Source of the DNA: Lachnospiraceae bacterium
Lineage (GTDB): Bacteria > Bacillota > Clostridia > Lachnospirales > Lachnospiraceae
Assembly: GCA_003507655.1 (NCBI GenBank)
Contig: DNUZ01000006.1
Coordinates: forward strand, 38,969 to 92,364
Reading direction: 5' to 3'
Length of the DNA: 53,396 nt
Part shown: piece by piece, positions 1-53,396 of the stretch
Numbering within the stretch: the stretch's first letter is position 1
How the letters are laid out: each line of letters starts with the position of its first letter
The notes under the pieces: generated by a model
Databases searched by the model: none
Told to the model about the DNA's origin: nothing
The model's input: only the letters and a program-made list of their open reading frames with translations
Translations under genes and position numbers: made by a program

Positions 1-207
1 ATGAGAGAAGGAATCCATCCAGATTATTATCAGGCAACTGTTACATGTAACTGTGGAAACACATTTGTTACAGGTTCCACGAAGGAAGATATCCACGTAG
101 AAATCTGTTCCAAATGCCATCCGTTCTACACAGGTCAGCAGAAAGCTGCTCAGGCTCGTGGACGTATTGATAAGTTCAATAAGAAATACGGCATGGATAA
201 CAAATAG
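1..207 (+). CDS. rpmE: 50S ribosomal protein bL31
   Basis: This is a 68-residue protein of the large ribosomal subunit. It has the N-terminal [13 protein letters not shown] start and the cysteine pairs of the zinc-binding C+ form of bL31: CNCG near residue 16 and [10 protein letters not shown] near residue 36. The family motif HPFYTG is intact and the length is normal. The ATG is the first base of the window, so its SD and promoter cannot be seen. It is followed at once by a clear intrinsic terminator. The DUF1385, prmC and prfA genes downstream are a common Firmicute neighbourhood for rpmE. Confidence 0.97.
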
Positions 208-222
208 ACATAGGTTGTTTGG

Positions 223-254
223 AAAGGTTGAGGTGTTTATCTCAACCTTTTTTT
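223..254 (+). terminator. Intrinsic terminator after rpmE
   Basis: There is a perfect 10-bp stem, AAAGGTTGAG at 223-232 with CTCAACCTTT at 241-250, an 8-nt loop, and a T-tract to 254. It separates rpmE from the following gene, and partial read-through is possible because the next ATG is only 16 nt away. Confidence 0.9.
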
Positions 255-269
255 AAGAAAGAGGAGACA

Positions 270-1205
270 ATGGGCTATTCCGGAATTGGTGGTCAGGCAG
301 TCATGGAAGGTGTAATGATGAAAAACGGTATTCATTATGCGGTGGCAGTCAGAAAGCCTGACAAAGAAATTGTGGTGGATGCACGGGAGTATCCCGGCAT
401 TGTCAAAAATCAGAAGATCAAAAAAATACCGATCTTGCGTGGTGTCATCAATTTTATCGATTCGCTGGTACTGGGCATGCGGACATTGATGTATTCCGCT
501 TCTTTTTTTGATGAAGAGGCAAAGGAATTGAGCGAAGAGGAGCAGAAGGCAAAGGAAAAGAAGGAAAGTGTGGCAATGGGGTTTACGGTCTTTTTGTCCG
601 TGATCCTTGCACTTGTAATTTTTATGCTTCTTCCATATGGACTATCGCTCTTTTTTAAAAAATGGATTGCTTCGCCGACGTTACTTGCGTTGATCGAAGG
701 TGTCATCCGCGTGGTTATTTTTTTCATATATATTGTTGCAATTACCTGCATGGAAGATATTAAGCGTGTATATATGTACCATGGAGCAGAGCATAAGTGC
801 ATCAACTGTGTGGAGCATGGACTGGATCTGAATGTCGAGAATGTGAAGAAGAGTTCAAGGTTTCATAAAAGATGCGGGACCAGTTTTTTGTTTCTGGTAG
901 TATTTATCAGCATTTTGTTTTTTGCATGTATCCGCACGGACTCGGCAATCTGGAGATTTTCACTCAGGATTCTCTTAGTGCCGGTGATCGCAGGAGTTGC
1001 ATATGAATTTCTACGTCTTGCAGGACGGAGTGAGAATGCTTTTGTGAATCTGCTCAGCAAGCCGGGACTCTGGTTTCAGAAGTTTACGACAAAAGAGCCG
1101 GATGAGGATATGATCGAGGTTGCCATTGCTTCGGTAGAGGCAGTGTTTGACTGGAAACCATATGTAGAAAAAGTACGCGGCGAAGGAGCAGCAGAAGCGG
1201 ACTGA
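270..1205 (+). CDS. DUF1385 family membrane protein
   Basis: This is a 311-residue integral membrane protein of the DUF1385 family, whose molecular function is not established. It begins MGYSGIGGQAVMEGVMM, a typical N-terminal signature of the family. Hydrophobic segments lie around residues 105-170 and 205-240, and a soluble YHGAEHKCINCVEHG motif lies between them. I placed the start at the ATG at 270, which has a GAGGAG SD at 261-266. An upstream in-frame TTG at 219 would force translation through the terminator stem. The gene lies between rpmE and prmC-prfA, a conserved arrangement in Clostridia. The histidine and cysteine residues suggest metal binding, but that is inference. Confidence 0.9.
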   Translation: MGYSGIGGQAVMEGVMMKNGIHYAVAVRKPDKEIVVDAREYPGIVKNQKIKKIPILRGVINFIDSLVLGMRTLMYSASFFDEEAKELSEEEQKAKEKKESVAMGFTVFLSVILALVIFMLLPYGLSLFFKKWIASPTLLALIEGVIRVVIFFIYIVAITCMEDIKRVYMYHGAEHKCINCVEHGLDLNVENVKKSSRFHKRCGTSFLFLVVFISILFFACIRTDSAIWRFSLRILLVPVIAGVAYEFLRLAGRSENAFVNLLSKPGLWFQKFTTKEPDEDMIEVAIASVEAVFDWKPYVEKVRGEGAAEAD

Positions 1206-1224
1206 GAGAAAAAGGAGAGGTCTT

Positions 1225-2052
1225 ATGAGATATCGTGAGGCATTAGCAGAGGGGACGGCAGCGCTTGAGAAAGCCGGAATTGAAACGGCAAGACTGGATG
1301 CGTGGTATCTGCTTGAGCATGTCTGTCATATCACAAGACAGTATTTTTATTTAAACGATACAGATGAATTAAAAGAAGAAGAACAGCAGGAATACGAACT
1401 TGCGATTGGAAAGCGGGCAGAGCGTGTGCCGTTACAATATATTATCGGGGAACAGGAATTTATGGGACTGACTTTTAAGGTCAATCCAAGTGTTCTGATC
1501 CCAAGACAGGATACGGAGATTTTAGTGGAAGAAATCTTAAAGATCTGCAAGCCGGATGCCCGTGTGCTGGATTTATGCACAGGTTCAGGCTGTATCATTA
1601 TCAGTATGGTACGGAATCTGCCGAATATAGAGGCGTATGGTGGAGATATTTCCCGTCAGGCAATCAATGCCGCAAAAGAAAATGCCAAGCTGAACCAGAC
1701 GGCAGTTATTTTTGAACGCAGTAATCTCTATGAGGCATTCAGCGGAAAGTTCGATGTGATCGTTTCGAATCCGCCTTATATCCCATCGGCAGAGATTCCG
1801 AATCTGATGCCGGAGGTGCGGGATTTTGAGCCTCATCAGGCATTAGACGGTTTAGAGGACGGACTGTATTTTTACCGGAAGATCATTGCAGGAAGTGTGG
1901 AATACTTAAACGAGGATGGCATCCTGTGTTTAGAGATCGGGTGTGAGCAGGCTTCTGCCGTAACGGAGATGATGAAGCATTTTGGATTTAAAGATATCAC
2001 GGTGGTGCAGGATTTAGCAGGATTAGACCGGGTGGTCCGTGGCCACTTGTAG
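1225..2052 (+). CDS. prmC: Peptide chain release factor N5-glutamine methyltransferase
   Basis: The 275-residue PrmC/HemK enzyme methylates the glutamine of the GGQ motif in release factors, using S-adenosylmethionine. A helical N-terminal domain (about 1-85) precedes the Rossmann-like methyltransferase domain. SAM motif I is DLCTGSG at 116-122, and the catalytic NPPY motif is at 182-185, which fixes the family. The ATG at 1225 follows an AAGGAGAG SD. The next gene is prfA, its substrate, in the usual prmC-prfA order seen in reverse or forward in many Firmicutes. Length is normal. Confidence 0.96.
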   Translation: MRYREALAEGTAALEKAGIETARLDAWYLLEHVCHITRQYFYLNDTDELKEEEQQEYELAIGKRAERVPLQYIIGEQEFMGLTFKVNPSVLIPRQDTEILVEEILKICKPDARVLDLCTGSGCIIISMVRNLPNIEAYGGDISRQAINAAKENAKLNQTAVIFERSNLYEAFSGKFDVIVSNPPYIPSAEIPNLMPEVRDFEPHQALDGLEDGLYFYRKIIAGSVEYLNEDGILCLEIGCEQASAVTEMMKHFGFKDITVVQDLAGLDRVVRGHL

Positions 2053-2111
2053 CGGAATTAGGGTGATATCGGATATGACACAGAAGGAAAGCAGAGAAAT
2101 GAGGTAGAGAT

Positions 2112-3185
2112 ATGTTTGACAGATTAGATGATACTTTGATGCGATATGAAGAAATGATGAATCAGCTTAGTGAGCCGGATGTTGCGAATGACCCAGAGCG
2201 TTTTAAAAGACTGATGAAGGAGCAAAGCGACCTGACACCGATCGTTGAGGCTTATAAGGAATACAAGCAGTGCAAACAGAATGTAGAGGATTCCCTTGCT
2301 ATGCTTGATGAGGAAAGCGACGAGGAAATGCGTGAGCTTGCCAAAGAGGAATTAAACGAGTCCAAGGCAAGGATTGAAGAATTAGAGCAGGAGTTAAAAG
2401 TTCTACTGCTTCCAAAAGACCCGAATGATGATAAGAATGTTATCGTAGAGATCCGTGCCGGTGCAGGCGGTGATGAGGCAGCACTTTTTGCAGCAGAGAT
2501 TTACCGTATGTATGTACACTATGCTGAGAGTCAGCGTTGGAAGGTTGAGACCTTAGAAATGGAAGAAATCGGAATCGGTGGTATGAAATCTGTAAACTTT
2601 ATGATTACAGGACAGGGTGCTTATTCTAAGATGAAATACGAGTCCGGCGTACACCGTGTACAGCGTGTACCTGAGACAGAGTCCGGTGGACGTATCCACA
2701 CTTCAACGATTACGGTTGCGGTTATGCCGGAGGCAGAGGAAGTGGATGTAGAGATCGATGAAAAAGATGTCCGTATTGATGTTATGCGTGCTTCCGGAAA
2801 CGGTGGACAGTGTGTCAATACCACGGACTCCGCGGTACGTCTGACCCATTATCCGACCGGTATTGTTATTTACAGCCAGACGGAAAAATCCCAGATCCAG
2901 AATAAGGCGAAGGCATTTGCCCTTTTGCGTGCAAAACTTTACGATATGGAGTGCCAGAAGGCTCACGATGCAGAGGCAGAAGCCAGAAGAAGCCAGATCG
3001 GAACAGGGGATCGTTCCGAGAAGATCAGAACCTACAATTTCCCACAGGGTCGTGTGACCGACCACCGTATCAACCTGACCTTGTACAAACTTGACAAGAT
3101 TATGAACGGGGATATCCAGGAAATCATTGATGCATGTATTGCAGCCGACCAGGCGAAGAAGCTAGCGAAGATGGGCGAGGAATAG
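2112..3185 (+). CDS. prfA: Peptide chain release factor 1
   Basis: RF1 recognises UAA and UAG stop codons and triggers peptide release. The 357-residue protein has the normal length. It carries the PXT-type codon-recognition tripeptide as PET at 187-189 and the catalytic GGQ at 231-233 inside GNGGQCVNT. The PET tripeptide rather than an SPF-type motif supports RF1 over RF2. The SD is the GAGGTAGAG just before the ATG. A strong terminator follows at 3193-3231, so this is the end of the operon. PrmC, encoded just upstream, modifies its GGQ glutamine. Confidence 0.97.
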
Positions 3186-3192
3186 AAGATAT

Positions 3193-3231
3193 AAAAAACG
3201 GTCTTTGACATAGGTCAGGGGTCGTTTTTTT
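3193..3231 (+). terminator. Intrinsic terminator after prfA
   Basis: The stem starts AAAAAACGGTCTTTGAC and returns as GTCAGGGGTCGTTTTTT around a 4-nt ATAG loop. Several pairs are G-T wobbles. The 3' arm ends in the T-tract. It closes the rpmE-prmC-prfA region. Confidence 0.88.
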
Positions 3232-3312
3232 ATGTATTTATTTATAAATAAAAGAGAATAAAAAAGGACATAATTATGGTAGAATTAAACCATAGATAAG
3301 GAAATTTATACG

Positions 3313-3354
3313 ATGCCACAAATAATTCCAATTAAAGATTTGAAGAATAAATAG
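3313..3354 (+). pseudogene. Relic of a Phd/YefM-type antitoxin start
   Basis: The 13 codons MPQIIPIKDLKNK then TAG match the characteristic N-terminus of Phd/YefM-like antitoxins of Clostridia, which usually begin MPxIIPIxDLRNT. The rest of the gene is missing: the reading frame stops at once and no continuation is seen in any frame before the next promoter. It lies 69 nt upstream of a complete antitoxin-toxin pair of a related type. The similarity is short, so chance resemblance cannot be excluded. An inverted repeat, TATGGT at 3275-3280 with ACCATA at 3289-3294, lies just upstream and could be its old operator. Confidence 0.55.
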
Positions 3355-3362
3355 AAAGAAAC

Positions 3363-3391
3363 TTGATGCTGTAGGCAAATTAAGATATAAT
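3363..3391 (+). promoter_or_regulatory. Sigma-A promoter of the toxin-antitoxin pair
   Basis: TTGATG at 3363-3368 and TATAAT at 3386-3391 are separated by 17 bp. The predicted start lies about 25 nt before the antitoxin ATG, leaving room for the GAGGGG SD at 3408-3413. A second TATAAT at 3397-3402 may contribute. Confidence 0.75.
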
Positions 3392-3422
3392 ATGACTATA
3401 ATAGAAAGAGGGGTGATTTTCT

Positions 3423-3701
3423 ATGTATACATTACAGGAAACAATAAGACCATCAGCGGATTTACGAAATCATTATAGTGAGATTTCCAAGCAATGCCGG
3501 GAAGGGAAAGAAGCAGTTATTATAACCGTAAATGGACGCGGAGATACAGTATCTCTTTCATATGAGGAATATAAACACATGAAGTCCCGAATTGAGTTAT
3601 TAGAAATTTTAGCGGAAGCAGAGAATGATGTAAAGAATGGTAGAGTTGCACCAATCAACGAAACATTTGACGATTTAAGACAACTGTTGCAGGAGGGCTA
3701 G
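3423..3701 (+). CDS. Type II antitoxin, Phd/YefM family
   Basis: This 92-residue protein has the Phd/YefM layout. It has an N-terminal DNA-binding half with RPSADLRNHYSEISKQCR, then VIITVNGRGDTVSLSYEEYKHM, the classic strand-turn-helix of the family. A C-terminal acidic helix would wrap the toxin. Such antitoxins neutralise the partner toxin and autorepress the operon. The start is ATG with a GAGGGG SD. The SD for the toxin (AGGAGGG at 3691-3697) lies inside the last codons of this gene, so the pair is translationally linked. The gene sits in a small accessory patch between the prfA operon and the sensor operon. Confidence 0.88.
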   Translation: MYTLQETIRPSADLRNHYSEISKQCREGKEAVIITVNGRGDTVSLSYEEYKHMKSRIELLEILAEAENDVKNGRVAPINETFDDLRQLLQEG

Positions 3702-3705
3702 TTTT

Positions 3706-4023
3706 TTGAAATATAAAGTTATTCGCACTGAAACAGCAGATGTCCAGATCAGAAAAATTATTTTATATATAGCTGAAAATTTTGGCAATGCAGTTGCATT
3801 AGAAAAGTTAAAAAAATTGGAACAAAGTATTTTGGATTTAGGGGATAATCCGTTTAAAGGAGTAGAACCTCGTTATTTAGTGTTAAAAAGGCAGGGATAT
3901 AAAGTACTGATACTTGAGAAAAATATAGTATTTTATAAAGTGGATGAGCAAAAGAAAGAAGTTATTGTTTATGCCGTTGTAGACCAGAGACAGGATTATT
4001 TAAACATTATCAGAGGGTTATAA
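3706..4023 (+). CDS. Type II toxin, RelE/ParE superfamily
   Basis: The 105-residue protein has the RelE/ParE fold signature: an initial beta strand (KYKVIRTETADVQIRKI), two helices, then RYLVLKRQGYKVLI, NIVFYKVDEQ and EVIVYAVVDQRQDY. Members are either ribosome-dependent mRNA interferases (RelE) or gyrase poisons (ParE). The sequence alone does not settle which, though the YLVLKRQGYKVLILEK stretch resembles RelE-like clostridial toxins. The start is TTG at 3706, chosen because AGGAGGG lies 8 nt upstream. The gap after the antitoxin stop is 4 nt. Low GC compared with the flanking housekeeping genes fits horizontal transfer. Confidence 0.85.
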   Translation: MKYKVIRTETADVQIRKIILYIAENFGNAVALEKLKKLEQSILDLGDNPFKGVEPRYLVLKRQGYKVLILEKNIVFYKVDEQKKEVIVYAVVDQRQDYLNIIRGL

Positions 4024-4124
4024 TTGCAATCAAAAGAAAAAGCCATTTTCTACCAATAAGTAAAAATTTCCGGTCTGCCAGACTTCATAAATACGGGATA
4101 AGCCAAGCATTAAGGAGAGATAAG

Positions 4125-4319
4125 ATGCAGTACACGAGTCATTACCGGTCGCCGATCGGAAATATTTTATTAGCGGCAGATGAGATCGGTCTGACCGGAC
4201 TATGGTTTGAAGGGCAGAAATATTTTGCACTCTATTTAGACAAAGAGCATATAGAAAAAGAGATCCCGGTTTTGTGCAATTTGTCAGCACTAAGTTGTGA
4301 GCCGCCTTTAACAACATAA
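4125..4319 (+). pseudogene. ogt: Truncated methylated-DNA-protein cysteine methyltransferase
   Basis: The first about 46 residues, starting MQYTSHYRSPIGNILLAADE and continuing LTGLWFEGQKYF, are the N-terminal ribonuclease-like domain of Ogt-type alkyltransferases. The sequence then ends in an unrelated tail (CNLSALSCEPPLTT) and a stop at residue 65. The whole catalytic domain is missing, including the PCHR active-site cysteine, and no remnant is visible before the next gene. The SD AGGAGAG and ATG are still present, so a non-functional peptide could be made. It lies just behind the toxin gene, and the accessory insertion may have caused the loss. Confidence 0.8.
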
Positions 4320-4429
4320 TCCTATAAAAAGTGCAAAAAAAGATATTCATAATTGTAATTGCAGCTCATTTAATTTACAATAGTTAGCAGGGAATCAAAA
4401 AAAAGAATGTTTAAGTAATGGAGAGAAAA

Positions 4430-7400
4430 ATGAGTGAAAAAAAATGGTATAAGATAAGCCTGTTTGTAGGGATCTGCGTATTGATCAACTATGCAGGTAA
4501 GATTTTTGCACAAAATTTGCAGCTGCCGTTGTTTTTAGATTCGTTTGGAACGGTGGTGGCTGCCTATGTATTAGGACCGTTATGTGGGGCAATGGTCGGT
4601 ATGACGGTCAATATCATCTATGGGATCCTATATTCCTGGACGTACATGTTTTATGCTGTAGTCAGTGCTATCGTTGCAGTGACGGTCGGAATATGTGCAA
4701 GAAAAGGATATCTGAAAAATCTGTTTGGTACGCTGTCTATCAGCTTTCTAACAACAATTCTGTCAGTAGTTTTATCAGTTCCGTTTAATTATATGTATTT
4801 CGATGGTTACACCAATAATAAGTGGGGTGACGGTGTCATCAATGCGTTAGAAAGAATGGGATTTAATCCGATCATCAGTCACTGCGCCGGAGAATTCTAT
4901 CTGGATTTTTTAGATAAAGTCATTACGATCGTACTACTGTTCTTGCTGATACGTTTTTATAAGAGCAGAAAAAAAGTGCAAAAAAATGCAGTGATCGGAA
5001 TCCTGTTGTGTCTGACCCTTGGAGCTTCGCTGTTTCAGGGAATGGGGGCAGCAGTTTCGGTGCATGCAAAGGAGAAAAAAGAGGTACAGGAAGAGAACAA
5101 TTATAATACATATCTTCAGACAATCTATGGAAGAGAAAATGGGATTCCGGGCGGCTGTGCAAATGATATCGTGCAGACGAATGACGGAGTGCTCTGGATT
5201 GGAACCTATGGCGGACTGTACCGCTATAACGGTTCGGAATTCCGGTGGGTGGATGAATATGAATCGGTAAAGACAGTCAACTGTCTTTATACAGATGAGG
5301 AAGGCAGGCTCTGGGTTGGAACAAATGACAGCGGAGTGTCAATTTTTATCAACGAGAGCATCGCAAATGTAGTATCAGAAAAAGAAGGGTTGTCCTCCGA
5401 TTCGGTACGCTGTATCACACAGAGTTCCGATGGCGAGTATTATGTGGGCACGTCGAGTGAGCTGTCTGTCGTAACACTTTCAGGCGGACTTTCCGTAAAA
5501 CGTACCATTTCAGAAGTAACCTATGCAGAGAGCATAGACGCAGATAAGAACGGCAATGTAGCCGTAGTAGCAGATGAGGGAAAGCTGTTTTTGATACAGG
5601 GTGGAAAAGTAACAGCATCCTATCAGCCGTTGGATGAGTCGGCATATGTCTGTTGTCTTTTTCAGGATGAACTGCTGTATGTCGGAACTTCAAAAAATCA
5701 GATTGATGTGTATTCCGTGCAGGGAGAAACATTAGAATATCAAAAAAGTATTACCTGCGGAGAACTTTCAAATATCAATTCCCTGTATCCATACGAAGAT
5801 ACTATATTTGTCTGCGCCGATAACGGAGTAGGGTATATAGAAAAAAAGAAAGAGTTTCAGGCAGTGGAAATGAAACAATTTAACAGTTCCATTGACCATA
5901 TGTTAGTGGATTATCAGGATAACCTCTGGTTTACTTCCTCGCGTTTAGGAGTCATGCGGATGAGTAAATCCATATTTCAGGATATCCATTATGAAGCAGC
6001 AGCGGATGAAAAAATCGTAAATGCAGTGACCGAATGGCAGGGAGAGCTTTACATCGGAACGGACAAAGGACTGAAAATTGTCGATACCAAAACCGGAGCA
6101 GGCATTACGAATGAATGGACAGAACTATTAAGCGATGCCAGAATACGAAGCTTTATGGTTGACCGTAAGGGAAATCTTTGGGCGTGTACAACCGGAAAAG
6201 GTGCTATCGAGATTGAAAAAAACGGTCAATATACGATCTATAATTCGGAAAATGGTGTGAGCAGCGACAAGATCCGTACAACTATCGAATTAAAGAATGG
6301 GGATATTTTAGCGGCAGGGGATGCCGGACTTACTTATATCAAAGGCGGAAAAGTTCTGCAAAATATCGGGGAAAAAGATGGATTATTAAATCCGAAGATG
6401 CTCTGTACCTTAGAACTTGAGGACGGAACGATTTTAGCGGGTACGGATGGAAACGGGATTGAAGTCATCAAAGACGGTAAAGTGTCAGCAAAATATGGAA
6501 AGGCAGAAGGATTAAGTTCGGAGGTCATCCTTCGTATGGTTGCCGATGAAGATGGAGGAGGAGTCTTTATCGTAACCAGTAACAGTATCTGTTATATGGA
6601 ATCCGACCGGTCTATCAGGATATTAGATAATTTTCCATATTTTAATAACTATGATCTGGTAGAAAATAAAAACGGAATGTTGTTCGTACCGGGTTCTGCC
6701 GGAATCTATGTGGTTGATAAAAAAGACTTGTTAGATGGAAAAGAAGTAGAGTATCAGCTTTTAAACAGTAAATCGGGACTTGAAAATGCATTGACACCGA
6801 ATGCATGGAATTATGTGGACCAGGACGAAAATCTCTATTTTTCCACAGACAACGGAGTGACCTGCATGAACCTGAACCACTATAATGCGTCAACACGTTC
6901 TTACCGTATGCAGATGAAATCCGTAGAGATCGACGGTGCCCGCCATTCGGTAAAAAGAGGTGAACCACTCTATGTAGAGCGTGGAGCAGAGACCATTGAG
7001 ATTTTTCCGGAGATCATCAACTATTCCGTATATAAGCCGTATGTCAGTGTATATTTAGAAGGCTATGATAAAGCACCAAAAGTCATGCAGCAGGGCGAAT
7101 TGTCCAGTGTGATCTATACGAATCTTCCGGTAGGCAGTTATACCTTCCATTTAGCCGTGTTAGACAGCAAAGATCAGAGCGTACAGGTAGAAAGTACTTA
7201 TCAGATCATCAAAAAAGCAGAGATATATGATAATTGGTGGTTTATGCTGTATATGGTAGCAGTTTTTGCGATCGCAGTCACTTATCTGACCTGGCTGGTA
7301 TTCCATACGCAGGTACAGAGAACGCTGAACATACAGAAGCGGGAATTAGAACTGGTGAAAAAACAGTTAGAGATGGGAAATGAAACGGTTCTGACCATCG

Positions 7401-7981
7401 CGCGTACCGTGGATGCAAAGGATGTCAACACCAGCCAGCATTCTGCGAGAGTAGCGGAGTATTCCGTTATGATCGGAAAAGAATTAGGCTTTGATGAACA
7501 AAAATGCAGCGAACTGAAACGTGCGGCATTGCTTCATGATATTGGAAAAATCGGAATCCCGGACCGGATCTTAAATAAGCCGGAGCGACTGACAGACGAA
7601 GAGTATAAGGAGATGAAATCCCACGTTGTCAAAGGTGGAGAAATTTTAAAGAGTTTTACGCTGATAGACAATATCGAAGAGGGAGCGTTGTACCATCATG
7701 AGCGGTATGACGGAAAAGGCTATGTGCATGGCTTAAAGGGAGAAGAAATTCCATTAAATGCCAGAATTATTGGAATTGCAGATGCATTTGATGCAATGAC
7801 TGCAAACAGAGTCTATCGAAAGAAGCTGGATATGGATTTTGTGCTAGGCGAGCTGAAAAAAGGCAGGGGAACACAGTTCGATCCACAGCTTACCGACATC
7901 ATGCTCCATTTGATCGAAACCGGGCAGATCGATATGCAGCGCCTGTATGACAATGCAAATGTGAAAGAGGAGGAAGAATAG
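4430..7981 (+). CDS. Membrane beta-propeller sensor with HD-GYP domain
   Basis: This 1183-residue protein has several parts. Residues 1-200 hold about six membrane segments resembling an ECF-S/substrate-binding integral membrane module. Roughly 215-800 carry repeated blades of the two-component-regulator propeller type (for example NDGVLWIGTYGGLYRYNG and EEGRLWVGTNDSGV). A Y_Y_Y-like domain follows at about 840-905, then a TM helix near 935-960, a short coiled coil and an HD-GYP domain. The metal-binding HD is at 1036-1037 (LLHDIGKIGIPD) and HHERYDGKGY begins at 1089; the GYP triad reads GYV. HD-GYP domains usually hydrolyse cyclic di-GMP. I chose the ATG at 4430, 4 nt after a GGAGAG SD, over the ATG at 4418. 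It is co-transcribed with the BMP-family gene, one base away. Confidence 0.88.
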   Translation: MSEKKWYKISLFVGICVLINYAGKIFAQNLQLPLFLDSFGTVVAAYVLGPLCGAMVGMTVNIIYGILYSWTYMFYAVVSAIVAVTVGICARKGYLKNLFGTLSISFLTTILSVVLSVPFNYMYFDGYTNNKWGDGVINALERMGFNPIISHCAGEFYLDFLDKVITIVLLFLLIRFYKSRKKVQKNAVIGILLCLTLGASLFQGMGAAVSVHAKEKKEVQEENNYNTYLQTIYGRENGIPGGCANDIVQTNDGVLWIGTYGGLYRYNGSEFRWVDEYESVKTVNCLYTDEEGRLWVGTNDSGVSIFINESIANVVSEKEGLSSDSVRCITQSSDGEYYVGTSSELSVVTLSGGLSVKRTISEVTYAESIDADKNGNVAVVADEGKLFLIQGGKVTASYQPLDESAYVCCLFQDELLYVGTSKNQIDVYSVQGETLEYQKSITCGELSNINSLYPYEDTIFVCADNGVGYIEKKKEFQAVEMKQFNSSIDHMLVDYQDNLWFTSSRLGVMRMSKSIFQDIHYEAAADEKIVNAVTEWQGELYIGTDKGLKIVDTKTGAGITNEWTELLSDARIRSFMVDRKGNLWACTTGKGAIEIEKNGQYTIYNSENGVSSDKIRTTIELKNGDILAAGDAGLTYIKGGKVLQNIGEKDGLLNPKMLCTLELEDGTILAGTDGNGIEVIKDGKVSAKYGKAEGLSSEVILRMVADEDGGGVFIVTSNSICYMESDRSIRILDNFPYFNNYDLVENKNGMLFVPGSAGIYVVDKKDLLDGKEVEYQLLNSKSGLENALTPNAWNYVDQDENLYFSTDNGVTCMNLNHYNASTRSYRMQMKSVEIDGARHSVKRGEPLYVERGAETIEIFPEIINYSVYKPYVSVYLEGYDKAPKVMQQGELSSVIYTNLPVGSYTFHLAVLDSKDQSVQVESTYQIIKKAEIYDNWWFMLYMVAVFAIAVTYLTWLVFHTQVQRTLNIQKRELELVKKQLEMGNETVLTIARTVDAKDVNTSQHSARVAEYSVMIGKELGFDEQKCSELKRAALLHDIGKIGIPDRILNKPERLTDEEYKEMKSHVVKGGEILKSFTLIDNIEEGALYHHERYDGKGYVHGLKGEEIPLNARIIGIADAFDAMTANRVYRKKLDMDFVLGELKKGRGTQFDPQLTDIMLHLIETGQIDMQRLYDNANVKEEEE

Positions 7982-7982
7982 T

Positions 7983-9176
7983 ATGAAAAAGACATATACA
8001 GTGACCTTTTTTACTTGTGCTGTTGTCATTGCAGTGGTGTTAGCAGCGGTTCTTTCCTTTCATAAGAGTGAGAGCAAGACCCTCAAAGTCGGATTTATCT
8101 ATGTCGGGGATGCCAGCACTTCTTATACGAATAATTTCATAGAGGTGCAGAATGCGATAGCAGACAAATACGGAAAACAGGTCAAGACCATTGCCATGTG
8201 CAATGTTGCAGAAGGAACCGAGGAGGAGTATTTAGAGAGACTGATAGACTCCGGCTGCGAACTGATCATTGCTACAAGTTATAATTACGGAGTAACCATG
8301 AAAAAGTTAGCAGAAAAATATCCGGATATCGAGTTTTGTATGGCAACCTGTTCTAACGCGAACGAAGAACCGCGTCTGGAAAATTATCATACCTTTATGG
8401 GAGCGATTTATCAGGGCAGATATACCGCAGGTGTTGCGGCGGGAATGAAACTGCAGGAACTGATCGACAATGGTACGATCACAAAAGAGCAGGCAAAGAT
8501 CGGCTATGTTGCAGCCTATCCCTATGCGGAAGTCATTTCCGGTTATACGGCATTTTTGTTAGGGGTGCGCTCGGTCGTACCGGATGCAGTAATGTCCGTA
8601 CGCTATACGAACAACTGGAATGACTATCTGACAGAGAAAAAATATGCGAAAGAATTTATAGACGAAGGCTGTGTCATCATCTCACAGCATTCCGATACCA
8701 CCGGACCGGCAACTGCCTGTGAGGCAACGGATTCCGACACACCGGTTTACATTGTCAGCTACAATGAGAGTATGGCAAATGTAGCACCGACCACCTATCT
8801 GACCGGATGTAAGATCAATTGGGAACCATATGTGACAGGAGCCGTAGAATCAGTATTAAAAGATAAAAAAATCGAAGAAAATGTCAAAGGAAATGTAGTC
8901 GGCAATGACATGGGCGCGGGCTTTGAAGAAGGCTGGGTCGAGATGTTAGAGTTGAATGAGTTAGTGGCGGCAAAGGGAACCAAAGCAAAAATGCAGGAAG
9001 TCATAAACGGATTCAAAAAAGGAAAAATTCAGGTATTCCAGGGGGATTACATCGGAGTGGATCCGGAAGATCCAAAGGACACCTGTAATTTGAAGAAAGG
9101 CTATATCGAGAACGAGAACAGTTCCGCACCGACATTTCACTATGTATTAAAAGATGTGATAACAGTAGAGGAGTAA
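7983..9176 (+). CDS. BMP family (PnrA-like) substrate-binding protein
   Basis: This 397-residue protein belongs to the basic membrane protein/PnrA family of periplasmic-type binding proteins, many of which bind nucleosides. It has an N-terminal hydrophobic segment at about 7-26. KVGFIYVGDASTSYTNNF then follows, with MGAIYQGRYTAGVAAGMK and KIGYVAAYPYAEVISGY, all typical of the fold. Unlike transporter-linked members it has no lipobox cysteine after the hydrophobic segment, so it is probably membrane anchored or secreted. No permease or ATPase genes are nearby. The start codon is 1 nt after the stop of the HD-GYP sensor, and the pair probably works together, with this protein presenting a ligand to the sensor (inference). 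Confidence 0.85.
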   Translation: MKKTYTVTFFTCAVVIAVVLAAVLSFHKSESKTLKVGFIYVGDASTSYTNNFIEVQNAIADKYGKQVKTIAMCNVAEGTEEEYLERLIDSGCELIIATSYNYGVTMKKLAEKYPDIEFCMATCSNANEEPRLENYHTFMGAIYQGRYTAGVAAGMKLQELIDNGTITKEQAKIGYVAAYPYAEVISGYTAFLLGVRSVVPDAVMSVRYTNNWNDYLTEKKYAKEFIDEGCVIISQHSDTTGPATACEATDSDTPVYIVSYNESMANVAPTTYLTGCKINWEPYVTGAVESVLKDKKIEENVKGNVVGNDMGAGFEEGWVEMLELNELVAAKGTKAKMQEVINGFKKGKIQVFQGDYIGVDPEDPKDTCNLKKGYIENENSSAPTFHYVLKDVITVEE

Positions 9177-9200
9177 AGCCATTGTGGTTTTACTCCTCTT
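9167..9200. terminator. Bidirectional terminator overlapping two stop codons
   Basis: AGAGGAGTAAAGCC at 9167-9180 pairs with GGTTTTACTCCTCT at 9187-9200, a 14-bp stem with one G-T pair. The stop codons of the convergent genes (9174-9176 on plus, 9190-9192 on minus) both lie within the stem. T-tracts are weak on both sides. Confidence 0.75.
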
Positions 9201-10935
9201 CCATTACCGGTACGATCATATTTTCTAAAGCATGACACATCTTCGGATGATGGATGACAAAATGGATCGCAGGGAACTTATTCTTAGACACCATGACCCA
9301 TTCACCCTCTAGAATGATGATCTGGATATTGCGGAACGGAAGCTGATGCGTGACCGTTACGCTATAATTTTCGTGTTCTTTTGCATAGTCTTTTGTCTGC
9401 GATAAATGCTGCAGATACTGTTCATAGGTATAAACAATATCGGATTCAAAGAAGAGACCGGAAAGAGAGAGCACCATCGGATACTGTTCAAATTCCTCCC
9501 TTGTCAGTTCCGGGACATCATTCTGTAAAGGGCCGGAATAGAGCATCTGCTCATAAATCTCTTTTTGCATCGTCACAAAATGGAAAATATTTGCAGCATC
9601 TTCTGTCGAAATCTTGTTCTGTTGCAGGATTTCTTTCAAAAGTTCCTCGGACATGGTACACAGAGGAAGGGAAGAGAGGATATGATGTCTTTTGCCCGGA
9701 AGTTTTGCATTCTCAAAAAGAAACTTCTCATATTCTGACTTTCTCTCTTTGCAGTAAATGTCCATCAGAGGAATTGCTTTCTGGAACAGACATTTGGTGA
9801 TCGTCTTATAATGAGCGACTTCGTCCTTGTGTCTGGTCAGGTAATAACGTCCCTTATCATGGTATCCGGCGATACATTCTCCAAACAGGGCAGCTTCGCC
9901 GGATACATAGTGGAAATGACAGTAAACGTCATTCTGCGGACTTTTCAGATAATAAGGAGAAATCTGTCCGGTCATATAGAGCGGGATCCAGCTTTCGAGA
10001 CCTAACATCATTTCCTCAAAAGGACGGTCTATGTTGTGGATGATATTTAAGTGCAGTCCTTTTTTCAGCATGACAGCAAGCCCGAACATCCATTTTTTTC
10101 CAAACTCTAAATCCTGTGCCATATCCTCCATTGGCATATCGCTGCACATATAGACGGATTCTGTAGACTTAGATAAAACCGTGGATTTCAAGAAGTCCAG
10201 TTCTCCGTTTTTCATAGCCTCCAGTCCAAAATAATTTTTCGAGGTGGCAAACTGAAACGGTACGGATGGAACCTTGATATCGTTAAAATGGATACTTCGG
10301 ATATATTCATCTAAATTGAACTCGTCTAGTTTTCTCAAAAAATCATTTGCAGAAGAACCGGAAAGCTCCATATTCTCAGAATCGGAAAAGAACCAGCTCT
10401 CTAATAAATAAAGGTAAGAGGAATTGTCCTCAAGATGTTGAATGTCACAGTCTAAAACGTTAGCGATCAACTCTTTTGAAGCAGTGTCTGAATAACTGCG
10501 CACAATGAATACAGAAACACTGTGGAAAAAAGAGTGCGTATCAGACGGACGGCGTTGTTTTGAACGGATACGGGAGATATAAGAAGCATCGTAATTCAAA
10601 ACACGCGCCATCTGTGAAATATTGATATCCAAAAGAGAGATGATCTGATTGAAACGCTCAATGGTAATGGCATAGGAAAGGGATTCCTTTCCGAGTGCAT
10701 TGGTCAGAGCGTTATAAATTTCTCCTTCTGTAATGGATTCTTTTCCATGCTCCTGTGCAAGTTTCGCAAGTCCGAAAGCCAGTTTTTTCAGTTGGGGACT
10801 GGAAAGGTCAGGAGTACGCTTTCCGGTACGGTAACGGCTGATATCCACAGCTGTTAAGCCGGAAGCATCGGTAAGTTCTTTTGCCGTGCAGGAAAATAAT
10901 TCAATATAGTCATTTAACAGTTCCTGAAAATCCAT
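9190..10935 (-). CDS. HTH-domain protein of unknown function
   Basis: I do not recognise the family of this 581-residue cytoplasmic protein. Two helix-turn-helix segments of XRE-like character can be seen. One is at about 15-45 (AKELTDASGLTAVDISRYRTGKRTP). The other is at about 100-135 (ISQMARVLNYDASYISRIRSKQRRPS). The remaining 430 residues have no clear motif, no membrane segments and no signal peptide. The gene lies 14 nt after the big activase gene on the same strand and is probably in its operon. A regulatory role over that operon or over corrinoid/acyl-CoA metabolism is possible but not shown. The SD GAGGA precedes the ATG. Confidence 0.7.
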   Translation of the reverse strand: MDFQELLNDYIELFSCTAKELTDASGLTAVDISRYRTGKRTPDLSSPQLKKLAFGLAKLAQEHGKESITEGEIYNALTNALGKESLSYAITIERFNQIISLLDINISQMARVLNYDASYISRIRSKQRRPSDTHSFFHSVSVFIVRSYSDTASKELIANVLDCDIQHLEDNSSYLYLLESWFFSDSENMELSGSSANDFLRKLDEFNLDEYIRSIHFNDIKVPSVPFQFATSKNYFGLEAMKNGELDFLKSTVLSKSTESVYMCSDMPMEDMAQDLEFGKKWMFGLAVMLKKGLHLNIIHNIDRPFEEMMLGLESWIPLYMTGQISPYYLKSPQNDVYCHFHYVSGEAALFGECIAGYHDKGRYYLTRHKDEVAHYKTITKCLFQKAIPLMDIYCKERKSEYEKFLFENAKLPGKRHHILSSLPLCTMSEELLKEILQQNKISTEDAANIFHFVTMQKEIYEQMLYSGPLQNDVPELTREEFEQYPMVLSLSGLFFESDIVYTYEQYLQHLSQTKDYAKEHENYSVTVTHQLPFRNIQIIILEGEWVMVSKNKFPAIHFVIHHPKMCHALENMIVPVMEEE

Positions 10936-10949
10936 GGCAGTTCCTCATT

Positions 10950-13900
10950 TTAAGCATTCTTAAGATTTTTCTGTGCGGTAGACAGCATCAGTTTAATACG
11001 GTTGAGCTGGTTTACCTCGGATGCACCCGGATCGTAGTCGATCGCAACGATATTTGCTTCCGGATGCTGGTGGCGCAGCTCTTTGATAACACCTTTTCCG
11101 ACAATATGGTTTGGCAGACAGGCAAATGGCTGTGTGCAGACAATATTCGGAGTTCCGGTGTGGATCAGTTCTAACATTTCTCCGGTTAAGAACCAGCCTT
11201 CTCCGGTCTGGTTTCCTTCGGAAACGATCGGACGGGCATAGCGGGCAAGTTCTTCAATGTGGGCAGGCGGTGTGAAACGGCTGCTCTTTTCAAATTCATC
11301 CCTTGCAGCAGAGCGAAGCCATTCTAACGCTTTGATGCCAAGGTTACATTTTCTTGCAGAGGACTTGCTCATACCTAATTTTTCTGCCTTAAAGTTCGCA
11401 TTATAGAAGCAGTAGAGGAAGAAGTCTAATAAGTCAGGAACGACCGCTTCGGCTCCCTCTGATTCTAATAATTCTACTAAATGGTTATTTGCGGCAGGTG
11501 CAAATTTGACTAAGATCTCGCCGACGATACCGACTCTTGGTTTTTGGATATCGAGGATCGGAAGTTTGTCAAAGTCACGGATCATCTCACGGCACATCTT
11601 TTTATAGGTGCGGTGGGAAAGGAGTTTATCCTGTGAAAGGAAAGCAATACATTTTTCTTTCCATTTTTTATGCAGGGCATTGGCTGAACCCGGCTCTGCC
11701 TCGTATGGGCGGACATGGTAAAGACAGCGTAAGAAAATGTCGCCGAAAACAAGTCCGTACATACCTTTTTGCACTAAAGCAGGCGTGAATTTAAAGCCCG
11801 GATTCTTCTCTAACGATGCAAGGTTGATCGAAATGACCGGAACATCCGGATATCCTGCTTTTGCAAGTGCACGTCGGATAAAGCCCATATAGTTCGATGC
11901 ACGACATCCGCCACCGGTCTGCGACATCAGAACAGCCGTCTTTGTCATATCATATTTGCCGGAAAGTACGGCATCCATGATCTGTCCGACTACCATCAGG
12001 GACGGATAGCAGGCATCGTTATTCACAAAACGAAGTCCGGTGTTGATCGCATCACGGTTATCGTTCTCTAAAACCACCAGATTGTAACCGGAGGAGCGGA
12101 ATGCCGGTTCAATGATGTCAAAGTGGATCTTAGACATCTGTGGGCAGATGATCGTGTAGTTTTTACGCATCTCCTCGGTAAATACGGTGCGGTTGTAGTT
12201 AGCAGGACGGATCGTGCGTTCCTTCGGATTCTTCTCTCTGACGCGGATCGCAGCTAAGAGAGAGCGGATACGGATCCTTGCAGCACCTAAGTTGTTGACT
12301 TCGTCAATCTTTAAGCAAGTATAGATCTTGCCGGAATTTGTCAGAATATCACTGACGCAGTCCGTGGTTACGGCATCCAGACCACAGCCAAAGGAGTTGA
12401 GCTGGATCAGATCCAGATTTTCCTGAGTCTTGACATAATTTGCCGCTGCATAGAGTCTGGAGTGGTACATCCATTGATCTAATACGATTAACGGACGCTC
12501 TACCGGATTTAAATGAGAGACAGAATCTTCGGTCAGTACGGCAATTCCATAGGAGTTGATAAGCTCCGGGATGCCGTGATTGATCTCTGCATCTAAGTGG
12601 TAAGGACGGCCGGCAAGGACAATGCCGCGTTTTCCGGTTTCTTTCAGATATTGCAGGGTTTCTTCACCTTTTTTCCGCATATCGTCACGGGCATTTGCAA
12701 GCTCTTCCCATGCTGCATCTGCGGCAGCACGGATTTCCGCTGCCGGGATCTGGAACTCTGCCTGAAATTCTTCTACCAGACGTTTGGTTAAAGCCTCTTT
12801 GCTTCCAAAAGACATAAACGGATTTAAAAAGCGTACACTGCCACTTGTGATCTCATCGACATTGTTCTTAATATTTTCCGCATAAGAAGTTACGATCGGA
12901 CAGTTGTAGTGATTGTTGGCATCCTTGATCTCCTGACGTTCATAAGGGATACAAGGATAGAAAATAAAATCGACCTTCTGATCGATCAGCCATTTCACAT
13001 GACCGTGTGCTAATTTTGCAGGATAACACTCGGACTCACTTGGAATGGATTCAATCCCAAGTTCATAAATCTTTCGTGTAGAATCCGGTGAGAGAACGGT
13101 ACGGAATCCTAACTTTTTGAAGAATACTGCCCAGTACGGGTAATTCTCATAAAAATTCAGTACCCTTGGAATACCGACCGTGCCACGCACAGCCTCTGCT
13201 TCAGAAAGCGGTTCATAGTCAAAAATACGATGATATTTATAGTCAAAAAGATTAGGGATATTTTCCTTGTTCTTTTCTTTTCCAAGACCTTTCTCACAGC
13301 GGTTACCGGTAATATAGGAACGGTTGCCGCTGAAACGGTTGATAGTTAAAAGGCAGTGGTTGGTACAGCCTTTACAGCGTGTCAGTTTTGTATCATAGGT
13401 CAGGTTGCAGATGTCCTCAATAGAGAGCATAGAAGACACATGTCCGTCTTCATAGCGTTCTCTTGCGATCAATGCAGCGCCAAACGCACCCATAATTCCG
13501 GCAATGTCAGGACGGATCGCTTCACAGCCGGAAATTTTTTCAAAGCTGCGTAATACGGCATCGTTATAAAAAGTTCCACCCTGCACAACGACATTTTTTC
13601 CAAGGTCGGATGCATCGGAAAGTTTGATAACCTTAAAGAGAGCATTCTTAATAACGGAGTAAGCAAGTCCGGCAGAGATATCTGCAACGGTTGCTCCCTC
13701 TTTTTGTGCCTGTTTTACCTTGGAGTTCATAAATACCGTACAACGTGTTCCAAGGTCAATCGGATTTTTAGCAAAAAGAGCTTCTTTTGCAAAGTCACGG
13801 ACACTGAAATTTAAAGATTTTGCAAAGGTCTCAATAAAAGAACCACAGCCGGAAGAACAGGCCTCGTTCAACTGAACGCTGTCTACGGTCTGATTCTTGA

Positions 13901-15194
13901 TCTTGATGCACTTCATATCCTGACCACCGATATCTAAAATACAGTCTACTTCAGGATTGAAAAATGCAGCAGCATAGTAATGAGAGACTGTCTCTACTTC
14001 GCCCTCATCTAACTGCAGTGCAGATTTGATCAATGCTTCTCCGTAGCCGGTAGAACAGGAATAGACAATATGAGCATTTTTCGGAAGACGCTCATGGATC
14101 TCTTCCATGGCACGGATCGTTGTTGCTAACGGACTTCCGTTATTGTTGTCATAGAAAGAATAGAGCAAAGAGCCATCCTCGCCGACTAAAGCAACTTTTG
14201 TCGTGGTAGAACCGGCATCAATACCAAGATAGCAGTTGCCCTCATAGGAAGATAAATCCCCGGTAACCACATGATTGCAGTTGTGGCGTGCTAAAAAGGC
14301 ATCGTATTCTTCCTGATCAGCAAAGAGCGGTTCCATACGCTCTACTTCAAATTCCATATGTATTTTTCCGGAAAGAGTCTGTAAAAGACTTCTTAAAGTG
14401 GTCGTAGTATCTTCTTTATAATTCAAAGCAGAGCCAATAGCTGCAAACAGATGGGAATTCGGCGGTGTAATGGCATGTTCATCGTCTAAATGTAAAGTAC
14501 GGATAAAAGCTACCTTTAATTCTGATAAAAAATGCAAAGGACCGCCTAAAAAAGCAACATGTCCGCGGATCGGTTTTCCACAGGCAAGTCCACTGATCGT
14601 CTGATTTACAACAGCCTGAAAAATAGAAGCGGCAAGGTCTTCTCTTGTAGCTCCTTCATTGATGAGCGGCTGGATGTCCGTCTTTGCGAAAACACCGCAG
14701 CGGGCAGCGATCGGATAGATCGCCTTATAATTTTTTGCATATTCATTTAATCCCGGAGCATCGGTCTGGATCAAAGATGCCATCTGGTCGATAAAAGAAC
14801 CGGTCCCTCCGGCACAGATTCCATTCATTCTCTGCTCAACATTGCCGCCTTCAAAATAGATGATCTTTGCATCCTCGCCGCCTAATTCAATGGCAACGTC
14901 CGTCTGCGGTGCGTAATGCTGCAGGGCAGTTGAAACGGAAATAACCTCCTGGACAAAAGGTACACCAAGGTGCTTTGCCAGGGTCAGACCACCGGAACCG
15001 GTGATCATCGGTGCTAAGTTCATATCTCCTTCTTTTCGGTATGCTTTTTCTAAAAGGGCAGCAAGTGTGTCCTGGATATTTGCAAAATGTCTTTCGTAAT
15101 CAGAGAAGACGAGGTCGTCATTCTCATCTAAAATAGCGATCTTTACGGTTGTAGAACCGATATCAATTCCTAATTTGTATAAATTCTGATTCAT
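10950..15194 (-). CDS. Acyl-CoA dehydratase activase-like fusion protein
   Basis: The 1414-residue protein resembles activators of 2-hydroxyacyl-CoA dehydratases. It has two tandem BcrA/BadF/HgdC-type ATPase domains. The first starts [17 protein letters not shown], has [12 protein letters not shown] and covers about 1-300. The second starts [19 protein letters not shown], has [12 protein letters not shown] and covers about 320-590. In HgdC-type dimers such cysteines hold a bridging [4Fe-4S] cluster. A CKGCTNHC cysteine motif then leads into a DUF2229-type region ([16 protein letters not shown]) and a long dehydratase-like C-terminus. I chose the ATG at 15194, with an AGGTGG SD, over an in-frame start at 15293. 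Its substrate enzyme is unknown, and the HTH gene follows in the same operon. Confidence 0.85.
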
Positions 15195-15241
15195 AATACC
15201 ACCTGTTATAACTTGTTTATTTCCTATTAAATGTATGAACG

Positions 15242-15293
15242 GTACTGATTTTTCAGTACATCCCATTCTACGACAGGAAATTACAAAAAACAA
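15242..15293 (-). promoter_or_regulatory. Promoter and operator-like palindrome of the activase operon
   Basis: On the minus strand TTGTTT (complement of 15288-15293) and TAGAAT (complement of 15265-15270) are 17 bp apart. The predicted start is near 15258. A perfect 7-bp inverted repeat, GTACTGA at 15242-15248 and TCAGTAC at 15253-15259 with a TTTT centre, lies right at and after that start. Its position suggests a repressor site or a 5' hairpin. Confidence 0.6.
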
Positions 15294-15366
15294 CCCTTTT
15301 TTTCCATTTTATATTTTCTTTATAAAGTTATAATTCTAAAGATTTTGTGAAGAATTTCTGCATGGA

Positions 15367-15395
15367 TTGACAAACAAAATGCTTAAAATTATAAT
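15367..15395 (+). promoter_or_regulatory. Consensus sigma-A promoter
   Basis: A perfect TTGACA at 15367-15372 and a perfect TATAAT at 15390-15395 are separated by 17 bp. It drives the rhomboid-like gene, whose ATG is about 37 nt from the predicted start. Confidence 0.88.
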
Positions 15396-15439
15396 GTGTT
15401 AAATATAAGGTTAAAAATTCCAGACAAATGAGGTGCAAG

Positions 15440-16294
15440 ATGAATTATCTGAATAAATTAGAACGAAAGATTGGAAAATATGCAATTCCCAACCTGAGCC
15501 TTTGGCTTGTAGTAACCTATGCACTCGGTTATCTGATGATGTATATGACACCGGGAATCATCAGTTATCTGATGTTAGAACCGGCAATGGTGCTGCGAGG
15601 TCAGGTGTGGAGACTGGTTACATGGGTGTTGATTCCACCGTCTACAGGCAACATCTTTTTCTATATTATTATGATTATGCTGTATTATTCCTTAGGAACG
15701 GCATTAGAGCGTACCTGGGGAACCTTCCGTTTTAATGTCTATATCTTCGGAGGCATGATATTTACGGTAATCGGAGCATTTGTGGCATATGGATTTTTAA
15801 GTGTCACAGGTGGTCTGACCATTGGAATCGGTTATTATGTCACAACCTATTACATCAACATGGCAATCTTTTTAGCATTTGCGGTCTGCTTTCCGAATAT
15901 GCAGATTCTGTTGTGGTTCATTATTCCGGTAAGAATGAAGTGGATGGCATATGTCTACGCGGCTTTGACCATTTATGATTTTGTTACAACCGGAGCAGTG
16001 GGAAGAATCTCCATTGCGGCAGCACTTTTGAACTTCCTGATTTTCTATCTGTCTACCAGAAATTATCAGAGGGTATCGCCAAAAGAAGTGCATAGAAAGT
16101 ATGTATTTAAGACACAGATGCGGGATGCAGAGATGAGACATTCCGGCGGTGTAACCAAGCATAAATGCGCAGTTTGCGGAAGAACGGAAAAGGATGATCC
16201 GACTTTGGAATTCCGTTTCTGTTCCAAATGTGACGGTAATTATGAATACTGTCAGGATCATTTGTTTACACATGAGCATATTAAGCGGAGTTAG
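15440..16294 (+). CDS. Rhomboid-like membrane protein with zinc-ribbon tail
   Basis: This 284-residue protein has about six transmembrane segments with a rhomboid-like arrangement. The block LEPAMVLRGQVWRLVTWVLIP resembles the L1-region signature seen before the catalytic core of rhomboids. The GxSG serine motif and the partner histidine of active rhomboid proteases are not seen, so it may be an inactive (pseudo-) rhomboid. The C-terminus is soluble and has paired cysteines (HKCAVCGR and FCSKCDGNYEYCQDH), which looks like a zinc ribbon. The start is the ATG at 15440 with a GAGGTG SD, preferred over the ATG at 15428. Function is unknown. Confidence 0.72.
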   Translation: MNYLNKLERKIGKYAIPNLSLWLVVTYALGYLMMYMTPGIISYLMLEPAMVLRGQVWRLVTWVLIPPSTGNIFFYIIMIMLYYSLGTALERTWGTFRFNVYIFGGMIFTVIGAFVAYGFLSVTGGLTIGIGYYVTTYYINMAIFLAFAVCFPNMQILLWFIIPVRMKWMAYVYAALTIYDFVTTGAVGRISIAAALLNFLIFYLSTRNYQRVSPKEVHRKYVFKTQMRDAEMRHSGGVTKHKCAVCGRTEKDDPTLEFRFCSKCDGNYEYCQDHLFTHEHIKRS

Positions 16295-16329
16295 AGATTA
16301 TTTAAGCATCATCAAATAGAGGGCTTACA

Positions 16330-16358
16330 TTGACAAAATTCTCCTGAAATCATATAAT
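16330..16358 (+). promoter_or_regulatory. Consensus sigma-A promoter of glnS
   Basis: TTGACA at 16330-16335 and TATAAT at 16353-16358 have a 17-bp spacer. The spacer contains the left arm (16341-16350) of an inverted repeat whose right arm covers the glnS SD. Confidence 0.9.
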
Positions 16359-16386
16359 AAAAGCGATTGAGAAGAGATTTCAGGAG
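16341..16386 (+). repeat. Inverted repeat linking the glnS promoter spacer to its SD
   Basis: CTCCTGAAAT at 16341-16350 is the exact reverse complement of ATTTCAGGAG at 16377-16386. The right arm contains most of the AGGAGG SD at 16382-16387. RNA started at the glnS promoter (about 16365) lacks the left arm. Only RNA read through from the upstream gene would form the hairpin and hide the SD. Confidence 0.7.
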
Positions 16387-16396
16387 GATTTAGTTT

Positions 16397-18070
16397 ATGG
16401 AAGGCGGTACAGTTTCCAAGAATTTTATTGAACAGATTATTGATAAAGATATAGAGGAAGGAAGATGTGAAGAAGTCGTTACACGTTTCCCTCCGGAGCC
16501 AAACGGTTATCTGCATATCGGACATGCCAAGTCCATCTTATTGAATTACGGACTTGCAGAAGAATATCATGGCAAATTTCATATGCGTTTTGACGATACC
16601 AATCCGACAAAGGAAAAGGTGGAATTCGTCGAGTCTATCAAGGCGGACATCCAGTGGTTAGGAGCAGACTGGGGTGACAGCCTTTTCTTTGCATCTGACT
16701 ATTTTGAGCAGATGTACGAAGCAGCAGTTAAATTAATTAAAAAAGGAAAAGCATATGTCTCTGATTTATCGGCAGAGGAGATTCGTGAGTACCGTGGAAC
16801 ACTGACAGAGCCGGGCAAAGATGATCCGTCCTGCAATCGGAGTGTGGAAGAGAATTTAGCACTCTTTGAGGATATGAAGAACGGAAAATTTAAGGATGGA
16901 GAAAAGGTTTTGCGTGCGAAAATTGATATGGCATCTCCGAATATCAATATGCGTGACCCGGTCATCTACCGTGTGGCACATATGACGCATCACAGAACAG
17001 GTGACACCTGGTGCATCTACCCGATGTATGATTTTGCACATCCGATTGAGGATGCCATTGAAGGAGTCAGCCATTCGATCTGTACCTTGGAATTTGAGGA
17101 TCACAGACCACTCTATGACTGGGTAGTGCGTGAGTTAGAATATGAGAAACCACCAAAACAGATTGAGTTTGCCAAGCTCTACCTGACCAATGTGGTAACA
17201 GGAAAGCGTTATATTAAAAAACTGGTAGAAGATGGAATTGTAGACGGTTGGGATGATCCGAGACTGGTATCTATCGCAGCACTCAGAAGAAGAGGTTTTA
17301 CACCGGAATCCATCAAGCGTTTTGTAGAGCTGTGCGGAATCTCAAAGAGCAACAGTTCTGTAGACTATGCCATGTTAGAGTATTGTATCCGTGAGGATTT
17401 AAAGATGAAAAAGCCAAGAATGATGGCAGTCTTAGATCCGATCAAATTGGTGATTGACAATTATCCGGAAGGCGAAGTGGAGTATTTAGATGTTGCTAAC
17501 AATTTAGAAAATGAAGAACTTGGCAGCAGAAAAGTACCGTTCTGCCGGGAACTTTACATCGACAGAGATGATTTTATGGAAGAACCTCCAAAGAAATATT
17601 TCCGTCTGTTTCCGGGAAATGAAGTGCGTCTGATGCATGCATATTTTGTAAAATGCGAGAGTTTTGTAAAAGACGAGAACGGAAAAGTGATCGAGGTGCA
17701 TTGTACCTATGATCCTGAGACAAAGCAGGGAACAGGATTTACCGGACGTAAGGTAAAAGGAACCATCCACTGGGTTCCTGCACCATTTGCAAAGAAATGC
17801 GAGGTACGCCTTTATGAGAATCTTGTAGATGAAGAAAAAGGCGTTTATAATAAAGAGGACGGAAGTCTGAATCTGAATCCGGATTCCTTAAAAGTGTTAA
17901 AAGATTGTTATGTAGAGCCGGAGCTTGCAAAAGCAGAGCCATATGACAGTTTCCAGTTTGTACGGCAGGGATATTTCTGTGCCGATGCAAAGGATTCCAC
18001 ACCGGAGCATCCGGTATTCAACCGTATTGTTTCATTAAAGAGTTCATTTAAATTACCGGCTCAGTCATAG
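16397..18070 (+). CDS. glnS: Glutaminyl-tRNA synthetase
   Basis: The 557-residue enzyme charges tRNA-Gln with glutamine. It carries the class I signature [16 protein letters not shown], with the HIGH motif at 40-43. The [18 protein letters not shown] block is present, as is the GlnRS-specific C-terminal anticodon-binding beta-barrel region ([11 protein letters not shown]). The KMSKS loop is not canonical: the expected place reads [10 protein letters not shown] before GWDDPRL. The rest of the [17 protein letters not shown] block is conserved, so the assignment holds. The start is ATG with AGGAGG 9 nt upstream. The gene has its own consensus promoter. It is followed closely by the DUF2225 and MocR genes, probably in one operon. 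Confidence 0.96.
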
Positions 18071-18090
18071 CCGGATTTGGGGGTCATCAT

Positions 18091-18951
18091 ATGAATTTAT
18101 TATCAGGATTAGAAAAGTTTGGACTGGAAATTTCAGAAGATATGGATATCTTTGAAGAGGACAAGCCAAAGACAAGTGCAAGCACAGAAGCAGCCGGAGA
18201 AAAGCCGGATATTCCGACAGAGGATATGTTTTTATTGGAAAAAGGCATCCGTTGTCCGGTCTGTGATAAAGTGTTTAAGACAAAGATGATTAAGAACGGA
18301 AGGGTAAAGCGTTTAGAGTCTGATAAGGACTTAAGACCGCGTCATCAGTATATTGATACTTTAAAGTATGATATATGTTCCTGCCCGCATTGCGGTTATA
18401 CGGCAATGACCCGTTTCTTTCCGCATATCACCAGTATACAGAGCAAATTGATCAAAGAAAACATCTGCTCAAAGTTTCATGCACAGATTGAGCCGGAACC
18501 GGCAGTATATGATTATGACCGTGCGTTAGAAAGATATAAACTGTCACTGTTCAATACGATCGTTAAAAAAGGCAAGACCAGTGAAAAAGCATATACCTGT
18601 CTGAAGATCGCATGGCTCTATCGTGGCAAAGCCGAGACACTGGATGCTGCAACAGAGGAAGGCAAGGCAGCGATCGCAGAATGTAAAAAGGAAGAGGAAG
18701 CTTTTTACAAACAGGCATATGACGGTATGTTAAAAGCAGTCAGCACCGAGATGTTCCCAATCTGTGGAATGGATCAGGGAACGGTAGATTATCTGTTAGC
18801 AACGATGTCAATCCATTATAAAAAGTACGATGTTGCGTCAAAACTCCTTGCAGGTATCTTAGCATCCAATACGGCAGGAAGACAGATGAAGGACAAGGCA
18901 CTGAATCTGAAAGAAGAAGTAGTTGCAGAATTAAAAAAGGGGAGAGGTTAA
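18091..18951 (+). CDS. DUF2225 family protein
   Basis: This 286-residue soluble protein belongs to the DUF2225 family. It has an N-terminal acidic stretch, then two zinc-knuckle-like pairs: CPVCDKVFKTK near 52 and CSCPHCGYTAM near 93. A helical tetratricopeptide-like C-terminal half follows. The family's function is unknown. The cysteine pairs suggest metal binding. It begins 20 nt after glnS and is followed 7 nt later by the MocR regulator, so it is probably part of the glnS operon. Confidence 0.8.
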   Translation: MNLLSGLEKFGLEISEDMDIFEEDKPKTSASTEAAGEKPDIPTEDMFLLEKGIRCPVCDKVFKTKMIKNGRVKRLESDKDLRPRHQYIDTLKYDICSCPHCGYTAMTRFFPHITSIQSKLIKENICSKFHAQIEPEPAVYDYDRALERYKLSLFNTIVKKGKTSEKAYTCLKIAWLYRGKAETLDAATEEGKAAIAECKKEEEAFYKQAYDGMLKAVSTEMFPICGMDQGTVDYLLATMSIHYKKYDVASKLLAGILASNTAGRQMKDKALNLKEEVVAELKKGRG

Positions 18952-18958
18952 ACAGACA

Positions 18959-20377
18959 GTGAATGAAATGATGATTCCACTGTCACACGATGAAAAAAAT
19001 CCGCTGTATCAACAGATATATGACCATATCAGGATCGAGATCATGGACGGTAAGATTCCCCAAGGAGAGAAACTGCCGTCTACTCGTTTTTTATCTTCCC
19101 ATTTGCAGGTGAGCAGAAGTACGGTAGAACTTGCTTATGAGCAGCTTGTATCGGAAGGTTACATAGAGGCACAGCCATACCGCGGATATTACGTCAGTGA
19201 TGTCAGTGATTTATTAGACTTAAAAGAAAACAGCCAGCAGCCAAAGGAAGAAGAGCCAAAACGTGCTAAGAACCGGATGTTGGAAACACACATTGACTTT
19301 TCACCTTTTGCCGTGGACTTAGAGCATTTTGCATTTAATGCATGGAGAAAGGTCAATAAGAATCTGCTCAGCACAGACAATGCCGATTTGCTGACCGCAG
19401 GAGATGGTGCAGGCGAGCCGGAGTTTCGTGAGGAAATCTGTAACTATCTCTATCAGTCTCGTGGTGTTATCTGTGAGCCTTCCCAGATTATCGTGGGTGC
19501 AGGAAACGAATACCTGCTGATGCTGTTATCCCAGATTTTAGGTGCAGACAGACGCGTGGCAATGGAGAGTCCGACTTATGTGCAGGCATATGAGACTTTT
19601 TTGAATCTGGGATATCAGGTGTGTGCAGTAGAGATGGATGCCCAGGGCATCAGCATGGAGCAGCTTCGCAGTGAACAGGCGGATATTGCATATGTGATGC
19701 CGTCACATCAGTTCCCAATGGGAACCGTCATGCCGATGAAACGGCGTATGGAGCTGTTAAAATGGGCGGCAGAGGATGAGAACCGGTATCTGATAGAAGA
19801 TGACCATGACAGTGAATTTCGTTATAAAGGAAAACCAATTCCTTCGTTGCAGGGTTCCGACCAGAATGAAAAGGTCATCTATCTTGGAACATTTTCAAAG
19901 AGTATTGCTCCGGCAGTGCGTGTCAGCTATTTAGTGCTGCCGAAAAAATTAGTAAAAGTCTATACCGAAAAATGCGGTTTTTATGCATCAACCGTTCCTA
20001 AAATTCAGCAGATGACCATTTGCAACTTTATGAAAGAGGGCTATTTTGAACGTCATCTGAATCGTATGCGGAGCAGTTACAAAAAGAAGCATGACTTTTT
20101 GATGGATGAAATTAAGAAAAGAAAATGGATACGGAAGGTCTATGGAGATAATGCGGGACTGCATGTCATTGCAGAGATTGAGTCGCATTTTTCGGATGAG
20201 GAACTGACAAAGTTAGCACAGGGGATTGGAATCCGTATCTATCCGATTTCAGAATACTATATAGATAAAAACAAAGTACCGGAATACCCGGCAATCCTTT
20301 TAGGATATGGGGGGCTGACAGAAAAAGAGATAGAGCAGGGATTTCGGGAACTGGACAAAATTATGTTATTTTTTTAG
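18959..20377 (+). CDS. MocR-type GntR regulator with aminotransferase domain
   Basis: The 472-residue protein joins an N-terminal GntR winged helix to a class I/II aminotransferase-like domain. The winged helix covers about 1-75 (NPLYQQIYDHIRIEIMDGKI, then LPSTRFLSSHLQVSRSTVELAYEQL). The lysine expected to bind pyridoxal phosphate is in YLGTFSKSIAPAVRVSYL. MocR proteins use the PLP domain as an effector sensor, controlling for example vitamin B6 or GABA genes. The regulon here is not known. The start is GTG at 18959, about 11 nt after GGGGAGAGG. A LytTR response-regulator gene follows after 21 nt. Confidence 0.9.
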   Translation: MNEMMIPLSHDEKNPLYQQIYDHIRIEIMDGKIPQGEKLPSTRFLSSHLQVSRSTVELAYEQLVSEGYIEAQPYRGYYVSDVSDLLDLKENSQQPKEEEPKRAKNRMLETHIDFSPFAVDLEHFAFNAWRKVNKNLLSTDNADLLTAGDGAGEPEFREEICNYLYQSRGVICEPSQIIVGAGNEYLLMLLSQILGADRRVAMESPTYVQAYETFLNLGYQVCAVEMDAQGISMEQLRSEQADIAYVMPSHQFPMGTVMPMKRRMELLKWAAEDENRYLIEDDHDSEFRYKGKPIPSLQGSDQNEKVIYLGTFSKSIAPAVRVSYLVLPKKLVKVYTEKCGFYASTVPKIQQMTICNFMKEGYFERHLNRMRSSYKKKHDFLMDEIKKRKWIRKVYGDNAGLHVIAEIESHFSDEELTKLAQGIGIRIYPISEYYIDKNKVPEYPAILLGYGGLTEKEIEQGFRELDKIMLFF

Positions 20378-20398
20378 CAAAGAAATGCGAGGGTGGTT

Positions 20399-21112
20399 AT
20401 GAAAAGAATAAGGATAGCAATTTGTGATGATGATTCAATTGGCAGGGGATTGTTGCAGGAAAGTCTGGAATATTTACTGCAGGAAAATAACCTGCAGGCA
20501 GACATCAGCAGTTATTGCAGCGGTCAGGAACTGTTACGGGAACAAAACAGATATGATATTTTGTTTTTGGATATTAGAATGCCTAAAATCAATGGAATTC
20601 GGACGGCAGAGAAATATCGGGAGTGGTATGAAGATACGATCATTATTTTTCTGACATCTTATGAAGATTATGTTTTTGAAGGTTATAAAGTCAATGCATT
20701 TCGTTATCTGAAGAAACCAATGGAACAGGAAAAATTGCGGGAGGCATTGCTGAGTGCAGTATCTAAGTTAGAAAAAGAATACGAGATTGAACTCTGGGAT
20801 GAGGAAGGACTGCATATTGTCAGACCCAAAGATATTATTTATGTGGAGACAAGTGGAAGAAACGTCATTGTACGGACCGTGGAAGAGGATTATTGCGTGA
20901 AAATGGGGATTACGCAGTTTGCCGAAAATCTGAATGGAACGGATTTTATATCTCCACACCAGTCTTATTATGTTAACATGCGTTATATCAAAGAATTTAA
21001 TAAGCAGGAAGCAATTTTAGTAAATGGAGAAAAAGTTAAGATAAGTTGTAAAAAGTACGCACAATTTAGGGATATCTACTGCGAATACCGTAGAAATCGA
21101 AGAAATCACTAA
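20399..21112 (+). CDS. LytTR-family response regulator (first)
   Basis: The 237-residue protein has a receiver domain (about 1-120) with the acidic pair in ICDDDS and the phospho-acceptor aspartate in ILFLDIRMPKINGIRTAEKY. The conserved FLTSYEDYVFEGYKV and K in YLKKP are present. The C-terminal LytTR DNA-binding domain covers about 135-237 (IIYVETSGRNVIVRT and SPHQSYYVNMRYIKEF). The chosen ATG at 20399 follows GAGGGTGG; the GTG at 20393 overlaps that SD. It follows the MocR gene in the same direction with no kinase of its own beside it. It could share the AgrC-like kinase encoded at 22103. Confidence 0.92.
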   Translation: MKRIRIAICDDDSIGRGLLQESLEYLLQENNLQADISSYCSGQELLREQNRYDILFLDIRMPKINGIRTAEKYREWYEDTIIIFLTSYEDYVFEGYKVNAFRYLKKPMEQEKLREALLSAVSKLEKEYEIELWDEEGLHIVRPKDIIYVETSGRNVIVRTVEEDYCVKMGITQFAENLNGTDFISPHQSYYVNMRYIKEFNKQEAILVNGEKVKISCKKYAQFRDIYCEYRRNRRNH

Positions 21113-21133
21113 AGAAAAACACTGAAATGTTGC

Positions 21134-21199
21134 TTTTGTGTCAAAATCAACTGCTTTTATGTAAATCCTGTTGAAAAATAGTTATCAATATGCAAGAAT
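21134..21199 (+). promoter_or_regulatory. Direct-repeat promoter C (putative LytTR-controlled)
   Basis: Two near-identical segments, TGCTTTTGTGTCAAA from 21131 and TGCTTTTATGTAAAT from 21152, are 21 bp apart (12 of 15 identical). The core of the second (21155-21163) starts 16 bp before TTGAAA at 21171-21176. An extended -10, TGC-AAGAAT at 21191-21199, follows after a 17-bp spacer. The geometry equals that of the two promoters near agrB. It would drive the 21-codon ORF at 21231. Confidence 0.55.
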
Positions 21200-21230
21200 A
21201 TAGACGGCTAGAAGAGAGGAGGGGGAGCAG

Positions 21231-21296
21231 ATGATTTTATTTAGTTATTACTGCCAGAGCAAAGAGTGTTTATATTTACGATTTTGGCGTCAATAG
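21231..21296 (+). CDS. Small ORF of 21 codons, possible peptide
   Basis: The ORF encodes MILFSYYCQSKECLYLRFWRQ, 21 residues with two cysteines and many aromatic residues. I do not recognise it. Support for translation is an AGGAGG SD at 21217-21222, in a purine tract, 8 nt before the ATG. It also lies 24 nt downstream of the predicted start of promoter C and is closed by a strong hairpin at 21309-21339. Together these look like a dedicated short transcription unit inside the quorum-sensing locus. It could be a signal or effector peptide, a leader peptide for the next regulator gene, or simply unannotated noise. Coding selection cannot be judged from one sequence. Confidence 0.45.
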   Translation: MILFSYYCQSKECLYLRFWRQ

Positions 21297-21308
21297 TGAT
21301 AGAGGGAA

Positions 21309-21339
21309 ACAGGGATGACATGAGTTGTGTTATCCCTGT
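21309..21339 (+). terminator. Hairpin after the 21-codon ORF
   Basis: ACAGGGATGACA at 21309-21320 pairs with TGTTATCCCTGT at 21328-21339, 12 bp with one G-T pair and a 7-nt loop. Only CTTT follows, so termination would be partial and read-through could supply the second LytTR gene. Confidence 0.6.
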
Positions 21340-21393
21340 CTTTATGTGGAGAAAAACAGAGGGAACATATAAGTGAGGAAAAGGGTTTGAGAG

Positions 21394-22116
21394 ATGTATC
21401 ATATATTTATTTGTGATGATGAAAAAAGGTTTACAGAAGTATTAGAAAAACGTGTAGAAACATGTTTGAAGGAACAGGGCCAAAGTTATGAGATACAGAT
21501 ATTCTATAATGGAATAGAAATGTTTCAGGCAATGCAGAAAAAAGCACCGGAAATATTGTTGCTGGATATTGATATGCCGGAAATCTCAGGAATGGAACTG
21601 GCGGAACAGATTTTTAGCAGTAATATGAATACCAATGTGATCTTTGTGACAAACAGAGATGATCTGGTATTTCAGGCAATACATTACCAGCCATTTCGTT
21701 TTATACGGAAGGAAAAGCTGAATCAGGAACTGGATGAGGCAATTTGTCATTTGATTAATAAATTAGAAAAAGATGAGAAAATGTGGGAAGTTCAGACAAA
21801 GAATGGAACAGAAATTCTTGCGTTGAAAAATATTTTATATATAGAAAGCTGCAAACATTATTTACGGATCAGGCATATGGACGGCGAGTGTGAGATGCGG
21901 GAAAAAATCTCAAATTTGGAAAAGTGGATGAGTAACTATGGTTTTGTACAGACACATAGAAGCTATCTAGTCAATGTTCGCTATATGAAAATGGTTCGTG
22001 CAAATGAGGTAGAACTGGACAATGGAGAAATCCTTTCTGTCAGCAGAGATAAAGCACAGGAAGTGAAAAAGAAACAAATGATATATCTGAGGAGTTTTGC
22101 ATATGCAAATAGTTAG
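21394..22116 (+). CDS. LytTR-family response regulator (AgrA-like)
   Basis: The 240-residue protein has a receiver domain with ICDDEKRF and the phospho-acceptor aspartate in ILLLDIDMPEISGMELAEQI. A LytTR DNA-binding domain follows at about 135-235 (ILYIESCKHYLRIRH and FVQTHRSYLVNVRYMKMV). LytTR regulators bind pairs of short direct repeats in promoters. The ATG at 21394 follows a TGAGGAAAAGGG stretch. The 3' end overlaps the start of the histidine kinase gene by 14 bp, so this is almost certainly the kinase's cognate regulator. Together with the kinase, AgrB and AgrD it forms an agr-type circuit. Confidence 0.93.
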   Translation: MYHIFICDDEKRFTEVLEKRVETCLKEQGQSYEIQIFYNGIEMFQAMQKKAPEILLLDIDMPEISGMELAEQIFSSNMNTNVIFVTNRDDLVFQAIHYQPFRFIRKEKLNQELDEAICHLINKLEKDEKMWEVQTKNGTEILALKNILYIESCKHYLRIRHMDGECEMREKISNLEKWMSNYGFVQTHRSYLVNVRYMKMVRANEVELDNGEILSVSRDKAQEVKKKQMIYLRSFAYANS

Positions 22117-23416
22117 TGAGATTGCTGAAATTGTAGCAAGTGCTATTGACTGTGTGTTAGTATTATGGTTTTTGACAAGTCACTTTGGAAAAAAGAAAAC
22201 AATAGAATGGTGGAAGTATGCAGTATGGTTTGTAATTTTATTTATTCCAAGTCATTTTATGGGAGAAATATTTAATTTACAAAGTATTGTAGTAATCCTG
22301 ATTGTTACCAGCTTCTCAATGATTTATTTGCAGGGAAACAGTATTGAAAAGTTAATCGTACCCCTGATTCTGTATATCATGTTGGCATTTGTAAATATTA
22401 TGGTGATACAAGTAATATCTGTGTTAAGCAAAAGTCCTATGGAAGTGCTCATCTCAGGGAATGGTATTCTTAGAATCCTTGTATTGTGCATCAGTAAGGT
22501 CACAGTGATTTTGACATTTGTGATAGCAGAAAGAACATTTAGTAAAAAGCATTATTTCAAAAAAGAAGAGTATATTTTTGGAGCAATCTTATATATTACG
22601 TTTTTTATTGTTGCAGTGCTTACCTTTAAAATAGTCGGAACCGTTGAAATGACTTTTAGAGAACAGCTGATTTTCTTTATATTGACAATGCTGTTGTTAG
22701 TGATCAATAGCTTTATGTTCTGGTTGATCCGGAGAATGAACTATCAGAACAGATGTGAATTGGAAAATGAAGTTTTAAAAGTGCAGTTAGAACAACAGGA
22801 AAGTCAGATTCATAATACAGAATTATTGTATCAGAATACAAGAAAAATGCGTCATGACATGAAACACTATTTTACGACATATTTGCAATTGCTAAGAGAT
22901 GGTGAAACAGAAGTTGTTATGAAAGAGATGCAGAGCATTTTAGAGACAGAGTTAGAAGCAGAAAATGTGTTTTATATGGACTGCAGGATGGTGAATGCAG
23001 TTATTAATCAAAAGGCAGCCCTTTGCAAGAAGAACAAAATATCTTTAGAAGTGCAGATTACAGGAGAATTTCATTGGGAAAATGAAAGTAATATTGCGAT
23101 TTTATTATCAAATCTCTTAGATAATGCCATTGAAGCGGAAATACAGCAGGAGAGTAAAAAGGAAATCCGTTTAAAAATGTTCATTTATAAAGAGATGGTC
23201 AATATCATTGTGGAAAACTATATTTTGAAATCTGTTTTGGGAGAAAATCCAGAGTTAAAAACAACAAAAAAGGAAAAACAGGGACATGGGATTGGGATAG
23301 AGAGTGTCAAAGAACTGGTTCGTAGAGAAGAAGGAGATTTGGAAATTTTTGAAGAAAACAATTATTTTATTTCACAGATATTGATTCCATGCAAAGCAAA
23401 CAAGATTTGTGGGTAG
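22103..23416 (+). CDS. AgrC-like sensor histidine kinase
   Basis: The 437-residue protein has about six to seven hydrophobic segments in residues 1-215, then a coiled-coil linker (about 215-245). A GHKL-type kinase module follows: the phospho-acceptor region is TRKMRHDMKHYFTTYLQLL, the N box is LLSNLLDNAIEAE and the G box is GHGIGIESVKELVRR. This layout is that of AgrC and other peptide-pheromone receptors. I chose the ATG at 22103, 8 nt after GAGGAG, over the TTG at 22097. It overlaps the preceding response regulator gene, showing translational coupling. The likely ligand is the thiolactone peptide from the agrD gene downstream. Confidence 0.92.
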   Translation: MQIVSEIAEIVASAIDCVLVLWFLTSHFGKKKTIEWWKYAVWFVILFIPSHFMGEIFNLQSIVVILIVTSFSMIYLQGNSIEKLIVPLILYIMLAFVNIMVIQVISVLSKSPMEVLISGNGILRILVLCISKVTVILTFVIAERTFSKKHYFKKEEYIFGAILYITFFIVAVLTFKIVGTVEMTFREQLIFFILTMLLLVINSFMFWLIRRMNYQNRCELENEVLKVQLEQQESQIHNTELLYQNTRKMRHDMKHYFTTYLQLLRDGETEVVMKEMQSILETELEAENVFYMDCRMVNAVINQKAALCKKNKISLEVQITGEFHWENESNIAILLSNLLDNAIEAEIQQESKKEIRLKMFIYKEMVNIIVENYILKSVLGENPELKTTKKEKQGHGIGIESVKELVRREEGDLEIFEENNYFISQILIPCKANKICG

Positions 23417-23463
23417 TCATTGGAACTATACGGAATTCCCAGAATTCTCGACAAAAATCAACA

Positions 23464-23527
23464 ATTCATGCCTAAAAAAGACGGTTCATGCCAAGAGTAT
23501 TGAAAAAGCGAAAAAAAGGAATATGAT
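23464..23527 (+). promoter_or_regulatory. Direct-repeat promoter A (putative LytTR-controlled)
   Basis: ATTCATGCC at 23464-23472 and GTTCATGCC at 23484-23492 lie 20 bp apart. TTGAAA at 23500-23505 begins 16 bp after the start of the second repeat, and TATGAT at 23522-23527 follows after 16 bp. The predicted start is near 23534. No substantial ORF follows, but a terminator-like hairpin does at 23667-23715. Confidence 0.62.
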
Positions 23528-23533
23528 AAAGGA

Positions 23534-23715
23534 AGTTATGAAATGTTATGCAGCTTTTGGGAAATGAACGGATAGAATAGCGTCAGTCTATGTAATAGAA
23601 TCGGAAACCTAATCATAAAACTTCATTTGAAGAAGCAGGAGATATGACATAGCAGCAAACAAAAGGGAAATGCATATTTTGTGAAAAAATCACAGAGTAT
23701 ACATTTTCTTTTTTT
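23534..23715 (+). ncRNA. Candidate small RNA of the agr-like locus
   Basis: A transcript from promoter A would start near 23534 and end at the hairpin plus T-tract at 23715, about 182 nt. It holds no reading frame longer than 20 codons with a usable SD. A second small hairpin is possible at about 23622-23634 (CTTCA and TGAAG). The layout recalls staphylococcal RNAIII, a regulatory RNA controlled by AgrA, but there is no sequence similarity that I can recognise. The alternative is that this is just an upstream promoter with an attenuator for agrB. Transcription has not been shown. Confidence 0.45.
23667..23715 (+). terminator. Terminator-like hairpin in the kinase-agrB gap
   Basis: A long stem runs from GAAATGCATATTTTGTGA (from 23667) to TCACAGAGTATACATTTTC (ending 23708) around an A-rich loop. 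It has one mismatch, a bulge and some G-T pairs. Seven T residues follow at 23709-23715. Confidence 0.65.
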
Positions 23716-23792
23716 GATGAAGTGTAAAAATATAAAAAGATTGGATTAGATAAAAGTTGCAGAAAAGGTGTAAAAATAGAGAAAAAACGGTA

Positions 23793-23856
23793 ATTCATGC
23801 CAGAAAAATGTCATTGGTGCCATAGGTATTGCAAAAATAGTCAGAGTTGTTAAGAT
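23793..23856 (+). promoter_or_regulatory. Direct-repeat promoter B of agrB-agrD
   Basis: ATTCATGCC at 23793-23801 and ATTGGTGCC at 23813-23821 lie 20 bp apart. TTGCAA at 23829-23834 starts 16 bp after the second repeat begins, and TAAGAT at 23851-23856 follows after 16 bp. The predicted start near 23863 leaves a 15-nt leader with the SD TGAGG before agrB. The left repeat is identical to that of promoter A. Confidence 0.65.
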
Positions 23857-23877
23857 GTAGAAGAAGGATGTGAGGCA

Positions 23878-24456
23878 ATGTCTAAAGTTGCAGAAAAGGT
23901 AGCGGACTCCTTATACCGGAAAGATTATATCAGTGAAGAAGAAAAAGAGATTTATTCATATGGTTATGAAATACTCATTGATAATATCGGAAAAACTTTT
24001 CTGTTACTAATGGTAGGTGCGATCATTCATCAGTTCGTTGCAACCTTGGTATTTGTAGTAGTATTTACTACATTGCGCAGCTGCTGTGGAGGCTATCATG
24101 CATCAAAGACGTGGCAGTGTAATTTACTTACAGTTATTCTTTGGGGAATAGTGATAGTTGGAACATACACAGAGGCAATCATTAAACAATGTGAAGCATT
24201 GGCCATTGCAATTGCTGTTGTAAGTGAGTTGGTGATTTACCAATGTGCACCAGTGGAGCATCAGAATAAGAAGTTAACGAATGAAAAAAAAGAGAGGAAC
24301 AGAAGATGTGCATTAGGACTAGGCATGTTATATGGAATCTTAATATTACTACTTACTTTTTCGTTAACTAAGATAGCAATTGCCTTAGCGCTGACGGTAT
24401 TAGAAGTCGTAATGTTGATGATAATACCAGGTGAAGGGAGGAGCAATGAGCCATGA
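23878..24456 (+). CDS. agrB: AgrB-like autoinducer-processing protease
   Basis: The 192-residue membrane protein has the AgrB signature LRSCCGGYHASKTWQC. The catalytic histidine is H74 and the cysteine is C81, with the H-x6-C spacing of staphylococcal AgrB. Four or more hydrophobic segments flank it. AgrB cuts the AgrD precursor at its C-terminal side and forms the cyclic thiolactone intermediate. The gene has its own direct-repeat promoter and a TGAGG SD. Its stop codon overlaps the agrD start (ATGA at 24453-24456), so the two are translationally coupled. Length is typical. Confidence 0.95.
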   Translation: MSKVAEKVADSLYRKDYISEEEKEIYSYGYEILIDNIGKTFLLLMVGAIIHQFVATLVFVVVFTTLRSCCGGYHASKTWQCNLLTVILWGIVIVGTYTEAIIKQCEALAIAIAVVSELVIYQCAPVEHQNKKLTNEKKERNRRCALGLGMLYGILILLLTFSLTKIAIALALTVLEVVMLMIIPGEGRSNEP

Positions 24457-24590
24457 AGAAACAGAATCTTTTCGGAGAGATGGTAAAAAAAGCAGGAGCA
24501 AAAGCAGCTGTATCTACAGCAAATAAAGCATCTGTATTTTACTGCTACCAGCCAAAAGAGCCAAAAGGCTTAGAGAAATTCAACAAATAA
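24453..24590 (+). CDS. agrD: AgrD-like cyclic thiolactone autoinducer precursor
   Basis: This 45-residue peptide precursor starts at the ATG overlapping the agrB stop. Its SD is GAAGGGAGG just upstream inside agrB. The N-terminus MKKQNLFGEMVKKAGAKAA is an amphipathic helix of the AgrD type. The middle STANKASVFYCYQPK carries the only cysteine, C31. The C-terminal tail EPKGLEKFNK fits the conserved (Y)xPKxPKxL recognition tail that AgrB cuts. By analogy the signal would be a thiolactone ring closed by C31 onto a residue a few positions later, probably within CYQPK, but the exact ends cannot be read from sequence. Confidence 0.9.
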   Translation: MKKQNLFGEMVKKAGAKAAVSTANKASVFYCYQPKEPKGLEKFNK

Positions 24591-24600
24591 GATAAAAGAC

Positions 24601-24870
24601 TCCTGCCGCGAAATGGAACAACTTTAGTACATAAGGCGGCAGGAAAGCAAGCAGAACATGAAGGTATACCCATGAATTTCAATGCTTTTTTCTGCATCAG
24701 TACAACTGCAACCTATTACGATCAATCCATTAATAAATGTCCAAATATGAGGTAAGCCCAGACCGAATATAAAGGACACAGGACATAGCTATTGAAATTC
24801 ATGGAGATGTATTTATGTTTCTATATATTACCAGCATCCGACGGAAGCCAGCAATGGCTTCCGTCTTATT
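24601..24870 (+). other. Strongly structured non-coding stretch after agrD
   Basis: There is no gene here, but there are three nested or adjacent inverted repeats. TCCTGCCGC at 24601-24609 pairs with GCGGCAGGA at 24636-24644. CCATGAATTTCAAT at 24670-24683 pairs perfectly with ATTGAAATTCATGG at 24791-24804. Inside it ATGTCC at 24737-24742 pairs with GGACAT at 24781-24786. A terminator-like hairpin follows at 24840-24865. This looks like a structured RNA or a complex 3' UTR of the agr operon. The strand is not certain. I could not match it to a known RNA family by eye. Confidence 0.5.
24840..24870 (+). terminator. Terminator hairpin closing the agr region
   Basis: GACGGAAGCCA at 24840-24850 and TGGCTTCCGTC at 24855-24865 form a perfect 11-bp stem with a GCAA tetraloop. 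TTATTT follows. The short T-tract suggests incomplete termination. Confidence 0.7.
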
Positions 24871-24929
24871 TGCGGGAACATTTGCCGGGAACCCGATTTT
24901 CAAAATAACTTTTAAAAACAGGAAAATTG

Positions 24930-24938
24930 TGGTATAAT
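24930..24938 (+). promoter_or_regulatory. Extended -10 promoter of the CarD gene
   Basis: TGG-TATAAT at 24930-24938 is an extended -10 element. The -35 place is only T/A-rich (about 24910). The predicted start near 24945 gives a leader of about 100 nt. Confidence 0.65.
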
Positions 24939-24987
24939 ACCTACTATAGGAAGATATTTTCTGTTTTTAAAGGTTATGATACAAAAT

Positions 24988-25024
24988 CCGTTTCACTTAC
25001 GAAAGAGAGTGCGGCGGTTTTTTT
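24988..25024 (+). terminator. Terminator in the CarD leader (attenuator candidate)
   Basis: CCGTTTCACT at 24988-24997 pairs with AGTGCGGCGG at 25008-25017 (one mismatch, two G-T pairs), and seven T residues follow at 25018-25024. It lies between the promoter and the ATG, so it can only stop transcription before the gene. Confidence 0.65.
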
Positions 25025-25043
25025 GTGGAAGAAAGGAGAGGCA

Positions 25044-25541
25044 ATGTTTAAAGAAGGAGATTTCATAATTTATGGAAGCAATGGTGTATGTCAGGTAGAG
25101 CATATAGGAAGCATGGATTTACAGGGTGTTCCGGGTGATAAAATGTATTATACATTAGTTCCGGTTTATGAAGAAAAGAGTCGTTTGTTTACACCGGTGG
25201 ACAACCACAAAGTAGTCATGCGTCCGGTAATCAGTAAAAAAGAAGCATGTGAACTGATAGACCATATGCAGGAAATGCAGGTATTTGAGATACAGAATGA
25301 AAAGAACAGAGACACTGTATTCAAAGAGGCATTGAAAACCGGGGATTGTGAAGAACTCGTTCGTGTGATCAAGACAATATACGAGAAAAAGCAGGAGCGT
25401 AAGGCACAGGGGAAAAAAGTGACTGCCGGAGATGAGCGTTATTTCAAGCTGGCAGAAGAGCATTTGTACGGAGAGCTTGCGATTGCTCTTGGAATTGAAA
25501 AGGACAAGGTTAGTTCCTATATTGAGAAAAGAATCGCGTAA
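25044..25541 (+). CDS. CarD family transcriptional regulator
   Basis: The 165-residue protein starts MFKEGDFIIYGSNGVCQVEHIG, the CarD N-terminal RNA-polymerase-interacting Tudor-like domain (about 1-60). A helical C-terminal domain follows (about 65-165), which in CarD/CdnL binds promoter DNA and stabilises the open complex. The length matches CdnL-type proteins. I chose the ATG at 25044 with an AAGGAGAGG SD. A longer frame from 24927 starts upstream of the leader terminator and inside the promoter. The gene stands alone between the agr region and a chemoreceptor gene. Confidence 0.88.
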   Translation: MFKEGDFIIYGSNGVCQVEHIGSMDLQGVPGDKMYYTLVPVYEEKSRLFTPVDNHKVVMRPVISKKEACELIDHMQEMQVFEIQNEKNRDTVFKEALKTGDCEELVRVIKTIYEKKQERKAQGKKVTAGDERYFKLAEEHLYGELAIALGIEKDKVSSYIEKRIA

Positions 25542-25615
25542 AATGTACAAAAAAATATAAGTGTCAAAAAATTGCAAAAGAATGTGAAAAAAGTACCAGA
25601 GGATAAAAGGTTCTA

Positions 25616-25624
25616 TGATATAAT
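25616..25624 (+). promoter_or_regulatory. Extended -10 promoter of the first chemoreceptor
   Basis: A perfect extended -10, TGA-TATAAT at 25616-25624, lies 62 nt before the ATG. The -35 region is poor. Short arms GTACC and GGTAC flank it (about 25593 and 25627) and could be an operator. Confidence 0.6.
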
Positions 25625-25686
25625 GAGGTACATGGTTAAGTAATGATGAATTTTTTGGTTAAAATGAGAGAAAGGGATTAGGTACA

Positions 25687-27405
25687 ATGGAAAGAAAAAG
25701 AAAAATGTCTATCATGGTGCGCCTGTTACTGATGGTGATCTCGCCATGCCTGTTGCTTGGAATTGCAATGACACTTTATTCCGGGTGGAACATGCAAAGG
25801 GGAATGCAAAAGACTACGTTGGACGGAATGCGTGCAACGGATTATGCAGTCTTAGAGATGTTTAAAAACATAGCAGACGGTGATTTTAAGCAGGATGCAA
25901 AAGGCAATGTTTACAGAGGAGAGTACAAGATTTCTGATAACAATGAGTTAGCAGATTATATCAAGAACAAGACAGATGTAGATGTTACTTTTTTCTATGG
26001 GGATACCCGTGTGTTGACTTCCTTAAAGGATAAAAAAACAGGGGATCGACTGATAGGAACCACAGCATCTAAAGAAGTTACGGATAAAGTCTTAAAAAAT
26101 GGAAAAGAATACTCAGATACGGGTATTGTGATCAATGAAAGACCATACTACGGATATTATGTGCCGGTAAAGAATTCGGATGACAGTATCATAGGAATGG
26201 TGTTTGTCGGAAGAGAGAGCAAAGATATTAATGCCTTTATCAAAAGCAAGTCAAGCGCCGTATTTCTTATGGCACTGATCATTATGGCAATGGCATCGAT
26301 CGCAGCATGGATCACCTCAAGATCCGTAGCGGTCAGCGTGCGTGGAACAGAAAAGGTAATCGGTGCGTTAGCAGACGGTAATCTGACCCTGGATGTGGAA
26401 GAAAAGCTGTTAGGGCGAAACGATGAAATCGGTGATATGGCACGTTCCGTCGAAAAGTTAAAACAGGAGCTTTTTGAGATCATCAGTGATATCAAAAAAT
26501 CTTCAGGAATACTGAATGCATCGGGAGAATCTCTAAGTCAGATGGCAGAAAACTCCAGTGCAACAACGAACGAAATGAGTAAGGTCATAGAGGATTTATC
26601 CAAGGGTGCAGTCTCACAGGCAGAAGAGATTGAAGAAGCATCGGTACATATCGGAGAGATGGGACATGTCATTGAAGAGATTGTAAGCAGTGTGGATGGT
26701 TTGGATGATACATCTGCGAAAATGAAAAATGCCAGTGATGAGTCTTCTGTCATTATCCGTCAGCTTTCCGAATCCAATGACAGGACGACACAGGCGATCA
26801 ACCGTATCGGAAGACAGATTGAAGCAACGAACGATTCTGTACAGATGATCCATGCAGCAGTAGAACTGATCACTTCGATCGCGAGTCAGACAAGCCTGTT
26901 AGCGTTAAATGCAAGTATTGAAGCGGCAAGAGCCGGAGAGCATGGAAAAGGATTTGCAGTAGTGGCATCCGAGATCCAGAAATTAGCAGAGCAGTCGAAT
27001 GACTCGGCGGAAAAGATCAAAGACATCATCCGCGATTTGTTAAGTGAGGCAGAACAAACGGTAAACGTCATGCATGAAGTAGAAGATATCGTTGCACAGC
27101 AGCAGGAAAAATTAGAAGAGACAAAGACAAAATTTGTATCCGTAGCAGACGGAGTCAATGCATCCAGAAGCGAGACAGAGGCAATCCAGAGTCATACGCA
27201 GATATGTGATCAGTCAAGAGCCAGAATTATTGATGCAGTTCAAAATTTATCAGCAATTTCACAGGAAAATGCAGCAAGTACAGAACAGACGACAGCATCT
27301 ATGGCAGGTCTGAATGAGGCAATCCGTCAGTTGTCTGTGGCAGCAAAAGAATTGCAGGGCTTATCCGAGGATTTAGAGAAGGATATGTCATTCTTTACGA
27401 TTTAG
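25687..27405 (+). CDS. Methyl-accepting chemotaxis protein (first)
   Basis: The 572-residue chemoreceptor has TM1 at about 9-30 and an extracellular Cache-like sensor domain at about 40-190 ([17 protein letters not shown] and [22 protein letters not shown]). TM2 is at about 196-215, then a HAMP region and a long cytoplasmic signalling helix bundle. The signalling tip reads [22 protein letters not shown] near 400, the CheA/CheW-binding hairpin. It shares domain order and much sequence with the receptor at 30484. The ligand is unknown. A cupin gene follows after 28 nt, probably co-transcribed. Confidence 0.95.
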
Positions 27406-27433
27406 AAATGATGATCAAAGTGGAGGAAATACA

Positions 27434-27784
27434 GTGGTAAAAAAATATTCAGAGATTACACATATTTTTAATGAACACATGAAAGGCGGAGATGGAACCG
27501 TAGAAGTGATCCCGTCCGTGGTACAGGGAGAATATGAGAGTGATGCAAATGTCATTGCACGTTTGATCTTAAAACCGGGCTGTTCCCTCGGAATGCATGA
27601 GCATATCGGAGAAGAAGAGATCATTACGGTACTTCACGGAACAGCGGAATATAATGACAACGGCGAAAGCAGTACGGTAGAAACAGGCGATGTCTGCATC
27701 TGCAAAAGCGGTGGCAGACACAGCATTGCAAATGCATCGCCAAGTGAAGATTTAGAGTTAATGGCAGTGATCATTCAGGTGTAG
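27434..27784 (+). CDS. Cupin domain protein
   Basis: This is a 116-residue single-cupin protein. The first cupin motif is GCSLGMHEHIGEEEIITVLHG, with two histidines and a glutamate as likely metal ligands. The second motif lies around VCICKSGGRHSIANAS. Small cupins of this kind bind metal or small ligands, and no specific reaction can be given. The start is GTG at 27434, with GGAGG 7 nt upstream. It sits 28 nt after the chemoreceptor. Its 3' end runs into the tail of the convergent aspA pseudogene, overlapping it by 14 bp. Confidence 0.85.
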   Translation: MVKKYSEITHIFNEHMKGGDGTVEVIPSVVQGEYESDANVIARLILKPGCSLGMHEHIGEEEIITVLHGTAEYNDNGESSTVETGDVCICKSGGRHSIANASPSEDLELMAVIIQV

Positions 27785-28380
27785 TACCTGACTTTGCCTG
27801 ATAATACTGTTCTTCTGCTTTATCATATCCGATTTCAGTGCTCTTGTGGTAGAGATCTACCCGGGAGCATTTTAATGTCTCTAAGCAGGATTGTTCATCT
27901 GCAAGAATCCCATCAATACAATTTTTTTGAAAAAGTATTACGGTGTCACGGAGTAGTTCTAAACTTTCTAAAAGACTGTCCGCGGTTCACATCGTCTAAA
28001 GGGTGAATCGTATCATAATTTCCCAGAGCCTGTCCTAAGACAGTCAACGCAAGATTAGCAATGACCTCATTGACATTCATATTTGTGGAAGTGCCGGCAC
28101 CTCCCTGTAAGGCACTGGTACAAAAAGCATCATCCACATCCCCGGCTAAGATCCGGTCGCAGGCGCAGAGGATAGCATCCCATTTTTGGGATTCCTCCGG
28201 GTGCAGTTCCCGGTAAGATAAGGCAGCCGCTTTTTTTACCTGCACCATGGCGTAGATCAGGGAAAGATTTGTAGTATGATAGGAAGTAATAAAATTTTCT
28301 TTGGCACGAAGCGTCTGTAATCCGTAAAGAGTATCATCGGAAAGGCTGCGTGTTCCTAACATATCATGTTCTGTTCTCAT
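27771..28380 (-). pseudogene. aspA: Aspartate ammonia-lyase with large internal deletion
   Basis: The N-terminal about 133 residues are clear aspartase: GLQTLRAKENF, then GGAGTSTNMNVNEVIAN, then IHPLDDVNRGQS, where active enzymes continue STND. After that point the frame breaks. In the next frame a C-terminal aspartase-like stretch follows directly, starting LLESLELLRDTVILFQKNC and ending near GYDKAEE. The central about 240 residues, including the catalytic loop region, are therefore missing, with a frame change at the junction. The start overlaps the hydF stop (ATGA), so it was once coupled to hydF, as aspA-like genes commonly are in Clostridia. It is not functional. Confidence 0.85.
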
Positions 28381-29618
28381 GACGGTTCCTCCGTAAGCAT
28401 CATAGATACTGCAGGAAACGGTTCAACGCTCCGCTTTAAGATGCCCTGGATATAGGCGATCAGGATACCGTAATTGGTCATAGGGATATTCTGATCCTTT
28501 GCACAGGCAAGGCGGTATTTCATTTCACGCTCATTTAACATACAGCCGCCGCAATGCACGATCATCTTATACGGTGAGAGATCTGTCGGAAATTCCGTGC
28601 CGGAGGAAAAGACAAATTCCGGTTCTTTTCCGGTATACTGCCGGATCCAGCGGGGCAGCTTGACACTGCCGATATCGTCACACTGTCTGTGATGAGTGCA
28701 GCCTTCGGAAACTAAAATTTTATCTCCGTCCTCAATCTGCTCTAGTGCAGTGACACCTTTGATCAGTGCCGGCAGATTTCCTTTATATCTTGCAAAGAGG
28801 ATAGAAAACGAAGTTAACATAATATCTGCCGGAGTGTCGGCAGATACCTTTGCAAAGACCTGACTGTCGGTAATGACAAGACGCGGTTTTTTGCCTAAGT
28901 GAGATAAAGTGTCGCGCAGTTCATATTCTTTGACAACAATGGCAGTTGCATCTGCCTCTAAGATGTCACGGATCGTCTGCTGCTGCGGCAGGATCAGTCT
29001 GCCCTTTGGAGCAGCCTTGTCGATCGGCACGACTAAAACCACAAAATCGGAAGGATGGATCAGGTCAGCAACGATCCGAAGTTTGGTATCTTCTGTTTTA
29101 GCGAGAGTTGCAATCTTTTCTTTGAGGGTATCGATCCCGGAAAGATCAGCCGTGCTGACAGATACAAAATCAATATGATGTTCTTTTAAATATTGAAGGT
29201 CTTTTGCAAGTGAAGCAGACGGGGCAAGGTCGGATTTGTTAAATGCCACGGCATAAGGAATCTGCTTTTTTTGGATATGCTCTATAAAAGCAAAATCCTC
29301 TTCGCAGAGTCCGAGAGATGCATCGACTACTAAGACAGCGGCATCCGATTTATTTAACACCTGATAACTTTTCTTTACGCGCAAAGCACCAAGCTCGCCT
29401 TCATCATCAATTCCCGGAGTGTCAATGACAACGACGGGTCCTAACGGGAGCAGCTCCATGGATTTTTGCACCGGGTCGGTAGTAGTTCCCTTAACGTCTG
29501 AAACAACGGCAAGATCCTGTCCGGTCACGGCATTTAAGACACTGGATTTTCCGGCATTCCGCCGTCCGAAAAAGCCGATATGGACACGTTCAGAAGATGG
29601 GGTCTGATTCATTTGCAT
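28377..29618 (-). CDS. hydF: [FeFe]-hydrogenase maturation GTPase HydF
   Basis: HydF is the scaffold on which the 2Fe subcluster of the [FeFe]-hydrogenase H-cluster is assembled by HydE and HydG. The 413-residue protein starts with a GTPase domain: G1 GRRNAGKSS at 18-26, G3 DTPGIDDEG, G4 NKSD. It ends in the Fe-S binding region with CTHH near 305 and HCGGC near 355, the expected pattern. The ATG at 29618 has GAGGAGG 7 nt upstream. It has a consensus promoter, back to back with that of apt. HydE, HydG and the hydrogenase are not in this window. Confidence 0.95.
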   Translation of the reverse strand: MQMNQTPSSERVHIGFFGRRNAGKSSVLNAVTGQDLAVVSDVKGTTTDPVQKSMELLPLGPVVVIDTPGIDDEGELGALRVKKSYQVLNKSDAAVLVVDASLGLCEEDFAFIEHIQKKQIPYAVAFNKSDLAPSASLAKDLQYLKEHHIDFVSVSTADLSGIDTLKEKIATLAKTEDTKLRIVADLIHPSDFVVLVVPIDKAAPKGRLILPQQQTIRDILEADATAIVVKEYELRDTLSHLGKKPRLVITDSQVFAKVSADTPADIMLTSFSILFARYKGNLPALIKGVTALEQIEDGDKILVSEGCTHHRQCDDIGSVKLPRWIRQYTGKEPEFVFSSGTEFPTDLSPYKMIVHCGGCMLNEREMKYRLACAKDQNIPMTNYGILIAYIQGILKRSVEPFPAVSMMLTEEPS

Positions 29619-29657
29619 AAGTATTCCTCCTCAAACACAGCATTTTTTATTCTTTTT

Positions 29658-29686
29658 ATTCTAGTTTGTTTCCCAAACCTTGTCAA
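29658..29686 (-). promoter_or_regulatory. Sigma-A promoter of hydF
   Basis: On the minus strand TTGACA (complement of 29681-29686) and TAGAAT (complement of 29658-29663) have a 17-bp spacer. It lies back to back with the apt promoter. Confidence 0.85.
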
Positions 29687-29700
29687 TGTGTGCATTTGGT

Positions 29701-29729
29701 TTGCTTTTTGTGGAAAATAATGATACTAT
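29701..29729 (+). promoter_or_regulatory. Sigma-A promoter of apt
   Basis: TTGCTT at 29701-29706 and an extended -10, TGA-TACTAT ending at 29729, have a 17-bp spacer. Only 14 bp separate its -35 from that of hydF. Confidence 0.7.
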
Positions 29730-29785
29730 TAGTTTTGGATATGAATGGTAGAATACCAGAGAAAACAGAAGGGTGGAATATTTAC

Positions 29786-30310
29786 ATGAAAAAAATGGAG
29801 GATTACGTCCGCAGTATTCCGGATTTTCCGGAACCGGGAATTATATTCAGGGATGTGACCAGCGTATTGCAGGATGCAGACGGATTACATATGGCGATCG
29901 ACAAGATGCAGGAACTGCTCGCGGATACGGAGTTTGATGTACTTGCAGGAGCAGAGTCGAGAGGATTTATTTTCGGCATGCCGATCGCATATAATCTTCA
30001 TAAACCATTTGTACTGGTAAGAAAAAAAGGAAAGCTGCCATGCGAGACCGTAGAAAAAGAGTACGATCTTGAGTATGGAAAAGCAACGATCGAGATGCAC
30101 AAGGATGCCATCAAACCGGGACAGAAAGTTGTCTTAGTTGACGATCTGATCGCAACCGGAGGCACGATGGAAGCTGCCGCAAAATTAGTGGAAGAATTAG
30201 GCGGCGAAGTAGTAAAGATTATTTTCTTAATGGAGTTAGCAGGCTTAAAAGGAAGAGAGAGACTGAAAGAGTATGACGTAGAATCTGTCATCTGTTATGA
30301 AGGAAAATAA
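29786..30310 (+). CDS. apt: Adenine phosphoribosyltransferase
   Basis: The 174-residue purine-salvage enzyme makes AMP from adenine and PRPP. It has the APRT N-terminus (YVRSIPDFPEPGIIFRDVTSVL), the AGAESRGFIFGMPIAY block and the PRPP-binding motif VVLVDDLIATGGT. I chose the ATG at 29786, with GGGTGG upstream. A longer frame from 29666 starts upstream of the promoter. A terminator follows. It stands alone and has normal length. Confidence 0.96.
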   Translation: MKKMEDYVRSIPDFPEPGIIFRDVTSVLQDADGLHMAIDKMQELLADTEFDVLAGAESRGFIFGMPIAYNLHKPFVLVRKKGKLPCETVEKEYDLEYGKATIEMHKDAIKPGQKVVLVDDLIATGGTMEAAAKLVEELGGEVVKIIFLMELAGLKGRERLKEYDVESVICYEGK

Positions 30311-30319
30311 GAAGAGAGA

Positions 30320-30355
30320 AGAGGCTGGGGTTTGATCAAACACAGTCTCTTTTTT
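30320..30355 (+). terminator. Intrinsic terminator after apt
   Basis: AGAGGCTG from 30320 pairs with CAGTCTCT at 30343-30350 (one G-T pair), and an inner TTTGATCAAA palindrome extends the fold. A run of T residues ends at 30355. Confidence 0.85.
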
Positions 30356-30367
30356 CACCTCCATTTC

Positions 30368-30396
30368 TTGTGAGATAGTACAGATTATGGTATAAT
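30368..30396 (+). promoter_or_regulatory. Sigma-A promoter of the second chemoreceptor
   Basis: TTGTGA at 30368-30373 and TATAAT at 30391-30396 have a 17-bp spacer, and TGG makes the -10 an extended type. The leader is about 80 nt. Confidence 0.8.
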
Positions 30397-30483
30397 AAGA
30401 CAAAATACAGGAATTGTCGACATAGTTAGGCAAAAACAGTTGTAATGAGGCAGTATGACCGATATGGCTGGAAAGGAGAAAAC

Positions 30484-32235
30484 ATGGGCAAGAAAGAAGG
30501 ACAAGGGGAAAACAGAATATCCGGTATTGGAGTAACAGCGCGTCTGATAGGGATTACCATGGGACCAATTATAGCGATCCTTATTATTCTGACCTTTATT
30601 TCCGCAAAGGACATGAGAGACAGCATGCGTACGACCCAGTACCAGGGAATGGCAGGAATGGCGGGAAGCGTGCAGTCTGCCTACAATATCGTATATCAGG
30701 GAGATTTTAAGTTAGATGAAAAGACAGGGGTCTTATACAAAGGACAGGCTGAACTGACAAAGACCAATGAGATGATGGATATGCTCGTTGAAAAATCAGG
30801 TTATGATATGCTTTTAACTTACGGGGATAAGATTGAGATCACAACAATGAAAGGAAAAAACGGGGAGAGGATCATCGGACAGAAGATAAAGGATCAAGTC
30901 ATCATTGATAAAGTTCTGAAAGGTGGAAAAGAATACAAAGACAATGATACAAAGATCAACGGAGTAGAATATTACAGCTATTCTCTTCCGGTTAAGAACA
31001 CGGATGGAACTGTTGTCGGAGTGATCAGCATTGTGAACCCTCGTTCCGAGATTGATGATTATACACAAAGCCGTATCATGATCATTGTAGTTGTAGCAGT
31101 CGTACTGTTGATCATTACATTGATCACAACAACGATCGTATCAAAATCTCTTGCAGGTGCGATCAAGCATACAGAGGAAGCATTAGTCGGACTGTCACAC
31201 GGAAAAGTGAACTTCAAGTTAGAGGATCGTTTCTTGACCAGAAAAGACGAAGTAGGAGAAATGGCAAGAGCGTTTGAAGCATTGCAGAAGAAGCTGATCC
31301 ATATCATCAGCAATATCAAGAACTCTTCCGAGGTATTGTTAGGTTCCGGTGAGGAATTGAACCATATGGCACAGCAGAGTAACCTTGCAGCAGGTGAGAT
31401 CAGCCGTGCAGTAGAGGATATCTCCAAGGGTGCGGTATCCCAGGCAGAAGATGTGGAAGAGGCAACCGTTTATGTAGGAGATATGGGTAAAGTAGTAGGC
31501 GAGATCGTAGATGGTGTGGAGACCTTAGACGAAACCTCCAATGAGATGAAAAATGCCGGAGATGAGTCCACAAACATTATTGCACAGCTGACCGTATCCA
31601 ACGATAAGACAACAAAAGCCATTGAACATATCGGAAATCAGATTAAAGCGACCAACGATTCTGTACAGGAGATCGGAGAAGCAACGAAGATCATCACTGC
31701 AATTGCAGAGCAGACCAGTCTGTTAGCACTGAATGCATCCATTGAAGCAGCAAGAGCAGGAGAAGCAGGAAAAGGTTTTGCCGTTGTAGCCGATGAGATT
31801 GGAAAATTAGCAGATCAGTCCAACACCTCCGCAGAGCAGATCCGTCAGACGATCGACAATCTGTTAGAAGAATCTGAGAAGAGCGTTGAGGTTATGGAGA
31901 GTGTCAATGTACTTGTCGCAGAGCAGCAGGAAAAACTGAACCAGACCAGAGAAAAATTCGTAAGAGTCAGCAAGGGAATCACGACTTCCAAAGACGATAT
32001 GGAAGTAATTAAGAGCCACACAGATTCCTATTTTGCAGCAAGAAAGAAAGTGGCAGATCTCATTCAGAACCTGTCAGCAATCTCTGAAGAAAATGCAGCA
32101 AGTACACAGCAGACAACAGCTTCCATGGAAGAGTTAAACGCAACGATGAACCTGTTAGCAGAAGCATCGAAGAATCTGAAAGATTTATCGAAACAGTTAG
32201 AAGAAGAAGTGGCATTCTTCCAGCTTGATGACTAA
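30484..32235 (+). CDS. Methyl-accepting chemotaxis protein (second)
   Basis: The 583-residue chemoreceptor has the same layout as the one at 25687. TM1 lies at about 18-38, and a Cache-like sensor follows at about 50-195 ([20 protein letters not shown] and [22 protein letters not shown]). TM2 is near 205-225, then HAMP and the signalling bundle with tip [22 protein letters not shown]. The sensor domain differs more than the signalling part, so it probably sees another ligand. I chose the ATG at 30484, with AAAGGAG upstream. An SAM-dependent methyltransferase gene follows at once. Confidence 0.95.
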
Positions 32236-32254
32236 TCCAAAAAGGAGTCAGGGA

Positions 32255-33394
32255 GTGCAGGAACAGATTCATGACATCTTACAGTCTTTGCCTTACAAGT
32301 TAATACTCAGTAAGGCAAAGAACTGTGAATATCGTAAAGTTCAGATTTTAAAAAAAGAAAAGAATTATCAAATTGAAAAGTATACGCAAAAGCAGGTGTT
32401 CCATGAGAATCTTGATAAAGAAGAATTAGAGGTTTATCTGCTGCAGGAACTTGGTACACATTTTTTCCAGATGAATGTATGGAATGCCAAAGTGGAATAT
32501 CAGATGATGATCTCGAAAAAAGGCAAGGTGCATATCATTGAAAAGAACTGTACAAAGACGGCACCAAAGGAGCAGACCGGGCATAACCGGAAGAAGAAAT
32601 ATCTGATCCCGGAAGGCGAAATGATAGAGCCTTTAGTCGATATGGGAATCTTCACAAAAGAAGGAAAGATCGTACACAGCATGTACGATAAGTATCGACA
32701 GATCAACCGTTTTGTAGAACTTGTGGACGATGCCGTAAAGAACAGGGAACTGACATATTTGAATATCATTGATTTTGGATGTGGAAAATCCTATCTGACC
32801 TTTATTTTATATCACTATTTTACAAACATCCGTAAGATTCCGGTGCATATGACCGGACTGGATTTAAAAGAAGATGTGATCGAAAAATGTAACCTTGCAG
32901 CTAAGAAGTATGGTTACGAAAATCTTCATTTTGAATTGGGTGACATCTGCGGATATCAGAGTAATGAACAGGTGGATATGGTAATTACACTGCATGCCTG
33001 CGATACGGCAACCGATCATGCGTTATATCATGCCGTGCGATGGAATACGGAAATGATCTTTTCCGTACCGTGTTGTCAGCATGAATTGAACAGCCAGATA
33101 CAGAGTGAGGACTATTCGATACTGACCCGTTATGGTCTGATTAAAGAACGGACAGCAGCGTTGATGACCGATGCGATCCGTGCAAATCTGTTAGAGGCAT
33201 GTGGTTATAAGACAGATATCTTGGAATTTGTGGATTTTGCACATACGCCAAAGAATCTATTGATCCGTGCAAAGAAAAAACCAGTGTCTAAAGATCAGAA
33301 AGAAAAGCGTATCCGGGAAGTGGAGCGTCTGATGCAGGAATATCATTTACAGCCGACGTTTTATCAGCTTTTAAAAGAAGCGTCATACATTTAA
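32255..33394 (+). CDS. Class I SAM-dependent methyltransferase
   Basis: The 379-residue protein has an N-terminal about 130-residue region of unknown role. A methyltransferase domain follows: SAM motif I is NIIDFGCGKSYLTFILYHYF, then VHMTGLDLKEDVIEKC, then the motif IV-like VITLHACDTATDHALY and FSVPCCQHELN. The HACDTATD and PCCQHE motifs place it with METTL25/Methyltransf_32-like proteins, whose targets in bacteria are not established. I prefer the GTG at 32255, 7 nt after AAAGGAG. The upstream ATG at 32228 overlaps the chemoreceptor's stop but lacks an SD. A link with chemotaxis is not implied by the family. Confidence 0.78.
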   Translation: MQEQIHDILQSLPYKLILSKAKNCEYRKVQILKKEKNYQIEKYTQKQVFHENLDKEELEVYLLQELGTHFFQMNVWNAKVEYQMMISKKGKVHIIEKNCTKTAPKEQTGHNRKKKYLIPEGEMIEPLVDMGIFTKEGKIVHSMYDKYRQINRFVELVDDAVKNRELTYLNIIDFGCGKSYLTFILYHYFTNIRKIPVHMTGLDLKEDVIEKCNLAAKKYGYENLHFELGDICGYQSNEQVDMVITLHACDTATDHALYHAVRWNTEMIFSVPCCQHELNSQIQSEDYSILTRYGLIKERTAALMTDAIRANLLEACGYKTDILEFVDFAHTPKNLLIRAKKKPVSKDQKEKRIREVERLMQEYHLQPTFYQLLKEASYI

Positions 33395-33410
33395 AAGAAA
33401 AATACAATTA

Positions 33411-33440
33411 GAATAAAATTGGAAAAAATCTCTCATACTA
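33411..33440 (+). promoter_or_regulatory. Sigma-G-type (forespore) promoter of spoVAD
   Basis: GAATA at 33411-33415 and CATACTA at 33434-33440 are 18 bp apart. This matches the sigma-F/sigma-G class consensus (GNATR and CATNNTA). The spoVA genes are expressed from sigma-G in spore formers, so the match makes sense. The predicted start is near 33447. Confidence 0.7.
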
Positions 33441-33463
33441 TCAAAAAGTTTGGGAGGTTTTTT
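33423..33463 (+). terminator. Hairpin over the spoVAD SD, possible terminator
   Basis: AAAAAATCTCTC at 33423-33434 pairs with GGGAGGTTTTTT at 33452-33463 (two G-T pairs). The right arm contains the spoVAD SD and its T-tract. In read-through RNA it could act as a terminator or SD-blocking hairpin. RNA from the sigma-G promoter starts inside the loop and lacks the left arm. Confidence 0.65.
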
Positions 33464-33464
33464 T

Positions 33465-34493
33465 ATGGAACAAAAAGATTTTTTTTCACAGATAAAAGGT
33501 TCGCAGAGTCTTTCATTTCAAAAACCGCCTTACATTCTTGCAAGTGGAAATGTTGTGGGAAAGAAGGAGGGCGAAGGCCCGTTGGGAAAAGAATTTGATG
33601 TGATCTGCGAGGACGATAAATTTGGTGCAGACAACTGGGAAGATGCGGAAAGTACACTGCAAAAGGACGCAGTGGCGTTAGCGTTAGGAAAAGCAGGATT
33701 AGAAGCAAAGGATATCCGATATATTTTTGCGGGAGATTTATTAGGACAGAATATTGCCACCTCATTTGGTCTGATGGACTATGAAATCCCGCTCTTTGGA
33801 CTATATGGTGCGTGTTCTACGGCAGGAGAATCCATGGCGTTAGGTGCGATGTGTGTGGCGGCAGGATATGCCAAAAATGTTCTGACATTAACTTCAAGTC
33901 ATTTTGCGAGTGCGGAGAAACAGTTTCGATTTCCCCTGGAGTATGCCAATCAAAGACCACTATCAGCTACCTGGACGGTTACCGGAAGTGGTGCCTTTGT
34001 ACTTAGCACCACAAGGAGCAAGGCAAGGATCACAGGGATCACGACCGGAAAGATCGTAGATTACGGGGTTAAGGATTCTATGAACATGGGGGCAGCCATG
34101 GCACCGGCAGCCTGTGATGTAATATATCATCATCTGTTAGATTTTGAGCGGAAGCCGGAGGACTATGACAAGATCATTACCGGAGACCTTGGAAAAGTCG
34201 GAAAAGAGATTCTGATCAAACTGCTTCGTGAAAAAGGAATCGATATAGCAGAGATCCATACAGACTGCGGAATCGAGATTTTTGACTGCGAGGAACAGGG
34301 AACACAGTCGGGAGGCTCCGGTTGTGGCTGTTCCGCGGTAACCTTAAGTGCGCATTTCTTAAAACAGGTAGAAAAGGGAGCATTAAAGAGAATTTTATTT
34401 GTCCCGACCGGAGCGTTATTATCGACCGTCAGCTTTAACGAGGGACAGAGTGTTCCGGGGATCGCACATGCGATCGTCATAGAACATGCATAG
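33465..34493 (+). CDS. spoVAD: Stage V sporulation protein AD
   Basis: The 342-residue SpoVAD is part of the SpoVA channel that moves dipicolinic acid into the forespore and out on germination. It has a thiolase-like fold. ILASGNVVGKKEGEGPLG near the start, YGACSTAGESMALGA with the thiolase-type cysteine, and SATWTVTGSGAFVLS are family hallmarks. I chose the ATG at 33465, 7 nt after GGGAGG. The gene is followed by spoVAE. The usual upstream partner spoVAC is not next to it. Length is normal. Confidence 0.96.
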   Translation: MEQKDFFSQIKGSQSLSFQKPPYILASGNVVGKKEGEGPLGKEFDVICEDDKFGADNWEDAESTLQKDAVALALGKAGLEAKDIRYIFAGDLLGQNIATSFGLMDYEIPLFGLYGACSTAGESMALGAMCVAAGYAKNVLTLTSSHFASAEKQFRFPLEYANQRPLSATWTVTGSGAFVLSTTRSKARITGITTGKIVDYGVKDSMNMGAAMAPAACDVIYHHLLDFERKPEDYDKIITGDLGKVGKEILIKLLREKGIDIAEIHTDCGIEIFDCEEQGTQSGGSGCGCSAVTLSAHFLKQVEKGALKRILFVPTGALLSTVSFNEGQSVPGIAHAIVIEHA

Positions 34494-34535
34494 AAGAAGA
34501 AAAGAAAAATAAGGGAAAAGAGGAGGAATTATCGG

Positions 34536-34892
34536 ATGGATTATATCAATGCATTCTGGGTAGGCGGATTGATCTGTGCTCTTGCCCAGATTTTAATGGA
34601 AAAGACAAAAATGCTGCCGGGAAGGATCATGGTTTTGATCGTATGTTTAGGTGCGGTGTTAGGAGCAGTCGGAATCTATGAACCGTTCATGGAATATGCG
34701 GGAGCAGGAGCAAGTGTTCCGTTATTGGGATTTGGCAATGTTTTGTGGAAGGGTGTCAAAGAAGCAGTAGATGCCAATGGCTTTTTAGGACTGTTTCAGG
34801 GAGGCTTTAAAGCAAGTGCCGTAGGAATTTCAGCAGCTTTGATCTTTGGCTATTTAGCATCCTGGATCTTCGAACCGAAAATGAGAAAATAG
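34536..34892 (+). CDS. spoVAE: Stage V sporulation protein AE
   Basis: This is a 118-residue membrane protein with three to four transmembrane helices. The N-terminus (INAFWVGGLICALAQILMEK) and YEPFMEYAGAGASVPLLGFGNVLWKGV are characteristic of the SpoVAC/SpoVAEb family. The size and the position directly after spoVAD fit SpoVAEb better than SpoVAC. Both belong to one family, so the distinction rests on length and order. The gap to spoVAD is 42 nt and the SD is GAGGAGG. Confidence 0.9.
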   Translation: MDYINAFWVGGLICALAQILMEKTKMLPGRIMVLIVCLGAVLGAVGIYEPFMEYAGAGASVPLLGFGNVLWKGVKEAVDANGFLGLFQGGFKASAVGISAALIFGYLASWIFEPKMRK

Positions 34893-34911
34893 TACACATT
34901 CCGGAATACGT

Positions 34912-34940
34912 TTGACGCGACTTTCTTATAATGCTATAAT
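34912..34940 (+). promoter_or_regulatory. Sigma-A promoter of the CheY-like gene
   Basis: TTGACG at 34912-34917 and TATAAT at 34935-34940 have a 17-bp spacer, with TGC making an extended -10. Another TATAAT at 34927-34932 is too close to the -35. Confidence 0.82.
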
Positions 34941-34968
34941 AATGAGCGGTTAAGAAAGAAGGACGTAA

Positions 34969-35352
34969 ATGGAAACAGAAGAGAGAAAAAAAATATTGAT
35001 TGTGGATGACGATCCGATGGTGTTAAAAGTCATCCGTTCTTATCTAAAGGACATTTATAAAGTGTATTGTCTGCGTTCGGGAGAGGAAGCACTGAAGTTT
35101 CTTTCGATGCAGATTCCGGATGTTGTGCTGTTAGATTATATGATGCCGGGAATGGATGGTCCGGAGGTGTTCCGTAGGATGCAGGAGGACGAACGGACAC
35201 AGGGAATCCCTGTGTTTTTTATGACAGCTGTCACGGACAGGGATCGTGTCTTAGAGTGTATGGAAATGAATCCCGAAGAGTATTTGGTAAAGCCGGTCAG
35301 CAGCAGTAAGCTTTTGAAAAAATTGTCCGATTTATTTGAAAAAGAGAGTTAA
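34969..35352 (+). CDS. Single-domain response regulator (CheY-like)
   Basis: This is a 127-residue receiver domain with no output domain. The acidic pocket is in ILIVDDDPMVLK, the phospho-acceptor aspartate in VVLLDYMMPGMDGPE, and the conserved threonine and lysine in FFMTAVTD and YLVKPVS. Such proteins act by protein interaction, for example on flagellar motors or in phosphorelays. No kinase or che genes are adjacent, so its partner is unknown. Its own promoter lies just upstream, and the SD is AGAAGGA. Confidence 0.92.
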   Translation: METEERKKILIVDDDPMVLKVIRSYLKDIYKVYCLRSGEEALKFLSMQIPDVVLLDYMMPGMDGPEVFRRMQEDERTQGIPVFFMTAVTDRDRVLECMEMNPEEYLVKPVSSSKLLKKLSDLFEKES

Positions 35353-35417
35353 CATCGTATAAATACGAAAATAAAGGACATATTAGTACTATCAAAACAA
35401 AAGGAGATAGTATTGAT

Positions 35418-35843
35418 ATGAAAAAATTCAAAAAAATCATAGTTGGTGCTATGCTGGTAATGGCACTTGGTACGTTTACAGCCTGCGGTAACAATGACGA
35501 TAATGTAAATGATACAACAGATACCCAGGATAACGTAACAGACGATGCTGCAAATGATGAAACAACAGGCAGCAACAAGAACAAGAACAACAACAATAAC
35601 GATAATGATACTGACAATGCAGGAAATGCAGTCGGCGATGCAATGGAAGATGTCGGTGATGCAGCAGGGGATGTTGGAAAAGGTGTCGTAGACGGAGTTG
35701 GTGAAGTTGGCGAGGGCATCAAAGATGCAGCCGAGGACATGACCGGAAACGATGATAATGACAACAACAACCGGAACAACGACAACAATACCAGAAGTGG
35801 TATGCAGGAAAACAACGCCGATGACAATCGTGCAAATCGTTAG
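35418..35843 (+). CDS. Asn/Asp-rich putative lipoprotein
   Basis: The 141-residue protein has a lipoprotein signal (MKKFKKIIVGAMLVMALGTFTAC) with a lipobox-like FTAC and glycine after the cysteine at about 23. The mature part is low-complexity, dominated by Asn, Asp, Thr and Gly. A central GNAVGDAMEDVGDAAGDVGK-type amphipathic stretch lies between two Asn/Asp-rich tracts. No domain is recognised. The acidic mature part suggests an exposed surface linker. The SD AAAGGAG lies between short arms TACTATC and GATAGTA, which may affect translation. Composition makes similarity searches unreliable. Confidence 0.75.
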   Translation: MKKFKKIIVGAMLVMALGTFTACGNNDDNVNDTTDTQDNVTDDAANDETTGSNKNKNNNNNDNDTDNAGNAVGDAMEDVGDAAGDVGKGVVDGVGEVGEGIKDAAEDMTGNDDNDNNNRNNDNNTRSGMQENNADDNRANR

Positions 35844-35859
35844 GGAATGATCATCAGAG

Positions 35860-35894
35860 AATAAAAAGGGCGTGAGCTGTATAACAGCTCACGC
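35860..35894 (-). terminator. Terminator between the lipoprotein gene and guaB
   Basis: GCGTGAGCTGT at 35870-35880 and ACAGCTCACGC at 35884-35894 form a perfect 11-bp stem with a 3-nt loop. The T-tract (complement of 35861-35868) serves the minus strand, so it mainly ends guaB. It may also act weakly on plus. Confidence 0.85.
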
Positions 35895-35933
35895 TCTTGG
35901 TCTATCTTATAGAAGTGTTTATAGAAATAAAAA

Positions 35934-37412
<1,479 letters not shown>

Positions 37413-37447
37413 CTAAAAAGTGTCTGATAATGTATATTATTTTTTCA

Positions 37448-37476
37448 ATTCTAGCAAAAAAAAATGTGGAAGTCAA
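37448..37476 (-). promoter_or_regulatory. Sigma-A promoter of guaB
   Basis: On the minus strand TTGACT (complement of 37471-37476) and TAGAAT (complement of 37448-37453) have a 17-bp spacer. The leader is about 55 nt and shows no clear riboswitch. Confidence 0.78.
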
Positions 37477-37569
37477 TGTCGCAATTATCAAAAATGTAGA
37501 AATTCTGCCTTTATTTTTGTACACTTTTGTGGTATCCTTTTTGTGAGTTTTATGCAAAGGAGAGTCAGG

Positions 37570-38364
37570 ATGGAGTTTCGACCATGCATAGATATCCACA
37601 ATGGAAAAGTAAAGCAGATTGTGGGTGGAAGCCTCTTAGATGAGGGAAATCGTGCAAAGGAAAATTTTGTAGCAGAGCAGGATGCGGCTTTTTTTGCGAA
37701 GTTGTACCGGGAACAGGGATTAAAAGGAGGACATATCATTCTTTTAAATCCGGTGGGTTCAGAGTATTATGAAGCGACAAAAGCACAGGCAGAACTTGCA
37801 TTGCAGGCATATCCGGGTGGTTTTCAGATCGGCGGCGGCATCACGGCAGAGAATGCGAAGGGATTTTTAGACCTTGGTGCAAGTCATGTGATCGTAACTT
37901 CCTATGTATTTAAGGATGGAAGGATCAACTATGAGAATCTGAAAAAATTAGAACAGACGGTAGGAAAAGAACATCTTGTTCTGGATCTGAGTTGCAGAAA
38001 ACAAAAGGATGACTATTATATAGTAACGGACCGCTGGCAGAAGTTTACAAAAGAGCGGGTAACAGAGCAGATTTTAGAGGAATTGTCCGGTTATGCGGCA
38101 GAGTTCTTAGTCCATGCGGTGGATGTGGAAGGAAAAGCATCCGGCATTGAAAAAGAGCTGGCATCTCTTTTAGGGAACTGGGGAAAAATCCCGATCACCT
38201 ATGCAGGAGGTGTGGGAAGTTTTGAAGATCTGCATCAGTTAGATATCTGCGGAAACGGAAAACTGAACGTGACGATCGGAAGTGCGTTGGATCTGTTCGG
38301 CGGGACGATGGAATATAAAAAAGTGATTGATTATATAGAGAAAGCGAGGAATGGCTATGAGTAA
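37570..38364 (+). CDS. hisA: HisA isomerase, eukaryotic (HIS6-like) type
   Basis: The 264-residue TIM-barrel enzyme of histidine synthesis isomerises ProFAR to [25 protein letters not shown] carries the catalytic aspartate, D8. [32 protein letters not shown] and ITYAGGVGS match the HIS6-like branch found in eukaryotes and some Firmicutes. Length is normal for that branch. The ATG at 37570 follows AAAGGAG. No other his genes are nearby; glnA overlaps its end by 8 bp, so the two are coupled. Confidence 0.9.
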
Positions 38365-39688
38365 GTATACCAAGAAGGATATCATACGTTTAGTGGAAGA
38401 GGAAGATGTGGAATTTATCCGCTTGCAGTTCACGGATATGTTTGGAACCATGAAAAATGTGGCGATCACAAGCAATCAGTTAGAAAAAGCATTAGAGAAT
38501 GAATGTATGTTTGACGGTTCTTCTATCGAAGGATTTGTCCGCATTGAAGAGTCAGATATGTATCTGTATCCGGATTTAGATACGTTTGCAATTTTTCCAT
38601 GGAGACCGCAGCAGGGCAAAGTAGCACGCATCATCTGTGATGTCTACCGGCCGGATGGCAAGCCGTTTGCAGGAGATCCGCGGTATGTACTCCGCCGTGT
38701 GGTAGAGGAAGCAAAAGAGATGGGTTATACCTTAAATGTAGGACCGGAGTGTGAGTTTTTCTTATTCCATACAGATGATGACGGACAGCCGACCACGATT
38801 TCTCATGAAAAAGCAGGATATTTTGACCTTGGACCGATCGATTTAGGCGAAAACGCCAGAAGAGATATGGTACTGACATTAGAGGATATGGGATTTGAGA
38901 TTGAAGCCTCCCACCACGAAGCGGCACCGGCACAGCATGAGATAGATTTTAAATATGATGAAGCGATTGCTACTGCAGACAATATCATGACCTTTAAATT
39001 AGCAGTGAAAACGATCGCAAAACGCCACGGACTGTTTGCAAGTTTTATGCCAAAACCAAAGTATGGGATCAATGGCTCAGGCATGCACATCAATATGTCC
39101 TTAGAAAAAGATGGAAAAAATATTTTCTTTGATGAAAACGATCAAATGCAGCTCAGCAAAGAAGCGTATTATTTTATCGGAGGAATTATGGAGCATGTCA
39201 AGGGAATGACAGCGATCACAAATCCACTGGTCAATTCTTATAAACGTTTAGTACCGGGCTATGAGGCACCAATCTATATTGCCTGGTCAGCCACAAACCG
39301 CAGTCCGTTGATCCGTATTCCGGCAGCCCGCGGTGAGGGAACCAGAGTGGAGCTTCGCTGTCCGGACCCATCGGCAAATCCATATTTAGCACTTGCCGTA
39401 TGTCTTGCAGCGGGATTAGACGGTATCCGTAAACAGATCATGCCGCCGGCAGCAGTGGTAAAAAATGTATATGAAATGCGTTTAGATGAAAAAAAGGCAG
39501 AAGGGATCGAAGCACTTCCGGCAACTTTAAGTGAGGCGGTAGATGAATTAGAAAAAGACGAATATATTTTAGAAGTTTTAGGCGAGCATATCAGCCGGAA
39601 TTACATTGCCGCAAAACGTACAGAATGGGCAGAATACACATCACAGGTAACAGACTGGGAGATTGAGCAGTACCTGTATAAAATTTAG
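38357..39688 (+). CDS. glnA: Glutamine synthetase, type I
   Basis: The 443-residue enzyme makes glutamine from glutamate, ammonia and [68 protein letters not shown] and SPLIRIPA are the family's substrate and metal motifs. The size and lack of the adenylylation tyrosine context fit the GSI-alpha form of Firmicutes. I chose the ATG at 38357, 6 nt after AGGA; the ATG at 38351 has no spacing to it. It overlaps hisA by 8 bp. The next gene encodes an ANTAR protein, often tied to nitrogen regulation. Confidence 0.96.
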
Positions 39689-39736
39689 CAGGAAAACGAA
39701 GATGATATACACAGTAGGATAGGAACGGATGATAAG

Positions 39737-40282
39737 ATGAATGTGGTAATAGCTTTTCCTAAAATTGAAAACGCGAAAAGCATCCGAAGCATTCTTATGA
39801 AAAGTGGTTATCAGGTGGATGCAGTCTGCACGACAGGGGGTCAGGCACTGCAGAATGTAAATGCCTTAGATGGGGGAATCTTAATCTGCGGATATCGTTT
39901 TGCCGATATGATGTGCAGTGAGATCCAGGCATATCTTCCTGCAAATTTTGAGATGCTGTTAGTCGGCTCTCAGAGTAATACCATGAATAGGGATGTCTCA
40001 GATGTGGTATGTCTCTCTATGCCGTTAAAAGTTCATGAACTGTTGCAGACCGTCGAGATGATGGCGTATACTTATGAAAAGAAGAGAAAGAAACGGCGTG
40101 CACAGCCCAAAGAACGTACCGAGGAAGAAAAAAAGCTGATATTAAATGCAAAAAAACTTCTCATGGAACGGAACCAGATGAGTGAAGAGGAAGCACACCG
40201 TTATATACAAAAGAGCAGCATGGACACCGGTACCAGCATTGTGGAGACCGCACAGATGGTACTCAGTCTGATGAGTGTATAA
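39737..40282 (+). CDS. ANTAR-domain protein with pseudo-receiver
   Basis: The 181-residue protein ends in an ANTAR domain at about 128-178 (KKLILNAKKLLMERNQMSEEEAHRYIQKSSMDTG). ANTAR domains bind paired RNA hairpins and prevent transcription termination. The N-terminal about 115 residues have the receiver fold but lack the acidic pocket, and the phospho-acceptor place reads LICGYRF instead of LxDxxMP. Activity is therefore probably controlled by ligand or partner rather than phosphorylation. It follows glnA by 48 nt and precedes dapF. I saw no convincing paired ANTAR hairpins in this window, so its RNA targets are unknown. Confidence 0.88.
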   Translation: MNVVIAFPKIENAKSIRSILMKSGYQVDAVCTTGGQALQNVNALDGGILICGYRFADMMCSEIQAYLPANFEMLLVGSQSNTMNRDVSDVVCLSMPLKVHELLQTVEMMAYTYEKKRKKRRAQPKERTEEEKKLILNAKKLLMERNQMSEEEAHRYIQKSSMDTGTSIVETAQMVLSLMSV

Positions 40283-40299
40283 TAGAAGGAGTGATGGAT

Positions 40300-41133
40300 A
40301 TGAAATTTACAAAGATGCAGGGAATCGGAAATGATTATGTATATGTGAATTGTTTTGAAGAAAAGGTGGAAGATCCGGCAGCGCTTGCCAAGTTCGTAAG
40401 CGACAGGCATTTTGGGATTGGTTCCGACGGATTGATCTTAATAAAACCTTCTAAAAACGCAGATTTTACCATGGACATGTATAATGCAGACGGTTCACAG
40501 GGAGAAATGTGTGGAAACGGCATCCGTTGTGTGGCAAAATATGTCTATGATAAAGGACTGACGGATCAGCAGCAAATTTCGATAGAGACATTAGCAGGGA
40601 TCAAATATCTGGATCTGACGGTGGAGGACGGAAAGGTCGTTCTTGTCCGTGTGGATATGGGAGAGCCGGAGCTGATCGCAGAAAAGATCCCGGTGATCGC
40701 AGACAGTGAAAAAGTCATTGATGCACCGATTGAAATTGACGGAACAACTTATCATATGACCTGTGTGTCTATGGGAAATCCGCATTGCGTGGTCTTTATG
40801 AATGATGTGGAGGATTTTGAAATTGAAAAAACAGGTCCGTTATTTGAAAATTATAAAGATTTTCCAAAACGGATCAATACAGAGTTTGTAAAAGTCATTG
40901 ATGAGCATACCTTGCAGATGCGTGTGTGGGAGCGTGGTTCCGGCGAGACACTTGCCTGTGGAACCGGAGCCTGCGCAACTGCCGTAGCAGCAGTGCTGAA
41001 CGGACATTGTAATGGAGAAATCCTGATCCATCTGCTGGGAGGAGATTTAAAGATTGAATGGGACAAAGAGACGAACCATGTATTTATGACAGGTCCGGCA
41101 GCCATTTCTTTCGAGGGAGAGATCAATCTGTAG
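40300..41133 (+). CDS. dapF: Diaminopimelate epimerase
   Basis: The 277-residue enzyme converts LL- to meso-diaminopimelate for lysine and peptidoglycan. The two catalytic cysteines are in GEMCGNGIRC and LACGTGACA. The N-terminus MKFTKMQGIGNDYVYVN is typical. I chose the ATG at 40300, 9 nt after GAAGGA, over the ATG at 40294 and GTG at 40291. It is followed by dapL, so the last steps of the aminotransferase variant of the DAP pathway are together. Confidence 0.96.
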   Translation: MKFTKMQGIGNDYVYVNCFEEKVEDPAALAKFVSDRHFGIGSDGLILIKPSKNADFTMDMYNADGSQGEMCGNGIRCVAKYVYDKGLTDQQQISIETLAGIKYLDLTVEDGKVVLVRVDMGEPELIAEKIPVIADSEKVIDAPIEIDGTTYHMTCVSMGNPHCVVFMNDVEDFEIEKTGPLFENYKDFPKRINTEFVKVIDEHTLQMRVWERGSGETLACGTGACATAVAAVLNGHCNGEILIHLLGGDLKIEWDKETNHVFMTGPAAISFEGEINL

Positions 41134-41174
41134 AATATTTAAATACTAATCAAACAAGAAAAGAGGAGAAGATT

Positions 41175-42389
41175 ATGTTTCAAGTAAATGACAATTTTCA
41201 GAAGTTACCGGGAAGCTATTTATTTAGCACGATTGCAAAAAAAGTCAGTGCATATCAGCAGGAAAATCCGGACAAGAACCTGATCCGTTTAGGTATCGGT
41301 GATGTAACACAGCCACTTGCACCGGCGATCATCAAAGCACTTCATGCAGCCGTAGATGAGATGGGAGCAGCAGAGACCTTCCATGGATATGCACCGGATT
41401 TAGGCTATGAATTTTTAAGAAGTGCCATTGCAAAAAATGATTATGAATCCCGCGGATGTGATATTAGTGCAGATGAGATTTTTGTATCTGACGGAGCAAA
41501 ATGTGATTCTTCCAATATTCAGGAGTTATTCTCTGCGGATTGTAAGATTGCAGTCTGTGACCCGGTCTATCCGGTTTATGTAGATTCCAATGTTATGGCA
41601 GGAAGAACCGGAGTCTATGATGCAAAGACAGAGATGTGGAGCAATGTCATCTATATGCCATGCACGATGGAGAATGGTTTTGTACCGGAATTTCCAAAGG
41701 AAACACCGGATGTCATCTATCTGTGTCTGCCAAATAACCCGACCGGTACGACGATCACAAAATCCCAGTTACAGGAATGGGTAAATTATGCAAACAAAAA
41801 TGGTGCGATCATTATCTATGATGCAGCATATGAAGCATATATTTCAGAAGATGATGTGGCACATTCCATTTATGAATGTGAAGGAGCAAAGACCTGTGCG
41901 ATCGAGATCAGAAGTTTTTCTAAAAACGCAGGATTTACAGGAGTCAGACTTGGTTTTACGGTCGTACCAAAAGATCTGAAACGTCAGGATGTTTCCCTTC
42001 ATGGTATGTGGGCAAGACGTCATGGAACAAAATTCAACGGTGCACCATATATCATCCAGCGTGCAGGCGAAGCCGTATATTCAGAAGAAGGAAAAGCACA
42101 GTTAAAAGAGCAGGTCGCTTACTATATGAAAAATGCATCTGTAATTAAATCAGGATTACAGGAAGCAGGCTATACGGTATTTGGTGGTGTGAACGCACCG
42201 TATATCTGGTTAAAAACACCGGATCAGATGAATTCATGGGAGTTCTTTGACTATCTGTTAGCAAATGCGAATGTCGTTGGAACACCGGGTTCAGGATTTG
42301 GACCAAGCGGAGAAGGATATTTCCGACTGACTGCATTTGGAAGCTATGAGAACACGGTAGCAGCATTAGAGCGAATCAAGAAAATGTAA
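41175..42389 (+). CDS. dapL: LL-diaminopimelate aminotransferase
   Basis: The 404-residue PLP enzyme makes LL-DAP directly from tetrahydrodipicolinate, bypassing the succinylase or acetylase steps. LIRLGIGDVTQPLAP, HGYAPDLGYEFLRSAIA and VSDGAKCDSSNIQELF are DapL hallmarks, with YLCLPNNPTGT and the PLP lysine in SFSKNAGFTGVRLG. I chose the ATG at 41175 with a GAGGAG SD. The longer frame from 41058 runs back into dapF. The product is the substrate of DapF, encoded next door. Confidence 0.95.
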   Translation: MFQVNDNFQKLPGSYLFSTIAKKVSAYQQENPDKNLIRLGIGDVTQPLAPAIIKALHAAVDEMGAAETFHGYAPDLGYEFLRSAIAKNDYESRGCDISADEIFVSDGAKCDSSNIQELFSADCKIAVCDPVYPVYVDSNVMAGRTGVYDAKTEMWSNVIYMPCTMENGFVPEFPKETPDVIYLCLPNNPTGTTITKSQLQEWVNYANKNGAIIIYDAAYEAYISEDDVAHSIYECEGAKTCAIEIRSFSKNAGFTGVRLGFTVVPKDLKRQDVSLHGMWARRHGTKFNGAPYIIQRAGEAVYSEEGKAQLKEQVAYYMKNASVIKSGLQEAGYTVFGGVNAPYIWLKTPDQMNSWEFFDYLLANANVVGTPGSGFGPSGEGYFRLTAFGSYENTVAALERIKKM

Positions 42390-42423
42390 AGGGGAGCTTT
42401 TTACAAAAAGGAGTTAACATTTT

Positions 42424-43173
42424 ATGTTATCGGAAGAGGAACGACAGCGAAGAAGAAGAGCACAGCTTCGGGAGCAGAGAAGACGTGCAGCGAAGAAAAG
42501 AAGACGAAGGGCATTGCTTGCGAGAACCCTGTTTATTACAATCATTGTTCTGATTATCACAGGGGCAGTGTGCCTGATTAAGCATTTTAAAAATGCAAAA
42601 GAGACCTCTGCACAAGTTGAGCCAAAGATTGTGGAAAATCCACCGGATTATGAGGTAGACCTGTTGGATATCAACGATTATTCCAGACCGGGACTGACGT
42701 TAGAAAAAGTGAATGGCATTGTCATTCACTATACTGCAAATCCGGGGACAACCGCAAAACAGAACCGGAACTATTTTAATGGACTCAAAGATTCTAAAAA
42801 GACAAAGGCAAGTGCACATTTTGTTGTAGGGTTAGAGGGTGAAATCGTACAGTGTATTCCCTGCAATGAAATTGCCTATGCATCTAATGACAGGAACAGT
42901 GACACAATTTCGATTGAATGTTGTCACCCGGATGCAACAGGAAAATTCAATCAGGAAACCAAGGACACACTCATACATCTGACAGCATGGCTGATGGGAC
43001 GTTACGGACTGACGACAGACAATGTGATCCGCCATTACGATGTTACCGGCAAAAAATGCCCGCTCTATTATGTGGAACATGAAGACGAGTGGAAAAAATT
43101 CAAAGAAGAGGTAGACGCCTATATCGAAAAGAATGGCGTTCTGCCATCGGAATCAGAAAAGAATTCGCAATAG
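42424..43173 (+). CDS. N-acetylmuramoyl-L-alanine amidase (amidase_2)
   Basis: This 249-residue membrane-anchored peptidoglycan amidase has a very basic N-terminus (RRRAQLREQRRRAAKKRRRR) and one TM helix at about 35-56. The extracytoplasmic amidase_2/PGRP domain covers about 78-225. Zinc ligands are likely the histidine in VIHYTANPG, the histidine of VIRHYDVTGKKCP and its cysteine C. SAHFVVGLEGEIVQCIP is the usual core. It cleaves the stem peptide from MurNAc. It lies 34 nt after dapL, joining precursor synthesis and wall turnover genes. Confidence 0.9.
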   Translation: MLSEEERQRRRRAQLREQRRRAAKKRRRRALLARTLFITIIVLIITGAVCLIKHFKNAKETSAQVEPKIVENPPDYEVDLLDINDYSRPGLTLEKVNGIVIHYTANPGTTAKQNRNYFNGLKDSKKTKASAHFVVGLEGEIVQCIPCNEIAYASNDRNSDTISIECCHPDATGKFNQETKDTLIHLTAWLMGRYGLTTDNVIRHYDVTGKKCPLYYVEHEDEWKKFKEEVDAYIEKNGVLPSESEKNSQ

Positions 43174-43240
43174 AGGTTGCCAACCTTATCAAAATCAAGT
43201 AAAATTGTATTAGATAACGGCAAAAGAGAATGGAAGTCAA

Positions 43241-44722
43241 ATGTTAGAAGTAATATTAGAAGATCTGAAGAATCAGAAAGAGGTCCGCAAAAACCTGATA
43301 CAAATGAAAGAACTCCTCAAAGATGAGGAAACACGAAAGGAATTGTCGGAGCTTTCTGCCGACAATTCTATATTTTTGGGATTTTTAAAAGAGGAAGATC
43401 CAAAGGTCAGGAAAAATGCGGCACTGATCCTAGGAATGACAGGTGATCAGGAAATCCTCCCTGCATTAATGGAGGCATATGAAAATGAAGAGACGCTTTT
43501 TGTAAAGAGTGACTATGTAAAGGCGATGCAGAAACTTGACTGCACAGATTACCTTACACCTTTAAAATTGCGTTTAGAAGAGCTTCAAAAGATGCAGGCA
43601 GAGGAGAGTGAAAAAAAGCATATCCGAAAAGAACGGAAAGAGTTAGAAAAACTTTTAGAGCAGGAAAAGGGCAGTAAACTTCATGCCTTTTGTGGATATG
43701 ACCAGCCTTGTGATATGATTCTGACAACGGACAGGGGATTTGCCCAGATGACAGCAGAACAGATTCATAAAGGCAGAAAAGCAGTGGCGGCATCCGGTGT
43801 TCGTCTTCATACGGAAGATTTAAAATCCGTACTGAATATCAGGACGTTTCGTGAGATACTGTTTCCGATCCACTGTAAGACGACTCTTTTACCGGAACCG
43901 GAGCAGACAGCAGAAGGACTGTTAGCGGGAGATCTGTTACAGTTGTTAGAGAGACATCTGCAGGGAGATGCACCCTATTTTTTCCGTATGCAGATCTTAG
44001 CTCCGATGGCAGAGGAAAAGAAGAATACTTTTTTAAAAAAGACAGCGTATGCACTTGAAGAAAAGAGTGGGTACAGGCTGAAAAACACACCGGGAAGATA
44101 TGAAGTGGAGATCCGTCTGATACAGAAGCGGGAGGGAGATTTCCACGCATATCTGAAGTTCTATACATTGCCGATGCGTCGTTTTTCCTATCGGAAAAAT
44201 GCACTTGCGGTATCCATAAATCCGGCACAGGCAGCATTAATGCTCTATTTAGCCAAGCCGTATTTAAAAGAGGATGCAGCAGTGCTTGACCCGTTCTGTG
44301 GCGTGGGAACTATGCTGATAGAGCGTAACAAGGTACTTCCTGCGAGGTCTTTGTACGGGATTGACATTTATGGACAGGCCATTGAAGGGGCAAGAGAAAA
44401 TACCCAACTTGCGGGAGTTGAGATTTCGTATATACAGAAGAATTTTTTTGATTTTACACACCGGCACAAATTCGATGAGATTGTGACGAATATGCCAACG
44501 AGAGGAAAGAAGAGCAAGGAAGAGCATGATGCATTTTATGCGGAATTTTTCCAAAAAGCAAAGCAGCATCTGAAACCGGGTGGCATGATTATCATGTATA
44601 CGAATGAAGCAGGGTTTGTCAAAAAACAAATGCGGTTGAAAAAGGATATGCACCTTTTAAAAGAATATTGTATCCGTCAAAAGGAAGAATGGTATTTGTA
44701 TATCATAGAGATAGAAGAGTAA
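43241..44722 (+). CDS. HEAT-repeat/THUMP-like RNA methyltransferase
   Basis: The 493-residue protein has N-terminal helical HEAT-like repeats (about 1-125; DPKVRKNAALILGMTGDQEILPAL), a charged linker and a middle THUMP-like region. A C-terminal SAM-dependent methyltransferase follows from about 330: AVLDPFCGVGTMLIERN is motif I and YGIDIYGQAIEGARENTQLAG is motif II. The DPFCGVGT motif and THUMP position resemble the Trm14/RlmKL group that makes m2G in RNA. The motif IV place reads TNMPTRG instead of the usual NPPYG. Its RNA target is unknown. The HEAT fusion seems typical of a lineage-specific form (inference). Confidence 0.78.
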   Translation: MLEVILEDLKNQKEVRKNLIQMKELLKDEETRKELSELSADNSIFLGFLKEEDPKVRKNAALILGMTGDQEILPALMEAYENEETLFVKSDYVKAMQKLDCTDYLTPLKLRLEELQKMQAEESEKKHIRKERKELEKLLEQEKGSKLHAFCGYDQPCDMILTTDRGFAQMTAEQIHKGRKAVAASGVRLHTEDLKSVLNIRTFREILFPIHCKTTLLPEPEQTAEGLLAGDLLQLLERHLQGDAPYFFRMQILAPMAEEKKNTFLKKTAYALEEKSGYRLKNTPGRYEVEIRLIQKREGDFHAYLKFYTLPMRRFSYRKNALAVSINPAQAALMLYLAKPYLKEDAAVLDPFCGVGTMLIERNKVLPARSLYGIDIYGQAIEGARENTQLAGVEISYIQKNFFDFTHRHKFDEIVTNMPTRGKKSKEEHDAFYAEFFQKAKQHLKPGGMIIMYTNEAGFVKKQMRLKKDMHLLKEYCIRQKEEWYLYIIEIEE

Positions 44723-44737
44723 GGGGGCATGACACGG

Positions 44738-47392
44738 ATGGATGGACAGGAAGCAAAGAGCGGGAGAGAGTTTGCAGTATCCTTATTGGATAGTCAGATG
44801 GTTCAGATGCTTCAGGACCGGTTTTGTCTGGCAAATAATGTCTACTGTGTTTGTTTAACCAGAAGTGAAGGTGTCCTGACAAAAGCATATGGTTCTAAGA
44901 AGGAGTTAGACTACCTGCATCAGAAGATGGGAATGGGACTTCATATTGCCCTGTTAAAACGTCTGACAGAAAATGATATTGAAGAAGTCATCGAGCAGGA
45001 GTTAGAAGAAGACTACCTGAAGATGTGTGCACTTGCCATTAAAATCGGTGGAGAGACGGTAGCCATCTGGGTTGTCTTAGCAGTGTTAGATGAACCGGGG
45101 ATTCATGGAGAGGATGTTCCGCCTTATATCAAGACAACGACAACGGAGCGTTTTTATTCTTCCATCAGCTTTTTAGAGAGTCTGACGAAGCAGTATTTTG
45201 CTGTCAAGTTAGAAGAAGTGATCGCACAGGAAGCATTTATCAAGAGCCATGAATCGGAAGAAAAGATGAAAGCCGAGCTTAGAAGAAGCGAGGTTATGAC
45301 ACATATTGTCTCAAAATTAGAGAGTGAGGACTCTTTTGCAGACATTGTGGAAAATATCTTAGAGTCGGTCTGTGGATATTTAGATATCAGTGCAGCGAGC
45401 ATGCTTCAGATTGATGATAAGAATCAGATGATGAACATGATCTGCTATTATGGATTCCATGACCCGGAGCAGGTAAAAACGATGCGGCATCTGCCGTTAG
45501 AGGAAGTGCCGTGGGCAAACGGAAAACCATATCTGATCTCTTCAGATACTTATCTGCCGGAAAATTTCTTAAAATATTTCCAGACCTACCACAGACGTGC
45601 GGGAATCTTTCTGCCATTGGGTGTCAATGAAAAATCCGGCATGTATTTGGCCTTTGTAGAGGAGCGTTTTCCAAGGGTCTGGTCACAGGAAGAGATCAAG
45701 TTTTTAAATGATGTCAAACAGATCGTACAGAGCATTTTAGTAAAGCGTATTACAAAGAATTCATTAGCAAGCTCCTATGCATCATTAGAGGCAATCTTAG
45801 AAAATATGGGATGCGGAGTCTGTGTGGCAGATATCAAGCAGGAAAAATCACTGTATGCAAACTGCAAATTCCGTGAGTTGTTCCGCAACTTTTTAAGTAC
45901 ACACAGCTTAGAAGATCTGATCCATAAATACAAACCGAACGGATTGGCAGCACAGCAGAAGACAGAGATGTATATACCGGATTCTAACCGCTGGTATGAT
46001 GTGCAGTTTGCAAATATCAACTGGGTAGACGGAAAGAGTGTGACTCTTTGTACCGTCTATGATGTAACCGATAAGAAGCTGTATCAGCAAAAGATTGAAA
46101 AGCAGGCAAACAACGACTTTTTGACCGGTCTGTTTAACCGTATGCGCTGTGAGCAGGATTTAAAAATGTATATCCGTACAGCAAAAGAACAGAAGACGGA
46201 AGGTGCACTGTTATACATTGATCTGGATGATTTTAAACATATCAATGACGGACTGGGTCATCAGTACGGAGATATTCTCTTAAAGGCAATCTCTAACAGT
46301 TTGCGCAGGATCAAGGGCATTGAGGACAGGTGTTACCGTATGGGCGGTGATGAATTTATCATCATTGTCAAGCCGGAACAATATGACCGGTTAGAGCAGA
46401 TCATAGAGGAAGTACAGGCAATCTTCAGCAAGCCATGGTTCTTACACAGTGCAGACTATTACTGTACGATGAGTATGGGTGTAGTCCGTTTTCCAAAGGA
46501 TGCCAATACCGTAACAGATCTGATCAAGAAAGCGGATATTTCCCTCTATGAAGCGAAAAAGGGTGGAAAGAACCGTGTGGAATATTACGGTGGAGATGGA
46601 GAAGATACGGCTTCAAGACGTCTGGATATGGAAAAGAACATGCGTGATGCAACAGCAAATTCCTGCGAGGAATTTGAGGTCTATTATCAGCCTGTCATCG
46701 ATATTTCCGGCGAAAAAGAACGCTGCTCCGGTGTGGAGGCACTGGTACGCTGGAATTCAGGAAAAATGGGAATGGTCGGACCGGGAGAATTTATCCCGCT
46801 TGCAGAGTATTTAGGTCTGATCAATCCGATCGGAGATTTTGTACTGCGGAAGGCATGTGAAAAATGCAAATACTGGAATGATATGGGACATCCGGAGTAC
46901 CGCATCAACGTAAACCTTTCTGTCGTACAGCTTTTACAGAATGATATTGTGGAACGTATCCGTACTGTATTAGAAGAGACAAAAATGCGACCGGAGAATC
47001 TGACACTGGAGGTTACCGAGAGTCTTGCGATCAACGATATCGGACGAATGAAGAAGGTGTTGAGTAAGATCAAAGAGCTTGGAGCTTTGATCTCACTGGA
47101 TGATTTTGGAACCGGATATTCTTCTTTAAGTCATATCCGTGAACTTCCGATCGACATTATCAAGATTGACCGATGTTTTGTCATTGATCTTGGAAAAGAT
47201 GACTATGCAGAGACATTTGTACGGATGGTTGCCGAGTTAGCAGATACCATTGGGGTCCGTATGTGCGTAGAGGGTGTAGAGTATGATGAACAGCTTCAGA
47301 TTTTAAAAGATATGAAGAAGGTTCAGTACATTCAGGGTTATTATTATGACAAGCCGCTTACGGAAGAGGCATTTGAGAAAAAATATCTGTAG
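44738..47392 (+). CDS. GGDEF-EAL cyclic di-GMP enzyme with GAF-like sensor
   Basis: The 884-residue protein has an N-terminal unknown region, a GAF-like domain at about 185-340 and a PAS-like domain at about 345-440. The diguanylate cyclase domain has the active motif GGDEF at 536-540. The phosphodiesterase domain has EAL at 667-669. The EAL residues NVNLS, EVTES, DDFGTGYSS, KIDR and EGVE are all present, so both activities are possible. The c-di-GMP inhibitory site (RxxD five residues before GGDEF) is not seen; that place reads GIED. I prefer the ATG at 44738 over the one at 44729, which is too close to the SD. No membrane segments are seen. Confidence 0.93.
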   Translation: MDGQEAKSGREFAVSLLDSQMVQMLQDRFCLANNVYCVCLTRSEGVLTKAYGSKKELDYLHQKMGMGLHIALLKRLTENDIEEVIEQELEEDYLKMCALAIKIGGETVAIWVVLAVLDEPGIHGEDVPPYIKTTTTERFYSSISFLESLTKQYFAVKLEEVIAQEAFIKSHESEEKMKAELRRSEVMTHIVSKLESEDSFADIVENILESVCGYLDISAASMLQIDDKNQMMNMICYYGFHDPEQVKTMRHLPLEEVPWANGKPYLISSDTYLPENFLKYFQTYHRRAGIFLPLGVNEKSGMYLAFVEERFPRVWSQEEIKFLNDVKQIVQSILVKRITKNSLASSYASLEAILENMGCGVCVADIKQEKSLYANCKFRELFRNFLSTHSLEDLIHKYKPNGLAAQQKTEMYIPDSNRWYDVQFANINWVDGKSVTLCTVYDVTDKKLYQQKIEKQANNDFLTGLFNRMRCEQDLKMYIRTAKEQKTEGALLYIDLDDFKHINDGLGHQYGDILLKAISNSLRRIKGIEDRCYRMGGDEFIIIVKPEQYDRLEQIIEEVQAIFSKPWFLHSADYYCTMSMGVVRFPKDANTVTDLIKKADISLYEAKKGGKNRVEYYGGDGEDTASRRLDMEKNMRDATANSCEEFEVYYQPVIDISGEKERCSGVEALVRWNSGKMGMVGPGEFIPLAEYLGLINPIGDFVLRKACEKCKYWNDMGHPEYRINVNLSVVQLLQNDIVERIRTVLEETKMRPENLTLEVTESLAINDIGRMKKVLSKIKELGALISLDDFGTGYSSLSHIRELPIDIIKIDRCFVIDLGKDDYAETFVRMVAELADTIGVRMCVEGVEYDEQLQILKDMKKVQYIQGYYYDKPLTEEAFEKKYL

Positions 47393-47400
47393 AATGGATG

Positions 47401-47440
47401 GGGCGCATTACATCTTAGATGTAATGTGCCCAATATTTTT
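47401..47440 (+). terminator. Terminator after the GGDEF-EAL gene
   Basis: A 14-bp stem runs from GGGCGCATTACATC at 47401-47414 to GATGTAATGTGCCC at 47418-47431 around a 3-nt loop, with one G-T pair and T residues to 47440. It overlaps the stop codon (47408-47410) of the convergent gene. Confidence 0.82.
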
Positions 47441-48427
47441 GATGAGGATCGAAATGCTTCCATCTTCATTTGTGATAAATTCAATGCTGTCCCCACTTCG
47501 GTACTGTTCCATAGGGATTTTGATCTCTACACCGGTATCGGTAGAGAGGCATTGCTTTTCATAGCGTTTTAAGGTGGCAGTATTCTGTGGAGTGATCTCT
47601 GCTTCGGAGATGTTATATTTTTCTAACTTCTCTGTGACCTCTTCGCGGAATTCCGGTTTTTCAGGAAAGACCTTATCTAAGACATCGGGAATGGAGAGCG
47701 TACCTTCCTCTTCTAATTCCGTATAGATGATATTTTTGGTGTTCATGGAAGCCGCATACTGTTCCTCTTCATCAAAATATTTTTTTTGGACCTTGTCAAT
47801 CTCTTTTGTGACAATGGACAGTTTGGATTTAGAACTTAAAGAACCATGACATCCTAAAAAAAGTGAAGAGAAGTAGTTGGTCTTTGTACCATTCACATCA
47901 TACTTCTTTTCAATAAGCTGTATCTGATAACCGGTCAGATTAATCACTGCCGCTTCCGTCAGTTTCTGGCTCTCATTTGGCAGGATGGCTTTGAATTTTA
48001 TGATATCATTGGTATTGCCAAAAGCGTCAGAATCTGTATGGTGTGTATAGGAGGTTTTGTAATTCATTTTTAAAAGTGCAAGATAGGTGTTTTCATTTGC
48101 ACTAAAATGGCAGATAATAAAGTCAGCCGGCGGAATGTCGATATTCTGGTTCATGATCGTAAAAAGATGAGTCGAAATATCCTGACTGACTTTGACAAAT
48201 CCATGTTCTTCTAAGTCATCTAAGTATCCGCGGACAACGGAATCCTCAGAAAAAGAGCAGGATTTTAAATCATCACCGGAGGTGATCTTTGCAATATGAG
48301 CTTTTATAAAATCAGCAAAGTCGGAGCCGTGTTCTAATTCGGTATCAGACAGAACCGGCATTCCAACGGTTGAATCTAAAATATGTACAATGGTATTTTT
48401 TAAATAAATATCTTCTTGTCTTATCAT
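47408..48427 (-). CDS. Nucleoid-associated protein (NdpA/YejK-like)
   Basis: The 339-residue cytoplasmic protein resembles the 37-kDa nucleoid-associated protein family. Support includes the start MIRQEDIYLKNTIVHILDS, the middle DFIICHFSANENTYLALLKMNYK, and YFSSLFLGCHGSLSSK. Members bind double-stranded DNA, and their precise role in Firmicutes is unclear. I chose the ATG at 48427 with AAAGGAG 8 nt upstream. The longer frame begins inside the promoter. Its stop codon lies inside the terminator stem of the convergent GGDEF-EAL gene. Confidence 0.83.
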   Translation of the reverse strand: MIRQEDIYLKNTIVHILDSTVGMPVLSDTELEHGSDFADFIKAHIAKITSGDDLKSCSFSEDSVVRGYLDDLEEHGFVKVSQDISTHLFTIMNQNIDIPPADFIICHFSANENTYLALLKMNYKTSYTHHTDSDAFGNTNDIIKFKAILPNESQKLTEAAVINLTGYQIQLIEKKYDVNGTKTNYFSSLFLGCHGSLSSKSKLSIVTKEIDKVQKKYFDEEEQYAASMNTKNIIYTELEEEGTLSIPDVLDKVFPEKPEFREEVTEKLEKYNISEAEITPQNTATLKRYEKQCLSTDTGVEIKIPMEQYRSGDSIEFITNEDGSISILIKNIGHITSKM

Positions 48428-48448
48428 GTTTGTACTCCTTTCTAACAA

Positions 48449-48478
48449 ACTATAGCATAGAAAAAGAGACAACGTCAA
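48449..48478 (-). promoter_or_regulatory. Promoter of the nucleoid-associated protein gene
   Basis: On the minus strand TTGACG (complement of 48473-48478) and an extended -10 TGC-TATAGT (hexamer complement of 48449-48454) are separated by 18 bp. Confidence 0.68.
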
Positions 48479-48559
48479 ATGGCAGACAGTGACAGATAAG
48501 GACGAGAAATCAATGCAGGAGATAAGGTAAGAGATAAAGATAAGAAAGGTTTATGATAG

Positions 48560-50308
48560 ATGAAAAAGTTACTGGTATTTTTAAGAGATTACAAAAAGGA
48601 AAGTGTATTAGCACCGCTGTTTAAGCTGTTAGAAGCATCATTTGAACTGTTTGTGCCGTTAGTCATGGCGAAGATCATCGATGTCGGTATCGGAACGGGA
48701 GATAACAGCTATGTGTTAAAAATGTGTGGGGTGCTGATCCTTTTGGCATTTATCGGACTGACCTGTGCGATTACCGCCCAGTATTTTGCGGCAAAGGCAG
48801 CCGTTGGGTTTGCGACAAAACTGCGTCATGCATTGTTTAAACATATTCAAAAGCTGTCTTTTGACGAACTCGACAGGGTAGGAACGTCTACACTGATTAC
48901 CAGAATGACAAGTGACATTAATCAGGTACAGTCGGGAGTGAATATGGTACTGCGGTTGTTTTTACGTTCGCCATTTATCGTATTTGGAGCGATGGTCATG
49001 GCATTTACGATTGATGTCAAAGCGGCATTGATCTTCGTTGTAACGATCCCGGCACTCTCAGTTGTAGTTTTTGGAATTATGTATGTCAGTATCCCGCTCT
49101 TTAAAAAAGTACAGTCAGGACTCGATGAGGTGCTTTCGCTGACCAGAGAAAATTTAGAAGGCAGCAGGGTAATTCGGGCATTCAGGAAAGAGCAGGGAGA
49201 GACGGCACAGTTTGAGCAGAAAAACGGTCTGTTAACGGGAATGCAGCTTCATGTAGGAAAGATCTCGGCCCTGATGAATCCACTGACCTATATCATTATT
49301 AATTTTGCCATTGTAGCATTGATCTGGCAGGGCGGGCTCCGTGTAAATGTAGGAGCGATCACGCAGGGGGAAGTCGTTGCATTAGTCAACTATATGTCAC
49401 AGATCTTAGTAGAGCTTGTAAAACTTGCAAACCTGATCGTTACGGTTAATAAGTCTGTTGCCTGCGGAAACCGTATCGCACAGGTATTAGAGATGGAATC
49501 CTCTATGGAGGATGGTACACTTGAGATCGGAGAAAATTTCTCGGAGCAGGAAATGCAGGGGAAAAAGTCGGTGGTTTCCTTTGAAGATGTGGCGATGTGC
49601 TACCAGGGTTCTAAAGAGGATGCCATTACACACATTTCCTTTACGGCAGGGGTAGGTGAGACGATTGGAATTATCGGCGGAACCGGTTCGGGAAAATCCA
49701 CGGTGGTCAATCTGATCCCAAGATTCTATGATGCCTCGGTGGGGCAGGTGTGCTTTTTAGGACAGGATGTACGAAAGTACCGGAGAAAAGAGCTGCGCGA
49801 CCAGATTGGGATCGTACCGCAAAAAGCAGTATTGTTTGCGGGAACGGTCCGTGAGAATATGCAGTGGGGAAAGAAAGATGCAACCGATGAAGAAATCTGG
49901 GAGGCATTAAAAACCGCGCAGGCAGAGGAGTTTATCCGTGCGAAAGAAGGCGGTCTGGATGCGAATATCGAACAGGGAGGACGTAATCTTTCCGGCGGTC
50001 AGAGGCAGAGACTTACGATCGCAAGGGCATTGGTAAAAAAACCAAGAGTTCTGATCTTAGATGACAGTGCTTCGGCACTGGACTATGCCACGGATGCGGC
50101 ACTGCGAAAAGCCATCCGTCAGATGGAGGGAGCACCGACGGTATTTATTGTTTCACAGAGGACTTCATCTTTGATGAGTGCCGACCGGATATTGGTATTA
50201 GATGACGGAGAGGCAACCGGCTACGGTACACATGAGGAATTGTTAAAAAATTGTCAGACTTACCGTGAGATCTACAACTCCCAATATGGAAAGAAGGAGG
50301 AAGCATAA
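48560..50308 (+). CDS. ABC exporter subunit with degenerate ATPase site
   Basis: The 582-residue half-transporter has six TM helices (about 1-310) and a C-terminal ATPase domain. Walker A is GGTGSGKSTV and the signature is LSGGQRQRLTIARAL. The Walker B end reads VLILDDSASALD, so the catalytic glutamate is aspartate. That is the pattern of the non-consensus half of heterodimeric exporters. Its stop overlaps the start of the next gene by one base (TAATG), and the two are translated together. Substrate is unknown; related exporters move drugs, peptides or lipids. Confidence 0.93.
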   Translation: MKKLLVFLRDYKKESVLAPLFKLLEASFELFVPLVMAKIIDVGIGTGDNSYVLKMCGVLILLAFIGLTCAITAQYFAAKAAVGFATKLRHALFKHIQKLSFDELDRVGTSTLITRMTSDINQVQSGVNMVLRLFLRSPFIVFGAMVMAFTIDVKAALIFVVTIPALSVVVFGIMYVSIPLFKKVQSGLDEVLSLTRENLEGSRVIRAFRKEQGETAQFEQKNGLLTGMQLHVGKISALMNPLTYIIINFAIVALIWQGGLRVNVGAITQGEVVALVNYMSQILVELVKLANLIVTVNKSVACGNRIAQVLEMESSMEDGTLEIGENFSEQEMQGKKSVVSFEDVAMCYQGSKEDAITHISFTAGVGETIGIIGGTGSGKSTVVNLIPRFYDASVGQVCFLGQDVRKYRRKELRDQIGIVPQKAVLFAGTVRENMQWGKKDATDEEIWEALKTAQAEEFIRAKEGGLDANIEQGGRNLSGGQRQRLTIARALVKKPRVLILDDSASALDYATDAALRKAIRQMEGAPTVFIVSQRTSSLMSADRILVLDDGEATGYGTHEELLKNCQTYREIYNSQYGKKEEA

Positions 50309-52065
50309 TGGAGAAAAGAGAAAAACGTCAAAAGCAGAAAGAGACTTTTAAAAAGGTACTCCGTTATATCAAAAAATACTGGTTTTATCTGATCCTTTCT
50401 ATATTGTTAGCAGTAATTACGGTAGTGCTCACACTTTACATTCCGATTTTGATCGGTGATGCAGTAGATGAAATTGTCGGAGCAGGTCATGTGGATTTTG
50501 CAGCGATCTTTGTGATCTTAAAGCGGATGGCAGTTGTGATCTTAGCAACGGCAGCTGCCCAGTGGGTCATGAATCTTTGCAACAATAAGATGACCTATGG
50601 AGTTGTGCAGGATATCCGCAATGAAGCATTTCAAAAGATTGAAAGTCTGCCGATCTCCTATTTGGATGCTCATTCCCACGGAGACATGGTCAGCCGTATT
50701 ATTGCGGACGTAGACCAGTTTGCCGATGGACTTTTGATGGGATTCACACAGTTTTTTACAGGAGTTATGACAATCGTAGGAACACTGCTTTTTATGCTGA
50801 GCGTCAATGCAGGAATTACTTTAGTCGTGGTAGGGATCACACCGCTTTCTTTTGTGGTAGCAGGATTTATTGCAAAACGGACATTTTCCATGTTCCAGTT
50901 GCAGTCAGAGACCAGAGGCGAGCAGACGTCTTTAGTCGATGAGATGGTGGGTAATCAGAAGATCGTGCAGGCATTTGGACATGAAAAAGAGGCATTAGAG
51001 AGATTTGATGAGATCAACGGACGTTTAGAAAAAGCATCACTGCGGGCTATTTTTTATTCAAGCACCACCAATCCATCCACCCGTTTTATCAATAGTTTAG
51101 TCTATGCGGGAGTTGGTGTTACAGGAGCATTGTTTGCCATACAGGGACGTTTGAGCGTCGGACAGCTGACCTGTTTTTTGAACTATGCAAATCAGTATAC
51201 CAAACCGTTTAATGAGATTTCCGGCGTTGTAACAGAGCTGCAGAATGCATTGGCATGTGCGGCAAGGATCTTTGAACTGATCGAAGAGGAGCCGGAAAAG
51301 CCAGATGCTAAGGATGCAGTTGTGTTAAACGAAGTAGACGGCAGTGTTGCGATGCAACATGTGTATTTTTCCTATCTGCCGGAGCAGAAACTGATCGAAG
51401 ATTTTAATTTAAAGGTTTTACCGGGACAGAGGGTTGCGATCGTCGGACCGACCGGATGTGGTAAGACCACGATGATCAATCTGCTGATGCGTTTTTACGA
51501 TACGGACAGTGGTGAGATTGACGTAAGCGGTCATCCGATCACGGAGATTACCAGAGACAGTCTTCGTGCTTCCTATGGAATGGTTTTACAGGAAACCTGG
51601 TTAAAACATGCGACGATCCGGGAGAATATTGCCATGGGAAAACCGGAGGCAACGAAAGAGGAGATCATCGAAGCGGCGAAGGCTTCCCATGCCCACGGTT
51701 TTATCAAACGTCTGCCGGAGGGATATGATACGATCCTAGGCGAGGACGGAGGAAGTCTGTCACAGGGACAAAAGCAGCTTTTATGTATTGCAAGAGTTAT
51801 GCTTTGCCTGCCGCCAATGCTGATCTTAGACGAAGCAACTTCTTCGATCGATACCAGAACAGAATTGAAGATCCAGAATGCATTTGCAAAAATGATGGAG
51901 GGAAGGACGAGCTTTATTGTCGCACACCGTCTGTCTACAATTCAGGAGGCTGATGTGATCCTGGTCATGAAAGACGGAAAGATCATTGAAAAAGGAAACC
52001 ATGAGGAACTCTTAGCGGCGGGAGGCTTTTATGCAACACTGTATCAGAGCCAGTTTGCCGTATAA
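50308..52065 (+). CDS. ABC exporter subunit with consensus ATPase site
   Basis: The 585-residue half-transporter has six TM helices and an ATPase domain. Walker A is GPTGCGKTTM. The signature is LSQGQKQLLCIARVM, with Q in place of the second G, as is common in such partners. Walker B is MLILDEATSSIDTRTE with the normal catalytic glutamate, and the switch histidine is in VAHRLSTI. With the preceding gene it forms a heterodimeric exporter with one active and one degenerate site. The start shares a base with the preceding stop. Confidence 0.94.
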   Translation: MEKREKRQKQKETFKKVLRYIKKYWFYLILSILLAVITVVLTLYIPILIGDAVDEIVGAGHVDFAAIFVILKRMAVVILATAAAQWVMNLCNNKMTYGVVQDIRNEAFQKIESLPISYLDAHSHGDMVSRIIADVDQFADGLLMGFTQFFTGVMTIVGTLLFMLSVNAGITLVVVGITPLSFVVAGFIAKRTFSMFQLQSETRGEQTSLVDEMVGNQKIVQAFGHEKEALERFDEINGRLEKASLRAIFYSSTTNPSTRFINSLVYAGVGVTGALFAIQGRLSVGQLTCFLNYANQYTKPFNEISGVVTELQNALACAARIFELIEEEPEKPDAKDAVVLNEVDGSVAMQHVYFSYLPEQKLIEDFNLKVLPGQRVAIVGPTGCGKTTMINLLMRFYDTDSGEIDVSGHPITEITRDSLRASYGMVLQETWLKHATIRENIAMGKPEATKEEIIEAAKASHAHGFIKRLPEGYDTILGEDGGSLSQGQKQLLCIARVMLCLPPMLILDEATSSIDTRTELKIQNAFAKMMEGRTSFIVAHRLSTIQEADVILVMKDGKIIEKGNHEELLAAGGFYATLYQSQFAV

Positions 52066-52144
52066 AAACAGGACAAAGTTACAGAAAAAACACGGAAACA
52101 AGACACCGAAAAATAACACAGATAGAAACAGGAGAACAACCGGA

Positions 52145-52897
52145 ATGTTGACACAATTTGCAAGAACAGAATTATTACTTGGAAAAGAGGCAATGGAAAA
52201 ATTAAAAAATTCCAGAGTTGCAGTATTTGGAGTAGGCGGAGTGGGCGGTTATGTCTGTGAGGCATTAGTCCGAAGCGGAGTCGGAGCATTTGATCTGATC
52301 GATGATGATAAGGTCTGCTTAACAAATCTCAACCGACAGATCATCGCAACGAGAAAGACCGTTGGGAGATATAAGACAGAGGTTATGAAAGAGCGTATCT
52401 TAGAGATCAACCCGGATGCGGATGTCAGACTGCACCAGTGCTTTTTCTTACCGGAAAATTCGGCAGATTTTCCATTTGAGGAGTATGACTATGTCGTAGA
52501 TGCGGTAGATACCGTGACCGCTAAAATAGAGCTTGTCATGAAATGTCAGGAGATGAAGGTGCCGATCATCAGCAGTATGGGAGCCGGAAATAAGTTAGAT
52601 GCCAGCAAATTTCAGGTGGCGGATATTTATAAGACCAAGGTCTGCCCGTTAGCAAAAGTCATGAGAAGGGAATTAAAAAAACGCGGTGTGAAAAAATTAA
52701 AGGTGGTCTATTCCGAGGAACAGCCGACAAGACCGATAGAAGATATGGCGATCAGTTGCAGAACGAACTGTATCTGCCCACCGGGAGCAGAGCATAAGTG
52801 TACGGAGCGTCGGGATATACCGGGCAGTGTGGCATTTGTGCCGTCTGTGGCAGGACTGATCATTGCCGGAGAGGTCGTAAAGGATCTGTGCCGATAA
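52145..52897 (+). CDS. tcdA: tRNA threonylcarbamoyladenosine dehydratase
   Basis: The 250-residue ThiF/E1-like enzyme (TcdA/CsdL) uses ATP to cyclise t6A37 in tRNA to ct6A. It has the nucleotide motif VFGVGGVGGYVCEALVRSG, the IDDDKVCLTNLNRQI block and YDYVVDAVDTVTAKIELV. SSMGAGNKLDASKF is the TcdA-specific motif following it. The C-terminus FVPSVAGLIIAGEVVKDL is typical. I chose the ATG at 52145, with CAGGAG upstream. The longer frame from 52031 starts inside the exporter gene. A terminator follows. Confidence 0.9.
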   Translation: MLTQFARTELLLGKEAMEKLKNSRVAVFGVGGVGGYVCEALVRSGVGAFDLIDDDKVCLTNLNRQIIATRKTVGRYKTEVMKERILEINPDADVRLHQCFFLPENSADFPFEEYDYVVDAVDTVTAKIELVMKCQEMKVPIISSMGAGNKLDASKFQVADIYKTKVCPLAKVMRRELKKRGVKKLKVVYSEEQPTRPIEDMAISCRTNCICPPGAEHKCTERRDIPGSVAFVPSVAGLIIAGEVVKDLCR

Positions 52898-53010
52898 CTG
52901 ATGGAGCAATATATAATAAAGAATGGAATAAGAAAGTAATAAAAAACGGAATAATAAAAAAGCGACTGCAGGAATTTAAGCAATATAGAAAAACAGAGAA
53001 TTATACAGAA

Positions 53011-53035
53011 AAAGCCTTGAAAATCAAGGCTTTTT
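53011..53035 (+). terminator. Intrinsic terminator after tcdA
   Basis: AAAGCCTTGA at 53011-53020 pairs perfectly with TCAAGGCTTT at 53024-53033 around AAA, and T residues follow. Confidence 0.9.
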
Positions 53036-53047
53036 CTTAAAAAATAA

Positions 53048-53131
53048 TGCGGAAGATGGGACTTGAACCCACACGACATTGCTGCCACAAGATCCTTAGT
53101 CTTGCTCGTCTGCCAATTCCGACACTTCCGC
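53048..53131 (-). tRNA. tRNA-Leu (anticodon AAG)
   Basis: This is an 84-nt class II tRNA with an acceptor stem of GCGGAAG and CTTCCGC and the D-arm GGAATTGGCAGAC. The anticodon stem is CAAGA and TCTTG around CTAAGGA (anticodon AAG, complement of 53095-53097). The variable arm is long and the T-arm is GGGTTCAAGTCCC. CCA is not encoded. Confidence 0.95.
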
Positions 53132-53171
53132 ATTCATTATGAAAATGAAATGTCATTCACGCGACTGTTCA

Positions 53172-53200
53172 ATAATAGCAAATGTTTTCCAAATTGTCAA
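53172..53200 (-). promoter_or_regulatory. Promoter of tRNA-Leu (AAG)
   Basis: On the minus strand TTGACA (complement of 53195-53200) and TATTAT (complement of 53172-53177) have a 17-bp spacer. Confidence 0.82.
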
Positions 53201-53254
53201 TGCAGTTTTGCACATTTTTTAAAAAAAATTGTAGAAATTATTTTTATTTTTCTA

Positions 53255-53283
53255 TTGACTTCTTATAGAAAAACAGATACAAT
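53255..53283 (+). promoter_or_regulatory. Promoter of tRNA-Leu (CAG)
   Basis: TTGACT at 53255-53260 and TACAAT at 53278-53283 have a 17-bp spacer. The tRNA begins about 22 nt after the predicted start. Confidence 0.82.
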
Positions 53284-53311
53284 AATTTTTGTCAGTTTTG
53301 AACTGAGCCAT

Positions 53312-53395
53312 GCAGGAGTGGCGGAATTGGCAGACGCGCAGGCTTCAGGTGCCTGTGGTAGCAATATCGTGTGGGTTCAAGTCCCATCTCCTGCA
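53312..53395 (+). tRNA. tRNA-Leu (anticodon CAG)
   Basis: This is an 84-nt class II tRNA with an acceptor stem of GCAGGAG and CTCCTGC. The anticodon stem is CAGGC and GCCTG around TTCAGGT (anticodon CAG at 53346-53348). A long variable arm is present. The T-arm GGGTTCAAGTCCC is the same as in the neighbouring minus-strand tRNA-Leu. The window ends one base after the discriminator. Confidence 0.95.
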
Positions 53396-53396
53396 T

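Follow-up and report, generated by a model that had tools for sequence, protein, structure and literature searches.

What does an agr-type quorum-sensing locus regulate besides its own signal genes? The locus considered here lies at 20399..24590 (+ strand) of a 53-kb stretch of DNA (53,396 nucleotides, hereafter the window) from a Lachnospiraceae-type bacterium. AgrB-like genes are frequent in this family, where 76 of the 397 genomes sampled match an AgrB profile at E 1e-12 or better, and in the literature we found no study of what agrB-like loci control there. The initial annotation had proposed that three promoters of one direct-repeat design, here called A, B and C, are all targets of the LytTR proteins encoded at the locus.

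The agr-like character of the locus was borne out by profile searches, which gave two LytTR response regulators, a GHKL kinase and the two signal genes:

20399..21112, + strand: LytTR1, a response regulator with a LytTR domain (Pfam Response_reg 1.9e-18, LytTR 3.7e-18)
21394..22116, + strand: LytTR2, the AgrA-type response regulator, overlapping agrC (Pfam LytTR 1.2e-18)
22103..23416, + strand: AgrC-type GHKL histidine kinase (HATPase_c_5 2.4e-21; homologues similarly placed in relatives)
23878..24456, + strand: agrB (Pfam AgrB PF04647, 1.5e-41, 142.3 bits against a cut-off of 23)
24453..24590, + strand: agrD, encoding a 45 aa precursor (TIGR04223, 38.7 bits against a cut-off of 19)

Pfam HATPase_c_5 and LytTR scored above cut-off in the adjoining kinase and regulator genes, as in an AgrC/AgrA-type pair. 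The agrD product, which had no Pfam match, scored above the TIGR04223 cut-off with agrB adjoining, as in cyclic peptide precursors. The staphylococcal AgrA equivalog gave LytTR2 31.4 bits (cut-off 400) and the staphylococcal AgrC model gave the kinase 32.5 bits (cut-off 500). Hence, the locus is not a Staphylococcus-type member. LytTR1 has no kinase gene of its own alongside, and a MocR-type gene (18959-20377, named by eye) ends 21 bp before it. LytTR1 and LytTR2 are identical at 64 of 214 aligned positions. Eleven full or near-full LytTR1 homologues of 62-99% identity (P0067-P0077) stand at the top of the best 120 of 223 matches, the first-ranked of those listed being labelled a Lachnospiraceae MAG.

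Each of the three sites had been described as two 9-bp repeats, the second beginning 16 bp before a TTGNAA -35 box, and all six repeats and all three boxes were recovered:

23464..23505, + strand: site A, repeats ATTCATGCC at 23464 and GTTCATGCC at 23484, 20 bp apart; -35 TTGAAA at 23500; -10 TATGAT at 23522-23527
23793..23834, + strand: site B, repeats ATTCATGCC at 23793 and ATTGGTGCC at 23813, 20 bp apart; -35 TTGCAA at 23829; -10-like TAAGAT at 23851-23856
21134..21176, + strand: site C, repeats TTTTGTGTC at 21134 and TTTTATGTA at 21155, 21 bp apart; -35 TTGAAA at 21171; -10-like AAGAAT at 21194-21199

The exact identity claimed for A and B holds for their first repeats; the second repeats differ. 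Over a 51-bp alignment A and B agree at 34 positions, more than at any other + strand place in the window (27 at best). All three sites are intergenic and on the coding strand. A scan of both strands of the 53 kb, requiring a pair of 9-mers that agree at 7/9 positions or better, a spacing of 20-21 bp and a second copy 16 bp before TTGNAA, returned exactly A, B and C and nothing else. This rule was taken from the three sites themselves and thus the following shuffle figures are post hoc: 40 Markov-1 shuffles of the whole window, scanned on both strands, gave a mean of 1.0 site, and 1000 shuffles of the 4.2-kb locus gave a mean of 0.10 on its + strand (at least two sites in 1.1% and at least three in none), while at least two sites fell in the agrC-agrB gap in 0.03%, and at least one in the intergenic region of C in 0.58%, of 20000 shuffles. 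A promoter consensus scan showed no overall excess (21 matches against 19.6 in shuffles); it listed the -35/-10 pair of A, which matches at 10 of 12 positions, and left out that of B, which fell under the threshold.

Given this design, we looked in relatives for conservation. A site lay within 350 bp 5' of agrB in 10 of 56 loci, against 1.04 expected and 2 on the reverse strand, the loci being partly non-independent (L025, L083 and L084 come from one genome, and L070 and L071 look near-identical). By the same strict rule the other 46 had no site in those 350 bp. At L032 a 9/9 site precedes agrD beyond the 350-bp limit and was not counted. The 56 were obtained from 58 by dropping L028 and L087 as too short. 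Kept out of the 58 were L002 (agrB at the edge) and L005-L024 and L040-L058 (agrB stretches of at most 3.5 kb and four GlnRS loci), nearly all of which cover places represented at greater length under other numbers; longer stretches were used for 55 agrB places and the remaining weaker ones were left out. By these counts the site design is conserved before the agrB genes of distant relatives; the conservation check proposed in the initial annotation covered site B, in such relatives.

Three of these loci (L004, L025 and L029) combine the site before agrB with the gene order of the window, agrA-agrC-agrB; no A- or C-like unit was seen before agrB or agrA at them. Their genomes, searched with a pattern derived from these agrB sites, gave 3, 9 and 12 matches; the backward control gave 6, 1 and 5. 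Each genome had one exact match, always the agrB site, and two-mismatch matches exist besides; as two of the three genomes exceeded the control, further sites there are possible. The agrC-agrB gap of the window, 461 bp, is long enough to hold A and a terminated unit; in the 40 of 58 relatives with agrC directly before agrB it ran from -4 to 455 bp. Gaps of 200-334 bp are common, so a long gap alone is unremarkable, and the three relatives with gaps above 334 bp have a recognised agrD in them.

As to closer relatives, a contig search of genomes gave four loci with AgrB identities of 29-34%. Viral contigs had no match to AgrB, AgrC, LytTR2, LytTR1 or the site pattern, and plasmids and phages had no DNA match. 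Profile searches of 397, 116, 98, 2, 2, 392, 3 and 3 genomes (overlapping in part) had a best E of 6.5e-39, at the locus numbered both L006 and L025, and in our view none of the matches belongs to the clade of the window. AgrB proteins of 54-93% identity exist. The search alignment (A2) held the window's AgrB and 14 of 66 AgrB matches, the frame-changed or shortened P0005, P0007 and P0009 being left out.

An independent test used site matrices built from the agrB promoters of relatives only, with the window sequence excluded. Among 4161 scored positions the pooled matrix (seven distant relatives) ranked A, B and C first, second and third, the margin of C being small (18.3 against 17.8). The ranks of A, B and C were 1, 2 and 66 with the LytTR2-like matrix (four loci), 1, 3 and 2 with the LytTR1-like matrix (three loci), 2, 11 and 1 with L030 alone, and 1, 2 and 7 with L033 plus L078, again of 4161. 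A matrix from ten automatically chosen relatives gave 1, 2 and 6 of 2812, although by eye the L039 and L062 sites look spurious in that register. The seven pooled loci were our own choice, and L027, spotted by eye, is among them and outside the automatic set. A therefore tops five of the six matrices and is second in the other. Without the -35 box, the repeats alone ranked 9th, 39th and 6517th for A, B and C with the LytTR2-like matrix, none being prominent.

On these comparisons we regard A and B as solid candidate sites. A LytTR-type promoter has a pair of 9-bp direct repeats, separated by about two helical turns, just 5' of a -35 box; this layout is present at both and less supported at C. 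C is the weaker site, its geometry and the LytTR1-like and pooled matrices speaking for it and the LytTR2-like matrix against it; the initial annotation had called it a weaker match. The proposal that all three are targets of the local LytTR proteins is partly supported: B has LytTR-type repeats and counterparts of the same design before the agrB genes of relatives, and A is of the same family, whereas C ranks 66th under the LytTR2-like matrix.

C is the sole + strand promoter-like match between LytTR1 and agrA, and it is followed by two further features:

21231..21296, + strand: small ORF of 21 codons plus stop, MILFSYYCQSKECLYLRFWRQ, with a perfect Shine-Dalgarno (AGGAGG) 8 nt before its ATG
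21309..21339, + strand: terminator-like hairpin of 14 pairs, separating the C unit from agrA, with a weak T tail (CTTTATG)

A scan for Shine-Dalgarno-led ORFs of 10-70 codons found three with ATG starts on the + strand (the small ORF, agrD and an ORF at 4125) and two on the - strand, of 10 and 11 codons. The fold of 21300-21350 is -20.4 kcal/mol and that of 21205-21350 has a z of -2.03. We predict that the C unit yields a mini-mRNA for a peptide or serves as the leader of agrAC, and LytTR1 may control it. Descent of the small ORF from agrD was tempting by eye and was dropped, the protein likeness being unconvincing (P 0.15, 0.05 and 0.03 in shuffles with three gap costs); the similarity of the C unit DNA to agrD was insignificant (shuffle P 0.18). 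That C is a chance repeat with no relation to the LytTR proteins seems to us rather unlikely. Its rank of 66 with the LytTR2-like matrix and 6 with the automatic one, and its slim pooled lead, fit such an origin, but it ranks first with L030 alone, second with the LytTR1-like and third with the pooled matrix, its strand and position are correct, a -10, a Shine-Dalgarno and a hairpin lie behind it, and such a structure would arise in its intergenic region with a post hoc likelihood of about 0.6%.

B is, by position and design, the predicted promoter of agrBD. A precedes a stretch in which the longest start-to-stop ORF has 12 codons and which ends in a terminator:

23534..23715, + strand: predicted RNA from A, about 180 nt, its start taken from the -10 box, with a strong hairpin and T run at about 23663-23715

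The fold of 23530-23800 has a z of -2.44 (4 of 200 shuffles as good) and that of 23655-23720 is -22.2 kcal/mol; the consensus scan did not list the terminal hairpin. Rfam had no family up to E = 1 within 15000-31000, and no homology to the RNAIII family was seen there. When the RNA was scanned for duplexes with seven local start regions, no convincing pairing emerged (z from -2.3, at agrC, to +1.2), and antisense action on these regions was dropped. Our reading is that A and its predicted terminated RNA form a P3/RNAIII-like unit, "works like RNAIII" being an analogy only.

The RNA of A could instead be a leader. A would then be a second, upstream agrBD promoter with an attenuated 5' leader in which read-through at the 23715 terminator tunes AgrBD, and C would supply an agrAC leader with a leader peptide. 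In the relative L089 a strong terminator lies between the site and agrB, which would fit a leader, not an sRNA, at A, and the lone promoter-like match at C and the weak T tail of its hairpin suit the other half of the proposal. B, however, lies 3' of the terminator of A and can drive agrBD alone, and the long T run of that hairpin favours full termination, and we consider the leader arrangement unlikely.

A different question is which regulator reads the sites. The agrA products of L004, L025, L027 and L029 are nearer to LytTR2 than to LytTR1. We think it quite improbable that LytTR1 is the main regulator of A, B and C and that AgrA acts elsewhere. The LytTR1-like matrix does rank A, C and B first, second and third, but it comes from only three loci, two of them alike, whose regulators are about equally near LytTR2 and LytTR1 (L078 32 against 30%, L033 28 against 27%, and L030, incomplete, 30 against 25%); the LytTR2-like matrix likewise puts A first and B second, and it is LytTR2 that overlaps agrC. 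Slightly less probable still, finally, is that A is a non-functional relic, left when the agrB promoter and 5' end were duplicated in tandem and the duplication was later interrupted: the A-B likeness and an exact 17-nt copy of the agrB 5' end at 23753, between the terminator of A and B (2 of 500 Markov-2 shuffles produced a repeat as long), would fit, but A has better repeats than B (8/9 against 7/9), the better -35/-10 pair and a clean terminator behind it.

We therefore favour, as probable, a self-contained agr circuit in which B provides feedback, A an RNAIII-like RNA and C a third promoter of the same geometry. AgrB and AgrD would produce a cyclic peptide sensed by AgrC, and AgrA (LytTR2, possibly with LytTR1) would bind the paired 9-bp repeats, the second copy 16 bp before the -35 box. 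Once activated, AgrA would switch on B, giving more AgrBD (positive feedback), and A, a presumed diverged duplicate of B, which would yield a short terminated noncoding RNA functionally like that of S. aureus P3. C would give a short transcript carrying the 21-codon ORF and ending at the hairpin before agrA, and read-through past that hairpin would also supply agrAC. The genes, the sites with their spacing, the hairpins and the conservation of the design at agrB in distant relatives are observed; binding, the direction of regulation, transcription, RNA function and the regulator that uses C are what we infer in this scheme. A bolder version seems doubtful: a compact locus would have evolved three outputs read in cis by LytTR proteins, namely the signal operon (B), an RNAIII-like RNA from a duplicated promoter (A) and, at C, a two-cysteine peptide of 21 residues that is induced by quorum, with the second LytTR regulator reading C and feeding back on agrAC. 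This would be an RNAIII-type system of an origin independent of Staphylococcus, with a second peptide output.

A locus with its own outputs beside the signal genes names testable targets directly, and this one would show an RNAIII-like output arising by duplication of an autoregulated promoter. For agr regulon searches in related bacteria the locus also supplies a site model, in which 9-bp repeats are spaced 20-21 bp and the second lies 16 bp before TATTGAAAA.

The layout is reminiscent of the Staphylococcus RNAIII system. In S. aureus P2 drives the signal operon and P3 drives the regulatory RNAIII. AgrA is reported to bind repeats before both, in one intergenic region (PMC4227749), and the window likewise has a LytTR regulator and a single intergenic region in which direct repeats precede two promoters. 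The same paper gives -35/-10 spacers of 18 and 20, against 16-17 in the window (PMC4227749). P2 and P3 are divergent whereas the promoters of the window are tandem. Relative to the predicted start of A, the centre of the proximal repeat falls near -46, against a value near -60 in S. aureus. In the window agrAC and agrBD are also separate units, the predicted RNA measures about 180 nt and matches no Rfam family, and site C and the second LytTR protein come in addition.

The C. perfringens VirSR system lies away from agrBD, and VirSR boxes differ in sequence. As summarised in a C. difficile study, VirSR is a two-component system that activates the small RNAs VR-RNA, VirT and VirU (PMC10602386), a likeness to the circuit proposed here. 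The same study reports direct repeats through which C. difficile RgaR activates both agrB1D1 and the sRNA spoZ, their critical G residues lying at -51 and -72, that is, 21 bp apart (PMC10602386). RgaS-RgaR thus resembles the window in its Agr-like regulator, its repeat spacing and its pairing of agrBD with an sRNA, which in the window is predicted. Since S. aureus P3/RNAIII is a second RNA-producing site beside the signal-operon promoter, and RgaR acts on agrB1D1 and an sRNA (PMC10602386), the statement that the two extra outputs are not explained by known agr parts was overstated; both precedents were already known. The C. difficile kinase and regulator genes are, in that study, non-contiguous and the kinase is unresponsive to AgrD1 (PMC10602386), whereas in the window agrA is joined to agrC beside agrBD and the predicted RNA gene lies inside the locus.

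The six repeats and three -35 boxes that the initial annotation had assigned to three LytTR-target promoters of one design were checked on the sequence and lie at the positions claimed. The genes of the locus, supported by Pfam and NCBIfam, and the elements between them are:

20399-21112, response regulator LytTR1
21134/21155, repeats of candidate promoter C (-35 at 21171)
21231-21296, 21-codon ORF
21309-21339, terminator-like hairpin
21394-22116, response regulator LytTR2 (AgrA)
22103-23416, AgrC-type GHKL kinase
23464/23484, repeats of candidate promoter A (-35 at 23500)
23793/23813, repeats of candidate promoter B (-35 at 23829)
23878-24456, AgrB
24453-24590, AgrD

When all 53,396 bp were scanned on both strands for two 9-mers at least 7/9 alike, with starts 20 or 21 bp apart and the second 16 bp before TTGNAA, A, B and C were the sole matches. 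Markov-1 shuffles gave a mean of 1.0 sites per window (40 shuffles) and, on the + strand of the locus, a mean of 0.10 sites, with at least three sites in 0 of 1000. As this rule was derived from A, B and C themselves, an independent test was made with the sites of relatives. Four distant agr loci with 29-34% AgrB identity (three MAG contigs and Anaerocolumna aminovalerica) were gathered, and further loci (all given L-numbers) were taken from genomes of the A. aminovalerica family, which we take to be Lachnospiraceae. The gene order agrA-agrC-agrB-agrD recurs in several distant loci, and seven have a single paired repeat directly 5' of agrB.

Paired repeats directly 5' of agrB in seven distant agr loci, with the sequence that follows
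L004: AAACATGCT/AAACATGTC, then TATTGCAAT
L025: AAACATGCC/AAACATGGT, then TATTGAAAA
L027: AACTATGTT/AATCGTGCT, then TATTGAAAA (found by eye)
L029: AAGTATGCC twice, then TATTGAAAA
L030: GTTTATGTT/TTTTATGAT, then TATTGAAAA
L033: TTTCGTTGC/TTTCATTCC, then TATTGAAAA
L078: TTTCGTTGC/TTTGGTTCC, then TATTGAAAA

Under the strict rule with an offset of 15-17 permitted, 10 of 56 loci had a site within 350 bp 5' of agrB (1.04 expected from shuffles; 2 on the reverse strand) and 46 had none in that interval. For B, the repeat design is therefore conserved in distant relatives. Searching three relatives' genomes with the pattern of their own agrB site gave exact matches at the agrB sites only; all matches numbered 3, 9 and 12 vs 6, 1 and 5 in a backward control, which leaves room for further, diverged sites in two of the three.

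A pooled matrix built on the 14 half-sites of the seven relatives' promoters, with no window sequence in it, ranked A first, B second and C third among 4161 scored positions on both strands, C's lead over the next position being small (18.3 vs 17.8). The seven loci were also split by regulator type. The LytTR2-like matrix (L004, L025, L027, L029) ranked A 1, B 2 and C 66, and without its -35 term it failed to single out the sites (A 9, B 39, C 6517). The LytTR1-like matrix (L030, L033, L078) gave A 1, C 2 and B 3; L030 by itself gave C 1, A 2 and B 11, and L033 plus L078 gave A 1, B 2 and C 7. An automatic ten-locus matrix, two of whose sites look spurious, gave A 1, B 2 and C 6 (2812 positions). 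These ranks make A and B firm predicted sites of this design and C a probable one that could be read by the other LytTR regulator. In relatives with the same gene order the agrA product is more like LytTR2 than LytTR1 (L004, L025, L029 and L027: 35, 36, 38 and 32% full-length identity vs 29, 30, 26 and 30%), and LytTR1 has no adjoining kinase gene of its own.

Among the matches listed, close relatives of LytTR1 form a small set, the nearest (99% identical) being named as from a Lachnospiraceae MAG, as are two AgrB relatives; the window GlnRS is 84-88% identical to its best listed matches in the sampled family. Three close AgrB relatives (P0005, P0007, P0009) have an internal deletion or frame change and are possibly loss-of-signal variants or assembly errors. 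Elsewhere, an SD-led ORF of 64 codons at 4125 resembles, by eye, the beginning of a truncated methylated-DNA repair methyltransferase and may represent a frameshifted gene.

B, whose -35 begins 49 bp 5' of agrB and whose design is that of relatives' agrB promoters, is assigned on these grounds as the agrBD promoter; positive feedback on agrBD through B is then likely. Beyond agrD, the stretch 24650-24825 holds an imperfect inverted repeat (24655-24819; 29-nt arms, 79% complementary) and has a predicted fold far more stable than those of shuffles (z -5.2, 0/200). Rfam gave no hit at E values up to 1, and allowing up to 3 mismatches recovered no additional copy of the arm within the window; the stretch may be MITE-like or encode a structured RNA.

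A lies in the 461 bp gap between agrC and agrB. In the 40 of 58 relatives with agrC directly 5' of agrB this gap is -4 to 455 bp (70-192 bp in L003, L004, L025, L027 and L029, the nearest loci of the same gene order). Many relatives have gaps of 200-334 bp, in some of which an agrD may have gone unrecognised; L032, L085 and L095, the three with more than 334 bp, each contain a recognised one. A and B are alike at 34 of 51 positions (27 for the runner-up + strand position in the window), and the agrB 5' coding end (23884-23900) recurs as an exact 17-nt copy at 23753-23769, between A's terminator and B, a repeat length reached in 2 of 500 Markov-2 shuffles. From this likeness and this copy we infer that A arose when the agrB promoter region was duplicated in tandem. 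Start-to-stop ORFs 3' of A reach 12 codons at most. The unit closes near 23715 with a hairpin and its long T run, a structure that a terminator scan did not recover, and has no Rfam match. The simplest account, by analogy with S. aureus P3/RNAIII, is that A would yield a short noncoding RNA controlled in the same way as agrBD. The main alternative, that the transcript is an attenuated leader of agrBD, draws on L089, where paired repeats are followed by a strong terminator hairpin and then agrB (3814-3975, agrB on +); that promoter may itself yield a terminated RNA or an attenuated leader.

Two other loci have a second site away from agrB. In L062 (4100-4345, agrB on +) a second paired-repeat site, sharing GGGACATAAAATGTC with the one before agrB, follows agrC and precedes a separate agrD-like ORF. 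In L074 (7144-8600, agrB on +) AATATCACA occurs twice, 20 bp apart, directly 3' of agrC and ahead of what by eye are a NusG/LoaP-like gene and, behind it, carrier-protein-like and adenylation-like ORFs, possibly an agr-controlled biosynthetic cluster.

C begins 21 bp 3' of LytTR1. Of the promoter-like matches in a scan that gave 21 in total (19.6 in shuffles), it is the only one on the + strand between LytTR1 and agrA. It is followed by a -10-like box, AGGAGG 8 nt before the ATG of the 21-codon ORF, and the terminator-like hairpin, with agrA 54 bp further on. Either the peptide would be the product or the unit would be a leader of agrAC. A likeness of the peptide to AgrD (YYC-QSKE vs FYCYQPKE) was not convincing (P 0.03 to 0.15). 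By eye, a comparable leader-like stretch carrying a terminator-like hairpin precedes agrA in L004 (about 4640-4810) and in L025 (last 250 bp before 4070); the L004 stretch had no Rfam match near a gathering score.

Judged by title and abstract start, the papers listed by literature searches included none on sRNAs or agr promoter sites of Lachnospiraceae, which does not prove absence. In S. aureus, according to the available text of PMC4227749, AgrA binds two direct repeats 5' of P2 and P3, with spacers of 18 and 20 between -35 and -10 and with the promoter-proximal repeat centred near -60. In the present locus A has its proximal repeat centred near -46 relative to the predicted start and spacers are 16-17, and hence the arrangement is related to that of P2/P3, not identical. 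As far as the accessible part of PMC10602386 goes, RgaR switches on agrB1D1 as well as the sRNA spoZ, mutation of the critical G in either RgaR repeat (G-51 and G-72, 21 bp apart) is reported to lower reporter activity about 5-fold, and RgaS is unresponsive to AgrD1. An Agr-like regulator acting on agrBD plus an sRNA is thus already published for a clostridial species; the present locus differs in having the parts in one locus, a duplicate promoter, and a third unit accompanied by a second LytTR gene.
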